From: Fenollaria massiliensis
GTDB taxonomy: Bacteria > Bacillota > Clostridia > Tissierellales > Peptoniphilaceae
Reading direction: 5' to 3'
Length of the DNA: 64,000 nt
Assembly: GCF_000312505.2 (NCBI RefSeq)
Contig: NZ_HG326227.1
Coordinates: forward strand, 62,001-126,000
A model generated the notes under the pieces. The model worked only from the letters and a program-made list of their open reading frames with translations. It was not told where the DNA came from and ran no database searches. The translations under genes and the position numbers were made by a program. This document shows positions 1 to 64,000 of this stretch, in pieces; the stretch's first letter is position 1; the number at the start of each line of letters is the position of its first letter.

Positions 1-71
1 TGCGCCTTGCGATAAGAACTCGTGAAGAGAATGATTATTTAATCGAAAAACTAAGGGAGATAGAAAATTGA
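1..71 (+). CDS. cobD: C-terminal end of an aminotransferase-like protein, probably threonine-phosphate decarboxylase CobD (partial)
   Basis: Only the last 22 codons are in the window, in the frame beginning at base 3 and ending at the TGA at 69-71. The tail reads RLAIRTREENDYLIEKL, which resembles the C-terminus of class I/II PLP aminotransferases of the HisC/CobD group. Because it overlaps the start of cbiA and heads a cobalamin operon, CobD (L-threonine-O-3-phosphate decarboxylase, which supplies aminopropanol phosphate) is the most economical reading. HisC cannot be excluded from so short a piece. Confidence 0.55.
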   Translation, partial: RLAIRTREENDYLIEKLREIEN

Positions 72-1369
72 AAGGCATATGCATAGCCGCAATGAACTCA
101 AATAGCGGCAAGACAACTATAAGTTTAGCTTTGGCAAGACTGCTTGCGAATAAAAATAATAAAGTGAAGTATCTTAAGAGTGGACCCGATTTTATCGATT
201 CAAGACTCGGCTCATTCGCATCTAAGGGGGACTATGGTAATGTTGACATCTTCATGCAAAAGAGTGGCGCAACTGAAGTAGGTGCAAGTGATGCGGACTA
301 CTGTGTTCTAGAAGGAGTCATGGGCTACCTAGACGGCATATATAATACGATGGAGGCATCAACTTATGCTAATGCAAAAGCTTTGGGACTTAAAACTGTT
401 TTAGTACTTACACCAAAGGGCGAGATGTTTTCACTAATTGCTAAGCTAAAAGGCTTTACAGACTACGCTGATAATATTGTTGGCGTCATATTTAATAAAA
501 CACATGCAAAATTATATACGATATATAAGGATCTAGTAGAAAAAGAACTTGGCTTAGAAGTTTTTGGCAATATCGAAATGGACGAGGACTTTGTTATAGA
601 GGACAAGGACCTTGGACTAGAACTGCCAAGTGATATCAAGGCTTTTGATGAGAAGCTTGACAGAATAGCTGCAAAATTAGAAAAAGAGATAGATTTTGAA
701 AAACTTTTAAAATATTTCGAAGCGGCAAAGACAGAAGCAAAAAAAGATTTTCCAAAATCAAAAACTAGAGTAGCGATAGCCTATGACAAGGCATTTAATT
801 TCTATTACAAAGAGAATATTGATTTTCTAGAAAAATATTTTAATGTGAAATATTTTTCTGTGTTAGACGAGGAAGAAGTTCCTGAAGCTGATTTACTTTA
901 CATTGGCGGAGGCAATTTAAAAGATCATTTAGAGATAATCGAAAAATCAAAATCCTTAGAAAGCATAAAAAAATATTATGATAATGGCGGAAAAATATTT
1001 ACCGAAGGTGAAGCGACTTACTTTTTAGCAGAAAGCTTTAACGAGCACAAGATGCTTGGCATTATGAATGGCAAGGCTGTTAGTGAAAAAAGGCTTCATA
1101 ACTTTGGTTACGCTTATCTAAAAGCACTTAGAAAGAATTTTTTATTTGATCAAGACAAAATTTTCCATTCGCAAGAATTTCATAAGAGCAGCTTAAGTGA
1201 TAATGAATTTAATTTATTTAAGGTAGAAAAACCATATAGAGAAGACACTTGGACGAGCTCTTTTGCAAACGAAAGAGTCGTTGCGATTGAGCAAAACATT
1301 TCCTTTGTTCAAGATGAAGAATATTTTTATAAAAAGATAGATAGTTTAAGAGGTGAAAATGATGTATAA
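68..1369 (+). CDS. cbiA: Cobyrinic acid a,c-diamide synthase CbiA with degenerate glutaminase domain
   Basis: CbiA amidates the a and c side chains of cobyrinate using ATP and glutamine-derived ammonia. The TTG start at 68 overlaps the preceding stop. The N-terminal half has a P-loop (NSNSGKTT, residues 10-17), SGPDFID near residue 40 and EGVMGYLDG near residue 83, all typical of the synthase domain. The C-terminal GATase domain is unusual. The usual AECGG nucleophile motif is TEGEA here, putting Gly314 where the catalytic Cys belongs, and the late YxHxH-type motif is unrecognisable. An EFH near His372 remains. Length (433 aa) is close to the family norm. The protein probably uses free ammonia or a partner glutaminase. 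The assignment rests on domain motifs and position beside cbiC and cbiD. Confidence 0.85.
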   Translation: MKGICIAAMNSNSGKTTISLALARLLANKNNKVKYLKSGPDFIDSRLGSFASKGDYGNVDIFMQKSGATEVGASDADYCVLEGVMGYLDGIYNTMEASTYANAKALGLKTVLVLTPKGEMFSLIAKLKGFTDYADNIVGVIFNKTHAKLYTIYKDLVEKELGLEVFGNIEMDEDFVIEDKDLGLELPSDIKAFDEKLDRIAAKLEKEIDFEKLLKYFEAAKTEAKKDFPKSKTRVAIAYDKAFNFYYKENIDFLEKYFNVKYFSVLDEEEVPEADLLYIGGGNLKDHLEIIEKSKSLESIKKYYDNGGKIFTEGEATYFLAESFNEHKMLGIMNGKAVSEKRLHNFGYAYLKALRKNFLFDQDKIFHSQEFHKSSLSDNEFNLFKVEKPYREDTWTSSFANERVVAIEQNISFVQDEEYFYKKIDSLRGENDV

Positions 1370-1988
1370 TTACGACAACAACCCCATGAATATTGAAAAC
1401 ACAAGTATGGACATAATCGATAAGGAGCTTGAAGGCACTAAGTTTACTGATACCGAAAAGCTTATAGTGAAGAGAATGATTCATTCGACAGGCGATTTTG
1501 ATTATAAAAACATAATTGATATAAGAAATAATTTTCTTGATGAAGCACTTGATGCGCTTAAAAATGGTGCCAAGATTTATACTGATACAAGGATGACTAT
1601 GGCAGGCGTGAATGAAACTAGCTTAAAGAAGCTAAACTGCGAGATCATTAATCACATCAAGGACGACGACGTAAGGGAGCTTGCTAAAGAAAAAGGAACA
1701 ACAAGAAGCTACCAAGCGATAGAGAAGACTATAGGTGAAGACATAGCCATATATTCAGTAGGCAACGCGCCAACCGCTCTATATAGAATCATAGAACTGA
1801 TTAAAGAAGAAAAAATTCATCCAAAGGCAGTTATTGGTGTGCCGGTAGGCTTTGTTGGAGCTGCTGAATCAAAGGAAGCGCTTAGAGAAGTAGGCATAGC
1901 ACAAATCTCGACAGTAGGCAACAAAGGCGGCTCAAACGTAGCAGCATCAATAATTAACGCGCTTTTATATATTTTATACAGAAAATGA
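1362..1988 (+). CDS. cbiC: Cobalt-precorrin-8 methylmutase CbiC
   Basis: CbiC moves the C11 methyl group of (cobalt-)precorrin-8 to C12, giving cobyrinic acid. The motif IHSTGDFDY near residue 41 carries the family's catalytic histidine. The central TDTRMTMAGV and late PVGFVGAAESK, GNKGGSNVAA segments also match CbiC/CobH. Several in-frame starts exist (GTG 1353, ATG 1359, ATG 1362). I chose ATG 1362 because AGAGGTG lies at the right distance before it. The gene overlaps the end of cbiA and its TGA overlaps the cbiD ATG, indicating translational coupling. About 208 aa, normal for the family. Confidence 0.93.
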   Translation: MYNYDNNPMNIENTSMDIIDKELEGTKFTDTEKLIVKRMIHSTGDFDYKNIIDIRNNFLDEALDALKNGAKIYTDTRMTMAGVNETSLKKLNCEIINHIKDDDVRELAKEKGTTRSYQAIEKTIGEDIAIYSVGNAPTALYRIIELIKEEKIHPKAVIGVPVGFVGAAESKEALREVGIAQISTVGNKGGSNVAASIINALLYILYRK

Positions 1989-3052
1989 ATAAATACGATA
2001 TAGTTGATGGTAAAAGCCTTAGATATGGCTACACAACAGGCACATGCGCGGCTGTTGCAACACATGCAGCGCTTATAAATCTATTGGACGCGCCAGTTAG
2101 TGAATATGATATAGACCTTCCTTGCAATGAGACTATTAATGTTGCTATCAACTCTAATGAAAAGGAGGGTGGCTACGCCATAAGCTCGGTTATAAAGGAC
2201 GCTGGTGATGACCCTGATCAAACCAATGGCATAGAGATTTTTGCAAAAGTTTCTTTAAGAGATGATGGCAAGGTCATTATCAAAGGTGGCGAAGGCGTTG
2301 GCGTTTATACAAATGATTCAATTTTTGGCAAGAAAGGCGAGTACGCTATAAATAAGGTGCCAAGAGAGATGATTACAAAAGAAGTCGAGCTTTTAACTGA
2401 TAAAGGCGCTGACGTTACTATATTTACGCCCATGGGTGTAGAGATTGGCAAAAAGACTTTTAATCCAAACATTGGCATTGAAGGAGGCATCTCGATAATC
2501 GGCTCTACTGGGCTAGTTAAGCCTATGAGTGAAGATGCTCTTCTTAAAACTATAAATTTAGAGATAAAAACGCTTTATCTTGATAAATGTTCGAGAGAAA
2601 TCGTTCTTACGCCAGGCAGTCACGGCCTTAAAGAGGCTAATAGCATTGGTATAAAAGAAAATGTTGTTTTAACTAGTAATTACATCGGCGACTCATTAAA
2701 GATGGCTTATGAAATTGGTTTTAGAAAGATTACTCTTATTGGTCACATAGGTAAGTTTGCTAAGCTATCGATTGGTGTATTTAACACGCATTCAAAGAAC
2801 GCCGATACTCGTATGGAGGCCTTTGTGTATTATTTAGCGATGATGAATAAGCCTTATGAACTCATTAAAGAGGTGGATGCCTTTATCACAGCAGAAAAAT
2901 GCTACAATTATCTGTATGATGCAGGCTACAAGGATGTTTTGTGCGCTATGGAAGAGGGAAGCGAAAAACGCGTTAAAACTTATTTAAAAGATGATTCGCT
3001 TGAAGTCAGCGTAAAAGTATATTCGTTTGAAAAAGGGGTTTTAGATTGTTAA
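1985..3052 (+). CDS. cbiD: Cobalt-precorrin-5B C1-methyltransferase CbiD
   Basis: CbiD methylates C1 of the corrin ring in the anaerobic pathway. The N-terminal LRYGYTTGTCAAVA motif is diagnostic. GGEGVGVYT and the later LTPGSHG and LIGHIGKFAKLSIGVFNTHS segments are also typical. The ATG at 1985 overlaps the cbiC stop in an ATGA arrangement. The 355-residue length fits the family. It is part of the head-to-tail cbi operon with no gap on either side. Confidence 0.96.
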   Translation: MNKYDIVDGKSLRYGYTTGTCAAVATHAALINLLDAPVSEYDIDLPCNETINVAINSNEKEGGYAISSVIKDAGDDPDQTNGIEIFAKVSLRDDGKVIIKGGEGVGVYTNDSIFGKKGEYAINKVPREMITKEVELLTDKGADVTIFTPMGVEIGKKTFNPNIGIEGGISIIGSTGLVKPMSEDALLKTINLEIKTLYLDKCSREIVLTPGSHGLKEANSIGIKENVVLTSNYIGDSLKMAYEIGFRKITLIGHIGKFAKLSIGVFNTHSKNADTRMEAFVYYLAMMNKPYELIKEVDAFITAEKCYNYLYDAGYKDVLCAMEEGSEKRVKTYLKDDSLEVSVKVYSFEKGVLDC

Positions 3053-3636
3053 TAGTTGTTGGAGTAGGACCAGGTAAAAGTGAATATATGAGCGTTAGAG
3101 CCTATAGGACTATTAAAAATGCTTCTAAGGTTTATGCGTTTAAAAGGGTCAAGGAAGAGCTTGAAGATGAATTCACTCATATAAATGAAATTTCTGTTAA
3201 AGATCTAAAAAATATTACAGAAGGCGTTTTATTATTATCTGGCGACCCATCATTTTTTGGCGCAGTTGATTATCTGAAGCGTGAGGGCATAGCCATTGAT
3301 GAGGTTATTCCGTCTATAACAGCTTTTCAGTACCTAATGAGCAAGTCACAAGTTAATTGGAACGAAGCAAAAACATATTCTCTTCACGGAAGAGAGCTTG
3401 ATGATGGATTCAAGACCATAGTTATGAATAATGATAAGGTTATAGTTTTATGTGACAAGGACAATAATCCAAAGGCTATAAAAAAATATTTGGACGAAAA
3501 AAATATTAAAAGAAAATTTATCGTTGGCACAAATTTATCTCAAAATGGAGAAATAATTAAGACTTACGATGCGGACGATGAGATTGATATAGAAAATAGT
3601 TTATCGGTGGTGATTATTATAAATGAAGTGGTTTAA
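3046..3636 (+). CDS. cbiE: Cobalt-precorrin-7 C5-methyltransferase CbiE
   Basis: This is an SAM-dependent tetrapyrrole methylase acting at C5. It starts with TTG at 3046, giving the nucleotide-fold motif VVGVGPGKSEYMS. LLSGDPSFFGAVDYL near residue 65 is the conserved methylase segment for this subfamily. At 196 aa it is the separate CbiE unit, and CbiT follows as its own gene (in many bacteria the two are fused as CobL). It overlaps cbiD at the start and cbiT at the end, so the three are probably co-translated. Confidence 0.93.
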   Translation: MLIVVGVGPGKSEYMSVRAYRTIKNASKVYAFKRVKEELEDEFTHINEISVKDLKNITEGVLLLSGDPSFFGAVDYLKREGIAIDEVIPSITAFQYLMSKSQVNWNEAKTYSLHGRELDDGFKTIVMNNDKVIVLCDKDNNPKAIKKYLDEKNIKRKFIVGTNLSQNGEIIKTYDADDEIDIENSLSVVIIINEVV

Positions 3637-4171
3637 GGACGAGGACTTCATCAGAGGTGAGGTCCCTATGACGAAGTTCATAAAGAGAAACGCAATAGTG
3701 AGTTTACTAGACGTGGGTGAAGACGACAAAGTTTTGGAGATAGGCACGGGCACTGGCAGCGTCACTTGTCAAATGGCCGCGATTTGTAAAGAGGTCACTA
3801 CGATTGAAAGAAATGACGAGGCTATAGAGGTAGCGAAGAAAAATTTTGAAAAGTTCGGCCTAAATAATGTTAAGCTCATAAAGGGCAAGGCGCCTGAGGG
3901 AATGGATGGAGCTGATTTTAACAAGGTTTACATCGGCGGCTCAGGAAAAAATTTAGAGAGCATTATGGATAAGCTTGATGAAAAAAATAATTTTACTGTA
4001 ATCGCTAGTTTTATTATTTTTGAAAATGCTTATGAATTTAAAGATTTACTAAAAAAGAGAAATTATAAAAACATTGATACATACATGATAAATGTGTCTA
4101 GAGCGGAGAAGCTTGAGATGATGATAGCTGAAAATCCGGTGATTATTGTGAGGGGTGAAAAGAATGATTAG
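3623..4171 (+). CDS. cbiT: Cobalt-precorrin-6B C15-methyltransferase (decarboxylating) CbiT
   Basis: CbiT methylates C15 and decarboxylates the C12 acetate side chain. It is a class I SAM methyltransferase. The SAM-binding loop [12 protein letters not shown] sits near residue 40, followed by [16 protein letters not shown] and [10 protein letters not shown], both CbiT hallmarks. The N-terminal [18 protein letters not shown] is the family opening. It overlaps cbiE by 14 bases and the cbiF start region by a few. The 182-residue size is normal. Confidence 0.95.
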
Positions 4172-4919
4172 TTTTGTAGGTGCAGGACCTGGGGATAGTG
4201 ATTTAATTACAGTTAAGGGACTAAAATTATTAAATGCAGCGGACGTGATTATATATGCTGGCTCTTTAGTATCGAAGGATATATTATCTGGGATAAAAGA
4301 GGGCGCAAAGGTATTTGACTCAGCTAAGATGACTTTGGAAGAAGTTATAGAAGAGTTTACAAAAGCAGAGGAAGCTGGTTTAAACACGGTTAGACTACAT
4401 ACAGGCGACCCAAGCATATATGGAGCAATTAAGGAACAAATAGATATGCTGGACTTACTTGGATACAAATACGAAGTGATTCCAGGCGTTACAAGTGCTA
4501 CAGCTGCTTGCGCTAGAATAGCTAAGGAATTCACTCTACCTGAAGTTAGTCAAACGCTCATCATCACTCGCATGGAGGGAAGGACTAAGGTTCCTGAGAC
4601 TGAAAAACTAGCCGAGCTAGCTAAGCACAAGACATCTATGGCAATCTATCTTTCGGCTTCACTAACAGAAAAGGTTCAAGAGGCTTTACTTGAAGGCTAT
4701 GAAGATCCAAATACGCCCGTAGTTATCGCATATAAAGCGACATGGGCAGATGAAAAAATTATTTATACAAACATTGCAAATCTTGTTAAAGATGCCAAAG
4801 AGCACAAGATTACTAAGCACGCACTAATACTTGTTGGTAATTTTATTAATGCTCATTACGAAAGAAGTAAACTTTATGATCCAAGCTTCTCGACTGAGTA
4901 TAGAAAAGCACATGAATAA
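4164..4919 (+). CDS. cbiF: Cobalt-precorrin-4 C11-methyltransferase CbiF
   Basis: CbiF adds the C11 methyl group. The protein begins [18 protein letters not shown], has [11 protein letters not shown] near residue 75 and [12 protein letters not shown] near residue 107, the canonical order of the CbiF/CobM tetrapyrrole methylases. A GTG at 4155 would add three residues. I prefer ATG 4164 because GGGGTG lies just upstream of it. The gene overlaps the cbiT stop, and its own stop overlaps the cbiG ATG. Around 251 aa, normal for the family. Confidence 0.95.
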
Positions 4920-5870
4920 GATTATTATCACTTACACCGAGGCCGGTCTTGCTATAGCAAAAACCATAGCTTCTAGCTTTGATGCAGAAATTTTTTATAA
5001 AGATAAAAATATTGATAAAGTTTTAGAAAAAGAATGGTCTTCAATTGAAACAATAATTTTCATTAGCGCTACTGGCATAGCGGTTCGTAAAATTGCTCAT
5101 TTAATAAAGGATAAGTACACAGATCCAGCAGTTCTTGTGATTGACGACAAGGCAAAGCATGTTATATCGCTTCTTTCTGGGCACATAGGCGGGGCAAATG
5201 AACTTGCCATAGATATTGCTAAGACCATAGGCGCAGAGCCTGTCATAACAACAGCCTCAGACAATAGAGGTCTAGAAGCGCTTGACATTTATTTAAGAGA
5301 CAATGATTTTGCATATAACTCAAGAGAAGCTCTTACAATAATTATGGGTGCCATAGTAAATAATAAAAAAATTTATCTAGATGCAGATGATTTTGATTTT
5401 AAATATGAAAAGTTCACGAACGATAGAAGTGAAGCAGACTACGCCATAATCCAAGATGAAGGCTATATGATAAATGATGATAAAAATACTCTTTATATCA
5501 TAAAGAAAAAATACAATATGGGCATAGGACTAAGACGAGGCACGGACTTTGCTGTTTTAGAAAAAGCTTTTCAAGAAATTCTTAAAGAGATGGACATAAA
5601 TCCAAAGGCAATTAAGCGTTTTGGCTCAATCGATATAAAAAAAGACGAAGAGGCACTTCTAGAGCTTTGCAAAAAATATGATAGAGAGCTAATTTTTATA
5701 CAGCAGATGAACTTAACAAGGTAGATGTCTCGGAAAAGTCTGATTTTGTTAAGAAGATTACAGGTGCTTACTCAGTTAGTGAGGCGGCGGCGAAACTACT
5801 TGGCGGCAAAATTATTTTAACAAAAAAGATTATCGATTCAATAACATTTTCAATTACGGAGGAGATATAA
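4912..5870 (+). pseudogene. cbiG: Cobalt-precorrin-5A hydrolase CbiG, interrupted by one frameshift
   Basis: CbiG opens the delta-lactone ring of cobalt-precorrin-5A and releases the C20-derived two-carbon unit. The first frame (4912-5724) encodes ISATGIAVRKIAHLI and LLSGHIGGANELA, classic CbiG segments, then the start of the C-terminal domain. That frame stops at 5722. The missing tail continues in the next frame (YTADELNKVDVSEKSD, then GAYSVSEAAAKLLGGK) to a TAA at 5868-5870. Restoring one T in the T run at 5693-5697 joins them. ATG 4912 is preferred over an upstream in-frame ATG inside cbiF because it overlaps the cbiF stop. This may be a sequence error; if real, the last ~50 residues are lost. 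Confidence 0.88.
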
Positions 5871-5871
5871 A

Positions 5872-6591
5872 ATGAATAAATTATATGTTGTGGGCATAGG
5901 ACCCGGTTCAAAAGAAAATATGACTTTTAAGGCAGTGGACGCGATTAAAGAAGCGGATACAATAGTCGCATACACAAAGTACCTTGATTATGTAGAGGAC
6001 TTTATAGCTGGCAAAGAAATTATCAAAACTGGCATGACTGGCGAAAAAGAAAGATGTCAGCTTGCTATCGATGAGTACAATAAAGGCAAGACTGTTGCCA
6101 TTATTTCAACAGGCGACTCAGGTCTATATGGCATGGCTGGTCTTGTTTATGAAATAGATTCAAGTATAAATATCGAGGTAGTTCCTGGCGTGAGCGCTGC
6201 GTTCTCGTCAGCGAGCGTTGTTGGCGCGCCTTTAATGCATGACACAGCTTTAATCAGCTTATCAGACCTACTTACTGATTGGGATCTTATTCTAAAGAGG
6301 GTTAGGAACTGCGCTGATGCTGACATGGTTATCGCTCTATATAATCCAAAGAGCAAAAAGAGAGTAGATAACTTAAAAGAAGCACTTGATATAATTAGAG
6401 AATATAGAGATGCATCGACACCTATTGCCATGGTTAAAAACGCTCTAAGAGAAGGCATGGACTATAAAATCGGTACGCTTGCTGACGTTGATTATGATTT
6501 CTGCGAGATGAATACTACTGTCATCATTGGCAATAGCCAAAGCTATATTAAGAATGGCAAGTTCATTACGCCTAGGGGATACAAGCTATGA
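5872..6591 (+). CDS. cbiH: Cobalt-precorrin-3 C17-methyltransferase CbiH
   Basis: CbiH methylates C17 and drives ring contraction. It carries the tetrapyrrole methylase motifs LYVVGIGPGSKENMT at the N-terminus, STGDSGLYGMAGLVYE near residue 82 and VPGVSAAFSSASVVGAP near residue 104, which fit the CbiH/CobJ subfamily. The later ALYNPKSKKR is also typical. It begins one base after the cbiG tail stop (GGAGG at 5858 serves as its ribosome site) and overlaps the cbiJ ATG. 239 aa, normal for the single-domain enzyme. Confidence 0.95.
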   Translation: MNKLYVVGIGPGSKENMTFKAVDAIKEADTIVAYTKYLDYVEDFIAGKEIIKTGMTGEKERCQLAIDEYNKGKTVAIISTGDSGLYGMAGLVYEIDSSINIEVVPGVSAAFSSASVVGAPLMHDTALISLSDLLTDWDLILKRVRNCADADMVIALYNPKSKKRVDNLKEALDIIREYRDASTPIAMVKNALREGMDYKIGTLADVDYDFCEMNTTVIIGNSQSYIKNGKFITPRGYKL

Positions 6592-7345
6592 TACTGATCA
6601 TAGGCGGAACAAGCGAAGGCGAAGAGATATACGAAAGACTTAAGGACAAGTACGAATTATATCTATCGGTAGCAACAGAGAGCGGAAAAAAACTTTATGC
6701 ATCAAAGGATTTAATCATGGGCAGGATGAATAAGGACGGATTTAAAGATTTTATCAAAAAAATAATATTGACATGATTATAGATGCTTCACATCCATTCG
6801 CAGTTGAGGTAACTAAGAACGCTTCAGAGGCAGCGAAAGAGATGAATATAAGCTACCTTCGTTATGCGAGAAGCGTTTTGGACTACGAAGAAAAGGATAA
6901 TATAGTTAGAGTGCCATCATATGAGGCGGCTTTTAAATATATTGACACGTTAAAAGATAAGGAAGAAAATTTTTTATTCACGACTGGTTCGAACAGGATA
7001 AAAGATTTTGAAAAAGTGAAGGGCAAGAATAGATTTATCTATAGAGTCTTACCGAGTGCTGAGAGCATAAAGATTTGCGACGACAATCATATCGAAATGA
7101 AAAACATCATTGCTCAGATGGGTCCATTCACACTTGAAGAAAATGTCGCTTTGATCAATAGGTACGATATAAAATATTTAGTTAGTAAAGAAAGCGGCAA
7201 GGTAGGCGGAACTGACGCTAAACTTGATGCTTGTTTACAAACAAATATTATTTGTGTTATAATTACAAGAGAAGAAGAAAATGCTATACATAGCATAGAT
7301 GAATTAATTAATTACGTGGAGGCTAATTATGGAAGATTCATATAG
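6588..7345 (+). pseudogene. cbiJ: Cobalt-precorrin-6A reductase CbiJ, interrupted by one frameshift
   Basis: CbiJ reduces the macrocycle of cobalt-precorrin-6A with NADH. The first frame gives ILIIGGTSEGEEIYERL, the nucleotide-binding start of CbiJ/CobK, and stops at 6774-6776. The second frame continues at once with MIIDASHPFAVEVTKNA and SYLRYARS, core CbiJ motifs, and later LVSKESGKVGGTDAKL. One additional A in the seven-A run at 6756-6762 restores a single protein of about 252 aa reading KKNNIDMIIDASHPFA across the junction. Sequence error or slippage-prone tract is likelier than true loss, since the rest is intact. Confidence 0.9.
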
Positions 7346-7625
7346 ATTTTTTAATAACAAGAAATGTGCTTACATGCCTTGCCATAAAGTTGATAACACT
7401 GAGGATTTTAACTGCTTGTTCTGTTATTGTCCTTTATATCTAATGGAAGAGTGTGGCGGCAATTATAAGATGGCAGCTGGTATTAAGGACTGCTCTGACT
7501 GTTTATTACCTCATAGACCAAAGGGTTATGATTATATAATAAAAAAGTTTAGAGAGTACAATCAAAAAAAGGCAGAAGAATATATCGCAAATCTTGAAAA
7601 AGAAATGAATAAAGACAATGATTAA
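7329..7625 (+). CDS. Cysteine-rich small-domain protein of cobalamin operons
   Basis: A 98-residue protein with eight cysteines in the first 60 residues (13, 18, 29, 32, 34, 42, 55, 58), flanked by His19 and His62, then a lysine- and glutamate-rich helical tail. The pattern matches the cysteine-rich small domain family (PF04071, zf-like), which is known from cobalamin gene clusters of clostridia and archaea but has no firmly assigned job. GGAGG at 7319-7323 sets the ATG at 7329. It overlaps the end of cbiJ and the start of cobU. A metal-binding or cobalt-handling role is inference from the cysteines and the location. Confidence 0.8.
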   Translation: MEDSYRFFNNKKCAYMPCHKVDNTEDFNCLFCYCPLYLMEECGGNYKMAAGIKDCSDCLLPHRPKGYDYIIKKFREYNQKKAEEYIANLEKEMNKDND

Positions 7626-8151
7626 GCTTGTTTTAGGCGGAGCAAGAAGCGGTAAGAGTGAATTTGCTGAAGATATTTATAAGGGTGTCGATGACGTGAC
7701 ATATATAGCTACTGCTAAAGCCATTGACAAAGAATTTGCAAATAGAATTGCACTTCATAAAAAAAGGCGCAATACTAAGTGGACTACCATAGAAGCTTAT
7801 GATAATTTTGCGTCCATCGATATGAAGACTAAATACTATTTTCTTGACGATGTGACAAATATGCTCACAAACATACTTTTTGATCACGTTAAAGATAGAG
7901 ATATTACTGATGAAGATGCAAGTTTAGTAGAAAAACTTGTGATAGATGAATTTGCAGTTTTATTTAAAAATATAAAAGAAATGGATGCTGATTTAATTAT
8001 CGTTTCATCAGAGCTTGGTGCAGGACTTGTGCCAGAAGCAAAATTATCGAGACTATTTAGAGATATGCACGGAAAAATCAATCAATACATCGCTAAAAAT
8101 GCGGACGAGGTTTATTACGTTATCGCGTCCATAGGAGTGAAGATAAAGTGA
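7618..8151 (+). CDS. cobU: Adenosylcobinamide kinase/guanylyltransferase CobU
   Basis: CobU phosphorylates adenosylcobinamide and then forms the GDP derivative in nucleotide loop assembly. The P-loop LGGARSGKSEFAE is at residues 6-18. YIATAKA follows, then RIALHKKRR, whose histidine matches the guanylylated residue of the family. VSSELGAGLVPE and SRLFRDMHGKINQ near the end are typical. The usual DCLTLW stretch reads DDVTNMLTNIL, a modest departure. 177 aa is normal. It overlaps its neighbours on both sides by a few bases. Confidence 0.94.
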   Translation: MIKLVLGGARSGKSEFAEDIYKGVDDVTYIATAKAIDKEFANRIALHKKRRNTKWTTIEAYDNFASIDMKTKYYFLDDVTNMLTNILFDHVKDRDITDEDASLVEKLVIDEFAVLFKNIKEMDADLIIVSSELGAGLVPEAKLSRLFRDMHGKINQYIAKNADEVYYVIASIGVKIK

Positions 8152-8867
8152 AGGGACTAATACTAGCCTTGCAATTCTTAACTAGAGTGCCAATAAATAT
8201 AGGAATTGATTTTAATAAGAAAAACATAGGAGCAATGCTATGTTTCTTTCCTTTTGTTGGCTTAATTATAGCTTTATTCACATTTATTCCGACAATATTT
8301 TTGCGTGATAAAATATCCATGGATTTACTTGCATTACTAAATATAATTTTTTATCTGGCTATAACAGGCGCGCTGCACATGGATGGTCTATCCGATACAG
8401 CCGATGCCTTTTTATCAAATAGAAGCAAGGACAGAATGAAGGCCATAATGAAGGATTCTACAGTCGGTACTTTTGGCGTAATAAGCATAGTCATAGTACT
8501 TGCTGCGAAATTTTTTGCTTTTAGAGAGCTGGCGCTTCAAGGCTTTAAATGGGACTACATATTTATATTTATTTACTCAAAAACACTTGCGATGAATGCT
8601 TTTATCTACTTTAAAAGCGCTGATAGCAGCACTTTGTTCAAGACATTTAAAGATAGCAAAAATATTTTTCTAATAAATTTTATGAATTTTGTAATTATAG
8701 TAGCTAGCATTTTATTTGATTACAAAGTTTTAATGTATTTAATTATCGAAGCAATAATTTTTATAATATTATATATAATTTCACTTAAGAAAATAGATGG
8801 CGCGACAGGAGATGTTATTGGCGCAGCCATAGAATTATCGGAAACAGTGAATTTATTCATCATATAG
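8148..8867 (+). CDS. cobS: Adenosylcobinamide-GDP ribazoletransferase (cobalamin synthase) CobS
   Basis: CobS is an integral membrane enzyme joining adenosylcobinamide-GDP to alpha-ribazole (phosphate), the last assembly step. It starts with GTG at 8148, overlapping the cobU stop. The opening LALQFLTRVPI, then the conserved HMDGLSDTADAFLS near residue 78 and MKDSTVGTFG near residue 105, identify it. Five or more hydrophobic segments cover most of the 239 residues. A late GATGDVIGA matches the family C-terminal motif. Confidence 0.95.
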   Translation: MKGLILALQFLTRVPINIGIDFNKKNIGAMLCFFPFVGLIIALFTFIPTIFLRDKISMDLLALLNIIFYLAITGALHMDGLSDTADAFLSNRSKDRMKAIMKDSTVGTFGVISIVIVLAAKFFAFRELALQGFKWDYIFIFIYSKTLAMNAFIYFKSADSSTLFKTFKDSKNIFLINFMNFVIIVASILFDYKVLMYLIIEAIIFIILYIISLKKIDGATGDVIGAAIELSETVNLFII

Positions 8868-8875
8868 GGGGTAAT

Positions 8876-9448
8876 ATGAAATTTTATTTAATAAGACATG
8901 GCGAATCAGAAGACAATTTAAAAAAGATCACATCACGCGTCGATACTAAATTATCGGCTAATGGCAAAGCTCAGGTAAAGACCTTAAGAGATGAGTACAA
9001 AGATATTAGCGATAAAAAAGTTATTGTATCAAATTTACTCAGAGCGCAAGAGACAGCTGATCTACTCGGTGTTAAGTCATACGAAATTGATGAGAGGGTT
9101 AGGGAGATAGATTTAGGCGAGTTTCAAGGACATTCATTCGATGAACTTGAGATACTTTATCCTGAAGAGACAAAGAAGCGCTTTGAGGAGCCATTTACAT
9201 TTAAGTTTCCTGGCGGCGAATCATTCACTGATCTAAGGAAGCGCGCAGAAGAATTTTATGAAGAGAAGTCAAAGCTTGATGAGGATATAGTTGTTATATC
9301 GCACGAGGGCTTTATCAAGACTATATTGTCCATAGTTATCGGCAAGAAAGAAGCTTATTATAATTTTAAGATAGAAAACGCTAGAATATGCGAAATTGAA
9401 GTTATAGATGGCTTTCCTATCATTAATAAACTAAATTACGGAGATTAA
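8876..9448 (+). CDS. cobC: Histidine phosphatase, probable alpha-ribazole phosphatase CobC
   Basis: A 190-residue member of the histidine (phosphoglycerate mutase-like) phosphatases. The catalytic RHGES is at residues 7-11, REIDLGEFQGHS in the middle and the second catalytic histidine in VISHEGF near residue 142. Many relatives act on other substrates, so CobC (removing phosphate from alpha-ribazole-5'-phosphate or adenosylcobalamin phosphate) is inferred from its place directly after cobS. GGGGG before the ATG serves as the ribosome site. Confidence 0.85.
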   Translation: MKFYLIRHGESEDNLKKITSRVDTKLSANGKAQVKTLRDEYKDISDKKVIVSNLLRAQETADLLGVKSYEIDERVREIDLGEFQGHSFDELEILYPEETKKRFEEPFTFKFPGGESFTDLRKRAEEFYEEKSKLDEDIVVISHEGFIKTILSIVIGKKEAYYNFKIENARICEIEVIDGFPIINKLNYGD

Positions 9449-9449
9449 A

Positions 9450-10229
9450 ATGGAAGCACAAACAAAATTATTTGAAAATAAAAAAATTGGGGGATTAAAT
9501 CAAACACAGCTTAAGTTTATAGCGATACTGTCAATGCTTGTTGACCATTTAGTATACGGGATTTTTGAAGTGGGCTTGTATCAAAATATAATCAGCGCTG
9601 CAAACATCACCATTGGCGGATCGTACGTAACAGGCGAGATGATGGATAAAATTCACTTCTTTGGTAGGATAGTGATTGGCAGGATTGCCTTTCCATTATT
9701 TTGTTTTTTCATAGTTCAAGGCTTTATGCATACAAGAAACAGAATGAAATATGCACTAAGATTATTTATATTCGCTTTTATTTCAGAAGTGCCATTTGAC
9801 CTAGTAAGTTCAAACACAATTTTTGATCCAAACTATCAAAACGTATTCTTTACATTATTTTTAGGCTTAGCAGCACTTATCATCATAGAAAAATTTGCAA
9901 ATCAGCCATTTATAAGGATAGCTGGCGTATTACTTTGTATATTTGCAGCCAAATTTTTAAGAACTGATTATGATATATTTGGTGTAATTTTAATAATACT
10001 AATGTATTTTGTGAGATTCAATAAATTCCAAAACTTAATGGTTGGTATGTCAACACGCTTCTTCTATGGCTTTTATTATCAAATGACAGCCTTCGTACTA
10101 ATGTATTTATATAATGGAGAAAGGGGAAAGGGTTTTAAATATTTCTTCTATGCATTCTACCCAGTTCATTTATTATTAATTTATTTCTTAAGAATGTATA
10201 TAGCAAAAAACCCGATAGCAATATTCTAA
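9450..10229 (+). CDS. TraX family integral membrane protein
   Basis: A 259-residue polytopic protein with about seven hydrophobic segments. LNQTQLKFIAILSMLVDH, GRIAFPLFCFFIVQGF and IFAFISEVPFDL are the conserved blocks of the TraX family (PF05857), named for the F-pilin acetylase. In Bacillota, chromosomal TraX homologues are common and their substrate is unknown; an acyltransferase-like role on a surface polymer or protein is inference. It starts one base after cobC stops and overlaps the next gene, so it is co-transcribed with the cobalamin operon. No conjugation genes are nearby. Confidence 0.85.
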   Translation: MEAQTKLFENKKIGGLNQTQLKFIAILSMLVDHLVYGIFEVGLYQNIISAANITIGGSYVTGEMMDKIHFFGRIVIGRIAFPLFCFFIVQGFMHTRNRMKYALRLFIFAFISEVPFDLVSSNTIFDPNYQNVFFTLFLGLAALIIIEKFANQPFIRIAGVLLCIFAAKFLRTDYDIFGVILIILMYFVRFNKFQNLMVGMSTRFFYGFYYQMTAFVLMYLYNGERGKGFKYFFYAFYPVHLLLIYFLRMYIAKNPIAIF

Positions 10230-11113
10230 TGAAAAAGACGATAATTTTAATTGTAATAGCTATGCTAATAAGCCTTGCTTCACCTAGGCTCATGGCTGAG
10301 GAAGCTATCAAAACTATAAATATTAAATCAGCTAAATTTGAAAATAATAAAATCGAGATTGAAATCGATACTAATGAAGCTTATCAAAATTTGGAGCTTG
10401 ACTACAAAATAGATAATCGCAAATGGCTTAGCGATGATTTTGACAATCTTATCACACTTGAATATAAAGAAAAAACTCGCAAATATGTACACAGTTTTAA
10501 AGAGGAAATAAAATTTTCTAAGAGCCTTGAAATTAGAATAAGACCTATAATAAATGCTAAAAAAGGTGATTTTTCAAACGTTATTATTTTTAACTATATT
10601 CTAAATGCGAAAAATTATGATTCGTGGGCGGCTGATTTTATTCATAAAGCAGATACACTTGGCTTGGTAACTGAGTCGATGAGAGAGGATATGAGCTCTA
10701 GTGCGACTAGACTTGAATTTATTGAATCACTAATCAAGGCGCTTGAGTACAAAAAGACAATTAAGGATTTTGAAAAAGAAGAAGTCAATGACACAAAATC
10801 CATTGCCGTGAAGAAAGCATATAAATTAAATTTATTAACTTATAATAAGGATAAAACTTTTGGACCAGATAGAAAAATTACAAGAGAAGAAGTAGCTGTA
10901 ATCTTGGATAAACTCTCTAGCATAATCAAGGCGGAAGACAAGTTTGAGAATAAACTTAAATACGATGATGCGAGCAAATGGGCTCTTAGCGCAATTGATA
11001 GCGTTATTAAAAAGGGTATGCTTCTTGGCGATACAAAAGAAAGATTTAACCCAAAAAAGAATATGACAAGACAGGAAGTTTTAGTCACAGTTCTTAGATT
11101 AATTGAGATATAA
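10229..11113 (+). CDS. Exported protein with three C-terminal S-layer homology (SLH) domains
   Basis: The protein opens with a signal peptide (MKKTIILIVIAMLISLASP, cleavage probably around LMAEE). Residues about 28-125 form a beta-rich region that I do not recognise. Three SLH repeats follow: one around SWAADFIHKADTLGL, one ending ITREEVAVILDKL, and one with WALSAIDSVIKKGMLLGD and MTRQEVLVTVLRL. SLH domains usually tether proteins to pyruvylated cell-wall polymers. The ATG overlaps the TraX-like stop. A terminator directly follows, so this gene closes the operon. Confidence 0.85.
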   Translation: MKKTIILIVIAMLISLASPRLMAEEAIKTINIKSAKFENNKIEIEIDTNEAYQNLELDYKIDNRKWLSDDFDNLITLEYKEKTRKYVHSFKEEIKFSKSLEIRIRPIINAKKGDFSNVIIFNYILNAKNYDSWAADFIHKADTLGLVTESMREDMSSSATRLEFIESLIKALEYKKTIKDFEKEEVNDTKSIAVKKAYKLNLLTYNKDKTFGPDRKITREEVAVILDKLSSIIKAEDKFENKLKYDDASKWALSAIDSVIKKGMLLGDTKERFNPKKNMTRQEVLVTVLRLIEI

Positions 11114-11117
11114 TTTT

Positions 11118-11146
11118 AACTGCTGAGCCATGTGCCAGCAGTTTTC
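11118..11146 (+). terminator. Intrinsic terminator of the cobalamin operon
   Basis: A perfect 8-bp stem (AACTGCTG against CAGCAGTT) with a 10-base loop is followed by a short T-rich tail. It lies five bases after the SLH-protein stop codon. The tail is weak (TTTTC), so some readthrough is possible. Confidence 0.7.
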
Positions 11147-11172
11147 TATATTATTTATAGATTTTTATCGTG

Positions 11173-11201
11173 TTGACAATTATATTTATCAAGTGTATAA
11201 T
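11173..11201 (+). promoter_or_regulatory. Consensus sigma-A promoter for the lipoprotein gene
   Basis: TTGACA (11173-11178) and TATAAT (11196-11201) are separated by exactly 17 bases. Transcription should begin near 11208, just before GGAGG (11223-11227) and the ATG at 11233. An apparent in-frame start at 11170 lies inside this promoter and is not used. Confidence 0.9.
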
Positions 11202-11232
11202 ATTTATTAGAGATTATTTTTTGGAGGTTATT

Positions 11233-11814
11233 ATGAAAAAAATATTAATTTCATTACTATTAGCAATATCATTACTTAGCGTTGCTTGCTCAGTACCTAG
11301 CACTAAACAAGCAGAGAAGAAGACTGAAACTGCTAGTGAAGAAAAAACAGAAGAAAAAGATAAAGCTGATGATAAGGCTGAAGAAAAAGATGACAAAAAA
11401 GAAGCTGGAGATATGAAGGACAAGGTAAATATCAAGTATTTTGACGAATTTAAAGATGATGAAGTCCTTGCTATAGCAAATGTTACTTATAACAATGACA
11501 AGGAAGATTTATTTGCCGCATACAATGTAAAAGAATTACGTCTTAGCGAGAATGACGATGCTAAAGAATATCTAATCATACCGAAGGATGACAAGACTGA
11601 TCTTGTGATTAAGTCAAGTGACTCTGATGGAGATGGTGAGTCATTTACTTTAGGTAAAAAATTTGGACTAAAGCTAGCTATATCAGATAGCGATCTTGAT
11701 AAGTTCGTATTTACTGTTAAGAATGGCGATAAGACTAAGGACTTTAGCTTGAAGCTTAAAGAAGATGGAAGCTTAGACTTAGATAAAGAAATAATGGAGG
11801 TTGTATTTAAATAA
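11233..11814 (+). CDS. Putative lipoprotein of unknown function
   Basis: The N-terminus is a lipoprotein signal: two lysines, a leucine-rich core and a lipobox SVAC with the lipidated Cys19. Residues about 25-62 are a lysine- and glutamate-rich linker. The remaining ~130 residues are a soluble acidic domain I do not recognise. The mature protein should be anchored on the outer face of the membrane. The start at ATG 11233 is set by GGAGG eight bases upstream and by the promoter. Its TAA shares a base with the following EamA gene's ATG, so the two are co-translated. Confidence 0.85.
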   Translation: MKKILISLLLAISLLSVACSVPSTKQAEKKTETASEEKTEEKDKADDKAEEKDDKKEAGDMKDKVNIKYFDEFKDDEVLAIANVTYNNDKEDLFAAYNVKELRLSENDDAKEYLIIPKDDKTDLVIKSSDSDGDGESFTLGKKFGLKLAISDSDLDKFVFTVKNGDKTKDFSLKLKEDGSLDLDKEIMEVVFK

Positions 11815-12725
11815 TGAAAGATAAAACCAAGGGTATATTATGTATGATAGCATCTGCATTAGCATTTTCACTAATGCAGATAGCTGTTAAACTTACATCA
11901 GAAGGTGTAAGCATATTTTTACAAGTTGTTTTTAGAAATTTCTTATTGTCAATATTTAGCATTGTAATGCTTAAAAAACATGGAGAAAGTCTAGTTCCTG
12001 TAAAAGAACATAGAGTTGCTCTATTTTTTAGAGGCTTTTTAGGTTTATTCGGTGCAGTTATGTATTTTTATGCGACAAAGAATTTGCCAACAGCAAATGC
12101 AGCTATTTTACAAAAGAGTTCACCTTTCTTTGTAATGATATTTGCGGCGATATTCTTAAATGAAAAATTAACAAGATTTCATATCATGTCTCTAGTCGTT
12201 GCTTTTATTGGAGCCTACTTAGTAACAAATCCATCGGGTAATTACAATCTAATTCCAGCACTATCAGGTATATTCTCAGCAATTTTCGCAGCAGGAGCAT
12301 ATACTATAATAGGCTCGCTTGGAAAAACTGAGAACCCATATAGAATTATGCTTGCTTTTGGCGCAGTTACGTGTGCTTGCTTAATTGTACCTTTAGTACT
12401 AACATATAAGAGCCCACTTCCAATTGATTGGTTATGGTTAGTCCTTATAGGCGTATTTGGAGGCTTAGGTCAATATTTATTAACAATTGCATATCTATAT
12501 GCACCAGCAGGCGAGGTAAGTATATATAACTACACATCAGTTATTTTCTCAGCGATACTTGGATTTATAATCTTTAGAGACAAGATTGAACCTATAGAAT
12601 ATATAGGCATAGTTTTAATTTTAATGTCAGCTGTAATACTATTCTTATATAATCAAAAGAACCTTGGACGCTTAAAAAAACAAAAAATTAAAAAATTTAA
12701 AAAAACTATTGACAAAGATGGATAA
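11814..12725 (+). CDS. EamA/DMT family transporter
   Basis: A 303-residue membrane protein with ten predicted hydrophobic helices in two EamA repeats, the drug/metabolite transporter layout. The start IASALAFSLMQIAVKL, then AILQKSSPFFVMIFA and, in the second half, SIYNYTSVIFSAILGF, are typical DMT helices. The C-terminus is a lysine-rich cytoplasmic tail. The substrate cannot be read from sequence. It overlaps the lipoprotein stop by one base. The -35 box of the following tRNA promoter lies within its last codons. Confidence 0.88.
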   Translation: MKDKTKGILCMIASALAFSLMQIAVKLTSEGVSIFLQVVFRNFLLSIFSIVMLKKHGESLVPVKEHRVALFFRGFLGLFGAVMYFYATKNLPTANAAILQKSSPFFVMIFAAIFLNEKLTRFHIMSLVVAFIGAYLVTNPSGNYNLIPALSGIFSAIFAAGAYTIIGSLGKTENPYRIMLAFGAVTCACLIVPLVLTYKSPLPIDWLWLVLIGVFGGLGQYLLTIAYLYAPAGEVSIYNYTSVIFSAILGFIIFRDKIEPIEYIGIVLILMSAVILFLYNQKNLGRLKKQKIKKFKKTIDKDG

Positions 12726-12737
12726 TAGTTGTATAAT
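12709..12737 (+). promoter_or_regulatory. Distal consensus promoter upstream of the tRNA cluster
   Basis: TTGACA at 12709-12714 and TATAAT at 12732-12737 have a 17-base spacer. The -35 box is inside the end of the EamA gene. Transcripts from here would carry a ~175-nt leader before tRNA-His; a weak 6-bp hairpin (AGTGCT/GGCACT) begins near the start site. Confidence 0.85.
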
Positions 12738-12821
12738 AAACGAGTGCTTGATGAGATTAGGCACTTACTAAATAATAGATAAAAGAAATTAATAAAATGT
12801 AAAGATTTTTTAAAAAAGGTC

Positions 12822-12850
12822 TTGACAAGCTTTCTTTTATTTGTTATAAT
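12822..12850 (+). promoter_or_regulatory. Proximal consensus promoter of the tRNA cluster
   Basis: TTGACA at 12822-12827 and TATAAT at 12845-12850, spacer 17. It is the second perfect promoter within 120 bases, giving a ~65-nt leader before tRNA-His. Tandem strong promoters are usual for stable RNA operons. Confidence 0.88.
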
Positions 12851-12920
12851 AGCAAAGTACTTGTTAAGAGAACTGACTAGTTTGGCTGAACATAGTAAGT
12901 GATCTTAATTCCAGAGATAT

Positions 12921-12998
12921 GGTGGGTATAGCCTAGTTGGTTAGGGCGCCAGATTGTGGCTCTGGAGGTCATGAGTTCGAATCTCATTATCCACCCCA
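12921..12998 (+). tRNA. tRNA-His (GTG)
   Basis: The sequence folds as a cloverleaf: acceptor GTGGGTA with TATCCAC, anticodon loop TTGTGGC with anticodon GTG, T-loop TTCGAAT and an encoded CCA. The extra G at 12921 can pair with C at the discriminator position, the G-1 identity element unique to tRNA-His. Confidence 0.97.
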
Positions 12999-13015
12999 TA
13001 ATTTTTTTAAAATTT

Positions 13016-13092
13016 GGTCCATTAGCTCAGCCGGCCAGAGCACCTGACTTTTAATCAGGGTGTCCCGCGTTCGAGTCGCGGATGGATCACCA
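13016..13092 (+). tRNA. tRNA-Lys (TTT)
   Basis: Acceptor GGTCCAT pairs with ATGGATC, the anticodon loop CTTTTAA carries TTT, the T-loop is TTCGAGT, and CCA is encoded. Only 17 bases separate it from tRNA-His, so both come from one transcript. Confidence 0.97.
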
Positions 13093-13096
13093 ACAT

Positions 13097-13180
13097 GCGG
13101 GAGTGGCGGAATTGGCAGACGCGCTAGACTTAGGATCTAGTGTCAACGACGTGGGGGTTCAAGTCCTCTTTCCCGCACCA
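13097..13180 (+). tRNA. tRNA-Leu (TAG)
   Basis: Acceptor GCGGGAG pairs with TTCCCGC. The anticodon loop CTTAGGA carries TAG. A long variable arm (TGTCAACGACG) is present as expected for a class II tRNA, and CCA is encoded. It starts four bases after tRNA-Lys. Confidence 0.97.
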
Positions 13181-13207
13181 AAAGAAGTGTTCGCACTTCT
13201 TTTTTTT
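13181..13207 (+). terminator. Strong terminator of the His-Lys-Leu tRNA operon
   Basis: A perfect stem AAAGAAGTG/CACTTCTTT with a TTCG tetraloop is followed by a run of T. It begins directly after the CCA of tRNA-Leu. Confidence 0.95.
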
Positions 13208-13240
13208 ATACATAAATTACGTTTTACTAATCCATTGAAA

Positions 13241-13275
13241 TAATCATGTCAAAGCCATTACTATAAACATGATTA
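13241..13275. repeat. Small inverted repeat upstream of tRNA-Arg
   Basis: TAATCATG (13241-13248) and CATGATTA (13268-13275) are perfect inverted copies 19 bases apart, with no T tail. It may be an operator or a chance hairpin. I see no convincing promoter for tRNA-Arg otherwise in this gap. Confidence 0.4.
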
Positions 13276-13286
13276 ATAAACTATCG

Positions 13287-13362
13287 GCATCTATAGCTCA
13301 GTGGATAGAGCAGCTGACTCCGGATCAGCAGGTCAAAGGTTCGACTCCTTTTAGATGCGCCA
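13287..13362 (+). tRNA. tRNA-Arg (CCG)
   Basis: Acceptor GCATCTA pairs with TAGATGC. The anticodon loop CTCCGGA carries CCG, the T-loop is TTCGACT, discriminator G, CCA encoded. It lies beyond the terminator of the other tRNAs and directly before the thrS promoter. No terminator separates it from thrS. Confidence 0.96.
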
Positions 13363-13370
13363 AAAAATTC

Positions 13371-13399
13371 TTGACAAAGCAAAGTCTTTGTGATACTAT
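13371..13399 (+). promoter_or_regulatory. Probable promoter of the thrS leader
   Basis: TTGACA at 13371-13376 is followed after 17 bases by TACTAT at 13394-13399. A better TATAAT at 13399-13404 has a 22-base spacer. The start would be near 13406, at the 5' edge of the T-box leader. Confidence 0.6.
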
Positions 13400-13405
13400 A
13401 TAATA

Positions 13406-13623
13406 AATTAATATTTAAAGATAATGAGAGGAAGAGTAGTATACTTAAGCTTATCAAGAGAGGGAATGCTGGCTGTGATTTTCCTATAAGCACTTATATG
13501 AAGACTAACCTTGAATCGGATCCGAAAGGAATCACGGAGTTGAGCACGTTATAGCTCTAGAAAAGAAGTAATTAGGGTGGAACCACGGTCTCATCGTCCC
13601 TTGAGGGATGGTGGGCTTTTTTT
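13406..13623 (+). promoter_or_regulatory. Threonine T-box riboswitch leader of thrS
   Basis: The leader has the conserved T-box AGGGTGGAACCACGG (13574-13588) and upstream stem I with an AGAGTAGTA bulge-like motif. A terminator follows: CATCGTCCC pairs with GGGATGGTG, then GGC and a run of seven T. Uncharged tRNA pairing with the T-box should favour the antiterminator and expression of thrS. The likely specifier is ACT at 13504-13506 (in GAAGACTAACC), a threonine codon; the exact specifier is inferred from its position, not from a folded model. Confidence 0.93.
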
Positions 13624-13653
13624 ATTTCACCATTAATATTATAGGAGGTAAAA

Positions 13654-15585
13654 ATGTCAAAAATTAATGTAACACTACCTGACGGCTCAAGTAGAGAGTA
13701 TGAAAAAGGAGTCAAACTTTATGATGTGTGCAAAGACATATCAGAAGTATTATTAAGAGATGTATTAGGAGCCGTTGTTAATGGCACAACAATGGGTTTA
13801 CAAGAAACGCTAGAAGAAGATAGTAAAGTAAAATTTGTTAAATTTGAAGACAAAGAAGGTAAGGCTATATTTTGGCATACATCAGCCCATCTTATGGCTT
13901 ATGCAATACAAAGATTATACAAGGACGTTAAATTCGCGATAGGTCCATCAATTGACGATGGTTTTTACTATGACTTCGATACAGAACATAGATTTGTTCC
14001 AGAAGATTTTGAAAAGATAGAAAAAGAAATGACTGCCATAGTTAAAGAAGGCGGTATTCTTGAAAGATATGAAATGCCTAGGAATGAAGCGATTGAGCAC
14101 TTCAAGAAACTTGGTGAAAAATATAAAGTAGAATTAATCGAAGACCTTCCAGAAGATGCTCATATTTCATTCTACAAATTAGGTGACTTCGTTGACCTAT
14201 GCAAAGGACCACACCTTTATGACATCTCAAAGATTAAAGCATTTAAACTACTTTCAATTGCAGGCGCTTATTGGAGAGGAGACGAGCACAATGAAATGCT
14301 TCAAAGAATTTATGCTGTATCCTTCCCTAAGAAGAAGATGCTTGATGAGCATTTAGCAAGACTTGAAGAAGCAAAGCTTAGAGACCACAGAAAGATTGGC
14401 AAGGAGATGGATTTATTCAGCATGCATGACGAAGGACCAGGCTTCCCATTCTTCCATCCAAATGGAATGGTCGTTAGAAACGAGCTTTTATCATGGTGGA
14501 GAGATGTTTTAGCTAAGAATGGTTATGGCGAAATTTTAACACCTATCATCTTAAATGAAGACCTATGGCACAGAAGCGGTCACTGGGATCACTATAAAGA
14601 AAATATGTACTTTACTAAGATAGATGATAAAGATTATGCAATCAAACCAATGAACTGCCCAGGCTCAACTATAGTATACGCAAACAGCCAACACTCATAC
14701 AAAGAGCTTCCAATCAGACTTTCTGAGTTTGGTCAAGTACACAGACACGAACTTTCTGGTACATTACACGGATTATTCAGAGTAAGAACATTTACTCAAG
14801 ACGACGCTCACGTATATTGCTTGCCATCACAAGTTGAAGACGAAGTATTTAAGATGATAGACCTAGCAGACTATTTATACAGCACATTCGGTTTCAAATA
14901 CTCAGTTGAATTATCAACAAGACCTGATGATTTCATGGGCGAGATAGAAACTTGGAATATAGCTGAAGCGGCACTTAAGTCAGCACTTGAAAAGAGAGGT
15001 ATTAAATACACTATAAACGAAGGTGACGGCGCTTTCTATGGACCAAAGATTGACTTCCACTTAGAGGACGCTATAGGAAGAACTTGGCAATGCGGAACTA
15101 TTCAGCTAGATTTCCAAATGCCAATTAACTTCGATTTAACATATATCGATGAAAACGGCGAAAAGAAGAGACCAGTTATGCTTCACAGAGCTTTATTTGG
15201 CTCATTAGAAAGATTCTTAGGAATACTTATCGAACAATTTATCGGTAAGTTCCCACTATGGCTTGCACCAGTACAAGTAAAGATATTATCAATATCAGAA
15301 AAGTTCAACGACTATGCAAAATCTGTTTACGATGAACTAAAATCAAAGGGATACAGAGTTGTTCTTGATGATAGAAATGAAAAGATTGGCAAGAAGATAA
15401 GAGAAGCACAAGTTGAAAAAGTTGAGTATATGTTAATAATAGGTGAAGAAGAAGTTAATACAAATACAGTTACTATTAGACATAGAGACTTAGGAGATCA
15501 AGGAAAAGTATCATTAGATGACTTTATCGCTAGAATAAAAAAAGAAATCGATACTAAAGAAATTGTAAAAAAAGAAGATAAATAA
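13654..15585 (+). CDS. thrS: Threonyl-tRNA synthetase
   Basis: ThrRS charges tRNA-Thr. The protein has an N-terminal TGS domain (about 1-62), a second additional domain with the editing-site HTSAHLMAYA near residue 74 and DLCKGPHLYD near residue 183, and a class II catalytic core. The core contains MNCPGST, QVHRHELSG and RVRTFTQDDAHVYC. A C-terminal anticodon-binding domain follows (PVQVKILSIS onward). 643 aa is the full normal length. AGGAGG precedes the ATG. The T-box leader links expression to threonine tRNA charging. Confidence 0.98.
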   Translation: MSKINVTLPDGSSREYEKGVKLYDVCKDISEVLLRDVLGAVVNGTTMGLQETLEEDSKVKFVKFEDKEGKAIFWHTSAHLMAYAIQRLYKDVKFAIGPSIDDGFYYDFDTEHRFVPEDFEKIEKEMTAIVKEGGILERYEMPRNEAIEHFKKLGEKYKVELIEDLPEDAHISFYKLGDFVDLCKGPHLYDISKIKAFKLLSIAGAYWRGDEHNEMLQRIYAVSFPKKKMLDEHLARLEEAKLRDHRKIGKEMDLFSMHDEGPGFPFFHPNGMVVRNELLSWWRDVLAKNGYGEILTPIILNEDLWHRSGHWDHYKENMYFTKIDDKDYAIKPMNCPGSTIVYANSQHSYKELPIRLSEFGQVHRHELSGTLHGLFRVRTFTQDDAHVYCLPSQVEDEVFKMIDLADYLYSTFGFKYSVELSTRPDDFMGEIETWNIAEAALKSALEKRGIKYTINEGDGAFYGPKIDFHLEDAIGRTWQCGTIQLDFQMPINFDLTYIDENGEKKRPVMLHRALFGSLERFLGILIEQFIGKFPLWLAPVQVKILSISEKFNDYAKSVYDELKSKGYRVVLDDRNEKIGKKIREAQVEKVEYMLIIGEEEVNTNTVTIRHRDLGDQGKVSLDDFIARIKKEIDTKEIVKKEDK

Positions 15586-15636
15586 TATACTACTAAAGTA
15601 TGAAAATTAAGAAAAAATTAAAAAATTTATTTGATA

Positions 15637-15671
15637 ATCAAGGGAAATTTAAGATTTTCCTTGATTTTTTT
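15637..15671 (+). terminator. Intrinsic terminator after thrS
   Basis: An 11-bp stem (ATCAAGGGAAA with TTTTCCTTGAT) with a 7-base loop is followed by a T run. The 3' arm overlaps the -35 region of the next promoter. Confidence 0.92.
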
Positions 15672-15689
15672 GTGATTTTATTATATAAT
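15661..15689 (+). promoter_or_regulatory. Promoter of the NlpC/P60 gene, embedded in the thrS terminator
   Basis: TTGATT (15661-15666) and TATAAT (15684-15689) with a 17-base spacer. The -35 box lies in the terminator stem and tail, a compact back-to-back arrangement. GGGAGG follows before the ATG at 15716. Confidence 0.7.
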
Positions 15690-15715
15690 ATCTAATACCT
15701 AAGGGAGGTAATATA

Positions 15716-16741
15716 ATGAAAAACTCAAATCACAGATCATGCGTCTTGCTAGTTTCTTTATTTCTAATCTCATTGATTGGATTTAAAGACTATGGCGTTA
15801 TGGTTAAACCTTTCGTTAGCAAAGATAATGTAAAATTTAGCGATAAAGAAATTGTTAACATAATAAATGAAGATAATGACTCATATACAGTTAGTAAAAG
15901 CGGAAAAGTTATAGATATTTCTAAAGATTATTTGATAGTTACGCACAAAGATACAAAGATGTATAAAGTAGTGTCATTTACAGGTATTGCTGCGTCTAAG
16001 GGGCTTGCTCCTTTTGATTACTTGCTACCAGGAGATACTGTTGAGTTATTACAAAAAAGTGACGATGGATACATATTTGTAGACTCTAAGAAACGTGTTG
16101 GATTTATTGATATTAAAGATTTAGAGAATATCAAAGAAGCTAATTCAACACAAGCATATTCAAAGGTTAATAAGACTTTAAAGTCAGGAGATAAAACGCT
16201 TGCATTAAAGAGAAACGATAAGGTTAGTGTAATTGCTTATGACGGACAAACATTTACATTAAGTGATGGAACTAATTCATTTAAAGCTCATAAGAACGAT
16301 ATATCATTAACAGAATTAAAAGAAGAAAAAGTAGAAGTAGACAGATCAGCATACGCTGGCAGAAACGATGTCGCTGGACTTATAGATTTTGCTAAATCGC
16401 AAATAGGTAAGCCATACGTATTCGCGTCAGCTGGACCAGATAGCTTCGACTGCTCTGGCTTAGTTTATTATTGCTACAAGAGTGTTTTAGGTATAACTGT
16501 TCCAAGATCATCAGCAGCTCTTGTTTCATGCGGTGTTTCTGTTGAGAGAGAAGATTTACTTCCTGGCGATATACTTTTATTTAATACATCAGGTTCTGGT
16601 ATATCACATGCAGGTATTTATATAGGGGGCGGCAAGATGGTCCATGCATCAAGTGGACAGCTTATGAGCGTTGTTATTTCAGACATCGACTCAGGTTATT
16701 ATTTGCCAAGATTTGTCGCAGCTAGAAGAGTAATTAAATAA
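15716..16741 (+). CDS. Secreted NlpC/P60 cell-wall endopeptidase
   Basis: The C-terminal ~120 residues form an NlpC/P60 papain-like peptidase domain: GKPYVFASAGPDSFDCSGL with the catalytic Cys near residue 245, then ISHAGIYIG (catalytic His near 298) and MVHASS. Such enzymes cut D-glutamyl-diaminopimelate-type stem peptide bonds. The N-terminus has a signal-like hydrophobic stretch (CVLLVSLFLISLIGF), and the ~190 residues between look like two degenerate SH3-type wall-binding modules. It is monocistronic, with its own promoter and terminator. Confidence 0.92.
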   Translation: MKNSNHRSCVLLVSLFLISLIGFKDYGVMVKPFVSKDNVKFSDKEIVNIINEDNDSYTVSKSGKVIDISKDYLIVTHKDTKMYKVVSFTGIAASKGLAPFDYLLPGDTVELLQKSDDGYIFVDSKKRVGFIDIKDLENIKEANSTQAYSKVNKTLKSGDKTLALKRNDKVSVIAYDGQTFTLSDGTNSFKAHKNDISLTELKEEKVEVDRSAYAGRNDVAGLIDFAKSQIGKPYVFASAGPDSFDCSGLVYYCYKSVLGITVPRSSAALVSCGVSVEREDLLPGDILLFNTSGSGISHAGIYIGGGKMVHASSGQLMSVVISDIDSGYYLPRFVAARRVIK

Positions 16742-16749
16742 TTTATATT

Positions 16750-16774
16750 GAGCTCCTATTATGGAGCTCTTTTT
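16750..16774 (+). terminator. Terminator of the NlpC/P60 gene
   Basis: The perfect stem GAGCTCC/GGAGCTC with a six-base loop is followed by TTTTT, nine bases after the stop codon. Confidence 0.93.
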
Positions 16775-16817
16775 CATGTCGGGTGCATGAGATTATTTTC
16801 ATGTATGAGCCTCAATA

Positions 16818-16848
16818 AGAAAGGTCTAGTTATATCTAGACCTTTTTC
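16818..16848. repeat. Terminator-bearing direct repeat, copy 1 (left edge of the transporter module)
   Basis: This 31-bp stretch recurs at 24393-24423 with only two differences (an A/G change in each arm of the hairpin). The two copies bracket the AraC-ABC-ECF module. The hairpin within it is described separately. Confidence 0.9.
16821..16847. terminator. Terminator hairpin between the NlpC/P60 and araC genes
   Basis: AAGGTCTAG pairs with CTAGACCTT around a TTATAT loop, followed by TTT. On the plus strand it follows the NlpC/P60 terminator. On the minus strand it lies downstream of the araC-type stop, where the A-rich left flank gives a shorter T tail. Confidence 0.8.
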
Positions 16849-16899
16849 TTTGCTATTTTATTTTTTCTTTGCTATTTTATTCTTTCTTTGCTATTTTAT
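16843..16899. repeat. Three tandem 19-bp repeats at the 3' end of the AraC gene
   Basis: The unit TTTTTCTTTGCTATTTTAT occurs three times in a row; the third copy differs by one base. The last unit runs into the stop codon of the minus-strand AraC-type gene. Polymerase slippage could change the copy number. No function is evident. Confidence 0.9.
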
Positions 16900-17888
16900 T
16901 CGCAGTGATCACATTTTATCTCGTGGTGATTGCAAACTGAATTTCGTACCTCACTAGGAAGTTTTCCTTTGTATCTCTTGTAATATATGGAGAATTTACT
17001 TGCCGATGTGTATCCAACAGACTCTGCTATCTCTTTTATAGGCAGCCCTGTGTTTAGTAGAAGTGTTTCAGCCACATTCATTCTTTTTCTCTGAGTATAC
17101 TCTGTAATGCTTTGACCATATTTCTCTTTGAATAGATTTTTTAGTTTAGTTCCGCTCATTTTAGATATTTTTTCAAGAGTCCCTTGTTTTACATTCGTTT
17201 CAAAATGATCTTCTAAAAATCTAGCGACATCTTCAAGAGCTTTATCATCATCAATTTCAATTTTATATTTTTTTCTATTTAAGTATGTGTCAATCACTAT
17301 ACTTATCCACTCATTTGCCTTAGCTTTAAAGAAAAAATCAGCGGCGGGGGCATCCATCTTACAATTTAAAATTTCCATAGCCACTTTTTCTAAGGACTTT
17401 GTAAGAATAATTTGATTCGGTTGAAGTAAAGCTGAATAAAATGATTCTGTATCTATATTTATAGCTTCAAGATGTTTTTCTATTAGTTCTTTTTTAAAGC
17501 CAATGGAAACGGTAAGAAAATAACAATTCTCATGCAATAAAAAAACAAAATCATCTTTTATATTATCAAAATCAAAAGTACATAAAGAGTTCGCGGTAAG
17601 CGTTTGATATGGATTAAATTTTTCTCCGTTTGCGCTAACTATGTAGCTTGTGTAAATTGATACATAGTCTGCCATGCTATAGGTACTATTTCGAATTACT
17701 TCTTCTTTAATATAAAAATCATGTATATCAATAATGAAGCCGTCTCCTTCATAAAACCAATATAGGCCTTCTCCATAAGTAGAGTCCTCTTTTTTCCAAC
17801 AAAAAGTGTGGCCTGCACTTGAGTACTTCTTATTGTTTTTACATTCATCCACCATCATAAACTCTTTTACAAAATCATAATATGTCAT
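16896..17888 (-). CDS. AraC family transcriptional regulator
   Basis: A ~330-residue regulator with a C-terminal AraC/XylS DNA-binding domain of two helix-turn-helix units: ISKMSGTKLKNLFKEKYG and IKEIAESVGYTSASKFS, followed by the family YKRYKGKLPSEVR. The N-terminal ~210 residues show no cupin signature that I can name. I chose the ATG at 17888, preceded by AGGTG, over the TTG at 17912. It is divergent from the ABC genes, with a 160-base shared regulatory gap. This resembles YbtA-type regulators beside siderophore transporters, so control of the adjacent operon is inferred. Confidence 0.9.
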   Translation of the reverse strand: MTYYDFVKEFMMVDECKNNKKYSSAGHTFCWKKEDSTYGEGLYWFYEGDGFIIDIHDFYIKEEVIRNSTYSMADYVSIYTSYIVSANGEKFNPYQTLTANSLCTFDFDNIKDDFVFLLHENCYFLTVSIGFKKELIEKHLEAINIDTESFYSALLQPNQIILTKSLEKVAMEILNCKMDAPAADFFFKAKANEWISIVIDTYLNRKKYKIEIDDDKALEDVARFLEDHFETNVKQGTLEKISKMSGTKLKNLFKEKYGQSITEYTQRKRMNVAETLLLNTGLPIKEIAESVGYTSASKFSIYYKRYKGKLPSEVRNSVCNHHEIKCDHCE

Positions 17889-17937
17889 AATACACCTATC
17901 CCTTTTAGACAATATCCCTAATAGACTTAGTTAGCCG

Positions 17938-17964
17938 CAGCTATTGCATAATTAATTATAGCTG
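17938..17964. promoter_or_regulatory. Candidate AraC-regulator operator
   Basis: A perfect 7-bp inverted repeat, CAGCTAT (17938-17944) and ATAGCTG (17958-17964), with centres 20 bases apart. It overlaps the -35 box of the plus promoter and the -10 box of the minus promoter, an ideal place for a shared regulator. Binding is inferred. Confidence 0.5.
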
Positions 17965-17973
17965 ATGTATAAT
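17944..17973 (+). promoter_or_regulatory. Promoter of the ABC/ECF transporter operon
   Basis: TTGCAT (17944-17949) and TATAAT (17968-17973) with an 18-base spacer. The -35 box is a partial match, consistent with an activator-dependent promoter. Confidence 0.65.
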
Positions 17974-17983
17974 AAAAAAGCAA
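17955..17983 (-). promoter_or_regulatory. Divergent promoter of the AraC-type gene
   Basis: On the minus strand, TTGCTT (17983-17978) and TATAAT (17960-17955) are 17 bases apart. It overlaps the opposing promoter and the inverted repeat, so the two directions should compete or be co-regulated. Confidence 0.6.
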
Positions 17984-18047
17984 GGATAATATTTGCTAGC
18001 AAAGAAAATTTTATCTAAAAGGAATATCAAAGAAAGGAGATAATATT

Positions 18048-19802
18048 ATGAAGATTTACAAAAAACTATTTGCTTATGTACAGGATAAAAAATATCTTGG
18101 TTTTTTAGCTATAGTCTTTTCTGCTATATCTGCTGTACTTACGGTATATGGATTTTATTTAATCTACAAATTTCTGGATAATTTAATAATTAATTCAGAT
18201 TTATCTGGTGCAGAGAGCATAGCATTAAAATCTGTTATCACACTAACAAGTGGAGCAATATTTTATTTTGTTTCAGGAATGTTTTCACACTTATTGGGAT
18301 TTAGGCTTGAAACAAATTTAAGGAAGAGGGGGATCGATGGTTTAGAGAAAGCTAGTTTTAGGTTCTTTGACTTAAATCCATCTGGTCAAATAAGAAAGAT
18401 CATAGATGACAACGCCGCACAAACCCATCAGGTAGTAGCACACATGATACCTGATAGCTCTCAGGCAATAGTTACACCAGTACTTGTACTAGCACTCGGC
18501 TTTATAGTAAGTATAAGAGTTGGTATCACTTTACTTGCTCTTACAATAATCGGAGGCTTAATTTTGGGGGCAATGATGGGCGAGCAAAAATTTATGCAGA
18601 TATACCAAGAAGCTCTATCTAAACTAAGCGCTGAAACTGTTGAGTACGTTAGAGGGATGCAAGTTGTAAAGATATTTAGAGCAAATGTTGAGTCATTTAA
18701 AAGTTTCTACAAGGCGATAAAGGATTACTCGAAGTATGCTTATGATTATTCACTATCTTGTAAAAAGCCTTATGTTTTGTATCAATGCTTATTTTTTGGA
18801 CTGATTGCAATTTTAATTATTCCTATAGTTTATTTTATGACTAGCTTAGGCAGTACCAAGGTGATTTTACTTGAGCTTATCATGATTTTATTTTTATCAG
18901 GAGTTCTCTTTGTTTCATTTATGAGGATGATGTGGTACTCCTTGAACATCTCTAGAGGAAATTATGCAGTAGATACTTTAGAGGCACTTTACAAGGATAT
19001 GCAAAAAGACAAATTAGTGCATGGCAATGTCAATAATTTTAAAAACTATAATATAGAATTTGAAGGTGTAAGCTTTGCTTATAACGATAAAGCTGTCATT
19101 GAAAATTTATCCTTTAAATTAGAAGAAGGAAAGTCCTATGCACTAGTCGGTTCATCCGGATCAGGCAAATCAACAGTAGCAAAACTTATATCAGGTTTTT
19201 ACAATGTTAATGAAGGAAGCATAAAGATAGGCGGGATGCCAATATCTGAATATTCTGACGAAGCCTTAATTAAAGCCATATCCTTTGTTTTTCAAAGTTC
19301 AAAATTATTTAAGAAAAGCATTTATGACAATGTTGCTTTAGCTAATAAAGATGCGGGCAAAGATGACGTTATGAGAGCCTTAAAATTAGCAGGATGCGAT
19401 TTGATACTAGACAAATTCCCAGAAAGAGAAAATACAATCATAGGCTCAAAAGGAGTTTATTTATCTGGCGGAGAAAAACAAAGAATTGCAATTGCTAGGG
19501 CAATTTTAAAGGATTCCAAAATTATTATTATGGATGAGGCATCAGCATCTATTGACCCAGATAACGAGTTTGAATTGCAAAAAGCTTTCAAAAATCTTAT
19601 GAAGGATAAAACAGTTATCATGATTGCTCACAGGCTATCTACAATTAAAGACCTTGATGAAATACTTGTGATGGATTGTGGGAAAATTATAGAAAGAGGC
19701 TCTGACAAAGAATTAATGTCAAAAGATACAAGGTATAAGAGACTGCAAGAGATGTTTAACAGTGCGAATGAATGGAGGGTTTCAAATGAAGGAGTTTTAT
19801 AA
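18048..19802 (+). CDS. ABC transporter half-molecule, fused membrane and ATPase domains (YbtP/IrtA-like)
   Basis: A 584-residue exporter-fold half-transporter: six membrane helices in residues ~1-310, then an ATPase with Walker A GSSGSGKST near residue 367, signature LSGGEKQR near 470, Walker B IIIMDEASAS near 491 and the H-loop in AHRLS. It should pair with the next gene product. AraC-linked pairs of this architecture include YbtPQ and IrtAB, which import metal-siderophores despite the exporter fold. The actual substrate here is unknown. GGAG precedes the ATG. The 3' end overlaps the next gene. Confidence 0.92.
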   Translation: MKIYKKLFAYVQDKKYLGFLAIVFSAISAVLTVYGFYLIYKFLDNLIINSDLSGAESIALKSVITLTSGAIFYFVSGMFSHLLGFRLETNLRKRGIDGLEKASFRFFDLNPSGQIRKIIDDNAAQTHQVVAHMIPDSSQAIVTPVLVLALGFIVSIRVGITLLALTIIGGLILGAMMGEQKFMQIYQEALSKLSAETVEYVRGMQVVKIFRANVESFKSFYKAIKDYSKYAYDYSLSCKKPYVLYQCLFFGLIAILIIPIVYFMTSLGSTKVILLELIMILFLSGVLFVSFMRMMWYSLNISRGNYAVDTLEALYKDMQKDKLVHGNVNNFKNYNIEFEGVSFAYNDKAVIENLSFKLEEGKSYALVGSSGSGKSTVAKLISGFYNVNEGSIKIGGMPISEYSDEALIKAISFVFQSSKLFKKSIYDNVALANKDAGKDDVMRALKLAGCDLILDKFPERENTIIGSKGVYLSGGEKQRIAIARAILKDSKIIIMDEASASIDPDNEFELQKAFKNLMKDKTVIMIAHRLSTIKDLDEILVMDCGKIIERGSDKELMSKDTRYKRLQEMFNSANEWRVSNEGVL

Positions 19803-21507
19803 AAAAAGATTTGCTCTTACAGATAAAGGAGCAAGAAATTTAAGTAAAGCAACGCTGGCTTCATTTTTCGTTTATTGTATAAACATGCTTCCTGCAATAT
19901 TACTAATGATTTTTGCTCAGGAAGTTTTGGAAAATATTGTTAAAAGCAAGGGATTTTATATAGTATTCTCAGTTTTGACCTTGATAGCAATGTATATTTT
20001 GCTTTCTATCGAATACGATAAATTATATAGCACAACATATCAAGAAAGTGCGGACTTAAGAATAAGGACAGCGGAGAATTTATCAAAATTACCTCTGTCA
20101 TACTTTTCTAAACATGATATTTCAGACCTAGCACAGACAATCATGTCTGATATTGAAGGTATAGAGCATGCAATGAGCCACTCGATACCAAAAGTGGGCG
20201 GTATGGCACTCTTCTTCCCACTAATATCCATCATGATGCTAGTTAGCAATGTCAAGATGGGTTTAGCTGTAATTATTCCAACGATATTGAGCTTTATATT
20301 CATACCTTTATCTAAAAAATATTCAGTTAAGGGAGAAAAAAGATATTATGACGTTCTAAGAGAAAACTCAGAAAGCTTTCAAGAGAATATCGAGATGCAA
20401 ATGGAGATTAAAGCCTATGGCTTATCAGAAGAAATGAAAGAAAAGCTATATGAAAAAATGGATAAAAGCGAAAAAGTGCACTTAAAGACAGAAATAACTA
20501 CAATTTTAACTATGTCTATATCTTCAATATTTAGTTTTATTTCCCTTGCTGTTGTGATATTTGTTGGTGTAAATTTAATTATTAATAAAGAGATAAGTGC
20601 TCTCTACCTTGTTGGATATTTACTAGCAGCTATGAAGATAAAAGACGCTTTAGATGCATCTAAAGAGGGCTTGATGGAAATATTTTATTTATCGCCAAAA
20701 ATTGAAAGACTAAAAGAAATCCAAAATCAAGAATTACAAGAAGGCGATAACTATAATTTAAAAAAAATTGATATTGATCTAAAAGATGTTGAATTTGCCT
20801 ACAATAAAGACGCAAAAGTTTTAGATGGCGTAAGCTTTAAAGCAAAGCAAGGCGAGGTCACTGCTTTAGTAGGCGCAAGTGGCTGCGGTAAAACAACTAT
20901 CTTGAAACTTATATCAAGACTTTATGATTACGACGAGGGACAAATCTTAATCGATGGCAAAGATATAAAAGAAATATCAACAGAATCCCTTTTTGATAAG
21001 GTGTCTATTGTTTTCCAAGATGTAGTTCTATTTAATCAAAGCGTTATGGAAAATATTAGGATCGGAAAGCAAGATGCAAGTGACGAAGAAGTTAAAAGAG
21101 CAGCAAAACTTGCAAATTGCACAGATTTTATAGAAAAAATGGATAAGGGTTTCGATACAGTTATTGGTGAAAACGGTGCTGAACTATCAGGCGGAGAAAG
21201 ACAAAGGTTATCAATAGCCAGAGCCTTCTTAAAAGATGCACCGATATTGATCTTAGACGAGATAGCAGCAAGCCTTGATGTTGACAATGAGAAAAAAATT
21301 CAAGAGTCTTTAAACAATTTAATTAAAGATAAAACTGTTGTCATCATTTCACACAGAATGAAATCCATAGAAAATGCAGACAAGATTGTAGTTCTTGAAA
21401 ACGGAAAATTAGAAAGTGAAGGCAAGCATGAAGAGCTTTTACAAAAATCAAAAGTTTACAAGAATTTAATAGAAAAAACAAAAATGGCAGAAGAATTTAT
21501 TTATTAG
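19786..21507 (+). CDS. ABC transporter half-molecule, partner subunit (YbtQ/IrtB-like)
   Basis: A second exporter-type half-transporter of 573 residues. Six helices precede an ATPase with GASGCGKTT near residue 362, LSGGERQR near 467, LILDEIAASLD near 488 and SHRMK. The upstream in-frame ATG at 19762 lies deep in the previous gene; I chose ATG 19786 because GGAGG (19774-19778) precedes it. It overlaps its partner's end by 17 bases, which favours balanced synthesis of a heterodimer. The membrane segment SHSIPKVGGMALFFPLI is typical of the YbtQ-like branch. Confidence 0.92.
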   Translation: MKEFYKKRFALTDKGARNLSKATLASFFVYCINMLPAILLMIFAQEVLENIVKSKGFYIVFSVLTLIAMYILLSIEYDKLYSTTYQESADLRIRTAENLSKLPLSYFSKHDISDLAQTIMSDIEGIEHAMSHSIPKVGGMALFFPLISIMMLVSNVKMGLAVIIPTILSFIFIPLSKKYSVKGEKRYYDVLRENSESFQENIEMQMEIKAYGLSEEMKEKLYEKMDKSEKVHLKTEITTILTMSISSIFSFISLAVVIFVGVNLIINKEISALYLVGYLLAAMKIKDALDASKEGLMEIFYLSPKIERLKEIQNQELQEGDNYNLKKIDIDLKDVEFAYNKDAKVLDGVSFKAKQGEVTALVGASGCGKTTILKLISRLYDYDEGQILIDGKDIKEISTESLFDKVSIVFQDVVLFNQSVMENIRIGKQDASDEEVKRAAKLANCTDFIEKMDKGFDTVIGENGAELSGGERQRLSIARAFLKDAPILILDEIAASLDVDNEKKIQESLNNLIKDKTVVIISHRMKSIENADKIVVLENGKLESEGKHEELLQKSKVYKNLIEKTKMAEEFIY

Positions 21508-21517
21508 GAGGTTTAAA

Positions 21518-22117
21518 ATGAATAAAAATAATATGAATGGTCTAAAAACAAAGGATTTGATTACTATAGGGGTTTTCACAGCTCTCTATTTTATATTTAA
21601 TATGATTGGTGGAATGCCTTTTGGAATGAATCCTGTATTAACCTTTTATCAGCCAATGGGTAGTGCTCTTTTATCAGGAATAATATTTATGTTTCTGATC
21701 TCGAAAGTGGCTAAAAGGGGAACTATTGCTATTTTGGCAATAATAATTTGTATTTTGAGATTTGCAACTGGCATGCATTGGGCTATGGGTCTTGGAACTT
21801 TAGTTATGGGGATAATTGCTGAATTTATAGCAGGAAGCAAGGCTTATAAAAGTAAAAAAATTAACATCCTATCTTTTGGAGTATTTGCACTTGGAGATAT
21901 AGGGACTTTTGTCGTATATTTTATGGATCCTAAGTCTTGGTCAAATGCAATGATAGAAAAGGGGACAGATATAACATATATAGAGTCTATGAATGCAGCA
22001 GCTGCTGATTGGATGATTTATGTTATTGTAATTGGAACTTTTTTAGTTGCTTTATTTAGTGCTTTTATAGGTTCTAAACTTTTGAAAAAGCAATTTGAAA
22101 AGGCGGGTATTCTATGA
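21518..22117 (+). CDS. ECF transporter substrate-binding (S) component, MptD/Trep_Strep family
   Basis: A 199-residue membrane protein with five to six helices. It opens with a short cytoplasmic segment LKTKDLITIGVFTALYF, a typical S-component start. GMPFGMNPVLTFYQPMGSAL and ATGMHWAMGLGTLVMG resemble the MptD-like family (TIGR02185). The genes for the T and A components follow directly, so this is a dedicated (group I-like) ECF importer. The substrate is unknown; a heme or iron-related ligand is inferred from the AraC/YbtPQ-like neighbourhood. AGGAGG precedes the ATG. Confidence 0.85.
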   Translation: MNKNNMNGLKTKDLITIGVFTALYFIFNMIGGMPFGMNPVLTFYQPMGSALLSGIIFMFLISKVAKRGTIAILAIIICILRFATGMHWAMGLGTLVMGIIAEFIAGSKAYKSKKINILSFGVFALGDIGTFVVYFMDPKSWSNAMIEKGTDITYIESMNAAAADWMIYVIVIGTFLVALFSAFIGSKLLKKQFEKAGIL

Positions 22118-22830
22118 TTTCAGGAGAATTGAATACACATATTAATCCATGCACAAAAATAGTTTTGCTATTTTTGTGCATAATTATATCTAGTATATTG
22201 CCATCAATAGAATATGAATTAGCTTTTGTAGCATTAATTGCTATTTTTAGTCTTATAAATAGAAAAATAAAAATTGCATTTACTGGGATATTAATATATC
22301 TATTAGTTTATTTTCTTAGTATTTTAACTGTAAGATACGGAAGTAATACTTTTAGAAGTATATTTATGCCGTTTTTGGGTTTAGTTAATAAAATTTATCC
22401 GGTATGTATGCTTTCTATGACAATACTAAGCACAACGAAAGTGGGGGAATTTTTATCTGCTATGGATTACGTTAATGTTTCTAAAAAAATTTCTATTCCC
22501 CTAGCAGTAATGCTTAGGTATATGCCAACAGTAAAAGAAGATTGGCGATATATAAAAGATTCAATGGGGCTTAGAGGGATTTCTCCATCCTTTTTTGGAT
22601 TTATAAAAAACCCTTCTTTAACCGTAGAATGCATTTATTCTCCTATGATAATTATGGCAGCAAAAGCAGCAGATGAATTAACTATAGCTTCTATCACAAG
22701 AGGAATTGAATCACCAAATAAACGAACTTCAATTATAAGAATTAATTTTGGAATTTTAGATTATTTATCTCTAATAATTGGAGTAATAATTACTGCATTT
22801 ACAATATATTTGAGGTATTTTTATGATTAA
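22114..22830 (+). CDS. ecfT: ECF transporter transmembrane component EcfT
   Basis: A 238-residue T component that couples the S protein to the ATPase. Four to five helices are followed by the cytoplasmic coupling region VMLRYMPTVKEDW and MGLRGISPSFF. A second RG motif is in ASITRGIESP, and the two match the paired X-RG coupling motifs of EcfT. It overlaps the S-component stop by four bases and the ATPase start by eight. The base composition is visibly more AT-rich than in the flanking housekeeping genes. Confidence 0.9.
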   Translation: MISGELNTHINPCTKIVLLFLCIIISSILPSIEYELAFVALIAIFSLINRKIKIAFTGILIYLLVYFLSILTVRYGSNTFRSIFMPFLGLVNKIYPVCMLSMTILSTTKVGEFLSAMDYVNVSKKISIPLAVMLRYMPTVKEDWRYIKDSMGLRGISPSFFGFIKNPSLTVECIYSPMIIMAAKAADELTIASITRGIESPNKRTSIIRINFGILDYLSLIIGVIITAFTIYLRYFYD

Positions 22831-24227
22831 GTTAAATGAAGTTTGTTTCAAATATAGAAACACTAAGGATATTAGCCTAGATAATATAAATCTAGAAATA
22901 AAAAAAGGAGAGTTTATTTTAATATGTGGTTCTTCTGGATCTGGCAAAACCTCTATTACAAGGCTTATAAATAAGTTGATACCATATTATTATGAAGGAG
23001 ATTTAAATGGTGATGTAAAAAATAAATGATAAATTATTATCTAACTATCAAATGTTTGAACTTTCAAAAAATGTCGGAAGTGTTTTTCAAAATCCTAGAA
23101 CCCAATTCTTTAATGTGGATACAAATAGTGAAATTGTATTCGCACTAGAAAACCAAGGAGTAGAAAGAGAAATTTTAGAAAAGAAATTAGATGAAACCTG
23201 CAATAAATTAGAAATAAATAAACTAAAAAATAGAAATATTTTTCATTTATCTGGAGGAGAGAAACAAAAAATTGCTTTTGCATCAGTTTATGCAACAAAT
23301 CCAGATATTTATTTACTTGATGAGCCTTCTTCTAATTTGGATATACCGACAATAGATATATTAAAAAAACACTTATCAATGTTGAAGGAGAGTGGTAAAA
23401 CAGTTATTATATCTGAACATAGAATCTATTATATAATGGATTTAGTTGATAGAATTATTTATATGAAGAATGGGAAAATTGATAAAATTTTTTCCAATAA
23501 GGATTTTTTAAGTTTATCTGAAGATGAAATTAAGACTATGGGTTTAAGAACAAGAAACAAACCTAGTTTAAATATAAAAGAAAAATCACCAATTATAGAT
23601 AAGTCTTATTTACAGGTAAATAATGTTTCAATTTATAGGAAAGATAAATGCCTTATAGATAGACTTAATTTTTGTGCAAACAAGGGTGATATTATTGCTG
23701 TTTTAGGATCTAACGGCATAGGGAAAACTACTTTTTTAAGAACTCTTTGCGGACTTTATACTGATTATAAGGGTGAGTTTATTTTAAAATCTAAAAAAAT
23801 TGATGAAAAAGCAAGAAAGCAAATATCTTATATGGTTATGCAAGACGTAAATTATCAATTATTTGCTGAGAGTGTCTTTGCTGAATGTAAATTAGGGATA
23901 AAGAATGTAAAAGATGATTTAATTAATGAACTGCTAAATGATTTTGACTTATATAATTATAAAAACAGCCACCCTAACACTTTGTCTGGGGGACAAAAGC
24001 AAAGACTTGCCATAGTTTGTGGACTATTGTGTAACAAAGAAATTTTTATTTTAGACGAGCCTACAAGTGGGCTTGATTATAAAAATATGCTTAAAACTGT
24101 AGAATTATTGAAGTCACATTCAAAAGATAAAATAATTTTTATAGCTACCCATGATTTTGAATTTGCAAGTTTAATTTGTAATCGTGTATTAGATTTAGAA
24201 AAAAAACAAGATATACGTGTGATATAA
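22823..24227 (+). pseudogene. ecfA: Fused double ATPase of the ECF transporter (EcfA-EcfA'), interrupted by one frameshift
   Basis: Two ABC ATPase domains in one polypeptide energise the ECF importer. Domain 1 has Walker A GSSGSGKTS near residue 36 but its frame stops at 23027-23029. The protein continues in the next frame (KINDKLLSNYQMFELSKN) with VGSVFQNPRTQFF, LSGGEKQKI and YLLDEPSSNLD. Domain 2 has GSNGIGKTT, LSGGQKQRLA and FILDEPTSGLD. Removing one A from the six-A run at 23017-23022 restores a single ~468-aa protein. Every ATPase motif is intact, so this may be a sequence error. Confidence 0.88.
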
Positions 24228-24229
24228 TA

Positions 24230-24355
24230 GAGAAAATTTTTATAAAAATATCTGAGCTAATTAAAAAATATAGAAATAAAGATAAAATAATTTTTATCGT
24301 TTCACACGACATAGAATTTTTAAATGAAGTAGCTGATGAAGTTTATGAATTATAA
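24230..24355 (+). pseudogene. Remnant of a second ABC ATPase C-terminus
   Basis: In the frame ending at the TAA 24353-24355 the sequence reads SELIKKYRNKDKIIFIVSHD followed by IEFLNEVADEVYEL. This is the end of an ECF/cobalt-type ATPase, including the switch histidine. It closely resembles, but is not identical to, the last residues of the gene just upstream (DKIIFIATHDFEF). There is no start codon or Walker motif. It looks like the tail of an older or replaced ATPase gene left after recombination. Confidence 0.75.
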
Positions 24356-24392
24356 AAAAGTTTATATAAAATTTAAAACAGCAATATTTATG

Positions 24393-24423
24393 AGAAGGGT
24401 CTAGTTATATCTAGGCCTTTTTC
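24393..24423. repeat. Terminator-bearing direct repeat, copy 2 (right edge of the transporter module)
   Basis: Matches 29 of 31 bases with the copy at 16818-16848, in the same orientation. The module between the copies is 7.5 kb. Confidence 0.9.
24395..24423 (+). terminator. Terminator of the ABC/ECF operon
   Basis: AAGGGTCTAG pairs with CTAGGCCTTT (two G-T pairs) around a TTATAT loop, followed by T's. It is the only hairpin with a T tail between the ECF ATPase and recJ. Confidence 0.85.
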
Positions 24424-24456
24424 GTATTATACAATTGAGTACTTATATAATACGAA
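24421..24456. repeat. 11-bp inverted repeat in the recJ upstream region
   Basis: TTCGTATTATA (24421-24431) and TATAATACGAA (24446-24456) are perfect inverted copies with a 14-base centre. It begins in the tail of the terminator. A second GAAGCAA follows at 24534. It might be an operator or the edge of a mobile or recombined segment; no function is assigned. The rest of the 24456-24540 gap shows nothing but AT-rich DNA. Confidence 0.6.
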
Positions 24457-24544
24457 GCAATATAATCAAAACTTTAAGATTTTGTATATTACTTTTTTAT
24501 ATAGATTTTCTTTATAAAAAATGCTTTTAATATGAAGCAATTTA

Positions 24545-24553
24545 TGATATAAT
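24545..24553 (+). promoter_or_regulatory. Extended -10 promoter of recJ
   Basis: TGATATAAT (TG, one base, TATAAT) lies 29 bases before the recJ ATG. The -35 box is poor (TTTTAA at 24525-24530, spacer 17), as is common when an extended -10 is present. Confidence 0.65.
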
Positions 24554-24581
24554 AATTAAATATAGATAATGGGGTTATTGT

Positions 24582-26333
24582 ATGCAAAAATGGTTTTTGA
24601 AAAATAGAAATGCTGAAAATTATACGGCAGTTAAAAATATAGTAAAAGATGATTTATTAGCAAAAGTTCTTTGCAATAGAGGTATTGTAGAAGAGGGAGA
24701 AGTAATTGATTACTTAAATGATGACTACTCTTTAATCTACAGAACAGAAGGCCTTCCGGATTTGGAACCGGCTCGTAAAATTATTAAGGACGCTATTGAC
24801 AATCACAAAAAAATCAGAATCGTTGGCGATTATGACTCAGATGGCATCATGTCTACTACGCTTTTACTAAGAAGCCTTAAGACATTTAGAGCAGAGACTA
24901 GCTTTGAAGTGCCTGATAGAAAGCAAGATGGCTACGGCATTAACAAGCGCATTGTTGACGGCTGTATAAAAGACGACGTTTCTGTCATAATTACTTGTGA
25001 CAATGGTGTATCAGCCTTTGAAGCTGTGAAATATGCGAAAGATAATGGCATCAAGGTCATTGTGACAGACCACCACTTACCAAAAATTGAAGATGGTAAA
25101 GAGATTTCTGTTGAAGCGGATGCAATAATTGATCCAAAAGTAGAAAAATCTTCATATCCATTCAAGGATATATGCGGTGCCTTTGTGGCGTTTAAGCTAA
25201 TCACATATATTAGCAAGGACTATGAATTTAATGCGGATTTAATTGATGAAATTATTCAGTATGCCGCATTTGCAACTATAACAGACATTATGCCGCTACT
25301 TGATGAGAACAGAGATTTGATTAAAAGAGGCTTAGAACTAATAAATTCAAGACCAGCCAAGGCATTTTACCACTTGAAAAATGAGCTAAAAGTTGATAAG
25401 GAGATAAATGTATTTCATATTGGTTTTATTTTAGGGCCATCAGTCAATGCTATAGGCAGGTTAAGCAATGCAAATCACGCGATTGCAGCTTTTGAGTCTT
25501 ATGACGATGATAAGATTATAGCCATCTGCAAAGAGTTATACGCTTTAAATCAAGAGAGAAAAGATTTAACAGAGCTTGGTTATGAAGTAGCTATCAAAGA
25601 GATAGAGGCAGATGAAAATTTTCTTGATAAAGATGTAATAATTGTAAAATCAAAAGATATAGAAAGAAGCGTCGCGGGTATTGTAGCTGGAAGGCTTAAG
25701 GAAAGATACTATAGGCCAGCTATAGCTTTATACGAAGAAGACGGCGTTCTGTATGGTTCAGCTAGATCAATTGAAGAATACAATTTATTTGATGAGCTAA
25801 GCAAGGCAAAGGATTTTTTAAGTGGCTTTGGTGGACACAAATTAGCGGCAGGACTTGAACTAAAACTTGATAATTATGACAAATTCGTCACATTTATAAA
25901 TAACAATTCAAATTTAACGGACGAAGATAAGATAGAAAAAATTTACATCGACGCTTTTTATCCAATTGATTTTCAAAAGTTTTCGATTTTTGATACGATT
26001 GAAAAATTAAAACCATTTGGGGAGAAGAATCCGGATGTGTTATTTGCAGACAAGGATCTTGTTTTAAAAGATATAAGCGTTTTCGGACAGAATCGCAACG
26101 TTATAAAGCTAAAATTTAGAACTAAGCTTGACAACATCATGACGGCGATACTATTCTACAAAGAAGAAGAGTTTAAAAAAGACTACGAAGACGAGTTTAA
26201 TTCGGATATTTACAGAGATTTAGCGAGTGGCAAAGAGATAATCATGGATATTTGCTACAATCTTAGAATAAATGAGTATATGAACAATAAAAATCTTGAA
26301 ATAAATGTAAAGCACTTTAGATTTAGGAGGTGA
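24582..26333 (+). CDS. recJ: Single-stranded-DNA-specific exonuclease RecJ
   Basis: RecJ degrades single-stranded DNA 5' to 3' in recombination and repair. The DHH phosphoesterase motifs are present: IVGDYDSDGIMS near residue 80, the later ITCDNGVSAFE, and the name-giving VTDHHLP near 162. DHHA1 features such as GGHKLAAGLEL appear near residue 424. 583 aa is a full-length core enzyme. It heads an operon with the RSH gene, four bases downstream. Confidence 0.96.
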   Translation: MQKWFLKNRNAENYTAVKNIVKDDLLAKVLCNRGIVEEGEVIDYLNDDYSLIYRTEGLPDLEPARKIIKDAIDNHKKIRIVGDYDSDGIMSTTLLLRSLKTFRAETSFEVPDRKQDGYGINKRIVDGCIKDDVSVIITCDNGVSAFEAVKYAKDNGIKVIVTDHHLPKIEDGKEISVEADAIIDPKVEKSSYPFKDICGAFVAFKLITYISKDYEFNADLIDEIIQYAAFATITDIMPLLDENRDLIKRGLELINSRPAKAFYHLKNELKVDKEINVFHIGFILGPSVNAIGRLSNANHAIAAFESYDDDKIIAICKELYALNQERKDLTELGYEVAIKEIEADENFLDKDVIIVKSKDIERSVAGIVAGRLKERYYRPAIALYEEDGVLYGSARSIEEYNLFDELSKAKDFLSGFGGHKLAAGLELKLDNYDKFVTFINNNSNLTDEDKIEKIYIDAFYPIDFQKFSIFDTIEKLKPFGEKNPDVLFADKDLVLKDISVFGQNRNVIKLKFRTKLDNIMTAILFYKEEEFKKDYEDEFNSDIYRDLASGKEIIMDICYNLRINEYMNNKNLEINVKHFRFRR

Positions 26334-26337
26334 GCTT

Positions 26338-28482
26338 ATGATAGAAGATTTAATTAAAATTATTGAAAAATATATGACTGAAGAGGAAGTTGCCTTTGTA
26401 ATGAAGGCTTATGAATATGCAAAATTAATGCATAAGGATCAAAAGAGAAAGTCTGGTGAGCCTTATATTATTCACCCTGTCAATGTCGCTATCATACTAG
26501 CTGACCTTGATATGGACGTTGAAACCATTGTATCTGCTTTATTACACGACGTTGTTGAGGACACTCCAGCTACTTATGATGACATTAAAGAGATGTTTTC
26601 TGAAGATGTGGCTAAGATTGTTGACGGCGTAACTAAGTTAAACAAGCTTAATTATAAGAGCTCTGAGGCTTTCCAAGCAGAAAATCTTAGAAAAATGATT
26701 CTAGCTATGAATAATGATATAAGAGTCATAATAGTTAAGCTTGCGGATAGACTTCATAATCTTCGTACGCTTGAGTACATGAATGAAGAGAAGAGAAAGC
26801 AAAAGGCTCAAGAAACTATAGAGATATATGCACCACTTGCTGGAAGGCTCGGAATTTTCAAGATTAAGTGGGAACTTGAGGATTTATCATTAAGATATCT
26901 TGATCCAGAAGGATACTATGATTTGGTAGAGAAAATCAATAAAAAGAGAAGTGAACGTGAAAAAGAGATTAATGAGATTATTAAGAAGATATCAGCAGAG
27001 CTTGATAAGCAAGAGCTTCACTACGACATAAGCGGTAGGCCTAAGAATTTCTACAGCATATACAAGAAAATGAAGGGCAAGAGCAAAAGTTTTGAGTCCA
27101 TATATGATTTGATTGCGGTAAGAATTTTGGTCGACACAGTTAAGGACTGCTATGCGGTTCTTGGTATAGTTCACTCCATGTGGAAGCCTCTTCCAGGAAG
27201 ATTTAAAGACTACATAGCCATGCCTAAGCCAAACATGTATCAATCGCTTCACACAACAGTTATATCAGATACTGGCGAGATATTTGAAATACAGATCAGG
27301 ACATATGAAATGCATGAAGTGGCCGAGTATGGTATCGCTGCGCATTGGAAATACAAGGGCGGTAAGACTCAGGGTAAAGACGTTGATAGCAAGCTTGATT
27401 GGTTAAGGCAATTACTTGAGTGGCAAAAAGATTTAAAGGATCCAAAAGAGTTTATAGATACACTTAAGATAGATTTCTTCGATGATGAAGTATTTGTATT
27501 TACACCAAATGGTGATGTTGTCGACCTTCCAGAAGGATCAACTCCAGTTGACTTTGCTTACAGAGTTCACACAGGCGTTGGTAACACTTGTGTTGGCGCT
27601 AAAGTCGATTCAAGGATAGTTCCACTAAACTATAAGCTTAAGAATGGTAATATAGTTGAGGTTATCACACAAAAATCATCATCAGGTCCAAGTAGAGACT
27701 GGCTGAAATTTGTTAAGAGCCCAAGAGCTAGACAAAAGATAAAACAATGGTTTAAGTCTAAGGAAAAAGACATCAGCATAGAAAAAGGCAAGGAGCTATT
27801 TGATAGAGAAGCGAAAAAACTTGGCCTTGAAACAAATATTTTAGATAATGAAAAAATTTATCAAAAATTAGCAAAAGAGCTGTCGATAAACTCGATTAGT
27901 GATTTATTTGCGTCCATTGGATATGGCAATTTTAAAGAAAAATTAGTTATAAATAAAATTTTAAATATTAAAAATGCTATTGAAAATGTTGGCTTAACAA
28001 AAAATGAAGATGATTATCTAAAGAGCTCTTCATCGAAAAAAGACGCTACGGGCGTTAGAATAGATGGACTTGAGGGCATGAAGATAAAGTTTGCTAAGTG
28101 CTGTAACCCAGTTCCTGGTGATGAAATCATTGGTTTTGTTACTAGAGGCTATGGTGTATCTGTTCATAGAAAAGACTGTACAAACATTGCTAATTATCTT
28201 GACTCAGACAGATGCTTAGATGCCGAGTGGGACACTGAAGCTAGTGATAAATTCCTTGCAAATGTTACAATTAGAGCGGTTGACAGAACTGGTATACTAT
28301 CAGAAATAACCGCTATGGCTAAAGAAGCCAATGTTGGTATACAATCACTGAGCGCTAAGAGCAATACAATTAGCGATATATTTATATATTTGACGTTTGA
28401 AGTAGTAGGAAAGGATGAGCTTGATAAGATGATACAAAAACTTAAAACGATAAATGGAATTTTGGATGTTTACAGGGCATAG
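26338..28482 (+). CDS. relA: Bifunctional (p)ppGpp synthetase/hydrolase (RSH)
   Basis: This enzyme makes and degrades the stringent alarmones. The N-terminal hydrolase has the HD motif ALLHDVVEDT (His70-Asp71) and RLHNLRTLEYM, both consistent with an active hydrolase. The synthetase region has GRPKNFYSIYKKM and GRFKDYIAMPK plus YQSLHTTV. A TGS domain (VFVFTPNGDVVDLPEGS, near residue 385), a zinc-finger-like CCNPVPGDEI and a C-terminal ACT domain complete it. 714 aa is the usual long-RSH length. GGAGG before the ATG at 26338 follows the recJ stop. Confidence 0.97.
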   Translation: MIEDLIKIIEKYMTEEEVAFVMKAYEYAKLMHKDQKRKSGEPYIIHPVNVAIILADLDMDVETIVSALLHDVVEDTPATYDDIKEMFSEDVAKIVDGVTKLNKLNYKSSEAFQAENLRKMILAMNNDIRVIIVKLADRLHNLRTLEYMNEEKRKQKAQETIEIYAPLAGRLGIFKIKWELEDLSLRYLDPEGYYDLVEKINKKRSEREKEINEIIKKISAELDKQELHYDISGRPKNFYSIYKKMKGKSKSFESIYDLIAVRILVDTVKDCYAVLGIVHSMWKPLPGRFKDYIAMPKPNMYQSLHTTVISDTGEIFEIQIRTYEMHEVAEYGIAAHWKYKGGKTQGKDVDSKLDWLRQLLEWQKDLKDPKEFIDTLKIDFFDDEVFVFTPNGDVVDLPEGSTPVDFAYRVHTGVGNTCVGAKVDSRIVPLNYKLKNGNIVEVITQKSSSGPSRDWLKFVKSPRARQKIKQWFKSKEKDISIEKGKELFDREAKKLGLETNILDNEKIYQKLAKELSINSISDLFASIGYGNFKEKLVINKILNIKNAIENVGLTKNEDDYLKSSSSKKDATGVRIDGLEGMKIKFAKCCNPVPGDEIIGFVTRGYGVSVHRKDCTNIANYLDSDRCLDAEWDTEASDKFLANVTIRAVDRTGILSEITAMAKEANVGIQSLSAKSNTISDIFIYLTFEVVGKDELDKMIQKLKTINGILDVYRA

Positions 28483-28484
28483 AT

Positions 28485-28934
28485 ATGAGAGCAATTGTAC
28501 AGAGAGTAGAAGAAACTCGATTAGAAGTTGATGAAAAGCTTGTAAGCGAAATAAATGGCGGCCTTTTGGTGTATATCGCTGTTGAGGATGATGATACAGA
28601 GGCAGATCTTGAATATATCTTCAAAAAAGTCACTAATATGAGAATTTTTTCTGATGAAGATGACAAGATGAACCTATCTGTTCAAGATGTTCATGGCGAA
28701 ATACTTCTTGTTTCGCAGTTCACTTTATATGGTGACGCAAGAAAGGGCAATAGACCAAATTTCATGAGAAGCGCTAAGGCTGAGAAAGCTGAAAGCTATT
28801 ACGAAATATTTAAAGAAAAATTAAAAGCAAGTGGAATAAAATTTAAATCAGGAGTTTTTGGAGCAGATATGCACATACATGCGCATCTTTCTGGACCTGT
28901 GACAATATTATTGGATTCGAAGAAGGAGTTTTAA
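28485..28934 (+). CDS. dtd: D-aminoacyl-tRNA deacylase
   Basis: Dtd removes D-amino acids (and glycine from mischarged tRNA-Ala). The opening MRAIVQRVEETRLEV and the active-site LVSQFTLYGDARKGNRPNF are diagnostic. The C-terminal GVFGADM leads to a GPVT that supplies the cross-subunit Gly-cisPro proofreading motif. The two residues before it are LS where most homologues have ND. 149 aa is normal. It sits directly after the RSH gene, the usual Bacillota order. Confidence 0.95.
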   Translation: MRAIVQRVEETRLEVDEKLVSEINGGLLVYIAVEDDDTEADLEYIFKKVTNMRIFSDEDDKMNLSVQDVHGEILLVSQFTLYGDARKGNRPNFMRSAKAEKAESYYEIFKEKLKASGIKFKSGVFGADMHIHAHLSGPVTILLDSKKEF

Positions 28935-29564
28935 ATGAATATTTTTAAGAAAAATGTTGGTGTATATGGATCAAATTCATACATTATTAGTAATGATGAT
29001 GGCGATGCAATAATCATAGACGTTGGCGGTAATGCTGATGATTTATATGCTTATATGAAAGAACATAATCTAAATCTAAAAGCGATTTTACTTACACATG
29101 GTCACTTTGATCACGTTTTAGGCGTAAATGCGCTAAGAAAATTAACAGGAGCACCATCATATATATCAAAAGATGATTATGATATGACACAAAGAACAGA
29201 TTTTATGCTAAATGACAAGATGAGAAATTACATAGATGAACCTATAAACATAGACCACACAATTGATAAAGAGGGTCCAATGAAATTTGGTAGCATTGAG
29301 CTTAATGTAATAAAAACTCCTGGACACACAAAGGGCGGATTAACTTATCAAATAGGTGATAACTTATTTGTTGGTGACACTATATTCTTCCACTCAGTTG
29401 GCAGAAGCGACCTTTATGGCGGGGACGAAGCTGAACTTATGGATTCAGTTAATAAAGTTTTGAATTTAGAAGGCAATTACACAATATATCCAGGACACAG
29501 CATGAACACTAGCTCAGAAGAGGAAAGGGCAAACAATCCTTACGTCAATGCTAAGAGAAGCTAG
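28935..29564 (+). CDS. MBL-fold metallohydrolase, glyoxalase II-like
   Basis: A 209-residue metallo-beta-lactamase-fold hydrolase. The metal-binding LLTHGHFDHVLG has His55, His57, Asp59 and His60; later histidines lie in KTPGHTKGG and YPGHS, together with the bridging Asp in FVGDTIF. The small size and the layout fit the hydroxyacylglutathione hydrolase-like (YcbL/YqgX) group. The substrate is not known. It begins at the base after the dtd stop and overlaps the hemZ ATG. Confidence 0.9.
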   Translation: MNIFKKNVGVYGSNSYIISNDDGDAIIIDVGGNADDLYAYMKEHNLNLKAILLTHGHFDHVLGVNALRKLTGAPSYISKDDYDMTQRTDFMLNDKMRNYIDEPINIDHTIDKEGPMKFGSIELNVIKTPGHTKGGLTYQIGDNLFVGDTIFFHSVGRSDLYGGDEAELMDSVNKVLNLEGNYTIYPGHSMNTSSEEERANNPYVNAKRS

Positions 29565-30810
29565 TATAAAGAGGATAAAAGAGCTCTTTTGGGAATTTCA
29601 AAATATCAAGTCTGGCGTTATTTATGAAATTTTGGATGATGGTGTAAAATTTTCTATAGATGGCAAAGAGAGAACGCTAAGTGGTTTTGATAAATTGACA
29701 AATAATGAGATGAAATCTCTTATTTACAAAGAGTTTTTAAAAGAAGGCATAAATCTTCCTTGGGGCATACTTACTGGAATTAAGCCAATGAAGCTATATG
29801 CTAAATCAGATGATAAAGAGGCTTTTAAAGAAAAATTCTTTATTTCAGATGAAAAATTTGAGCTGATGGAGAAAACTTTTAAAAATCAAGTGCTTGGGTT
29901 CAATCCAAAATATAGTTTATATGTGCACATACCATTTTGCAAGGGAATTTGCTCCTATTGCTCATTTTATACAAATGACATCACTAAAAAATCTTTTGAT
30001 TTTACAAAATACATTGACACAGTTATCGATGAGATGAAATTTGAGAGTAAAATTAGTGATATATCAGAGCCTGACAGTATATACATAGGCGGTGGAACAC
30101 CATCTGCGATTGATAAGGCCAATATAGAAAGATTATTAAAATATATCAAAGAAAATTATAAATTTAAAGAGCTAACTTTTGAGTGCGGCAGAGCCGATAC
30201 TATGGATAAGGAACTCTTTGATATACTTGATAAATATGGTGTTACGAGGATTTGTATCAATCCGCAGACTATGAATGAAGAGACACTTAAGAGAGTTCAT
30301 AGAAATGCGAGCCTTGATGAGCTTTACAAAGTTTATAAGCTTTCTAGGAACTATAATTTTGATATCAATATGGATTTAATCATAGGCCTTGAAGGCGAGA
30401 GGAGAGATGATTACACCAATTCAGTTAAAAAGCTTATAGCTATGAGACCTGAGTCCATCACCATACACAATTTAGCTTTAAAGAGAAGGGCAGTTCTTGC
30501 TCAGGAAGATTTTAAGCTTGAAAACATCGATTTATCAAAAGAAATTTACGCTATGCTTTATGCGGCTGGTTATGAGCCATACTACATGTACAGACAGAAG
30601 ATGACAAACTCAAATCTTGAGAATCTTGCTTTTTCATTAGCTTGTAAGGCGTCTATTTATAATGTGATTTCGATGAATGATTTAAGTAGTATATACGCTT
30701 TTGGTGCTGGAGCCGTATCAAAATATATTGACAATGATAATTTAGAGCGAAAATTTAATTATAAAGACATTGATTTGTATATAAAAAACGTTTATAATAA
30801 AGATATATAG
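29548..30810 (+). CDS. hemZ: Coproporphyrinogen dehydrogenase HemZ (radical SAM)
   Basis: A 420-residue radical SAM enzyme. The cluster motif CKGICSYCSFY near residue 131 has the CxxxCxxC spacing with the HemN-like SFY after it. IYIGGGTPSAI and the TFECGRADTM segment fit the HemN/HemZ family. The N-terminal LPWGILTGIKPMKL is specific to HemZ. It may oxidise coproporphyrinogen III without oxygen, but many HemZ proteins are uncharacterised. The ATG overlaps the MBL gene's stop. Confidence 0.9.
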   Translation: MLREASIKRIKELFWEFQNIKSGVIYEILDDGVKFSIDGKERTLSGFDKLTNNEMKSLIYKEFLKEGINLPWGILTGIKPMKLYAKSDDKEAFKEKFFISDEKFELMEKTFKNQVLGFNPKYSLYVHIPFCKGICSYCSFYTNDITKKSFDFTKYIDTVIDEMKFESKISDISEPDSIYIGGGTPSAIDKANIERLLKYIKENYKFKELTFECGRADTMDKELFDILDKYGVTRICINPQTMNEETLKRVHRNASLDELYKVYKLSRNYNFDINMDLIIGLEGERRDDYTNSVKKLIAMRPESITIHNLALKRRAVLAQEDFKLENIDLSKEIYAMLYAAGYEPYYMYRQKMTNSNLENLAFSLACKASIYNVISMNDLSSIYAFGAGAVSKYIDNDNLERKFNYKDIDLYIKNVYNKDI

Positions 30811-30828
30811 ATTATTGGGAGGATATTT

Positions 30829-32622
30829 ATGGAAACAATGGGAAACTTGCGCAGGAGTGACTACTGTGGCGAATTAAGAATGAAAGACATAGAAAGGGAA
30901 GTTATTCTAATGGGCTGGGTGCAAACTCAAAGAAACTTAGGACAACTTATCTTTGTTGATATAAGAGATATAAGTGGTATATCTCAAGTAGTTTTTGACG
31001 AGACTATCACTAAAGATGTCTTTGAAAAAGCTAAGGGACTTAAGGGTGAGTATGTTATTGCCGTTAGAGGAAAGGTTAGAGAGAGATCTCAAAAGAACCC
31101 ACACATCCCAACTGGTGATATCGAAATTTTAGCCGAAGAGCTTAAGATACTTGATACAGCTCAAACACCGCCTATCTATGTAAAAGATGATGACAATGTT
31201 GGCGAGCAAATGAGATTAAAATACAGATTTCTTGATTTAAGAAAGCCATTCATGCAAAAAACTCTTATGACAAGAGCAAAAATTTACAAAGCTTTCAGAG
31301 ACTTTTTAAATGATCACAGATTTATAGAGATAGAAACACCTATGCTTGGCAAATCAACTCCAGAAGGAGCTAGAGACTACATCGTTCCAAGTAGAGTTAA
31401 TCCTGGAAAGTTCTTTGCCCTACCACAATCACCACAATTATTCAAGCAATTATTAATGGTTTCAGGCATGGATAGATACTATCAAATCACTAAGTGTTTT
31501 AGAGACGAAGACCTTAGAGCTAACAGACAACCAGAGTTTACTCAAGTCGATATTGAAATGAGTTTCGTTGACGAAGACGACGTTATGTCAATCAATGAAA
31601 AGCTTATAGCACATATATTTAAAGAAATTTTGGATATAGATATAAAGCTTCCTTTAAGAAGAATGCCATTTGACGAAGCGATGGATAAATATGGCGTTGA
31701 TAAACCAGACTTAAGATTTGGATTTTTAATTCACGATGTGAGCAGCATATTTAAGAACAGCGGCTTTAAGGTATTTAAAGATACTGTTGATGCTGGCAAT
31801 ATGGTTAACGCAATCAACATAGACGGTTATCAAGAAAAATTTACAAGAAAAGATATTACTAAGCTAGAAGAATTTGCTAAGACATTCGGAGCAAAGGGTC
31901 TTGCTTGGGTTAAGTATGTAGATAATGAATTTACTGGTCCTATAGCAAAATTCTTTACTGATGAAGAAAAAGAAGCTCTTATTAAAGAGATGGATATAAA
32001 AAATAACGATTTAATTTTATTCGTAGCAGATAAAAAATCTGTTGTTAAGAAAACTCTTGGCAACTTAAGAAATGAAATTGCTAAAGAATTAAATTTAAAC
32101 GATCCAGATAAGTTTGAACTACTTTGGATAACAGACTTCCCACTATTTGAATACAGTGAAGAGGAAGGAAGATACATGGCTATGCACCATCCATTCACAC
32201 ATCCAAAAGTTGAGGATATACCATATATCGAAGAAAGAAAAGATACTGTTAAGGCAAAAGCATACGACATCGTTATCAATGGCGAAGAAATTGGCGGAGG
32301 AAGTATAAGAATCAATAACTCCGATTTACAAGAAAAAATGTTTAAGGCACTTGGCTTTACTAAAGAAAGAGCTGAGGAACAATTTGGCTTCTTCATCGAG
32401 GCCTTCAAGTACGGAGCTCCACCACATGGAGGAATTGCCTACGGTCTAGATAGATTCGTTCAATTGTTAACAAAGCATGACAATATCAAAGACGTTATCG
32501 CTTTCCCTAAGACACAATCAGCAACAGACATATTAACAGGAGCACCAAGCGAAGTTGATGACAAGCAATTACATGAAGTATCTATAAAGGTAGATATAAA
32601 TGAAGCCGCAAAGAACGATTAG
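30829..32622 (+). CDS. aspS: Aspartyl-tRNA synthetase
   Basis: A class II synthetase of the bacterial type. The N-terminal OB-fold anticodon domain has VILMGWVQTQRNLGQLIFVD. The core has QSPQLFKQLLM, CFRDEDLRANRQPEFTQ (motif 2) and AYGLDRFVQLL (motif 3). A GAD insertion lies between roughly residues 290 and 420. 597 aa is normal. The usual partner hisS is not upstream. GGGAGG precedes the ATG at 30829. Confidence 0.98.
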   Translation: METMGNLRRSDYCGELRMKDIEREVILMGWVQTQRNLGQLIFVDIRDISGISQVVFDETITKDVFEKAKGLKGEYVIAVRGKVRERSQKNPHIPTGDIEILAEELKILDTAQTPPIYVKDDDNVGEQMRLKYRFLDLRKPFMQKTLMTRAKIYKAFRDFLNDHRFIEIETPMLGKSTPEGARDYIVPSRVNPGKFFALPQSPQLFKQLLMVSGMDRYYQITKCFRDEDLRANRQPEFTQVDIEMSFVDEDDVMSINEKLIAHIFKEILDIDIKLPLRRMPFDEAMDKYGVDKPDLRFGFLIHDVSSIFKNSGFKVFKDTVDAGNMVNAINIDGYQEKFTRKDITKLEEFAKTFGAKGLAWVKYVDNEFTGPIAKFFTDEEKEALIKEMDIKNNDLILFVADKKSVVKKTLGNLRNEIAKELNLNDPDKFELLWITDFPLFEYSEEEGRYMAMHHPFTHPKVEDIPYIEERKDTVKAKAYDIVINGEEIGGGSIRINNSDLQEKMFKALGFTKERAEEQFGFFIEAFKYGAPPHGGIAYGLDRFVQLLTKHDNIKDVIAFPKTQSATDILTGAPSEVDDKQLHEVSIKVDINEAAKND

Positions 32623-33307
32623 GACTAGAGTTGTTTTAGGAGACGAAATTTTTAATAGTTTTAAAGATGTTAACATTTTAATTGTTGGTATAGGCGGTGT
32701 TGGTTCATTTACCTTAGAGTCCTTAGTTCGCTTTGGCATAGAGCATATCACTATAGTTGATTTCGACACAGTTAGCGAATCAAATATTAATAGGCAAATT
32801 TTAGCTCTCGATGATACCATTGGCAAGAAAAAAGTTGATGTGATGAGAGAAAGACTTCTTAAGATTAACGATGAACTTGATATAAGATGCATTGATAAGA
32901 TTTATTCTAAAGAGATTAATGATGAAATCTTTGACAGGCAATACGATTATGTAGTTGACGCCATCGATATGCTTAAAAATAAAATTGAGCTAATCGAGAC
33001 TTGCCTTGAAAAAAATATTAAAATTATCAGCGCAATGGGATGTGGCAATAAGCTTGATCCGACAAAACTTGAGATATCAACGCTTGACAAGACGAGCGTA
33101 TGTCCATTAGCAAGAAAATTAAGACAAAAGATAGATAAAAGAGTACAAAAGAAAATTAACGTGGTTTATTCAAAAGAAGAACCTATAGAGAAGAAATTAA
33201 AGGATGATGGTAAGGTGGTGACAGGGTCTATATCCTTTGTAACAGCTACAGGCGGTTTATTAATCGCATCAAAGCTTGTTAGAGACCTATTAGATGGAAG
33301 AAAATGA
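32600..33307 (+). CDS. tcdA: tRNA threonylcarbamoyladenosine dehydratase TcdA (ThiF-fold)
   Basis: A 235-residue E1-like/ThiF-fold protein that cyclises t6A37 of tRNA with ATP. VGIGGVGSFTLESLVRFG binds the nucleotide, followed by TIVDFDTVSESNINRQ and DAIDMLKNKIELI. The C-terminal VTGSISFVTATGGLL is characteristic of TcdA/YgdL. It overlaps the aspS end by 23 bases, so the two are coupled. Confidence 0.92.
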   Translation: MKPQRTIRTRVVLGDEIFNSFKDVNILIVGIGGVGSFTLESLVRFGIEHITIVDFDTVSESNINRQILALDDTIGKKKVDVMRERLLKINDELDIRCIDKIYSKEINDEIFDRQYDYVVDAIDMLKNKIELIETCLEKNIKIISAMGCGNKLDPTKLEISTLDKTSVCPLARKLRQKIDKRVQKKINVVYSKEEPIEKKLKDDGKVVTGSISFVTATGGLLIASKLVRDLLDGRK

Positions 33308-33722
33308 AAGCATAGGCAGAATTATTAAGATAGAAGATGGCGAAATGCTTATATCTATGAAGAGGGACTCAGCATGTGGCTCGTGCGAATCGTGCGCAGC
33401 TGGATGCGATTCAAAAGAGCACCTAGTTAAAGCAAAGCCAAGAGCAAACTACAAGGTAGGCGACTTAGTATCTATAAGAGTTGATTCGAGAAAGATGCTT
33501 AGAGGGGTAATGATGGTATATTTAGTACCTTTACTAGCATTTTTGATAGGAATTTTTGCTTCAAACTACATTTTTAAAAAATTTAGCTTTAAAATTCCCG
33601 ACTTTTATAGTATAATATTAGGTGTAGTCCTATTAATAATATCTTTATTCATAGTTAAGTCTTATGACAAAAGATATTCTAAAGGAGACAATGATTTATT
33701 AATCATAAATAAGCTAAATTAA
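33294..33722 (+). CDS. SoxR-reducing system RseC-like membrane protein
   Basis: A 142-residue protein with an N-terminal cysteine cluster (ACGSCESCAAGC, near residues 28-39), a KVGDLVSI beta segment and two membrane helices with a short loop. This is the RseC/MucC layout (PF04246). RseC proteins are linked to redox control or Rnf-type complexes; no such genes are in the window. It overlaps the tcdA end by 14 bases. Confidence 0.85.
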   Translation: MEENESIGRIIKIEDGEMLISMKRDSACGSCESCAAGCDSKEHLVKAKPRANYKVGDLVSIRVDSRKMLRGVMMVYLVPLLAFLIGIFASNYIFKKFSFKIPDFYSIILGVVLLIISLFIVKSYDKRYSKGDNDLLIINKLN

Positions 33723-33747
33723 TTTTATTTAAAGGGAGGAAATTAGG

Positions 33748-34989
33748 ATGGATTTTGACAATCTAAAAAAGACAGACAAAGAGATTTTTGATGTCATTGA
33801 AAAAGAACACAATAGACAACAAGATCACTTTGAAATGATAGCATCTGAAAACTATGTTTCAAAAGCTGTTATGGAAGCAATGGGAAGTGAACTAACTAAC
33901 AAGTACGCTGAAGGATATCCAGCAAAGAGATATTATGGCGGATGCGAAGTAGTTGACATCGCTGAAAACATTGCTAGAGACAGACTTTGCAAGCTATTTA
34001 ACGCTGAACATGCAAACGTTCAACCACACTCAGGAGCTAATGCTAACATCGGTGTTTACTTTGCTGTATTAAAACCTGGCGATAAGGTTTTAGGTATGAA
34101 CCTTAGCGAAGGTGGTCACTTAACACACGGTTCACCAGTTAACATCTCAGGATCATTCTTTGATTTCGCTGCTTATGGAGTTGACTCTAAGACAGAAGTT
34201 ATTAATTATGATACACTTAGAGAGATAGCTCTAAAAGAAAAACCAAAGCTAATAGTAGCAGGTGCAAGTGCTTATCCAAGAATTATTGATTTCAAGAAAT
34301 TCAGAGAAATCGCTGACGAAGTAGGCGCTATGCTAATGGTAGACATGGCACATATCGCTGGATTAGTAGCTACAGGCTTACATCCATCTCCAGTACCTTA
34401 TGCTGATTTTGTTACAACAACAACACACAAAACATTAAGAGGACCTAGAGGAGGAGCTATACTTTGTAGAGAAGAAAACGCTAAGAAACTTGACAAAGCT
34501 ATATTCCCAGGAATCCAAGGCGGACCACTAATGCACGTTATAGCTGCAAAAGCAGTTGCATTTGGTGAAGCACTTAAACCAGAATTTACAGATTATTGTA
34601 AACAAATTTTAGCAAATGCTCAAGTACTTGCTAAAGAACTTGATAAATACGGATTTAGATTAATTTCAGGCGGTACAGATAACCACCTAATCTTAATCGA
34701 TATTAAGAAGAAAGGCTTCACAGGTAAAGAAGCTGAAGCAATGCTTGGTGAAATTGGTATTGCAGTTAACAAAAACACAATTCCTAACGAAACAGAATCT
34801 CCATTCGTTACAAGCGGTATCAGAATTGGTACTCCAGCTTTGACAACTAGAGGATTCAAAGAAGACGAAATGAGAGAAGTTGCTGAAATCTTCAGAGATA
34901 CATTTGATACATCAATTGACAGAAAGAAAATTAGACAAAGAGTATCAGATATCTGCAAGAGATTCCCAATGTACGAAGGAATATTCTAA
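33748..34989 (+). CDS. glyA: Serine hydroxymethyltransferase
   Basis: GlyA interconverts serine and glycine with tetrahydrofolate. The PLP-binding lysine (Lys228) is in [15 protein letters not shown]. The N-terminal [20 protein letters not shown] and [12 protein letters not shown] segments are conserved. 413 aa is full length. A GGGAGG precedes the ATG, and a terminator follows the stop, making this the last gene of the recJ-to-glyA run. Codon use is highly biased, as in well-expressed genes. Confidence 0.98.
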
Positions 34990-35010
34990 AAAACGAATAA
35001 ATATTATATT

Positions 35011-35042
35011 AGAAGCGAGAGATTATCTTTCGCTTCTTTTTT
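35011..35042 (+). terminator. Terminator after glyA
   Basis: A 12-bp stem starting AGAAGCGAGAGA, closed by a TTA loop, ends in CGCTTCT and a run of T. Confidence 0.93.
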
Positions 35043-35143
35043 GTGCAAAAATTTTTATTGCATATTAAAAATTATTAATGAATGATATATTATTAAGAAA
35101 TATATTTTAATGAGAAAATATCTTTCTTAATACTTATTAAGTG

Positions 35144-35172
35144 TTGAAAACTGTTAATCTTTGTGTTATAAT
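35144..35172 (+). promoter_or_regulatory. Promoter of the der operon
   Basis: TTGAAA (35144-35149) and TATAAT (35167-35172) with a 17-base spacer, plus an extended -10 TG at 35164-35165. AAGGAGGTG before the ATG at 35196 is a near-perfect ribosome site. Confidence 0.88.
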
Positions 35173-35195
35173 AGTTAGGATAAGGAGGTGTCTGT

Positions 35196-36509
35196 ATGAA
35201 TAGAGCTGTAGTTAGTATAGTAGGTAAACCAAATGTTGGTAAATCAACTTTATTTAATAAAATTGTTGGTAGAAGAATATCTATCACTGAAGACACACCT
35301 GGTGTAACAAGAGACAGGATTTATGCTGAAGCAAGCTGGCAGCAACACGTTTTTGATGTTATCGACACAGGAGGACTTGATCCTTTTGACGATGACAAGA
35401 TTATGTCAAACATCAGAAAGCAAGCGAACATCGCTATAGAAGCTTCTGACGTGATATTATTTATTGTTGACGGAAGAAATCCAGCGACAGCACTTGATCA
35501 TGAGATTGCAAATATATTAAGAAAATCAAATAAAAAGATAATTTTAGTTGCAAATAAGACTGAAGGCAAAAGAAAAGATGAATTTTATAATGTTTATGAA
35601 CTTGCCTTAGGCGAACCGATGTCAATATCTGCTGAGCAAGGACTTGGTATAGGAGATCTTCTTGATGAGATAATTAAGAATTTCCCTGAGGATAGAGACT
35701 TCGAAGAAAAAGAAAACTTATTAAAAGTAGCCTTTATCGGAAAGCCAAATGTTGGTAAATCATCTTTAACTAACAGAATTTTAGGTGAAGAAAGAGTTAT
35801 AGTAACTGACATCGCTGGAACTACAAGAGATGCTATCGACTCATACATCAATATCAAAGGACAAGAGTTTATGTTCATCGACACAGCCGGTCTTAGAAAA
35901 AAATCAAGAGTAGATTCATCGGTAGAAGCTTATTCACAAGTAAGAACGCTTTCAAGTGTTGATAGAGCTGATGTATGTGTATTTTTGATAGATGCTGTAG
36001 AAGGATTTACTGAACAAGACTCAAAAGTAGTAGGATATGCTCACAATCAAGGTAAAGCGATAATTATCTGTGTAAATAAATGGGACATAGTGGAAAAAGA
36101 TTCTAAGACTATGAAAACATTTACTGACAGTCTTAGAAATAACTTGCCATTCTTATCTTATGCGCCAATATTATTTATATCGGCTCTAACTGGTAAGAGG
36201 GTTGATGAACTTATTGACAAGATCATGGAAATTAATGAATCATACAGCCATAGACTTTCTACTGGTTTATTAAATGATATAATTTCTAACGCAACACTAA
36301 TCAATCAACCGCCATCTGATAAGGGCAAGAGACTTAAGATACTTTATGCAACTCAATCAGGAACTAGACCACCAGAGTTTACCATCTTTGTAAATGATAA
36401 AGAATTAACACATTTTTCATACACAAGATTTTTGGAAAATCAAATAAGAAATGTTTATCCTTTCGAGGGAACATCTATAATTATAAACTATAAGAACAGG
36501 AGCGAGTAA
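35196..36509 (+). CDS. der: Ribosome biogenesis GTPase Der (EngA)
   Basis: Der has two tandem G domains: GKPNVGKSTLFNKI with DTPGVTRDRIY first, then GKPNVGKSSLTNRI with DIAGTTRDAID second. NKWD-type G4 motifs are present (VNKWDIV in domain 2). A C-terminal KH-like domain follows. It assists 50S subunit assembly. 437 aa is normal. Its stop shares a base with the plsY start. Confidence 0.98.
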   Translation: MNRAVVSIVGKPNVGKSTLFNKIVGRRISITEDTPGVTRDRIYAEASWQQHVFDVIDTGGLDPFDDDKIMSNIRKQANIAIEASDVILFIVDGRNPATALDHEIANILRKSNKKIILVANKTEGKRKDEFYNVYELALGEPMSISAEQGLGIGDLLDEIIKNFPEDRDFEEKENLLKVAFIGKPNVGKSSLTNRILGEERVIVTDIAGTTRDAIDSYINIKGQEFMFIDTAGLRKKSRVDSSVEAYSQVRTLSSVDRADVCVFLIDAVEGFTEQDSKVVGYAHNQGKAIIICVNKWDIVEKDSKTMKTFTDSLRNNLPFLSYAPILFISALTGKRVDELIDKIMEINESYSHRLSTGLLNDIISNATLINQPPSDKGKRLKILYATQSGTRPPEFTIFVNDKELTHFSYTRFLENQIRNVYPFEGTSIIINYKNRSE

Positions 36510-37102
36510 TGAAAGGCGTATTACTAATTATCATTACTTACTTAATTGGATCAATCTCTAACTCATACATCTTAGGCAAATTATTTAAGATGAAAGACAT
36601 TAGGGATTATGGCAGCAAAAATGCCGGCGCAACAAACATGATTAGAGTTTTTGGCGCGAAGCTTGGCTTAATCACACTTTTTTTAGATGTATCTAAAGGC
36701 GTTCTAGCAGTATTTTTATCCAGATACTTTGAAGTGGATTTTGCTCAGTACATCGCTTTATTAGGAGTAGTACTTGGACATGACTTTCCATTTTATCTAA
36801 ATTTTAGTGCAGGAAAAGGCGTATCAACTACTATAGGCGGCTTATTACTTATAGACTACAAATTCGCTCTAGCAGTGATGGTATCTATGTTTTTAATAGT
36901 TTTAATTACAAAATACGTTTCATTATCATCTTTACTTATGTTCTTAGCGTTTTTCATATACACTTGGCTTAAGTTTAAAGAGATAAATTTAGCAGTTCTA
37001 ATAAGTTTTGCTGTTGCTTTAATAGGTATATTAAGGCACTCTAAGAACATAACTAGATTAATAAAAGGCGAGGAAAATAAATTATATATATTTAAAAAGT
37101 GA
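36509..37102 (+). CDS. plsY: Acyl-phosphate:glycerol-3-phosphate acyltransferase PlsY
   Basis: PlsY puts the first acyl chain on glycerol-3-phosphate. The 197-residue membrane protein has YLIGSISNSYILGK, the loop DIRDYGSKNAGATNMIR and GHDFPFYLNFSAGKGVST, which are the family's three conserved regions. It lies between der and gpsA, a common order that puts substrate supply and use together. Confidence 0.96.
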   Translation: MKGVLLIIITYLIGSISNSYILGKLFKMKDIRDYGSKNAGATNMIRVFGAKLGLITLFLDVSKGVLAVFLSRYFEVDFAQYIALLGVVLGHDFPFYLNFSAGKGVSTTIGGLLLIDYKFALAVMVSMFLIVLITKYVSLSSLLMFLAFFIYTWLKFKEINLAVLISFAVALIGILRHSKNITRLIKGEENKLYIFKK

Positions 37103-37111
37103 GGCAGAGTT

Positions 37112-38119
37112 TTGAGAATTTCAGTAATAGGTGGAGGTAGCTTCGGTTCAGCTCTAGCTATACACCTAGCAAAGAGTCAAGAAGAATTAAGTCTATACAT
37201 TAGAAATAAGGATTCTTACAATTTAATAAAAGAAACTCGAATGAACAAAAAATATTTAAAGGATGTTAAAATTCCTGAGAATATATTTTTAATTAATGAC
37301 ATAGAAGAAGCGGTTAAAGACGCTGATATCGTTGTACTTGCGGTACCTAGTCAAGAACTAAGAAATGTTTTAAAGACTATAGAAAAGTATATTGACGAAG
37401 AGAAAATTTTTGTCAATGTTAGCAAAGGTATTGAAATAAGTACGCTTAAGACTATGAGCGAAGTTTTTTATGACTTCAATCCAAAGGCAAGATTTGTTTC
37501 ACTATCTGGTCCATCACACGCAGAGGAAGTTGCTGTTGGCATACCAACAACCATTGTCAGCGCATCAAAATCTGTTTCTGATGCAGAGCTAATTCAAGAT
37601 ATATTTTCAAATGACAATCTAAGAGTTTATGTCAATGATGACCTTTTAGGTGTTGAACTTGCTGGTGCAACTAAGAACATCATTGCTCTAGGAAGCGGTA
37701 TATGTGAGGGGAGAGGCTACGGTGATAATACTAAGGCGGCTCTAATCACAAGAGGCATACATGAAATAACAAAGCTTGGGCTTGCACTTGGCGCTAAAGC
37801 ATCGACATTCTATGGACTTGCAGGTATAGGCGATTTGGTTGTTACTTGCACTAGTAGACACTCAAGAAACAAAACTTGTGGTGTATATATAGGCGAGGGA
37901 TTATCGGCAGAAGGCGCTATTGACAAGGTAGGCATGGTTGTCGAAGGCATAAAAACTACTAAATCAACTTATATGCTTAAAGAAAAATATTCGGTTGAAA
38001 TGCCTATAGTTGATATGATGTACAAGCTTTTATATGAAAACTATCCTCTAGACAGCGTTGTTGCTGAGCTTATGGGTAGACCACTAAAGCATGAGATGGA
38101 AAAATATGAAGATAGATAA
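37112..38119 (+). CDS. gpsA: Glycerol-3-phosphate dehydrogenase [NAD(P)+]
   Basis: GpsA reduces dihydroxyacetone phosphate to glycerol-3-phosphate for phospholipids. The Rossmann motif VIGGGSFGSALA opens the protein. VLAVPSQELRNVL, LSGPSHAEEVA and GATKNIIALGSGICEGRGYGDN follow, including the catalytic lysine region. The start is TTG 37112. 335 aa is normal. The gene end overlaps the next by 14 bases. Confidence 0.97.
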   Translation: MRISVIGGGSFGSALAIHLAKSQEELSLYIRNKDSYNLIKETRMNKKYLKDVKIPENIFLINDIEEAVKDADIVVLAVPSQELRNVLKTIEKYIDEEKIFVNVSKGIEISTLKTMSEVFYDFNPKARFVSLSGPSHAEEVAVGIPTTIVSASKSVSDAELIQDIFSNDNLRVYVNDDLLGVELAGATKNIIALGSGICEGRGYGDNTKAALITRGIHEITKLGLALGAKASTFYGLAGIGDLVVTCTSRHSRNKTCGVYIGEGLSAEGAIDKVGMVVEGIKTTKSTYMLKEKYSVEMPIVDMMYKLLYENYPLDSVVAELMGRPLKHEMEKYEDR

Positions 38120-39332
38120 GAAGAACGGCAAGGGCTTTTCAAGCTTTTTAGGAGCGTTAGTAGCCTTCATATTCATAATCGTAGCATTTAATACTATAAT
38201 CACATCATTTTTTAAAAAAGACGTTAAGACCGAAACACCTGTTGAAGAAGTTTTTTATAATTCTGTTGTGATGAATGCGGCATTAATCAAGACTGAAGAG
38301 GTTTATCAAGCAGGAAGACATTCTTATTTCACAACTCAAGCCAAAGAAGGCGAAAAAGTTAAGAAAGGTCTTGAGAATTTAAGCGTAACTAAGAGCGCAA
38401 ACGATGTGATTGATAAAAAATTAGCAGCAATAAATAAAAGACTTAAGGATCTTGATTATGATACATCTGATGATATTGGCTTAGATAACAAAGTGATGAC
38501 ATCAAAAATTAAGGCTTTACAGATAAGTATAAATCAAAAGAGATACGAGGATTTATCTCAAATTTTAAATAGCACTGAAGATGATGAGGATAAATACTAT
38601 GAAAGTATTAAAAATTACTCCATTGACAAGCTTTTAGAGATGAAGGATGAACTACTTATAAATAAAAGAAGCGATGCACCATCAATTAGAGTGTCAATGT
38701 CAGGTATAGTTAGTTATTTTATCGATGGACTTGAAGATAAGTACACGAACAAGAATTTTGATGCTATATTCGAAAAAGATTTACTTGAAGATAGCAAGAG
38801 CTACAGTATAAACAAAGCGCAGAGCAATGATAAGTTCAAGATATTTGATAATTTTTCTATGAATATCTTGGCCTTTTCTAACAATGAAAAACTCGAAGAT
38901 GTTAATGTAAATGATGTAGTCCTAATTGAGTGGGACTTGACTGGGACTAAAACTTATGCTAGAGTACTTAAGAAGGAAAAAGTTGATAAGACTTATAAAT
39001 TTTTATTAAATATCAGAGAGAGAATATCTGAGCTTTATAAAGATAGATTTTCTAAGATGGAAATAATTTTTGATGAGTACAAAACTTTTAAATTGCCAAA
39101 GAGTGCTTTAATTGATAAAGGTAGCGAAAAAGGGGTATATATTAAAGACATAGATAATACCATTAGATATAAAAGAGTGCTTTTAGTCGGCAGTGACAGA
39201 GATAACATATATGTGATGAGAACTGACGATAACGGGCTAATGAAGTATAAGAAGCTAAAATTTAGAAGTATAAAGTATTATGACGAAGTTGTGGTATTCC
39301 CATCGACTGTAAAGGAGGGCGACATACTATAA
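38106..39332 (+). CDS. HlyD-like membrane-anchored protein of unknown role
   Basis: A ~408-residue protein with one membrane helix near the N-terminus (FLGALVAFIFIIVAFNTII), then an extracytoplasmic region. A central coiled-coil-like part (residues ~90-190) is flanked by beta-rich segments resembling HlyD-type periplasmic adaptors. I chose ATG 38106; ATG 38091 is further inside gpsA. Clostridia and relatives often keep such a gene just before yggS and sepF. No transporter partner is adjacent, so a role in envelope or division is only inference. 413 aa if the upstream start is used. Confidence 0.7.
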   Translation: MKIDKKNGKGFSSFLGALVAFIFIIVAFNTIITSFFKKDVKTETPVEEVFYNSVVMNAALIKTEEVYQAGRHSYFTTQAKEGEKVKKGLENLSVTKSANDVIDKKLAAINKRLKDLDYDTSDDIGLDNKVMTSKIKALQISINQKRYEDLSQILNSTEDDEDKYYESIKNYSIDKLLEMKDELLINKRSDAPSIRVSMSGIVSYFIDGLEDKYTNKNFDAIFEKDLLEDSKSYSINKAQSNDKFKIFDNFSMNILAFSNNEKLEDVNVNDVVLIEWDLTGTKTYARVLKKEKVDKTYKFLLNIRERISELYKDRFSKMEIIFDEYKTFKLPKSALIDKGSEKGVYIKDIDNTIRYKRVLLVGSDRDNIYVMRTDDNGLMKYKKLKFRSIKYYDEVVVFPSTVKEGDIL

Positions 39333-40021
39333 TGAGTGTAAAAGAAAATTTAATAGATCTTTTAGAATCTATTGATAAAGAAATAGATCTTGCTGGCAGA
39401 AAAAAAGACGAAGTAAAATTACTTGCAGTTACAAAAACTGTAGATATTAATCGAATCAAAGAGATTAAAGAATTTGGTCTACACGAGATTGGCGAGAACA
39501 AAGTTCAAGAGATAGAAGAAAAGTATGATGCTTTAAAGGATGATTTCGAATTTCACATGATAGGCAGTCTTCAAAAGAATAAGATAAATAAATTACTTGG
39601 CAAGATTAAGCTGATTCATTCGCTTGACAGCCTAAGCCTTATCGAAGCGCTTGACAAGAGACTAGCAAGTAATAATATGGAATTAGACGGTTTATTGCAA
39701 GTAAATATCTCTAAAGAGGAGTCAAAGAGCGGCTTCTACAAAGATGAAGTAGAAGAAGTTTTAGAAAAAATGCAAAAGTACAAGAACCTACATATACTTG
39801 GCTTTATGACTATGGCTCCATTTACAGAGGATGAGGCTGTTGTCAGAAGCACATTTAGAGGTCTTTACGAGCTAAAAGAAAAGATGGCTAGCAAAAAATT
39901 TGACAATGTCAATTTAAAATATCTATCCATGGGTATGACGCACGATTATAAAATAGCAATACAAGAAGGCTCAAATATTTTGAGGATTGGCTCAAAGATA
40001 TTTGGCGAAAGAAATTATTAG
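39332..40021 (+). CDS. yggS: Pyridoxal-5'-phosphate homeostasis protein YggS/YlmE
   Basis: A 229-residue TIM-barrel PLP-binding protein. LLAVTKTVD holds the PLP lysine, GENKVQE follows, and FHMIGSLQKNKI, LLQVNISKEESKSGF and LSMGMTHDYKIAIQEG are diagnostic. It controls vitamin B6 pools and amino-acid balance without known catalysis. It overlaps the previous gene's TAA by one base and precedes sepF, as in many Bacillota. Confidence 0.97.
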   Translation: MSVKENLIDLLESIDKEIDLAGRKKDEVKLLAVTKTVDINRIKEIKEFGLHEIGENKVQEIEEKYDALKDDFEFHMIGSLQKNKINKLLGKIKLIHSLDSLSLIEALDKRLASNNMELDGLLQVNISKEESKSGFYKDEVEEVLEKMQKYKNLHILGFMTMAPFTEDEAVVRSTFRGLYELKEKMASKKFDNVNLKYLSMGMTHDYKIAIQEGSNILRIGSKIFGERNY

Positions 40022-40031
40022 GAGGTTTATT

Positions 40032-40477
40032 ATGGGTTTTATGGACAAAGTTAAGTATTTCTTAGGATTCGGCGATGACGATTACGATGAAGAATACTAT
40101 GACGATGAAGATGAAGTTGTAGAGGAAGAGCCACAAAAGGAAACATCTATCTTCTCAAGAAAAAAGAAAAGGAAAATGTTGTTCCTATTCAAAGAAAAAC
40201 TGGATCTATGGTGATCACAGTACAAGAACCACTTGGCTACGATGAAGCGCCACTAATTATTGACGATTTAAGATTAGGCAAGGCAGTTGTTGTTAATTTT
40301 GAACAACTAGAAGCAAGTGTAAAAAGACAAATTTTTGACTTTATCAATGGCGGCATCTACGCTATCGACGGAAGCATTCAAAAAGTGACTAGAGACATCT
40401 TTGTTTTAGCACCAAAGAACATTGCAATAGACGGCTTAAAAGATGAACTTAAAAGCAGAGGCATGTTTCCATTTTAA
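40032..40477 (+). pseudogene. sepF: Cell division protein SepF, interrupted by one frameshift
   Basis: SepF anchors FtsZ and helps Z-ring assembly. The first frame (ATG 40032, after GGAGG) encodes the amphipathic N-terminal helix MGFMDKVKYFLGFGDDD and acidic linker, then stops at 40214. The C-terminal core reads KENVVPIQRKTGSMVITVQE and onward in another frame to 40477 (IFDFINGGIYAIDGSIQKV). Adding one A within the A runs at 40160-40176 restores a single ~149-aa SepF. DivIVA is not present in the nearby division genes. A sequence error is likely, since the gene is important. Confidence 0.9.
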
Positions 40478-41250
40478 TGAATAAGTCAAAAAATTTAGAT
40501 AATATCAGTACTGAGAACAAAGAAATTGCAAGAAGGGTTATAGATCTTTGTGAGATCGTGGCAAAGACTAGGTCTATACAGTGCACAGACTTCTACAACC
40601 CTTTTGAAGTGAAGGAGATTTCTTCACTTATCAATACGTATGATACTATAAGTTTTAGCCTTATTGGGAATGAAGATTCTGAGAGTAAGGCTATTTTAAT
40701 TTATCCTGATTACATGAATGAAGTAAACGCAGCTGATTTTGTAAGCCTTATACATGTAGACAAGAAGGATTATGATATTGCTCATAAAGATGTTTTAGGC
40801 TCACTTCTTTCACTTGGCATCAAGAGAGAGAAGGTCGGTGACATAATTATTAATGACGAGGCTATATATTTTTATATTAGAAACGAAATTTTAGATTATG
40901 TTTTACTCAATTTAGAAAAGATAAAAAATTACGGAGTAGACCTTGAGGTGATTGATTTAGAAACGCCTCTAGCTCGCGCGATAGATTATGAGGAAAAGCT
41001 TGTGACGTGCGCATCAGCAAGACTTGATTTGGTATTGGCAAATGTTTATAATTTATCCAGAAGTGATGCAAAAAACGCCATAGAAGCAGGTCTTGTGAAA
41101 ATAAATTACAAGGTGACATACAAGATTAGCGAAACGCTTGATGTAGGCGACATGGTATCTATGCGTAGACGCGGACGCTTTATTGTAGGCGATTACTTGG
41201 GTCTTAGTAAAAAGGATAAACTTAAACTTGTTATAAAAATTGTAAAGTAG
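40477..41250 (+). CDS. ylmH: RNA-binding protein YlmH (S4 domain)
   Basis: A 257-residue protein with a C-terminal S4 domain (ARLDLVLANVYNLSRSDAKN, then GLVKINYKV). YlmH homologues act in ribosome rescue and affect division in streptococci. It overlaps the sepF stop by one base. The membrane protein YlmG that often sits between sepF and ylmH is absent. Confidence 0.93.
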   Translation: MNKSKNLDNISTENKEIARRVIDLCEIVAKTRSIQCTDFYNPFEVKEISSLINTYDTISFSLIGNEDSESKAILIYPDYMNEVNAADFVSLIHVDKKDYDIAHKDVLGSLLSLGIKREKVGDIIINDEAIYFYIRNEILDYVLLNLEKIKNYGVDLEVIDLETPLARAIDYEEKLVTCASARLDLVLANVYNLSRSDAKNAIEAGLVKINYKVTYKISETLDVGDMVSMRRRGRFIVGDYLGLSKKDKLKLVIKIVK

Positions 41251-41257
41251 GTGTTAT

Positions 41258-41725
41258 ATGATTTATTTTTTAATAGTGGTACTAGCGATTGCTTTGGATC
41301 AAATAACAAAGTATTTTGCTAAACTTCATTTGGATGGCAAAGCTGCCTATGAAATAATTCCAAACTTTTTTTCTTTTGATTACGTTGAGAATAGAGGCGC
41401 GGCTTTTGGCATTATGCAGGGCAAACATATATTTTTCTTTATAGTTACCTTCATTGCCATAGCAATAATTTTATATATTTTCATAACAGAGTATAAAACT
41501 CTTATGGTATATGAAAAAGTATTTCTATCCTTTTTCTTAGCAGGAATCATTGGTAATTTTATTGATAGAGCCTTTAGAGGATACGTTATTGATTTTATTT
41601 CGTTTAAGTTTGGCTCATACCAATATCCATGCTTTAACCTAGCTGATAGCTACATGTGTGTGATCATAGTTTTATTTATTGGCTACTACATTTATAGAAA
41701 GATTAAAGATAAAAAATGCAAATAA
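41258..41725 (+). CDS. lspA: Lipoprotein signal peptidase LspA
   Basis: LspA cleaves prolipoprotein signal peptides. The 155-residue membrane protein has LDQITKYF near the N-terminus and VENRGAAFGIMQ. The catalytic aspartates are in GNFIDRAFRGYVIDFI and FNLADSYM. Four membrane helices fit the family. The stop overlaps the rluD-like ATG. Confidence 0.97.
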   Translation: MIYFLIVVLAIALDQITKYFAKLHLDGKAAYEIIPNFFSFDYVENRGAAFGIMQGKHIFFFIVTFIAIAIILYIFITEYKTLMVYEKVFLSFFLAGIIGNFIDRAFRGYVIDFISFKFGSYQYPCFNLADSYMCVIIVLFIGYYIYRKIKDKKCK

Positions 41726-42630
41726 AAGAAATTAAGATAGATGATCAAGATGCTGGTCAAAGGCTAGATGCATTTTTAGCAAATTTTGATGAGAGCAAGA
41801 CGAGGTCCATGTACAAAAAGCTTATTGAAGAAGGATATGTTAGTGTTAATGACAGCCTCTCAAAACCATCATACAAAATAAATGTAGGGGACATTATTGA
41901 AATAAAAGAAAAAGAGTCAAGGCGCTTTGAAAAAGTGGCCATGGATATAAAAGTTCTCTATGAAGATGATGATATAGCTGTCATCGATAAGCCAAGAGGA
42001 CTTATAGTTCATCCTACAAATGATGACGAGCTAAGTCTTGTGAATTATTTGTTATATAGATTTGACTCACTAAGCAGCATTGATGAATCAAGGCCGGGTA
42101 TAATCCATAGGCTTGATAAGGATACTAGCGGCCTTATTATAATAGCAAAAAACAATGAAGCACATGAAAAGATGAAGGAGCTATTTAAGTCGAGAGAGAT
42201 TTATAAAGAGTACATCACCATCGCTGTGGGTACTTTTAAGGATGAAGTGACTATGGTTGATAAGGGCATTATGCGTGACCCGATTAAAAAGATCAAGATG
42301 TGTGCCTCAGATGAAGGCAAAGAAGCTCACTCCGAAATCCATTTAATTAAACAAAATGAGAATTACGCTTATTTAAGTGTAGTTATTAAAACAGGAAGAA
42401 CGCATCAAATCAGAGTTCATCTTGCTTATATTAATCATCCAGTTCTTGGCGACAAAACTTATGGATATAGAGGAAAAATAAAAATGGACGGACAAGTCTT
42501 ACATTGCAGAAAAGTAAGTTTTATCCATCCAATTACGCATAATTTAATAACAATAGAAAGTGATTTGCCAGAATATTTTAAAGAGGCACTAATCAAAACG
42601 AATTTATATAAAGCTAAAGATCTACAGTGA
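41716..42630 (+). CDS. rluD: RluD-family 23S rRNA pseudouridine synthase
   Basis: The N-terminal S4 domain (RLDAFLANFDESKTRSMYKK) leads into the catalytic domain with HRLDKDTSGLIIIAK (catalytic Asp), KTGRTHQIRVHLAYI and HPVLGDKTYG. RluD, RluC and RluA are hard to separate; RluD-like is the best fit beside lspA. The gene ends inside the convergent rqcH gene, an overlap of 17 bases with no visible terminator. Confidence 0.94.
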   Translation: MQIKEIKIDDQDAGQRLDAFLANFDESKTRSMYKKLIEEGYVSVNDSLSKPSYKINVGDIIEIKEKESRRFEKVAMDIKVLYEDDDIAVIDKPRGLIVHPTNDDELSLVNYLLYRFDSLSSIDESRPGIIHRLDKDTSGLIIIAKNNEAHEKMKELFKSREIYKEYITIAVGTFKDEVTMVDKGIMRDPIKKIKMCASDEGKEAHSEIHLIKQNENYAYLSVVIKTGRTHQIRVHLAYINHPVLGDKTYGYRGKIKMDGQVLHCRKVSFIHPITHNLITIESDLPEYFKEALIKTNLYKAKDLQ

Positions 42631-44326
42631 TGGTTTTGAAGTTCACATAATTAACGAGGCCGGTCTTACCGCTTGGATGTTTTTTAACATTCTTTCTCGT
42701 AGTGAAGTCAACATCAACCTTGTTAGAGTCTTTGGCTTTTGAATTTTTTGCGGCAATTTTAGCTGCGAAGACTAAAAGCTCATCGCTTGGGTAGCCACCT
42801 GACTTGATTACGACGTGTGATCCAGGAAAGCCTTTGACGTGCATCCATACATCGTTTTTGTCAGCGACTTTGAAAGTGATGTACTCGTTTTGCAAATTAT
42901 TCTTGCCATAATAAACTTTACTTGTATCGTCATAATCAATAGAATGTATGGCGATTTTTTTTGGTTTATTTTTTATTTTTTTATCTTTTTTAATATAATT
43001 ATTCTTTATTAACTCAAAATATATCTCATCAAGGTTCTTTACATCGTCAGTTCTGTCTATAGCGTCACTTACAAGCTCAAGATAATTTATCTCATCTTCA
43101 GTATTTTCAATTTGCTTTTCTAAAACTATCTCTCTTTGCTTCATTTTTTGATATCTCTTGTAGTATTTTTGTGCATTTTGCACAGCCGATAACTTTTGAT
43201 CAAGAGGAACCGAAATTTCATTCATATTATCATAAAAGTTTTCAAGTTTAATATCTTTTAGTCCCTTAGAAATTTTGTGTATATTTGATGAGATAAGGTC
43301 AGCGTATACCTTGTATGCCTCCCTGTTAGCACTTTCAAGCATCTCTTCTTTTTGCTTTTGTAATTTATTTTTAGCCCTCTTAAGATTTGCACTTATAGTA
43401 TGTCTCATGTTTTGTGAGCGCTGCGCTATTCTGTCTTTTTGGTCCTTTTCATAATAATATTTATCCAGAAGCTCACTTATGCTAGGAAAATTTTCTTTCT
43501 CAAGCGAAGCGTATTGATTTAGGCTGATGGCGTTGTATGCACTCTTTCTTTCGCTTAGCTTATAAATATTGAAGCTATAATTTTTTTCTTTAACTTCTTC
43601 AAAAGTTTTTATAAAAGATGAAATAAATTTATTCGCATCATTCTCATCAAGATTTTTAAGAAGATTCTTATCATCTATTGCTGCGTCGAATAATATTTTA
43701 TTCGCAATCTCAGTACTTAGGCCAAGGAAGGACCTCATTAAAAAGTCTCTTAGCTCAAGATCAGCATTATTAGTCATCATATTTTTAAGATCTTCTTCAT
43801 CAACGCTTATAGGTGAGACTCTATCAAAGACAGGAGGCCTTTCATATATAAGACCTGGCTCTATCTCTCTTTTGCTAGACATGACAGTAGAAACTCTTTT
43901 AATTGCATCAATAACCTTGTGATTTTCGTTGCAAAGAACTATGTTTGAGTACTTGCCCATGATTTCAACGACAAGATAATAAAGAGCTTCTTCATGAAAT
44001 TCATTGTAGCCACTAAAAACAAATTGTGCGGCTCTATCAAAACCAAATTGCTCGACCTTAACGAGCTTTGATCCAGATAGATTCTTTCTAAGTATCATAG
44101 AGAATAAAGGCGCTTCACTAGGATTTTCTTTACTAATCTTGCTCACATAAAAGCGCGGATTATTACTCGAAGCACTAACAAGTACTTTAAAAGAACCATC
44201 TTTGCTTCTCATATTAATCATTATCTCATCTTTTTCAGTTTGATATATCTTGTCGACCCTTGCACCGATGTAATTATTATTGAACTCATCAGTCAAGGCT
44301 CTTGTTACTATTGCGTCAAATGACAT
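42614..44326 (-). CDS. rqcH: Ribosome quality control protein RqcH (NFACT/FbpA family)
   Basis: RqcH binds stalled 50S subunits and adds C-terminal alanine tails. The NFACT-N start MSFDAIVTRALTDEF, the SSNNPRF block, a long central coiled coil (residues ~290-430) and the NFACT-R domain (VYYGKNNLQNEYITFK and DVWMHVKGFPGSHVVIK) are all in order. 570 aa is usual. It is the only minus-strand gene between 18 and 59 kb and is convergent with rluD and divergent from yicC. Confidence 0.95.
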   Translation of the reverse strand: MSFDAIVTRALTDEFNNNYIGARVDKIYQTEKDEIMINMRSKDGSFKVLVSASSNNPRFYVSKISKENPSEAPLFSMILRKNLSGSKLVKVEQFGFDRAAQFVFSGYNEFHEEALYYLVVEIMGKYSNIVLCNENHKVIDAIKRVSTVMSSKREIEPGLIYERPPVFDRVSPISVDEEDLKNMMTNNADLELRDFLMRSFLGLSTEIANKILFDAAIDDKNLLKNLDENDANKFISSFIKTFEEVKEKNYSFNIYKLSERKSAYNAISLNQYASLEKENFPSISELLDKYYYEKDQKDRIAQRSQNMRHTISANLKRAKNKLQKQKEEMLESANREAYKVYADLISSNIHKISKGLKDIKLENFYDNMNEISVPLDQKLSAVQNAQKYYKRYQKMKQREIVLEKQIENTEDEINYLELVSDAIDRTDDVKNLDEIYFELIKNNYIKKDKKIKNKPKKIAIHSIDYDDTSKVYYGKNNLQNEYITFKVADKNDVWMHVKGFPGSHVVIKSGGYPSDELLVFAAKIAAKNSKAKDSNKVDVDFTTRKNVKKHPSGKTGLVNYVNFKTITVDL

Positions 44327-44415
44327 TTAATCACTCCTTATTTATATTATATACAAAGTTACTCTATTTAAATATGAAGAATTTGTCATATTCTATATAT
44401 ATTTTTATAAATAAA

Positions 44416-44424
44416 TGGTATAAT
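44416..44424 (+). promoter_or_regulatory. Extended -10 promoter of yicC
   Basis: TGGTATAAT (TG, one base, TATAAT) lies 22 bases before the ATG at 44446. The -35 region is poor. AAGGAG follows as the ribosome site. Confidence 0.6.
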
Positions 44425-44445
44425 ATATGCATAAGGAGTGAGACT

Positions 44446-45327
44446 ATGTTAAAAAGTATGACCTCATACGGTTCTAGCGAATATGTTTGTGAAAAATATA
44501 AAATAAAATTTGAACTAAAATCTGTAAACAACAGATATTTTGATTTAAACCTAAGAAGCCCGCGCTCGCTTATCGAGTACGAGGACAAGATTAGGCTTGC
44601 AATTAAAAAAAGAATATCCAGAGCAAAGATCGACTGCTTTCTAACAGTTGTCTTTCTAGAGGATGATCCTAACGATGTTGAAGTGGATTTAGTATTTTTA
44701 AGAAAATATATGAAGGCGCTTAGCTTAATTAAGGAAGAGCTTGGCCTTGATGACGAGATTAAGCTTGAAGACATAATCAGTCAACAAGAAGTTTTAAGCA
44801 TAGTGAAAAATAATTATGAGAGCGATGAATTTTTAGATATAATGCTTGAAACACTTGAGAAGGCACTTGATAATTTTGACGACATGAGAATTAGAGAGGG
44901 AGAAAATCTTAAGAGCGATATACTAAACAATCTTACAGCAATTGAAGAAAATGTTGACAAGATAAAAGAGATTTACATTGATTATACAGATGAATACAAA
45001 GAAGATTTTATGAAGAAATATAATGAGCTCATCGAGGACAAGAGCATCATCGATGAAAAAAGACTTGAGTTTGAACTTGCACTATTAGTCGATAAATACG
45101 CCATCGACGAAGAGATAGTTAGAATGTATAGCCACATATCTCAATTCAAGTCCATGCTTAATTCAGACGAGACCATTGGCAAGAAGATGGATTTTTTAAT
45201 TCAAGAGATGAACAGAGAGTCAAATACTATACTTAGCAAGACTAAAAATATTGAAATATCTAAGATAGGCGTTGAGCAAAAGAACCTTATCGAAAAGATT
45301 AGAGAACAAATACAAAATATAGAGTAG
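44446..45327 (+). CDS. yicC: YicC/YloC family endoribonuclease
   Basis: A 293-residue YicC-like protein. MLKSMTSYGSSEY opens it, with KFELKSVNNRYFD and later IDFLIQEMNRESNTILSK-type sequence (MDFLIQEMNRE) near the C-terminus, all conserved. The ATG at 44446 follows AAGGAG and the promoter; an upstream ATG at 44302 lies before the promoter and is not used. It starts the yicC-remA-gmk-rpoZ-coaBC-priA run. Confidence 0.95.
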   Translation: MLKSMTSYGSSEYVCEKYKIKFELKSVNNRYFDLNLRSPRSLIEYEDKIRLAIKKRISRAKIDCFLTVVFLEDDPNDVEVDLVFLRKYMKALSLIKEELGLDDEIKLEDIISQQEVLSIVKNNYESDEFLDIMLETLEKALDNFDDMRIREGENLKSDILNNLTAIEENVDKIKEIYIDYTDEYKEDFMKKYNELIEDKSIIDEKRLEFELALLVDKYAIDEEIVRMYSHISQFKSMLNSDETIGKKMDFLIQEMNRESNTILSKTKNIEISKIGVEQKNLIEKIREQIQNIE

Positions 45328-45334
45328 GTGAATT

Positions 45335-45574
45335 ATGGAATACATTAACGTAGGATTTGGTAATTTAATCAATAAACATAGAGTCATAGCTGTCGTTGGA
45401 CCAGAGTCTGCTCCTATAAAGAGATTAATTATGGAGAATCGTGATACAATTAGACTCATAGACGCGACTTGCGGCAAGAAAACTAGAAGCGTTATCATCA
45501 TGGATAACGAGTCCATAGTTCTTTCAACGCTAGCAACTTCAACTATTAGCGAAAGATTGAATGGAGGTAATTAG
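45335..45574 (+). CDS. remA: Extracellular matrix regulator RemA (DUF370)
   Basis: A 79-residue RemA protein. FINVGFGNLI-like opening (YINVGFGNLINKHR), then VVGPESAPIKR and DATCGKKTRSVIIMD are hallmarks. In Bacillus subtilis RemA activates biofilm matrix genes; in other Bacillota it is mostly seen beside gmk, as here. The gmk ATG follows the stop directly. Confidence 0.95.
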   Translation: MEYINVGFGNLINKHRVIAVVGPESAPIKRLIMENRDTIRLIDATCGKKTRSVIIMDNESIVLSTLATSTISERLNGGN

Positions 45575-46186
45575 ATGAAAAGAGGTTTTTTGATAGTTCT
45601 TTCCGGACCTTCTGGCTGCGGTAAAGGCACTGTTGCTGACGAACTGTTTAGACGCAACGACGACATAGTCTTTTCAGTCTCAGCAACAACTAGAGAGGCT
45701 CGTCCAGGCGAAGTAGATGGCAAGAGCTACTTCTTCTTAAGCGAAGAAGAGTTTTTAAAGAAGGTAGAAAACGATGAGTTCTTGGAATATGCTAGCGTTC
45801 ACGGACATTACTATGGAACTCCAAAAGATTTTATCACTAAAAAGATAGAAGAGGGAGAGATAGTACTGCTTGATATAGACGTTCAAGGGGCGCTTCAAAT
45901 AAAACAAAAGATGAAAGAAGTAGTCTTTATATTTTTAGTACCGCCATCGATGTCGGAGCTAAAAAGAAGATTAGTTGGCAGAGCGACTGAGAGCGAAAAA
46001 GATTTAGAACTTAGAATTGCGAACGGTTTTAAAGAGATAAGCTTCGTTGAAGAATATGATTTCTTTGTAGTTAATGATTATTTAGAAGATGCCGTTAGAG
46101 ATATCGAGGCCATAATCAAGGCTGAAAAGCATAGAGCGAAGAGATTCAAATATATAAAAGATAGAGTATTGGGGGAAAACAAATGA
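45575..46186 (+). CDS. gmk: Guanylate kinase
   Basis: Gmk converts GMP to GDP with ATP. VLSGPSGCGKGTVADEL is the P-loop (a GKGT where GKST is usual). SVSATTREARPGEVDGKSY, ASVHGHYYGTPKDFI and LLDIDVQGALQIK follow. 203 aa is normal. The stop overlaps the rpoZ start. Confidence 0.97.
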   Translation: MKRGFLIVLSGPSGCGKGTVADELFRRNDDIVFSVSATTREARPGEVDGKSYFFLSEEEFLKKVENDEFLEYASVHGHYYGTPKDFITKKIEEGEIVLLDIDVQGALQIKQKMKEVVFIFLVPPSMSELKRRLVGRATESEKDLELRIANGFKEISFVEEYDFFVVNDYLEDAVRDIEAIIKAEKHRAKRFKYIKDRVLGENK

Positions 46187-46368
46187 TTTATATTAAAAAT
46201 AAGGAAGATTTAGAAAAATTATCAAGATATGCCTTAGTTATGATACTTTCAAAGAGAGCTAGGCAAATAGTTGATGGAGCTGAGGCGAAGGTAGATACTG
46301 AGTCACACAATCCAGTATCCATCGCTATGGATGAGTATCTTGAAGACAAGATAGAATACGATATTTAA
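46183..46368 (+). CDS. rpoZ: RNA polymerase omega subunit
   Basis: A 61-residue protein with RYALVMILSKRARQIVDGA, the conserved omega helix, followed by PVSIAMDEYLEDKI. Omega assists assembly and stability of RNA polymerase. Its place between gmk and coaBC is the standard one. It overlaps the gmk stop by four bases. Confidence 0.92.
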   Translation: MIYIKNKEDLEKLSRYALVMILSKRARQIVDGAEAKVDTESHNPVSIAMDEYLEDKIEYDI

Positions 46369-46369
46369 G

Positions 46370-47563
46370 ATGAAGAAAAACATTGTAGTATGTGTCTCTG
46401 GCGGCATAGCAGCTTACAAGGCGGCAGATCTTGTATCTAAGCTTTCAAAAGTACACAACGTAAGAGTACTTATGACGAGGGATGCCGTTAAATTTGTGGG
46501 CAGCGAAACGTTTAAGATACTTTCAAAAAATAATGTTTATACGGATGTCTTTAATGACGAGGCTAAACCTATGCACATAGAAATAGCTAAGTGGGCAGAC
46601 ATCTTTGTTGTGGCGCCTGCATCAGCTAATACTATAGCCAAACTTGCCAGCGGCATTTGTGATGATATGGTAAGTTTAGCATTTTTAGCAAGCAAGGCAA
46701 AAAAACTTGTTGTTCCAGCCATGAACACAGCTATGCTTGAAAATTTGGCGACACAAGATAATATTCAAACGCTTAAAGATAGAGGCATAGATATACTTGA
46801 TTCAGACAGCGGACTGCTTGCTTGTGGAGACGTAGGCAAGGGCAAAATGCCAGATCCAGATAGAATAATTGATCGCATCGATTATCTATTATCGGAAAAA
46901 GATTTGAAAAAATATAAAATACTTGTAACAGCTGGTCATACAGTAGAAGCGATTGACCCTGTTAGATATATCTCAAACCGATCAACAGGCAAGATGGGTT
47001 ACCAAATCGCTTTAAAAGCTTATAATAGAGGAGCGAATGTCACTTTAATCATCGGACCAAATGATCTTGATATAAAAGATCCATTCAATATCATTAATGT
47101 TGTCTCATCAAAGGATATGTATGAAGCGGTGAACAAAGAGTTTGAAGGAGCAGATGCCTTGATCATGGCGGCTGCACCAGCTGATTTCACTCCAGCAGAA
47201 TACAGTGAAGAGAAGATCAAAAAAGAAGATAGCGATAATCACGATATTAAAATAAAAAAGACTGATGATATAATCAAGTCGCTTAAAGATAAAAAAGATG
47301 ACAAAGTCGTGATAGGTTTTGCGGCTGAATCAGAAAATGTTATTGCAAATGCAAAGAAAAAACTTTTATCTAAGGGCGCTGATATGATAGTCGCTAACGA
47401 CATTACACTTAAGGGCTCAGGCTTTAAGAGTGATGAGAACAAAGTAAGCTTTGTATATAAAAATAAAAATGCGACATCATTTGATTTAATGAAAAAAAGT
47501 GAGCTAGCTGATATCATTCTTGATAATCTAGCTGTACTATTAAAAGATAGAAAGAAAAATTAA
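46370..47563 (+). CDS. coaBC: Phosphopantothenoylcysteine decarboxylase/synthetase CoaBC
   Basis: A bifunctional coenzyme A enzyme. The N-terminal flavodoxin-like decarboxylase has CVSGGIAAYKAADLVSKL, VAPASANTIAKLASG, PAMNTAML and LLACGDVGKGKM with the catalytic Cys. The C-terminal synthetase has VTAGHTVEAIDPVRYISNRS and PADFTPAEYSEEKIKK. 397 aa is full length. The stop shares a base with the priA start. Confidence 0.97.
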   Translation: MKKNIVVCVSGGIAAYKAADLVSKLSKVHNVRVLMTRDAVKFVGSETFKILSKNNVYTDVFNDEAKPMHIEIAKWADIFVVAPASANTIAKLASGICDDMVSLAFLASKAKKLVVPAMNTAMLENLATQDNIQTLKDRGIDILDSDSGLLACGDVGKGKMPDPDRIIDRIDYLLSEKDLKKYKILVTAGHTVEAIDPVRYISNRSTGKMGYQIALKAYNRGANVTLIIGPNDLDIKDPFNIINVVSSKDMYEAVNKEFEGADALIMAAAPADFTPAEYSEEKIKKEDSDNHDIKIKKTDDIIKSLKDKKDDKVVIGFAAESENVIANAKKKLLSKGADMIVANDITLKGSGFKSDENKVSFVYKNKNATSFDLMKKSELADIILDNLAVLLKDRKKN

Positions 47564-49917
47564 TGTTTGCTCAAGTTGTTATTGACACAAAATCGAGAGT
47601 TTTAGATAGAGTTTTTACTTATAAGACTGACGAAGCCATCAGCGTTGGAACTAGAGTTTTAGTTCCATTTGGCAGGTCAAATAAGCCTAGCATCGCTGTG
47701 GTTTTAAACACATGTGATGAAGTAGACATAGATGAAGCAAAGATAAAATCCATAATCAAGGTGCTTGATGAGAAGGCAATCATCGACGAGAAGATGATTG
47801 AGCTTGCTCTATGGCTTAGAAATAGATACATCTCGACTTATAATGACGCACTTAGACTAGTTTTTCCGCCAGGAGGCATTAAGGAGCTAGAACTTTTTTA
47901 TTATGCTAATGACGATGCACATGGACTTGAAAAGGATAAGGCATATAAAAAAGATGATTTGCTTAAAATTATGACGCTTAATGATTTTAATAAACTCGTT
48001 AAAGAAAATATTTTAATTGAAAAATATAAGATTAAGCAAAAAGTTAAGGAGCATTACGAAAAATACATTAGCCTAGTGACTTATGACGAGAAAGCGAGTG
48101 AAAAGCAAAGAGCTGTACTTGATTATTTAAGAGAGAATGATGGCATCGCTCTTGAAAAAAATATAATCACTAGCCTTAATATATCTTCATCACCTATAAA
48201 AACTCTTATAAAAAAAGGCTTAGTGAGAGAAGATTATATTCAAGAATCAAGAAAAAGAGGCTACGATGTGCCTTCTTATGAAAAGATTAAGCTTAACAAG
48301 GAACAAGAAAATGTTTATAAACGCATGGAACGTTCGATTGAGCATAATTTAGGCGAAAAATTTTTACTAAGAGGCGTAACTGGATCTGGAAAGACAGAAA
48401 TTTACCTACATCTTGTTGAAAAATGTCTTCAAATGGGTAAAGATGCTATAGTACTAGTACCTGAAATAAGTCTTACGCCACAAACAATTAGGCGCTTTAT
48501 AGGACGTTTCCAAAGAAAAGTACATGTACTCCACTCAAAACTAAGTTTATCTGAACGCTTTGATGAGTATGATGATATAAAATCAACATCGCCAAGTATA
48601 GTTATAGGTGCAAGATCAGCGATATTTGCTCCATGCAGAAACTTAGGGATTATAATCATTGATGAAGAGCACGATCAAAGCTACATATCAGACATGAATC
48701 CAAAGTATCAAACAGACGAAGTGGCTTATTATAGAAGCATGAGCGAGGGGGCAACGCTATTACTAGCAAGTGCTACACCATCGATATCGTCTTACTATAA
48801 TGCTAAGCACGGCATATATGAGCTACTTGAGCTTGATAAAAAGGCAAAAGGACAAAAGGAAGCTGATATAGAGCTAGTCAATATGATAGACGAGCTTCAA
48901 AGAGGAAACATCAGTCAAATATCATCAAGATTTTATGAAATTATTGATGAGAATCTTAAGGCAAATAAGCAAAGCATAGTTTTTTTAAATAGACGCGGCT
49001 ATAACAAAGAAATATTTTGTAAAAAGTGCGGCTATACCTTTACTTGTGACAATTGTGATGTGAGCATGACTTATCACAAGGGCATAAATAAGCTTAAGTG
49101 TCACTACTGTGGTCTTGTGAAAAATATTCCGAAGACTTGCCCAAGATGCGGGGCAGAGGCCCTAAGCTTTGCTGGTTATGGTATAGAAAAGGTTGAGGAA
49201 CTACTTAGAAAGACTTTTCCAGAAGCGAAAATACTTAGAGCAGATAGCGACACAATCAAAACAGAGGACGACTACATCAATTTATATAAAAAAATGAACT
49301 CAGGAGCAGTCGATATACTTATTGGCACTCAGATGATTAGCAAGGGACTTGACTTTAAAAATGTTGATGCGGCGATCATCGTATCAATCGATGCTAATTT
49401 AAATTTCCCAAGCTATTCAGCAAGTGAAGACACTTATAACTTAATCACTCAAGTTGCTGGCAGAGCTGGACGCGATGAAAAAGGCAGAGTGCTTCTTCAA
49501 AGCTACGCTAGCGATAACGAGACGATTAGCTATGCGATGAGGGGTAATTACGAAGCTTTTTATAGAAATGAGATTGCTTTAAGAAAAGAATTTTTGTATC
49601 CGCCATTTATCAATATGATATACATCGTTGGTACTAGTCTTGATAAAAACATCGTTCAAGCTGAGATGGATTACTTAAGAAGCGATATCGAGAGATATTT
49701 GAATAATAATGGCATCAGATGCAATGTCTCAAAGCTAATGCAATGCGCGATTGAAAAGATAAACGCAAGCTATAGATATCAAATAATTTTAAAATACACG
49801 AACACTTATTCGAAAGAGATAAAAGATTATATTCGCTTCATTTTATATAGAAGCAAATTTGCAAAGAACAAAAAAGTAAATTATAACATTTATATAAATC
49901 CAAAAAATTTTTTATAG
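47563..49917 (+). CDS. priA: Primosomal protein N' (replication restart helicase PriA)
   Basis: PriA restarts stalled forks and loads DnaB. GVTGSGKTEIYLHL (Walker A) and IIDEEHDQSYI (Walker B) define the superfamily 2 helicase. Eight zinc-binding cysteines in four pairs lie around residues 486-530 (CKKCGYTFTCDNC, then CHYCG and CPRCG). VAGRAGRDEKGRVLLQ follows. The 784-aa length is normal. Confidence 0.97.
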   Translation: MFAQVVIDTKSRVLDRVFTYKTDEAISVGTRVLVPFGRSNKPSIAVVLNTCDEVDIDEAKIKSIIKVLDEKAIIDEKMIELALWLRNRYISTYNDALRLVFPPGGIKELELFYYANDDAHGLEKDKAYKKDDLLKIMTLNDFNKLVKENILIEKYKIKQKVKEHYEKYISLVTYDEKASEKQRAVLDYLRENDGIALEKNIITSLNISSSPIKTLIKKGLVREDYIQESRKRGYDVPSYEKIKLNKEQENVYKRMERSIEHNLGEKFLLRGVTGSGKTEIYLHLVEKCLQMGKDAIVLVPEISLTPQTIRRFIGRFQRKVHVLHSKLSLSERFDEYDDIKSTSPSIVIGARSAIFAPCRNLGIIIIDEEHDQSYISDMNPKYQTDEVAYYRSMSEGATLLLASATPSISSYYNAKHGIYELLELDKKAKGQKEADIELVNMIDELQRGNISQISSRFYEIIDENLKANKQSIVFLNRRGYNKEIFCKKCGYTFTCDNCDVSMTYHKGINKLKCHYCGLVKNIPKTCPRCGAEALSFAGYGIEKVEELLRKTFPEAKILRADSDTIKTEDDYINLYKKMNSGAVDILIGTQMISKGLDFKNVDAAIIVSIDANLNFPSYSASEDTYNLITQVAGRAGRDEKGRVLLQSYASDNETISYAMRGNYEAFYRNEIALRKEFLYPPFINMIYIVGTSLDKNIVQAEMDYLRSDIERYLNNNGIRCNVSKLMQCAIEKINASYRYQIILKYTNTYSKEIKDYIRFILYRSKFAKNKKVNYNIYINPKNFL

Positions 49918-49926
49918 GAGGTAAAG

Positions 49927-50430
49927 ATGGCACTTAGAAATATTAGACACGATCAAGATGAAATACTTAGAAAACAGTCAAAACTAGTTAAGGTTTTTGA
50001 TGATAAACTTAAAGAATTAGCAGATGATATGATAGAGACAATGAATCATGCAGAAGGCGTTGGTCTTGCTGCAGTACAAGTAGGTATACTTAAGCAAATG
50101 ATAGTCATAGACATAGGTGAAGGACCGATGGTCTTTGTAAATCCAGATATAATCGAAACAGCCGGTAGCTGCGATGATTACGAGGGCTGTCTATCAGTTC
50201 CAGGATACTCTGGTGTGGTTGAAAGACCAGAAAAGCTTAAGCTTAAGTACCAAGACCTTGAAGGAAAAGAACATGAGCTTGAGACTGAAGGCTTCTTAAC
50301 AAGAGTTATATGCCACGAGACAGATCATTTGAAGGGTATTTTATATACAGACAAAGCAAAAGAAATGTTCACAAATGACGAGCTTAAGGCAAAATTAGAT
50401 AAAGAACATAAGATGGCAGAGGCTAAATAA
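49927..50430 (+). CDS. def: Peptide deformylase
   Basis: Def removes the formyl group from nascent N-terminal methionine. The three motifs are all here: GVGLAAVQVG (residues ~44-53), EGCLS (near 98) and the zinc-binding HETDH (near 138). The 167-residue protein carries a short C-terminal helix. GGAGG precedes the ATG. The fmt gene follows, the natural partner. Confidence 0.98.
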   Translation: MALRNIRHDQDEILRKQSKLVKVFDDKLKELADDMIETMNHAEGVGLAAVQVGILKQMIVIDIGEGPMVFVNPDIIETAGSCDDYEGCLSVPGYSGVVERPEKLKLKYQDLEGKEHELETEGFLTRVICHETDHLKGILYTDKAKEMFTNDELKAKLDKEHKMAEAK

Positions 50431-51362
50431 TGAAACTCATCTACATGGGAACGCCATTATTTAGCTTAGCTCCCTTAAAGGCTTTAAAAGATCATGGCTT
50501 TGAAATCACCTTGCTAATAACTCAGCCAGACAGAAGACGCGGCAGAAAGATGCAAATCACTTACTCAGAGCTAAAAACTTATGCTCTTGAGAATGATATA
50601 GAAGTTTTTCAGCCAGAGGACGTCAATAGTCATGAATCAATAGAAAAAATTAAAAATACTGATGCTGATGTCATCGTTGTCGCTTCTTATGGCCAAATTA
50701 TTAAAGAAGAAATACTTTATATGAAGAAGTATCATGCAATAAATATACACGCTTCACTCTTGCCAAAATATAGAGGAGCGGCTCCTGTTCAAGCAGCCAT
50801 CATTAACGAAGACAAAGTAACAGGCATCACTCTTATGAAGATGTCAAAGGGCCTTGATACAGGAAACATGCTGATGACAAGAGAGATAGCTATAGCAGAT
50901 GACGATACAGCAGATACACTTACTATGAAGCTATCTAATTTAGGCGCTGAGATGATAGTAGAGTATTTAGCTGGTCTTGATACGCTTGATGAAGGCACTC
51001 CACAAGATGATTCAAAGAGCTCTTATGTTAGAATGATTAAAAAAGAGGACGCTTTTATCGATTTTAGTGAAAGTGCTTCAAAAACTGAGCATATAATTAG
51101 GGCTATGCAGCCATGGCCAGTTGCCTTCACTACTTATAAGGGTGAGAATATGAAAATATTTAAGGCTGCCATAGTTAAAGATACTAGTGATAAAAAGATA
51201 GGTACTATACTAAATGTTAATGAAGATGGCATTTTGATTAAGTGCAAGGACGATGCCATCATCATAAGTGAAGTACAAATGCCAAATAAAAAGAGAATGA
51301 AAGTTTCTGATTATATAAGAGGAAATAAGATTGAGATAGGTGAAAGGTTAGGAGATAGATAA
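50430..51362 (+). CDS. fmt: Methionyl-tRNA formyltransferase
   Basis: Fmt adds formyl to Met-tRNA(fMet). IYMGTPLFSLAPLKAL opens the protein, and NIHASLLPKYRGAAPVQAAI is the signature with the catalytic Asn and His. The C-terminal domain begins near residue 205. 310 aa is normal. It overlaps both the def stop and the following ATG by one base. Confidence 0.97.
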   Translation: MKLIYMGTPLFSLAPLKALKDHGFEITLLITQPDRRRGRKMQITYSELKTYALENDIEVFQPEDVNSHESIEKIKNTDADVIVVASYGQIIKEEILYMKKYHAINIHASLLPKYRGAAPVQAAIINEDKVTGITLMKMSKGLDTGNMLMTREIAIADDDTADTLTMKLSNLGAEMIVEYLAGLDTLDEGTPQDDSKSSYVRMIKKEDAFIDFSESASKTEHIIRAMQPWPVAFTTYKGENMKIFKAAIVKDTSDKKIGTILNVNEDGILIKCKDDAIIISEVQMPNKKRMKVSDYIRGNKIEIGERLGDR

Positions 51363-52075
51363 TGATAAATTTTTTAATGCTTACTGGAAGATATCATAAT
51401 TATATAAGCTCATATTTTATATATATAATTCCAGCTATGCTACTAAGCTTATTCGCTCAATATAAGATACAGGCTGTATATAGAGAATACATGGGTAGAC
51501 TTAGTTCGCTCGGTAAAAGCGGTTCAGAGATTGCTAGAGCGATACTTGATAAGCATGGACTTAGAAATGTAAATATAAAGGAAGTTCCGGGCACCTTGAG
51601 TGATTTTTATGATCCGAGAGATAAAAGTCTTTCTTTATCAAGAGATATATCTGCTGGTACATCCATCGCTTCAATTGCAGTTGCAGCTCATGAAGTCGGA
51701 CATGCAATTCAAGATAAAGAGAGCTATCCAATGCTAAATTTAAGAAGCTTCATGGCACCGGCTGTAAGAATTTCAAGCAGCTTAGCAATGTATTTGATAC
51801 TAGCAGGATTATTTTTTGATTTTACTAGATTATTTGATATAGGTATAATTTTATATGCAGTCATAGTTTTATTCACACTAGTGACACTACCAGTTGAGTT
51901 TAATGCATCAAGAAGAGCTTTAAACGAGATAAGATCAATGCCGGGAGTAAACGACGAGACCATATATGGTTCTAAAAAAGTTTTAAAGGCAGCGGCTCTA
52001 ACATACGTTGCATCAGCTTTTGCGGCGCTAAGTGAACTACTAAGACTACTTTCAATGAGGAGAAGAGATGACTAA
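51362..52075 (+). CDS. Membrane zinc metallopeptidase, YugP family
   Basis: A 237-residue protein of the neutral zinc metallopeptidase family 2 (PF04298). One N-terminal membrane helix, then VAAHEVGHAIQ (the HEXXH zinc motif) near residue 110, followed by two or more C-terminal helices. The FNASRRAL segment is typical. Its substrate is unknown. It is embedded in the def-fmt-rsmB run, a common Bacillota position. The rsmB start overlaps its end by eight bases. Confidence 0.93.
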   Translation: MINFLMLTGRYHNYISSYFIYIIPAMLLSLFAQYKIQAVYREYMGRLSSLGKSGSEIARAILDKHGLRNVNIKEVPGTLSDFYDPRDKSLSLSRDISAGTSIASIAVAAHEVGHAIQDKESYPMLNLRSFMAPAVRISSSLAMYLILAGLFFDFTRLFDIGIILYAVIVLFTLVTLPVEFNASRRALNEIRSMPGVNDETIYGSKKVLKAAALTYVASAFAALSELLRLLSMRRRDD

Positions 52076-53354
52076 GATTAACGATAGATACAGAAGCTTT
52101 TTGATATTAAAAGATATTTTTGCAAGCGGAGCATACTCAAACATAAGCCTAAGAACTGAGCTTAATAAGATTGACAGCGAAGTATCTAAATCCTTCGTAA
52201 CAAAGCTTGTTTATGGCGTTGTTGAGAGAAAAAACTATCTTGATTACATCATCTCAAAGCTTTCATCGACAAAACTAAGTAAGATGGATATAGACATAGT
52301 CATTATTTTAGAAATGGCTTTATATCAAATCATATACATGGACAAGGTGCCTGAGAGCGCCGCAGTCAATGAGGCAGTAAAGCTTGCTAAGATTGTTAAT
52401 AAAAGGCTTTCTGGATTTGTTAACGCTAATCTTAGAAATTTTTTAAGAAATAAAGATGACTTGATGAAAATTAATATTGATGATGAAGATGAAAGATTAG
52501 CTGTAAAATATTCAATTAATGAAGAATTTTTGGAGCTTTTAAAGAGTGATTACGATACAGAAACTGTAAATAATTTTTTAAACAGGTCCATGGATGAAAG
52601 GCTTCTTAATCTTAGAGTAAACACAAAGAAGACTACTAAGGATAGCATCAAAGCAGTTCTTGATAAATTTAATATTAAGTATGAAGAAAGCGATATATCT
52701 GTTGATAGTCTCATCATTTATGATAAAGTGAGCGATGTTGTAAAAAGTTTATTTAAGCAAGGATATGTTTCTTTTCAAGATGCGACGAGCTCTAGCCTTC
52801 AAGATTATATAAAGCTTGATAAGGGTGATAAGGTGCTTGATTTATGTGCAGCACCTGGAGGAAAATCCATGCACATGGCAGAGAAACTTGAAATGGGCTC
52901 AATCACAAGCTGTGATATATATGAGCACAAGATAAATCTACTAAAGAACGAAGCAAATAGACTTGGACTTGATAATATTAATTTTCAGATCAATGATGCC
53001 ATGAAATTAAATAAAGAATTTATTAATAAATTTGATAAAGTATTGTTAGATGTTCCTTGCTCAGGAAGTGGTATAATATCTAGAAAGCCTGAGATAAAAT
53101 ATCAAATCGATTTAAAAGAGCTAAAAGAGCTTAACGATAAGCAGTGGAAAATATTAAATATTTCCAAGGAATATGTTAAAAAGGGCGGTCTGCTTGTATA
53201 CAGTACTTGTAGTATACTTAAGCTAGAGAACGAAATTATGGTAAAAAAATTTCTTGAAGAAAACAATGATTTTAATTTGGAAAAATTTATTAAGCACATG
53301 CCAACAGAAAAGATTAACGATGGCTTTTTCATTTCATATCTAAGGAAGGAATAA
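52068..53354 (+). CDS. rsmB: 16S rRNA (cytosine-967-C5)-methyltransferase RsmB
   Basis: An N-terminal NusB-like RNA-binding domain (residues ~1-140; KSFVTKLVYGVVERKNYLDY) is followed by an SAM methyltransferase. VLDLCAAPGGKSMHMAEKL binds SAM, DVPCSGSGIISRKPEIKY has the catalytic PC pair and VYSTCSILKLENE the second conserved Cys. 428 aa is normal. rlmN follows one base later. Confidence 0.97.
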   Translation: MTKINDRYRSFLILKDIFASGAYSNISLRTELNKIDSEVSKSFVTKLVYGVVERKNYLDYIISKLSSTKLSKMDIDIVIILEMALYQIIYMDKVPESAAVNEAVKLAKIVNKRLSGFVNANLRNFLRNKDDLMKINIDDEDERLAVKYSINEEFLELLKSDYDTETVNNFLNRSMDERLLNLRVNTKKTTKDSIKAVLDKFNIKYEESDISVDSLIIYDKVSDVVKSLFKQGYVSFQDATSSSLQDYIKLDKGDKVLDLCAAPGGKSMHMAEKLEMGSITSCDIYEHKINLLKNEANRLGLDNINFQINDAMKLNKEFINKFDKVLLDVPCSGSGIISRKPEIKYQIDLKELKELNDKQWKILNISKEYVKKGGLLVYSTCSILKLENEIMVKKFLEENNDFNLEKFIKHMPTEKINDGFFISYLRKE

Positions 53355-53355
53355 T

Positions 53356-54387
53356 TTGAATAACATTATTAACAATATGTATATTTCAGAGCTTGAGACA
53401 TATTTTTTAGATCTTGGCGAGAAAAAATTTAGAGCAAAGCAGTTATTTGAAGCTATTCATAAGCAAAAGATAAAAAATCTAGATAAACTCACTACATTCT
53501 CACAAGATTTAAAAGATAAAATAAATAATAGCTCTGAGATATATGGAGTAAAAAAAGTTTTAGAACTAAAATCAAAACTTGACGAAACAAAGAAATATCT
53601 TTTTGAACTTCATGACGAGAATGTGATTGAAAGCGTTTTGATGAAGTACAAATATGGCTACACTGTTTGCATATCAACACAGGTTGGCTGCAAGATGGGA
53701 TGCGCTTTTTGTGCTTCAACAAAGAAAGGTTTAATAAGAAACCTTTATGCATCGGAAATGCTTGACGAAATATACGAGATTGAAAGACTAAATGATATAA
53801 ATGTATCAAACATTGTATTAATGGGTAGCGGCGAAGCACTTGATAATTTTGACGAACTTATAAGATTTATTGAACTAATTAGTGCTAAAGAGGGTAAGAA
53901 TTTATCGAAGAGAAATATAACTATATCAACGTGTGGTCTTGCCGATAAGATTTTAAAATTAGCCGAATATGATTATCCAATAACACTAACGATATCATTA
54001 CATAATGCAGACGAAGAAGAGAGAAAAAAGATTATGCCGATTACAAGGAAGTATCCTTTTGATGAGCTTATACCAGCTCTTAAAGAGTATCAGGCAAAAA
54101 TCAATAAAAGGATATCCTTTGAATACGTTTTAATCGATGGACTTAATGACTCTTATCAATCTGCTTTAGATATAAAAAATTTATTAAAAGATATTAAGTC
54201 ACACATCAACTTAATTCCGCTTAATAAGATTAAAGAGTACGACGAAGAGCCAAGCACTTCTGAAAATATTAATAAATTTAAAAAATATTTAGAAGATTTT
54301 GGCTTTAACGTAACTATTAGGCGTGAGTTAGGAGCGGATATAAACGCTTCGTGTGGACAGCTTAGAAATAATTATCTTGAACAATAG
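53356..54387 (+). CDS. rlmN: 23S rRNA (adenine-2503-C2)-/tRNA methyltransferase RlmN
   Basis: A radical SAM methylase. CKMGCAFCAST near residue 114 is the cluster motif, with VCISTQVG before it and NIVLMGSGEALDNFD afterwards. The C-terminal ADINASCGQL provides the essential methyl-carrying Cys. The start is TTG at 53356. 343 aa is normal. It sits between rsmB and the prpC-prkC pair, as in Bacillus. Confidence 0.97.
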   Translation: MNNIINNMYISELETYFLDLGEKKFRAKQLFEAIHKQKIKNLDKLTTFSQDLKDKINNSSEIYGVKKVLELKSKLDETKKYLFELHDENVIESVLMKYKYGYTVCISTQVGCKMGCAFCASTKKGLIRNLYASEMLDEIYEIERLNDINVSNIVLMGSGEALDNFDELIRFIELISAKEGKNLSKRNITISTCGLADKILKLAEYDYPITLTISLHNADEEERKKIMPITRKYPFDELIPALKEYQAKINKRISFEYVLIDGLNDSYQSALDIKNLLKDIKSHINLIPLNKIKEYDEEPSTSENINKFKKYLEDFGFNVTIRRELGADINASCGQLRNNYLEQ

Positions 54388-54399
54388 GAGGTGGTCTAT

Positions 54400-55131
54400 G
54401 TGAATCTTGGTTATGTATCAGATAAAGGCAAAACGAGAAGCAATAATGAAGATAACTTTTTTATCTACGATGATTATCCATTCCCATTCTTTGTAATTGC
54501 AGATGGAGTTGGTGGACACAAGGCAGGCGAACTAGCTAGTAAGATGGCGGTCGATACCATTGCCGATGTTTTAAAGAATAAAAATGATGCGGTTTGTATA
54601 GACGATGTTGAAGACGCTATAAGAACTAGCATTGTAAGCGCAAACAATTCCATTTACAAATATTCAAAGTTTAATAAAGAGTGTGAGGGCATGGGCACAA
54701 CAGTTTTGGTATGCGCCTATTACAAAAACACTTGCCTTATAGCTCACGTAGGCGACTCAAGAGCCTATCTTATAAGAGAGCACGAAATAGCTCAGCTAAC
54801 AGAGGATCATACTTTTGGTAACGAGCTAATAAAAAGGGCTGGAAGCAAGATTTTTAATGTTAAAAATATAGATAACAAAAACGCTTTAACCAGAGCTTTG
54901 GGAACAGAGAAGACTGTTGTCATCGACACTTACAAGTTCATTCACAGAAGTGATGACATAGTGCTTCTATGTACAGACGGACTAAATAAAGAGGTTGAAG
55001 ATAACTCGATACTTGCAATAGTAGAGAAATACAAGAGCGACTCAATGCAAAAGGTAGCTGAAGAATTAAAGGATAGAGCTATACTTATGGGCGGAAGAGA
55101 TAATGTTACTATAATAACTATAAAAGCTTAG
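54400..55131 (+). CDS. prpC: PP2C-type protein phosphatase PrpC/Stp
   Basis: A 243-residue PPM phosphatase that reverses PrkC. SDKGKTRSNNEDN and VIADGVGGHKAGE carry metal-binding aspartates. LIAHVGDSRAYLI, LTEDHTF, LLCTDGLNKEV and GGRDNVTII complete the motifs. I chose GTG 54400, at a good distance from AGGAGG; GTG 54391 overlaps that Shine-Dalgarno. The kinase gene follows ten bases on. Confidence 0.95.
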   Translation: MNLGYVSDKGKTRSNNEDNFFIYDDYPFPFFVIADGVGGHKAGELASKMAVDTIADVLKNKNDAVCIDDVEDAIRTSIVSANNSIYKYSKFNKECEGMGTTVLVCAYYKNTCLIAHVGDSRAYLIREHEIAQLTEDHTFGNELIKRAGSKIFNVKNIDNKNALTRALGTEKTVVIDTYKFIHRSDDIVLLCTDGLNKEVEDNSILAIVEKYKSDSMQKVAEELKDRAILMGGRDNVTIITIKA

Positions 55132-55141
55132 GGGTGAGAAA

Positions 55142-57172
55142 ATGGATAAAATGATAGGAAAACTTTTATCAGATCGATATGAAATACTAGAAAAAATTGG
55201 CGATGGAGGCATGGCAACTGTTTACAAAGCCAGATGTAGAGTTTTAGATAGATATGTTGCTATAAAAATTTTAAGACCTGAATATGCAAGCGACGAAGAA
55301 TTTATAAAGAAGTTTAATAGAGAATCAAAGGCAGCTGCATCATTATCGAGTCAAAACATAGTTGGCATCTACGATGTAGGCACAGATAAAATCGATGAAG
55401 AAAGTATTTATTATATAGTTATGGAATATATAGACGGAACTACATTAAAGGATATAATCGATAGCAAGGGAAAACTTTCTGAAGATGATGCAATTGATTA
55501 CTCAATACAAATACTTAGAGCCTTAAAGGATGCTCATGACCATAATGTTGTTCATAGAGATATAAAACCACATAATATTATGATTACTAAGCAAGGCACA
55601 GTTAAAGTAACTGATTTTGGTATAGCGAGGGCATCAACATCAACAACGGTTACAACAACATCAGATGTTCTTGGCTCAGTTCATTATATATCGCCTGAGC
55701 AAGCTAGAGGCGGCTATACTGATAATAAAACTGATATATATTCATTTGGTATAGTTTTATATGAGATGCTAACGGGAAAGAAGCCTTATGATGGGGACAA
55801 TCCGATCTCAGTAGCGATGAAACAAATACAAGATGATATAATTCCGCCGTCTGAGTATATTCCAAATATGAATAAAAATCTTGAACAAATAATACTTAAG
55901 TGTACAAGAAAAAAACAAAGTGAAAGATATCAAAGCGTTGACGACATCTTATCGGACTTTTTATACTTAGATGATGAAGGCAGCTTTAATTATAACAAGC
56001 AAAATGATAACTGGAATGACGAAACAGTCGTTTTAAAACAAGAAGATATAATTAGAGAAGAAAAAAATGAAAAGATTAAAAGAAATAGGGAGGAAAATAT
56101 TTCTGAAATGAGACAATCAAACAGAAATCGCCGCAGAAGAAAAAAAGAAAATGGCTTAGTAGGCGTTTTCTTAGGAATAATAACAGCTCTAATATTAGTT
56201 GCTGGACTATTCTTTGGATATAATTACTTAAAGGGCGCTTTAAGCGGAGGCGGCTCAGATGAAGTAGCAGTACCAAATGTTGTGGGCGACGATTTAGATA
56301 CAGCTAAATCAAAACTTGAAAAACTTGGACTTACTTATGAAGTTGTTGCCAAAGAAAAAACTGATGGCAAGGCAAATATTGTTACAAAACAAGATCCAGA
56401 AGCAGATTTTAAAGTTAAAAAAGACTTTAAGGTATCATTAACTATATCAGAATCAGAAGATAGTGTTGAAGTACCAAATGTAGTTGGAGAAACAATCCTT
56501 GATGCAGAAAGCATTCTTTATAAATATGGTTTAAAATTAGCAGAACCAAGCTATGAAGAAGACAGCGAGCATGAAGAAGGCACTATAATTAGACAAGAGC
56601 CAAGCGAAGGCTCTGTAGCTGATAAGAATAGCTTGATAAAGGTTGTTGTTAGCAAAGGCGATTCTAATGCCATCGAAGTTCCTGACTTTGTAGGCAGAAA
56701 TAAAGATGAAGTTATAAAAGAAATAACAGATTTAGGATTAAAATATAAAATAACAAGCAAAGACAGCGAAGATTATGATAAAGACATTGTTACAGAGCAA
56801 TCAGTAACATCAGGCTCAACTGTACAAAAAGATGAAGTTATTTCGCTTGTAGTATCTAAAGGCAGAATAGAAAAGCCAGCAGAAGAAGAAAATACAGAAA
56901 ACAATGATACAAATGAAAAAACAAAAGAAGAAGATAAAAAGCCAAAAGAAAATGCAGTAATTGTTATAGACATAGTTCTTCAAGCCGATCCAGACCTTGA
57001 TCAAACACACTTCACTATAATTAAAAACTCTAACGGAGTTAAAGAAACTGTTTATGATCAAATGGTTAAAAGAGAAGACGGTCAAGTGAGATTTAAGTAT
57101 AATGCAAAAGAAGGAGATACCTTCGATATTTATAAGAACGACACTTATATAACAACAAAACAAGCTAAATAA
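55142..57172 (+). CDS. prkC: Serine/threonine kinase PrkC with three PASTA domains
   Basis: A eukaryotic-type kinase sensing cell-wall fragments. The kinase domain has the glycine loop GDGGMATVYKA (20-30), Lys42, HRDIKPHNI (138 on) and DFG 158-160. An activation loop rich in Thr/Ser (STSTTVTTTSD) fits autophosphorylation. One membrane helix spans ~339-362. Three PASTA repeats begin at VPNVVGDDL (~376), VPNVVGETI (~443) and VPDFVGRNK (~512). A Glu/Lys-rich linker and a ~60-aa C-terminal beta-rich tail follow. 676 aa is usual. It forms a unit with prpC. Confidence 0.97.
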   Translation: MDKMIGKLLSDRYEILEKIGDGGMATVYKARCRVLDRYVAIKILRPEYASDEEFIKKFNRESKAAASLSSQNIVGIYDVGTDKIDEESIYYIVMEYIDGTTLKDIIDSKGKLSEDDAIDYSIQILRALKDAHDHNVVHRDIKPHNIMITKQGTVKVTDFGIARASTSTTVTTTSDVLGSVHYISPEQARGGYTDNKTDIYSFGIVLYEMLTGKKPYDGDNPISVAMKQIQDDIIPPSEYIPNMNKNLEQIILKCTRKKQSERYQSVDDILSDFLYLDDEGSFNYNKQNDNWNDETVVLKQEDIIREEKNEKIKRNREENISEMRQSNRNRRRRKKENGLVGVFLGIITALILVAGLFFGYNYLKGALSGGGSDEVAVPNVVGDDLDTAKSKLEKLGLTYEVVAKEKTDGKANIVTKQDPEADFKVKKDFKVSLTISESEDSVEVPNVVGETILDAESILYKYGLKLAEPSYEEDSEHEEGTIIRQEPSEGSVADKNSLIKVVVSKGDSNAIEVPDFVGRNKDEVIKEITDLGLKYKITSKDSEDYDKDIVTEQSVTSGSTVQKDEVISLVVSKGRIEKPAEEENTENNDTNEKTKEEDKKPKENAVIVIDIVLQADPDLDQTHFTIIKNSNGVKETVYDQMVKREDGQVRFKYNAKEGDTFDIYKNDTYITTKQAK

Positions 57173-58032
57173 TGAAGGGTAAGATAATTAAATCTATCTC
57201 TGGTGTTTTCTTTATCGAAAGTGAGGAAAATGTCTATGAGGCAAAGCAGTTAGGAAGCTTTAAAAAACTTAAAATGAAGCCACTTGTAGGCGATATTGCA
57301 AACTTTGTAGAAAAGGATGGCTCTTATTTAATAGAAAGCATTGAAGAGAGAAAAAATGAGCTTATAAGGCCAATCGTAGCAAACGTTGATAATTTACTAA
57401 TAGTCATGACTATATCAACACCGAGTATAAATTTGCTCTTGCTTGATAAATTTTTAGTCATGGCTGAGTATAATCACATCAGGCCTATAATTATAATAAA
57501 CAAAAAAGATATCAAAATTGATGAGCTTATATATAAGATGTATAAAAACATTGGCTACGATGTTTTTGAGACAAGCATATATGATGATGAATCCATCCAT
57601 AAGGTGTTAGAGGAAATAAAAGGACAAACTTCTGTTTTATCGGGGCCATCAGGTGTTGGAAAATCATCAATCATGAATTATCTCAATAAAAATAAGCTGA
57701 TTAAAACACAAGAGATATCAATGAAACTAAATAAGGGTAAGCAAACAACAAGGTCTGTGCAGTTATATTCGATCGATGAGGCGACAAGCATCATAGATAC
57801 GCCAGGTTTTACATCACTTGAACTTGACTTTTTGCAAGAGGAAGATGAGTTAAAAAATTATATAAGAGAGTTTAATAAGTATAAGAACAAATGCAGGTTT
57901 GCATCGTGTGCACATATCAATGAACCAGATTGTGAGATAAAAAAACAATTAGAAGAAGAAAATATTTCTCACATTAGGTATAAAGATTATCTACTAATGT
58001 ATGAAGAAATAAAAGCAAAGAGGAGGTATTGA
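57172..58032 (+). CDS. rsgA: Ribosome small-subunit GTPase RsgA
   Basis: RsgA checks the 30S decoding region. The GTPase motifs are circularly permuted: INKKDIKI (G4) comes first, then LSGPSGVGKSSIMNYL (G1) and DTPGFTSLEL (G3). The zinc-binding CRFASCAHINEPDC is near the C-terminus. An OB-fold (residues ~1-65) opens the protein. 286 aa. The ATG shares a base with the prkC stop. Confidence 0.97.
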   Translation: MKGKIIKSISGVFFIESEENVYEAKQLGSFKKLKMKPLVGDIANFVEKDGSYLIESIEERKNELIRPIVANVDNLLIVMTISTPSINLLLLDKFLVMAEYNHIRPIIIINKKDIKIDELIYKMYKNIGYDVFETSIYDDESIHKVLEEIKGQTSVLSGPSGVGKSSIMNYLNKNKLIKTQEISMKLNKGKQTTRSVQLYSIDEATSIIDTPGFTSLELDFLQEEDELKNYIREFNKYKNKCRFASCAHINEPDCEIKKQLEEENISHIRYKDYLLMYEEIKAKRRY

Positions 58033-58033
58033 C

Positions 58034-58684
58034 TTGAGAGAGATAGCACCATCATTATTGTCGGCAAACTTTTATAATTTGCAAGATGATTTAGAAAGAC
58101 TTAAAAAATCAGGCATTAAGTATTTGCATCTTGATGTTATGGATGGAAACTTTGTTCCAAACATATCTTTTGGTCTGCCAATCATTAAATCAGTAAGAAA
58201 AAATACAGATTTTATTCTTGACTGCCACTTAATGATTGAAAAACCTGAAAGATATTTGGAAGATTTTAAAAATGCCGGAGCAGACATATTAACAGTGCAT
58301 CAAGAGGCGACTATACACTTACAAAGAACGCTTGCCGAAATCAGAAGACTTGGCATGAAGGCGGGCGTTTCGCTAAATCCATCGACAAGTGAAGAAACAC
58401 TTAAGTATATCATGGATGACCTTGATTTAATACTGATTATGTCAGTTAATCCAGGTTTTGGAGGTCAATCATACATCGAAAGTGTTAATGAAAAGATTAA
58501 AAGAGTGAGAAAGATGATTGATGAGAGCGAAAGAGACATCATATTAGAGGCCGACGGAGGAGTCAACAAGGATAATATTAAAGAATTAGAAGATTTAGGA
58601 GTAGATTTATTTGTTGCTGGCTCAGCAGCATTTAAAAATTCAGAAATAGAAAAGAATATAGGAGGATTAAGAGATGATAAATAA
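58034..58684 (+). CDS. rpe: Ribulose-phosphate 3-epimerase
   Basis: Rpe interconverts ribulose and xylulose 5-phosphate. APSLLSANFYNLQDDLE, LHLDVMDGNFVPNISFG and MSVNPGFGGQSYI are classic, with ADGGVNKDN and VAGSAAF at the phosphate site. The start is TTG 58034, after AGAGG in the rsgA tail. 216 aa. The end overlaps the thiN start by 11 bases. Confidence 0.97.
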   Translation: MREIAPSLLSANFYNLQDDLERLKKSGIKYLHLDVMDGNFVPNISFGLPIIKSVRKNTDFILDCHLMIEKPERYLEDFKNAGADILTVHQEATIHLQRTLAEIRRLGMKAGVSLNPSTSEETLKYIMDDLDLILIMSVNPGFGGQSYIESVNEKIKRVRKMIDESERDIILEADGGVNKDNIKELEDLGVDLFVAGSAAFKNSEIEKNIGGLRDDK

Positions 58685-59318
58685 AGTAGCGATAGTATTA
58701 AATGGACCAATTGATTGTTTTTTAACAGGAAGCATAAGAGATTATGCCTTTGTTATAGCTGTTGACGGAGGTTTGAATCATTTAGTTAAATATGATATGG
58801 ATGCAGATTTATTCATAGGTGATTATGATAGCGTTAATGACGATGCAAAAGGATATATAGAAACAAGTAATATAACACATGTAGATTACAATGAGGATAA
58901 GGATAAGACTGATTTTGAACTTGCCTTAGAGTATGTTAAAGAAAAGTGCGAGATAAAAACTGTTGATATTTACTGTGCTATGGGCGGAAGAGAAGACCAT
59001 ACAATGACAGTATTAAATAATGTTTTAGCTTATAGTAAAGATTTAAATATAACTGTTTATGGAGGCGACCAAGCAGTAAAAGTACTTAACGAAGGCGACG
59101 AGATTAAAGTTGTAAACAGAATCGATGTTACATCATTCTCAATGGTACCAGTTGATGAAGAATTTACTGTATCAATAAAATCAGCTAAGTGGGAGCTTGA
59201 TCACGAAACTGTTTCAAGATCTAGTTCATTACTTATGAGCAACAAGGCGATGGGCGATCACGCTTTAATCACAGCACATAAGAACAGAGCATTTTTATTC
59301 ATAACATTGTTCATATAA
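58674..59318 (+). CDS. thiN: Thiamine pyrophosphokinase ThiN
   Basis: ThiN converts thiamine to thiamine diphosphate. VIAVDGGLNHLVKYDMDADL, GDYDSVNDDAKGY, KDKTDFELAL and AMGGREDHTM are the conserved motifs. The C-terminal vitamin B1-binding domain has SSLLMSNKAMGD. 214 aa. It closes the operon and is followed by a terminator. Confidence 0.96.
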   Translation: MINKVAIVLNGPIDCFLTGSIRDYAFVIAVDGGLNHLVKYDMDADLFIGDYDSVNDDAKGYIETSNITHVDYNEDKDKTDFELALEYVKEKCEIKTVDIYCAMGGREDHTMTVLNNVLAYSKDLNITVYGGDQAVKVLNEGDEIKVVNRIDVTSFSMVPVDEEFTVSIKSAKWELDHETVSRSSSLLMSNKAMGDHALITAHKNRAFLFITLFI

Positions 59319-59342
59319 TTAAATAAAAAACACAAATAAAAA

Positions 59343-59378
59343 ATACCGATGCATAAATTTGATATGCATCGGTATTTT
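59343..59378 (+). terminator. Terminator after thiN
   Basis: A perfect 13-bp stem, ATACCGATGCATA with its complement, around a seven-base loop, followed by TTTT. It precedes the convergent rpmB terminator. Confidence 0.93.
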
Positions 59379-59390
59379 ATGTATTGAGCA

Positions 59391-59419
59391 AAAAAAATTG
59401 CAGTAAGTCTGCAATTTTT
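59391..59419 (-). terminator. Terminator of rpmB (minus strand)
   Basis: AAAAATTGCAG and CTGCAATTTTT form an 11-bp stem around TAAGT. On the minus strand it begins inside the last bases of the rpmB stop region and ends in a long T run. Confidence 0.9.
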
Positions 59420-59609
59420 ATTCGGCTCTTTGCACCTTGCCTGATCTAAGGCATCTAGTACAAACATTTATTCTTTTTACAGTTCCGTTAACGTTTGCTC
59501 TAACTCTTCTTAAGTTTGGCTTCCAAGTTCTTCTTGAGTGTCTTAAAGAGTGAGATACTTTATTACCAGCAATTTTACCTTTACCACATATATCGCAAAC
59601 TTTTCCCAT
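59418..59609 (-). CDS. rpmB: 50S ribosomal protein L28
   Basis: L28 is a 63-residue ribosomal protein. MGKVCDICGKG, VSHSLRHSRRTWKPNL and NVCTRCLRSGKVQR are conserved, with two CxxC pairs making a zinc-binding (C+) form. The ATG at 59609 follows GGAGG; an in-frame ATG at 59627 includes that ribosome site and is rejected. It stands alone on the minus strand between thiN and the Asp23-like gene. Confidence 0.97.
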   Translation of the reverse strand: MGKVCDICGKGKIAGNKVSHSLRHSRRTWKPNLRRVRANVNGTVKRINVCTRCLRSGKVQRAE

Positions 59610-59641
59610 TTTCTTACCTCCTCTCAAGCTTTAACTACTTA

Positions 59642-59670
59642 ATTATAGCAAAGTTCATTACAAAAATCAA
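59642..59670 (-). promoter_or_regulatory. Promoter of rpmB
   Basis: On the minus strand TTGATT (59670-59665) and TATAAT (59647-59642) are 17 bases apart, 32 bases before the start codon. Confidence 0.8.
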
Positions 59671-59759
59671 GCTTTTTTTATAAAAAATAAAAAAATTTTA
59701 AATAAAATGTCAAAAAAACATAAAATTTGCATATATATCTTTAAAAAAAAGCTATTTAA

Positions 59760-59768
59760 TGATATAAT
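59760..59768 (+). promoter_or_regulatory. Extended -10 promoter of the Asp23-yloV-recG operon
   Basis: TGATATAAT at 59760-59768 is identical to the recJ element. A weak -35 (TTTAAA, 59740-59745) is 17 bases upstream of the hexamer. Confidence 0.65.
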
Positions 59769-59841
59769 ATAATTAATTATGGACACAAATAATTAAAACT
59801 AAATGAGAAAATAAATTTATTAATTGAATGGAGGGAGATTT

Positions 59842-60204
59842 ATGCCTTGTCAATATACTAATGATTTAGGAACTATTAATATTGCCGACAATGTTATCGC
59901 TAAGATAGCAGGACTATCTGCCATGGAAAGCTATGGTATAGTAGGTATGAGTGCAATTGATGCGAAAGACGGTTTTTACAATTTACTTAACATGGAAAAT
60001 TTATCTAAGGGTGTAAAGGTAAGTACAGACGGACAACACGTTGATATATCTTTATACGTTGTTTTAGAGTTTGGAGTAAAAATTTCGGTTGTTTGCGACA
60101 ATATTATTGAAAAAGTTAAATACAATGTTGAAAAACAAACAGCTATGTCTGTTAAAAATGTCAATGTTTTTGTCCAAGGACTAAGAATGAATGACAAAAA
60201 GTAG
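59842..60204 (+). CDS. Asp23/Gls24 family envelope stress protein (YloU-like)
   Basis: A 120-residue Asp23 domain protein. It begins MPCQYTNDLGTINIADNVI and has KIAGLSAMESYGIVGM, VDISLYVVLEFGVKI and VKNVNVFVQGL, matching the YloU/Asp23 fold. The ATG at 59842 is set by GGAGGGAG; an ATG 18 bases upstream would swallow it. It precedes the DAK-phosphatase gene, as yloU precedes yloV in Bacillus. It likely works in envelope or fatty-acid homeostasis with YloV. Confidence 0.92.
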   Translation: MPCQYTNDLGTINIADNVIAKIAGLSAMESYGIVGMSAIDAKDGFYNLLNMENLSKGVKVSTDGQHVDISLYVVLEFGVKISVVCDNIIEKVKYNVEKQTAMSVKNVNVFVQGLRMNDKK

Positions 60205-60213
60205 GAGGTAAAT

Positions 60214-61854
60214 GTGAGTACTAATAGAATTGACGCAATTGTTTTAAAGAAAGCATTGATTGGAGCACTTAATTCTCTTGGCGAAAATAAAGAGATAGTT
60301 GACGCTTTAAATGTATTTCCTGTTCCAGATGGAGATACAGGTACAAACATGCTTCTAACAATGAAGTCAGCAGTTACAAATGCAGTTAAAGAAGAAAATA
60401 AAACTATAAAAGAAATAGCAAACGCTTTAAGTAAGGGAGCTCTTCTTGGAGCTAGAGGAAACTCTGGTGTAATTTTATCTCAGCTTCTTAGAGGTTTTAA
60501 AGAAGCTATAGAAGATAAGGAATACATTGACATCGAAGGACTTATGGAAGCCTTTGTTAAAGCAAGTGAAGTTGCTTATAAGGCTGTTATGAGACCTACA
60601 GAAGGCACTATATTAACAGTTTCAAAAGATTTAGCAGGTTTTGGATTAAAGAACTATAGAAAATATACAGAACTTTCTAAATTTGCTGATGATGCACTTA
60701 TAGCTTTGGAAGAATCACTTAACAGAACACCAGAACTTCTTAGCGTATTAAAAGAAGCTGGTGTAGTTGACGCTGGTGGTAAGGGTCTTTACTTTATAGT
60801 TAAAGGCGCAATTAAAGGTGCTAGAACTGAAAAATTAGAAATTACAGTTCAAGATATAAATAAAACTAAACAAACAGCTAATAGAAAAGAAATTTCTACA
60901 GATAATATTAAATATGGTTATTGCACTGAATTTATCATAACTGGTGATACTAGTAAGGTTGATGAGTTTAAGGAAACTATATCAAAGATAGGCGACTCAA
61001 TGGTTGTCGTTGCTCTAGATGATATAATCAAATGCCATATACACTCAAACAATCCAGGACAAGTTATCGAAGAGGCTTTAAAACTTGGTTATCTAAAAGA
61101 TATCAAGATTGATAACATGCGTCTTCAACACCATGAAATATTATTTAGCGAAGAAGAGTATAAAAACAGCAATAAAGAAGAAAAAGCAAAAGAACACAAA
61201 AAATATGGCTTCATAGCTGTAAGTTCAGGCGATGGCTTTACTAAGATATTTAAGGACTTAAAGATTGATGAAGTTGTCACTGGCGGCCAAACTATGAACC
61301 CTTCAACAGAAGATTTCATGGAAGCTATTGACAATATCAACGCAGACGATATATTCATCTTCCCTAATAACAAAAACATCATCATGGCAGCTAAGCAAAC
61401 TATTGATCTTAGCGATAAGAATATCCATGTTGTTGAAACAAGAAACATGCCAGAAGCCATCAGCGCTATGATTACTTTCGATGAAGAAATGAGCGCAGAT
61501 GAAATTCTTGAGAGCATGAGGGAAGCTATAAGCGAAGTAAAAACTGGTGAAGTTACTTTTGCTGTAAGAGATACTACTATTGATGGTAAAGAGATAAAGA
61601 AGGGTAATTACCTTGCTATCAGCTCATCAAAGATACTTGCAAGCTCAGCTGATTTAAATGAAACTACTATGGCTATGCTTGATGAACTTATCGATGAAGA
61701 TACATCTTTAGTAACTTTATATCTAGGCGAAGATGCTGAAAAATCTCAAGCAGAGGAATTAATCGAAGAACTTGAAGAAAAATATCCTGATATAGATTTT
61801 GAAGCTATTGAGTCTAAACAAGCTTTATACTATTATATAATTTCATTGGAATAA
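60214..61854 (+). CDS. yloV: DAK2 domain/YloV family fatty-acid kinase-like protein
   Basis: A 546-residue protein with an N-terminal DhaL/DAK2 domain: VFPVPDGDTGTNM (metal- and nucleotide-binding aspartates) near residue 38 and GARGNSGVILSQLLRGF. The middle and C-terminal part (GYCTEFIITGD, then the VTGGQTMNPSTEDF block) is the YloV/FakA-type extension. FakA phosphorylates fatty acids with FakB (DegV) partners; whether this does the same is inference. The start is GTG 60214 after AGGAGG. Confidence 0.93.
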   Translation: MSTNRIDAIVLKKALIGALNSLGENKEIVDALNVFPVPDGDTGTNMLLTMKSAVTNAVKEENKTIKEIANALSKGALLGARGNSGVILSQLLRGFKEAIEDKEYIDIEGLMEAFVKASEVAYKAVMRPTEGTILTVSKDLAGFGLKNYRKYTELSKFADDALIALEESLNRTPELLSVLKEAGVVDAGGKGLYFIVKGAIKGARTEKLEITVQDINKTKQTANRKEISTDNIKYGYCTEFIITGDTSKVDEFKETISKIGDSMVVVALDDIIKCHIHSNNPGQVIEEALKLGYLKDIKIDNMRLQHHEILFSEEEYKNSNKEEKAKEHKKYGFIAVSSGDGFTKIFKDLKIDEVVTGGQTMNPSTEDFMEAIDNINADDIFIFPNNKNIIMAAKQTIDLSDKNIHVVETRNMPEAISAMITFDEEMSADEILESMREAISEVKTGEVTFAVRDTTIDGKEIKKGNYLAISSSKILASSADLNETTMAMLDELIDEDTSLVTLYLGEDAEKSQAEELIEELEEKYPDIDFEAIESKQALYYYIISLE

Positions 61855-63878
61855 TGAAGCTAAAAGAAGTCAAGGGAGTAGGAAGCAAAACTGAAGAGTA
61901 TTTAAACAGACTCGGTTTATATACAGCCGAAGATGCACTTTTAAATAGACCCAGAAGATATGAGGACAGGAAGAACCTAAGATATATATCTGATGAGAGT
62001 TTATCTGATGCGTCTTTGTTTAAGGTTAAAATCATATCTTCGCCTATAATGAGGCAGAGAAATATGATGATGTTTGATGTTTGTGACGAGAAAAACAATG
62101 CGAAAGTTTTCTTCTTCGGCATGAATTTTTACAGAAACATATTTAAGCCGGGCAAAACATTCTACCTCTTTGGCAAATTAAATAAAAATAAATTTGGTTA
62201 TAGCTTTTCCAATCCTGAGTTTTACAACAGCTTAAACACAGACAGACTTGGCTATATTGGTCCAATATACAATCTTGTAAAGGGCCTATACAATTCAAAG
62301 CTAGTCTCAATAGTAAGTGAGCTACTTAATACAAAGGGTTTAGTTAAAGAGATAATTCCAGAGATTTTAATACGCGATTATGATTTATACGGCATAGATG
62401 AAGCGCTAAAAGAACTGCATTTTCCAACATCTCACGAGACTTTGGAGAAGGCGAGAAGAACTTTAGCTTTTAGAGAGATATTTACCGTTGAATATGGTTT
62501 TAAAATCTTAAGAAAAGAAGTACAGGATGAAAATTTTGTAAAATTCAAGCACTTTGATGAAGAAGATAACTTTATTAAAGGTCTTGGCTTTGAGTTAACA
62601 CCTGATCAAAAAACTGTTATAGATGAGATCAATGTTGATATGCAAGCTGATAAGAGGATGAATAGACTCGTTCAGGGAGATGTTGGTAGCGGTAAGACCA
62701 TAGTCGCTGTATATGCCATGTATAAGGCTTATCTCAATGGCTATCAAGCAGCTATGATGGCTCCGACTGAAATCTTAGCTAAGCAGCACTACGAGAGCCT
62801 TAAAGATATTTTCAAAGGTAAAGATATAAAAGTAACTTTATTATCATCATCTATATCAAATAAAGAAAAAAACGAGATTTATGATGGATTAGATAGCGGA
62901 GAGATTGACTTAGTTGTCGGAACTCACTCAATAATCCAAGATAAAGTAAATTTTAAAAATCTTGGGCTTGTAATAACTGATGAGCAGCACAGATTTGGCG
63001 TAAAGCAAAGGGCTAATCTAACGAATAAATCGGTATACGCAGACACCCTTGTAATGAGCGCAACACCTATACCAAGGACTATGTCTTTAATTTTCTATGG
63101 TGACCTTGATATATCAACTATCAAGACCATGCCGCCAGGAAGAAAAAAGGTCGAGACATACGCTGTGCCTTATTCTTATAAGGAAAGAATTTTTAATTTT
63201 ATAGAAAAAGAATTAAAAAATTCAAAGCAGGTCTATGTTGTTACACCTCTAATCGAAGAGAGCGAATCGCTTGACTTATCAAACGCAAATGATGTATACT
63301 TAGAGCTAAAGGAGCACTTTAAGAACTATAATGTTGCTCTGCTTCATGGAAAAACATCTAATGAAGATAAGAACAAGATTATGTCTAATTATGAAGAGAA
63401 CAAAGTGCAAATACTTGTTTCAACTACTGTTATAGAAGTCGGTGTAAACGTTGCTAATGCTAATCTTATGGTCATATTAAACGCAGAAAGATTTGGCCTA
63501 TCCACACTTCACCAGTTAAGAGGAAGAGTAGGAAGAAGCTCTGATCAAGCGTATTGCGTCCTTGTTTATGACAAGCTAAATGATATTAGTTACGAAAGAT
63601 TAAAATTGATGCAAGAGACTGGCGATGGTTTTGAAATATCGAAAAAAGACTTGATACTAAGAGGACCAGGAGACTTCTTTGGAACAAAGCAGCACGGAGC
63701 CATAGATTTTAAATTTTTTGATTTTGATAAAGATACCGAGATGATTAATGATATTAATAAAGAGATTTTATCAATATTAAGAGGCGACATTGAATACGAA
63801 AAAAACAGATATGATGCTTTATTAAATAATATGGATTCAGTTTTTTATGACAGTAAACAAGATATCATCTTAAATTAA
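61854..63878 (+). CDS. recG: ATP-dependent DNA helicase RecG
   Basis: RecG regresses stalled forks and processes branched DNA. The N-terminal wedge domain (residues ~1-150; GVGSKTEEYLNRLG) precedes the helicase core with QGDVGSGKTIVAVYAM, MAPTEILAKQHYE, ITDEQHRFGVKQR and SATPIPRTMSLIFYGDLD. QLRGRVGRSSDQAYC and LRGPGDFFGTKQHG follow. 674 aa is full length. The ATG shares a base with the yloV stop. Confidence 0.97.
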   Translation: MKLKEVKGVGSKTEEYLNRLGLYTAEDALLNRPRRYEDRKNLRYISDESLSDASLFKVKIISSPIMRQRNMMMFDVCDEKNNAKVFFFGMNFYRNIFKPGKTFYLFGKLNKNKFGYSFSNPEFYNSLNTDRLGYIGPIYNLVKGLYNSKLVSIVSELLNTKGLVKEIIPEILIRDYDLYGIDEALKELHFPTSHETLEKARRTLAFREIFTVEYGFKILRKEVQDENFVKFKHFDEEDNFIKGLGFELTPDQKTVIDEINVDMQADKRMNRLVQGDVGSGKTIVAVYAMYKAYLNGYQAAMMAPTEILAKQHYESLKDIFKGKDIKVTLLSSSISNKEKNEIYDGLDSGEIDLVVGTHSIIQDKVNFKNLGLVITDEQHRFGVKQRANLTNKSVYADTLVMSATPIPRTMSLIFYGDLDISTIKTMPPGRKKVETYAVPYSYKERIFNFIEKELKNSKQVYVVTPLIEESESLDLSNANDVYLELKEHFKNYNVALLHGKTSNEDKNKIMSNYEENKVQILVSTTVIEVGVNVANANLMVILNAERFGLSTLHQLRGRVGRSSDQAYCVLVYDKLNDISYERLKLMQETGDGFEISKKDLILRGPGDFFGTKQHGAIDFKFFDFDKDTEMINDINKEILSILRGDIEYEKNRYDALLNNMDSVFYDSKQDIILN

Positions 63879-63888
63879 GAGGCAAGAG

Positions 63889-64000
63889 ATGAGAGTTATA
63901 TCAGGCAAATTCAAATCAAGAAAATTACTTGCACCAAAGGGCCTTAATACGAGACCGACTTTGGATAATATAAAAGAAACAATATTTAATATCATATCGC
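63889..64000 (+). CDS. rsmD: 16S rRNA (guanine-966-N2)-methyltransferase RsmD (partial, N-terminus)
   Basis: Only the first 37 codons are in the window. MRVISGKFKSRKLLAPKG and TRPTLDNIKETIFNII are the RsmD opening. It starts 11 bases after the recG stop with AAGAGG as ribosome site. Position after recG is usual in Bacillota. Confidence 0.92.
   Translation, partial: MRVISGKFKSRKLLAPKGLNTRPTLDNIKETIFNIIS

Follow-up and report, generated by a model that had tools for sequence, protein, structure and literature searches.

The locus on which we report, from the human-associated anaerobe Fenollaria massiliensis, is probably a metallophore-uptake site composed of two separable units, one of them an ECF cassette that would import a foreign aryl-thiazoline metallophore of the yersiniabactin/equibactin type. 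Cassettes behind its regulator and ABC pair have been exchanged and have left scars, genes of the cassette's S family co-localize with thiazolinyl imide reductase genes, and the host contains no NRPS condensation domain.

Architecture of the locus

The window, i.e., the whole stretch of 64,000 nt that was analyzed (contig NZ_HG326227.1 of assembly GCF_000312505.2), contains in order a divergent AraC gene, a pair of ABC half-transporter genes, the genes for ECF components S and T, and EcfAA in two frames:

16896–17912, minus strand: AraC-family regulator, divergent (HTH_18, E 2.9e-20)
17897–18026: control region between the divergent genes, containing a 19-nt inverted repeat (arms 17897–17915 and 18008–18026, 84% complementary)
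18048–19802, plus strand: ABC half-transporter 1, exporter fold, YbtP/IrtA-like (PF00664 and PF00005; tree)
19786–21507, plus strand: ABC half-transporter 2 (PF00664 and PF00005; tree)
21508–21530: left junction of the exchanged cassette, between the stop of half-transporter 2 and the ribosome site of S
21518–22117, plus strand: ECF S component, Trep_Strep/MptD family (PF09605, 187 bits; TIGR02185 "MptD family", 132.9 bits)
22114–22830, plus strand: ECF T component, CbiQ-like (PF02361, 38.4 bits with a cut-off of 25, E 1.3e-9)
22823–23029, plus strand: first part of EcfAA (68 codons at 22823–23026 with the Walker A motif of domain 1, GSSGSGKT; stop at 23029)
23052–24227, plus strand: remainder of EcfAA in another frame (domain 1 from the Q-loop onward and the whole of domain 2)
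24230–24352, plus strand: scar, the 41-codon tail of a displaced resident EcfA ("454" type), 87–92% identical to EcfA ends

The first-pass annotation had named an AraC regulator, an ABC pair, and S and T components, and profile matches bear out all four; its overlapping starts are likewise borne out, as the genes overlap or nearly touch (18048–19802, 19786–21507, 21518–22117, and 22114–22830). The same genome contains four further loci with a Trep_Strep S gene, each with its own T component, double ATPase, and ABC pair, and such a pair is thus present at all five Trep_Strep loci.

The AraC gene probably starts at the ATG at 17888, and its product is 76–90% identical across 45 loci. Aligned across the window and 27 selected loci, the control region is largely conserved, and the arms of the inverted repeat are putative AraC operators. 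The core pattern of the repeat occurs twice in the window, both times in the AraC intergenic region; 0.64 occurrences are expected in the window with one mismatch allowed, and at least two were obtained in 10 of 100 shuffles, so that the count taken alone would be weak evidence for operators.

Both profile matches of the S component exceed their cut-offs. Its AF2 model (pLDDT 90) has S components as the top rows of the VIA list (5edl, Z 12.5; ThiT, Z 10.5), with unrelated folds from Z 9.3 downward; Foldseek with this model gave no row at E ≤ 0.001, and the S profile matched only YkoE (5edl, E 0.19) among PDB sequences. The T component has no NCBIfam match. The Trep_Strep/MptD family is found (E ≤ 1e-10) in 90 of the 130 Peptoniphilaceae genomes that form the comparison set for the window's family. 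NCBIfam names it only as "putative," and our literature search found no text linking Trep_Strep with an ECF transporter.

Cassette exchange and the split ATPase

The genes do not form a single fixed system: the S-T-A cassette behind the AraC gene and the ABC pair is exchangeable. Of three Fenollaria genomes compared at the same chromosomal site, one contains this S-T-A cassette, one a different cassette, and one a remnant only. Between the window and loci L066 and L071, identity is 99–100% at 20900–21500 and then 45–67% per 150-base block across most of the cassette. Other cassettes encode S proteins with only ~30% identity to that of the window. At the other end, the scar matches the EcfA ends of L058, L065, and L066 (88–89% at the DNA level). 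This remnant had been overlooked in the first-pass annotation; weak NCBIfam rows would make it the remnant of an ABC-F resistance gene, an assignment excluded by its identity with the displaced EcfA end. A literature search, covering largely papers available without subscription, found no account of this cassette exchange.

The ABC pair is found at 33 of the 45 AraC loci, spread over several genera. With ~10 kb of flank covered per locus, 12 of these 33 pairs have no ECF cassette behind them (eight loci with one shared scar, and four more), and the cassette-free pairs have low dN/dS in the seven loci examined. The earlier picture of two machines serving one substrate from a fixed operon is thus not supported in the form given, in view of these cassette-free pairs, the differing cassettes behind the same pair, and the genetics of the equibactin system, the best-studied relative, in which import requires eqbHIJ but the iron-toxicity phenotype is still seen after deletion of the YbtPQ-like eqbKL genes (available text of PMC3672683). 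A broader reading, possible but on balance not favored, is that the constant AraC–YbtPQ-like unit serves across anaerobe lineages as a docking site for recombined ECF receptor cassettes, by which non-producers would switch whose metallophore they take, and that the cassette is lost by deletion between the ribosome site of S and the signature motif of EcfA.

The importer had also been described as complete, with a fused double ATPase; its S and T components, as expected of an ECF transporter with a dedicated module (group I), stand, whereas completeness and fusion are not confirmed in the sequence at hand, in which a frameshift splits the ATPase. The shift lies inside an A run and parts the first Walker A motif from the rest, both ATPase domains being present but spread over two frames; the ORF previously taken for the ATPase (23052–24227) therefore lacks the first Walker A motif, which sits in another frame. 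A programmed frameshift is rejected, since four relatives encode EcfAA as a single ORF of 464–465 codons and loci L095 and L111 have no break at this position. As EcfAA is broken as sequenced, the importer of this strain may be non-functional.

The break is likely a sequencing error, since EcfAA is intact in the four relatives and three other ORFs of the window that are conserved in genome G002, two of which lie in the cobalamin region, are likewise interrupted at A/T runs. All four breaks include an A/T run of at least 5, a feature also present in 10% of all 15-base stretches of the window and in 34% of those of 50 bases. That the ECF part of this strain is instead a dying remnant, i.e., a transferred cassette with its ATPase already broken, appears unlikely: the frameshift is seen here and absent from four relatives, and cassette loss is common among the 33 loci, but the later part of EcfAA has a dN/dS of 0.12–0.22 versus three intact relatives, the other split ORFs share its setting in A/T runs, and the F. 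massiliensis type genome was sequenced by 454 at 19.7x (PMC4148993, in the text available).

Thiazoline metallophore clusters and the probable cassette ligand

The window cassette recurs with 97–98% DNA identity in four genomes of the genus Anaerococcus. In two of these genomes the cassette, with identities of 98% (S), 95% (T), and 97% (A), closes an aryl/thiazoline NRPS cluster that encodes, on one strand, DAHP synthase, a thioesterase, a PPTase, a DHB/salicylate-AMP-ligase-like enzyme, two NRPSs, a 373-aa protein, thiazolinyl imide reductase, and S-T-AA. Both cassette and biosynthesis genes occur in Anaerococcus sp. Marseille-P3915; only two of the four relatives have the reductase cluster, and the aryl-AMP ligase is under its NCBIfam cut-off (527.7 vs. 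723.55 bits).

A Trep_Strep S gene lies within 20 kb of the reductase gene in 18 of the 20 genomes with an above-cut-off thiazolinyl imide reductase. Within the window's family such a reductase is present in 13/130 genomes; a first count placed S within 20 kb in 12 of them (~1.3 expected on a rough model), and in the thirteenth the distance is 1.7 kb. Outside the family, S was found within 10 kb in 4/6 genomes, at 21.2 kb in one, and in the remaining one (G408) the reductase is present with no S gene on that contig. The single above-cut-off reductase in Streptococcus has a Trep_Strep S gene nearby, and G081, with a reductase below the cut-off, has no Trep_Strep match. Given relatedness among the genomes and the mobility of such clusters, these counts are not independent, and with S proteins as divergent as those of other cassettes, the family-wide linkage indicates a ligand class at best. 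The link to iron, siderophores, or heme drawn earlier is supported for metals and siderophores, and the reductase linkage narrows it to thiazoline-type NRP metallophores.

The window genome has no match to thiazolinyl imide reductase (TIGR01761) or to the NRPS condensation domain (PF00668), and an imported metallophore would therefore be foreign. In the proposed scheme, the constant unit would comprise the AraC regulator and the YbtPQ/IrtAB-like ABC pair, and the exchangeable unit the S-T-AA importer, whose S protein would set the ligand: a yersiniabactin/equibactin-like NRP metallophore of the aryl-thiazoline class, released by neighbours such as Anaerococcus and taken up by a host without the genes to make it. 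AraC, acting on the inverted repeat, would govern the divergent operon. By analogy with the ECF mechanism and equibactin genetics, S would capture the metal complex on the outer side of the membrane and pass it to T-AA for ATP-driven import. The ABC pair would work alongside, as an importer in the manner of YbtPQ/IrtAB or as an exporter of the metallophore, joined at some loci by a MATE protein whose gene accompanies the pair there. The thiazoline link would give the widespread Trep_Strep/MptD family a testable ligand class. If true, the scheme would also demonstrate a way in which host-associated anaerobes that produce no siderophore may take part in competition for metal, and a change of ECF specificity through exchange of the cassette while regulator and ABC pair stay fixed.

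Import of the same thiazoline metallophores as zinc rather than iron complexes is improbable. It would agree with the annotation of YbtX as a yersiniabactin-associated zinc transporter and with mptABC of Mycobacterium avium ssp. paratuberculosis, which lies beside mptDEF and the sid cluster and is zinc/FurB-regulated, not iron-regulated (PMC4298942, available portion); however, eqbHIJ serves iron accumulation, being required for most of the equibactin-dependent accumulation (PMC3672683, same text). Mpt resembles the locus studied here, by name and description, in an IrtAB-like transporter adjoining a second one and in the naming of the NCBIfam S family after MptD, mptDEF being assigned to the ECF type from the family name; it differs in being actinobacterial, under zinc/FurB control, and adjacent to the sid cluster.

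The ABC pair and related systems

In a tree of 25 rows, drawn with an open fork and including only five other E. coli exporters, the pairs cluster with YbtP/YbtQ, separately from MsbA, MdlAB, and CydCD (support 94/95). The window pair scores 203–248 bits against YbtP/YbtQ and 193–237 bits against MsbA. The best bacterial half-transporters for half-transporter 1 are IrtA and 6p6i, which we take to be the YbtPQ structure (among the best 60 of 305 PDB rows); for half-transporter 2 the best is TM288, with no YbtPQ/IrtAB row among the best 60 of 321.

The TM288 match, the exporter fold, the optional MATE neighbour, and the cassette-free pairs would also fit a pair that exports antimicrobials or metabolites and has no more than its operon in common with a vitamin ECF importer unrelated to it, and YbtPQ itself has been tied to lowered drug susceptibility (PMC7876324, available text). 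We consider this quite improbable, given the grouping with YbtP/YbtQ, the pair at every Trep_Strep locus of the genome, and the occurrence of such pairs inside or adjoining NRPS clusters.

The staphylococcal LhaSTA and a group A Streptococcus ECF transporter for heme, presumably SiaFGH, compared here by description alone, share ECF logic and a role in iron nutrition with the cassette and differ in their heme ligand. Import of heme by S-T-AA, with the ABC pair handling heme or its metal, has these precedents (available text of PMC7299338 for LhaSTA; cited in PMC9237417 and PMC11282960, as far as available, for the streptococcal transporter) but is very improbable, as the observed linkage is to thiazolinyl imide reductases and none of the annotated cluster neighbours is a heme gene, judged by neighbour annotation only.

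As in the yersiniabactin (ybt) locus of E. coli CFT073, the AraC gene is divergent from a heterodimeric exporter-fold transporter; unlike the window, the CFT073 stretch examined has no ECF gene, the pairs are only distantly related, and the AraC sensor domain is not recognizably related to that of YbtA (only 75 HTH residues align, at 31%, with no likeness beyond the HTH in the sequence comparison). C. difficile 023_CTn1 has genes for AraC, an ABC ATPase, ECF T, a membrane protein, and thiazolinyl imide reductase in a row, in a cluster termed equibactin-related, but there the whole biosynthesis cluster is on a conjugative mobile element, and no exchange of cassettes is described (PMC6814731, available text).

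In Streptococcus equi, the equibactin locus (eqbA-N, ICESe2) places an importer and a YbtPQ-like pair beside a PPTase, a salicyl-AMP ligase, two NRPSs, and a thiazoline reductase (PMC3672683, available text). Such clusters carry transport genes homologous to those for S-T-AA and the ABC pair of the window, whereas the window genome lacks the condensation domain and thiazoline reductase, its regulator is of the AraC family rather than DtxR-like as EqbA, and its cassette is exchangeable. An equibactin-like order was also observed in Streptococcus genome L187; relative to the cassettes described here, identity is 35–37% for S, 27% for T, and 35–53% for A, the last in three pieces.

Exchange and loss of ECF cassettes

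Between nlpC and recJ, the locus comprises araC (minus strand) followed by abc1, abc2, S, T and a double ATPase (all plus strand). At the same site in another Fenollaria genome (G002), the AraC-ABC-ABC proteins are 90-97% identical to those of the window, and the pair is followed by a putative MATE gene (labeled from a PF01554-type family) and a different S-T-A cassette (32, 29 and 43% identity, respectively). The DNA of the two genomes is 89% identical over 15419-21528, falls to 45-67% per block across most of the cassette, and regains similarity at 24244-24421 (88%) and 24498-29990 (81%). The pattern is reversed in comparison with Anaerococcus nagyae and Anaerococcus sp. 9403502 (araC, 83%; abc1-abc2, 90-93%; S-T-A, 95-99.5%). 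Over 20900-21500, adjoining the junction on its left side, identity of the window to G002 and A. lactolyticus is 99-100%. The stretch 24244-24352 is the tail of the resident EcfA, a replacement scar. In the simplest history, a foreign cassette would have recombined into the resident locus, with crossovers at the end of abc2 and in the EcfA tail. Fenollaria timonensis (NZ_LN898230.1) lacks the cassette at this site and retains only an EcfA remnant.

The AraC scan yielded 45 named loci, 33 of which contain a full-length pair, the pair being truncated, different or absent in the other 12. By identity to the window's pair, 25 are type a (84-97%, nearly all at least 90%) and 8 are type b (66-71%). 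Twenty-one of the 33 loci carry a cassette (9 '454', 10 '462' and 2 of the window type). Since the '462' cassette occurs behind both pair types and all three cassettes occur behind type a, the parts reassort; this swapping of cassettes behind a constant AraC-ABC unit is an unusual evolutionary habit. Of the 12 cassette-less loci, 8 have an identical deletion junction, and in the other 4 the cassette is missing without it (two retain an A or T remnant). The common scar resembles a microhomology deletion: TTAGGAGG, at the abc2 stop and the ribosome site of S, is joined to GGAGGACA, the signature motif of EcfA. In seven cassette-less loci the pair has no stops and a dN/dS of 0.06-0.13 versus the window, and it therefore seems useful by itself.

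By record name, the hosts are genera that we take to belong to the Peptoniphilaceae, as well as Streptococcus mitis, Facklamia, Megasphaera, Negativicoccus and Criibacterium, with contamination possible. The S. mitis locus (NZ_SPGF01000031.1) combines a pair 93-95% identical and an AraC 88% identical to the window's with a '454' cassette, reflecting either transfer or contamination.

The split ATPase and sister loci

The first-pass annotation described an ECF importer with a fused double ATPase; S, T and both ATPase domains are indeed present, but the ATPase is split over two frames. The Walker A of domain 1 lies within 22823-23026, and the remainder follows in a different frame after a break within an A run. 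The 64-kb window has breaks at A/T runs in three further ORFs conserved in G002 (61 of whose 75 ORFs of at least 100 aa had a 50% match); two of the three are cobalamin genes (CbiG-like and precorrin-6A-reductase-like):

4732-5867, split ORF
6588-7342, split ORF
40002-40474, split ORF

Each of the four breaks contains an A/T run of at least 5; across the window, such runs occur in 10% of stretches of 15 bases and in 34% of stretches of 50 bases. The other three splits suggest homopolymer miscalls in the assembly, and we lean toward the same reading of the ATPase break. The ATPase is unbroken in copies from relatives, and the dN/dS of its later part (0.12-0.22) indicates purifying selection. 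According to passages of PMC4148993, the F. massiliensis type genome (1.71 Mb; 8 scaffolds, 11 contigs) was sequenced mainly with 454 at 19.7x; the assembly around the window has 1,709,677 bases in 7 contigs. In Anaerococcus provencensis, the '462' EcfA matches in three pieces, and a frameshift may be present there too.

The genome contains five Trep_Strep S genes, each adjoined by T, a double ATPase and an ABC pair, a combination that is not due to chance. The four loci outside the window are:

L006, L007, L008 and L009 (contigs C1, C2 and C5), S-T-AA-ABC-ABC

Their double ATPases are single ORFs. In two loci the ORF also includes T, which lies at opposite ends of the two fusions (727 and 721 aa). 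An AraC match accompanies just two of the five S genes, those of the window and C5. After the C5 pair, a short ORF (L007:9702-10220) combines the DNA-binding domain of an iron-dependent repressor with a MatE piece.

Linkage to thiazolinyl imide reductase

In the neighborhood survey proposed in the first-pass annotation, S lies within 20 kb of a thiazolinyl imide reductase in 18 of the 20 genomes with an over-cut-off TIGR01761 match, although relatedness and transfer reduce these to fewer than 20 independent cases. All 13 such genomes among 130 of the family, G093 included, show this proximity (a first count gave 12 versus about 1.3 expected under a rough model). Among 391 class genomes, 8 have the reductase, two of them already counted in the family; in the remaining six, S lies within 10 kb in four and at 21.2 kb in one, and the reductase's contig in G408 has no S. 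In the 197 Streptococcus genomes, S lies 1.7 kb from the single over-cut-off reductase and 4.9 kb from a split copy that scores under the cut-off. In G081, where the reductase is under the cut-off, no S match was found.

A DNA search of the family genomes recovered the window cassette at 97-98% identity in four genomes of one genus, Anaerococcus (G078, G080, G092 and G072); a copy in G065 is 77% identical. The 97-98% cassette closes a one-strand run in G092 and G072, most genes of which were domain-scanned in one genome, with ORF lengths agreeing in the other where compared:

Start: DAHP synthase, thioesterase, PPTase, (2,3-dihydroxybenzoyl)adenylate synthase-like enzyme
NRPS part: 2069-aa NRPS; 1811-aa NRPS with methyltransferase and thioesterase
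End: 373-aa protein, thiazolinyl imide reductase, S, T, AA

(2,3-Dihydroxybenzoyl)adenylate synthase is the nearest model for the fourth enzyme, with a score under the model cut-off; the reductase scores 264 bits with TIGR01761 and has an Irp3-like C-terminus. We infer a cluster of the yersiniabactin/pyochelin/equibactin type. A distinct araC (43%)-ABC-ABC (67%)-MATE (97%) set adjoins it. Ezakiella coagulans has NRPS, NRPS, reductase, a 198-aa ORF, S, T, AA, ABC, ABC and MATE in one row. The transport set is of a known kind, for which gene linkage here suggests a ligand class.

The genome of the window gave neither a TIGR01761 match nor a condensation domain when scanned, and its host is a predicted non-producer of a metallophore of this type. 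Condensation domains were absent from 6 of the 11 genomes scanned: the window's own (G000), G002, G078, G065, G020 and that of the S. mitis record. F. timonensis, which lacks the reductase, gave two condensation matches.

A second cluster kind combines two or three thiazolinyl-reductase copies with its own Trep_Strep importer (L189/G025:C6; also G061:C28, G089:C11, G094:C6, G068:C1, G139:C5, and C1 and C10 of Finegoldia magna, G007); NRPS genes were observed in G025, and the others were recognized by repeated reductase spacing alone.

The ABC pair, its regulator and the S protein

Passages of PMC3672683 report that in Streptococcus equi deletion of eqbHIJ abolishes most equibactin-dependent iron accumulation, that the iron-toxicity phenotype persists after deletion of the YbtPQ-like eqbKL, and that the authors propose an efflux role for eqbKL. 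The gene order of a Streptococcus locus, L187 (PPTase, aryl-AMP ligase, NRPS, reductase, NRPS, S, T, AA in pieces, ABC), matches the equibactin cluster, and eqbHIJ is therefore probably an ECF importer of the same family.

In the tree, the ABC pairs cluster with YbtP/YbtQ, away from MsbA, MdlAB and CydCD (support 94/95). By itself, abc2 is scarcely closer to YbtQ (248 bits) than to MsbA (237 bits), and the best 60 of its 321 PDB matches lead to TM288. The window AraC has only the HTH in common with YbtA. A repeat search found a candidate site:

17897-17915/18008-18026, inverted repeat, putative operator

This repeat is likely the AraC operator, for which the motif count alone is weak.

The proposed structure check on S gave a model (pLDDT 90) whose closest structures are S components (5edl, Z 12.5; ThiT, 10.5), and methane monooxygenase subunits appear among the matches at Z of about 9. 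Because Z below about 13 can reflect a common shape in helical bundles, the model lends the family no more than mild support. Cassettes differ in the loop that follows helix 3 (TGMHW, MGHTY, TGQFS), as would be expected if their ligands differed.
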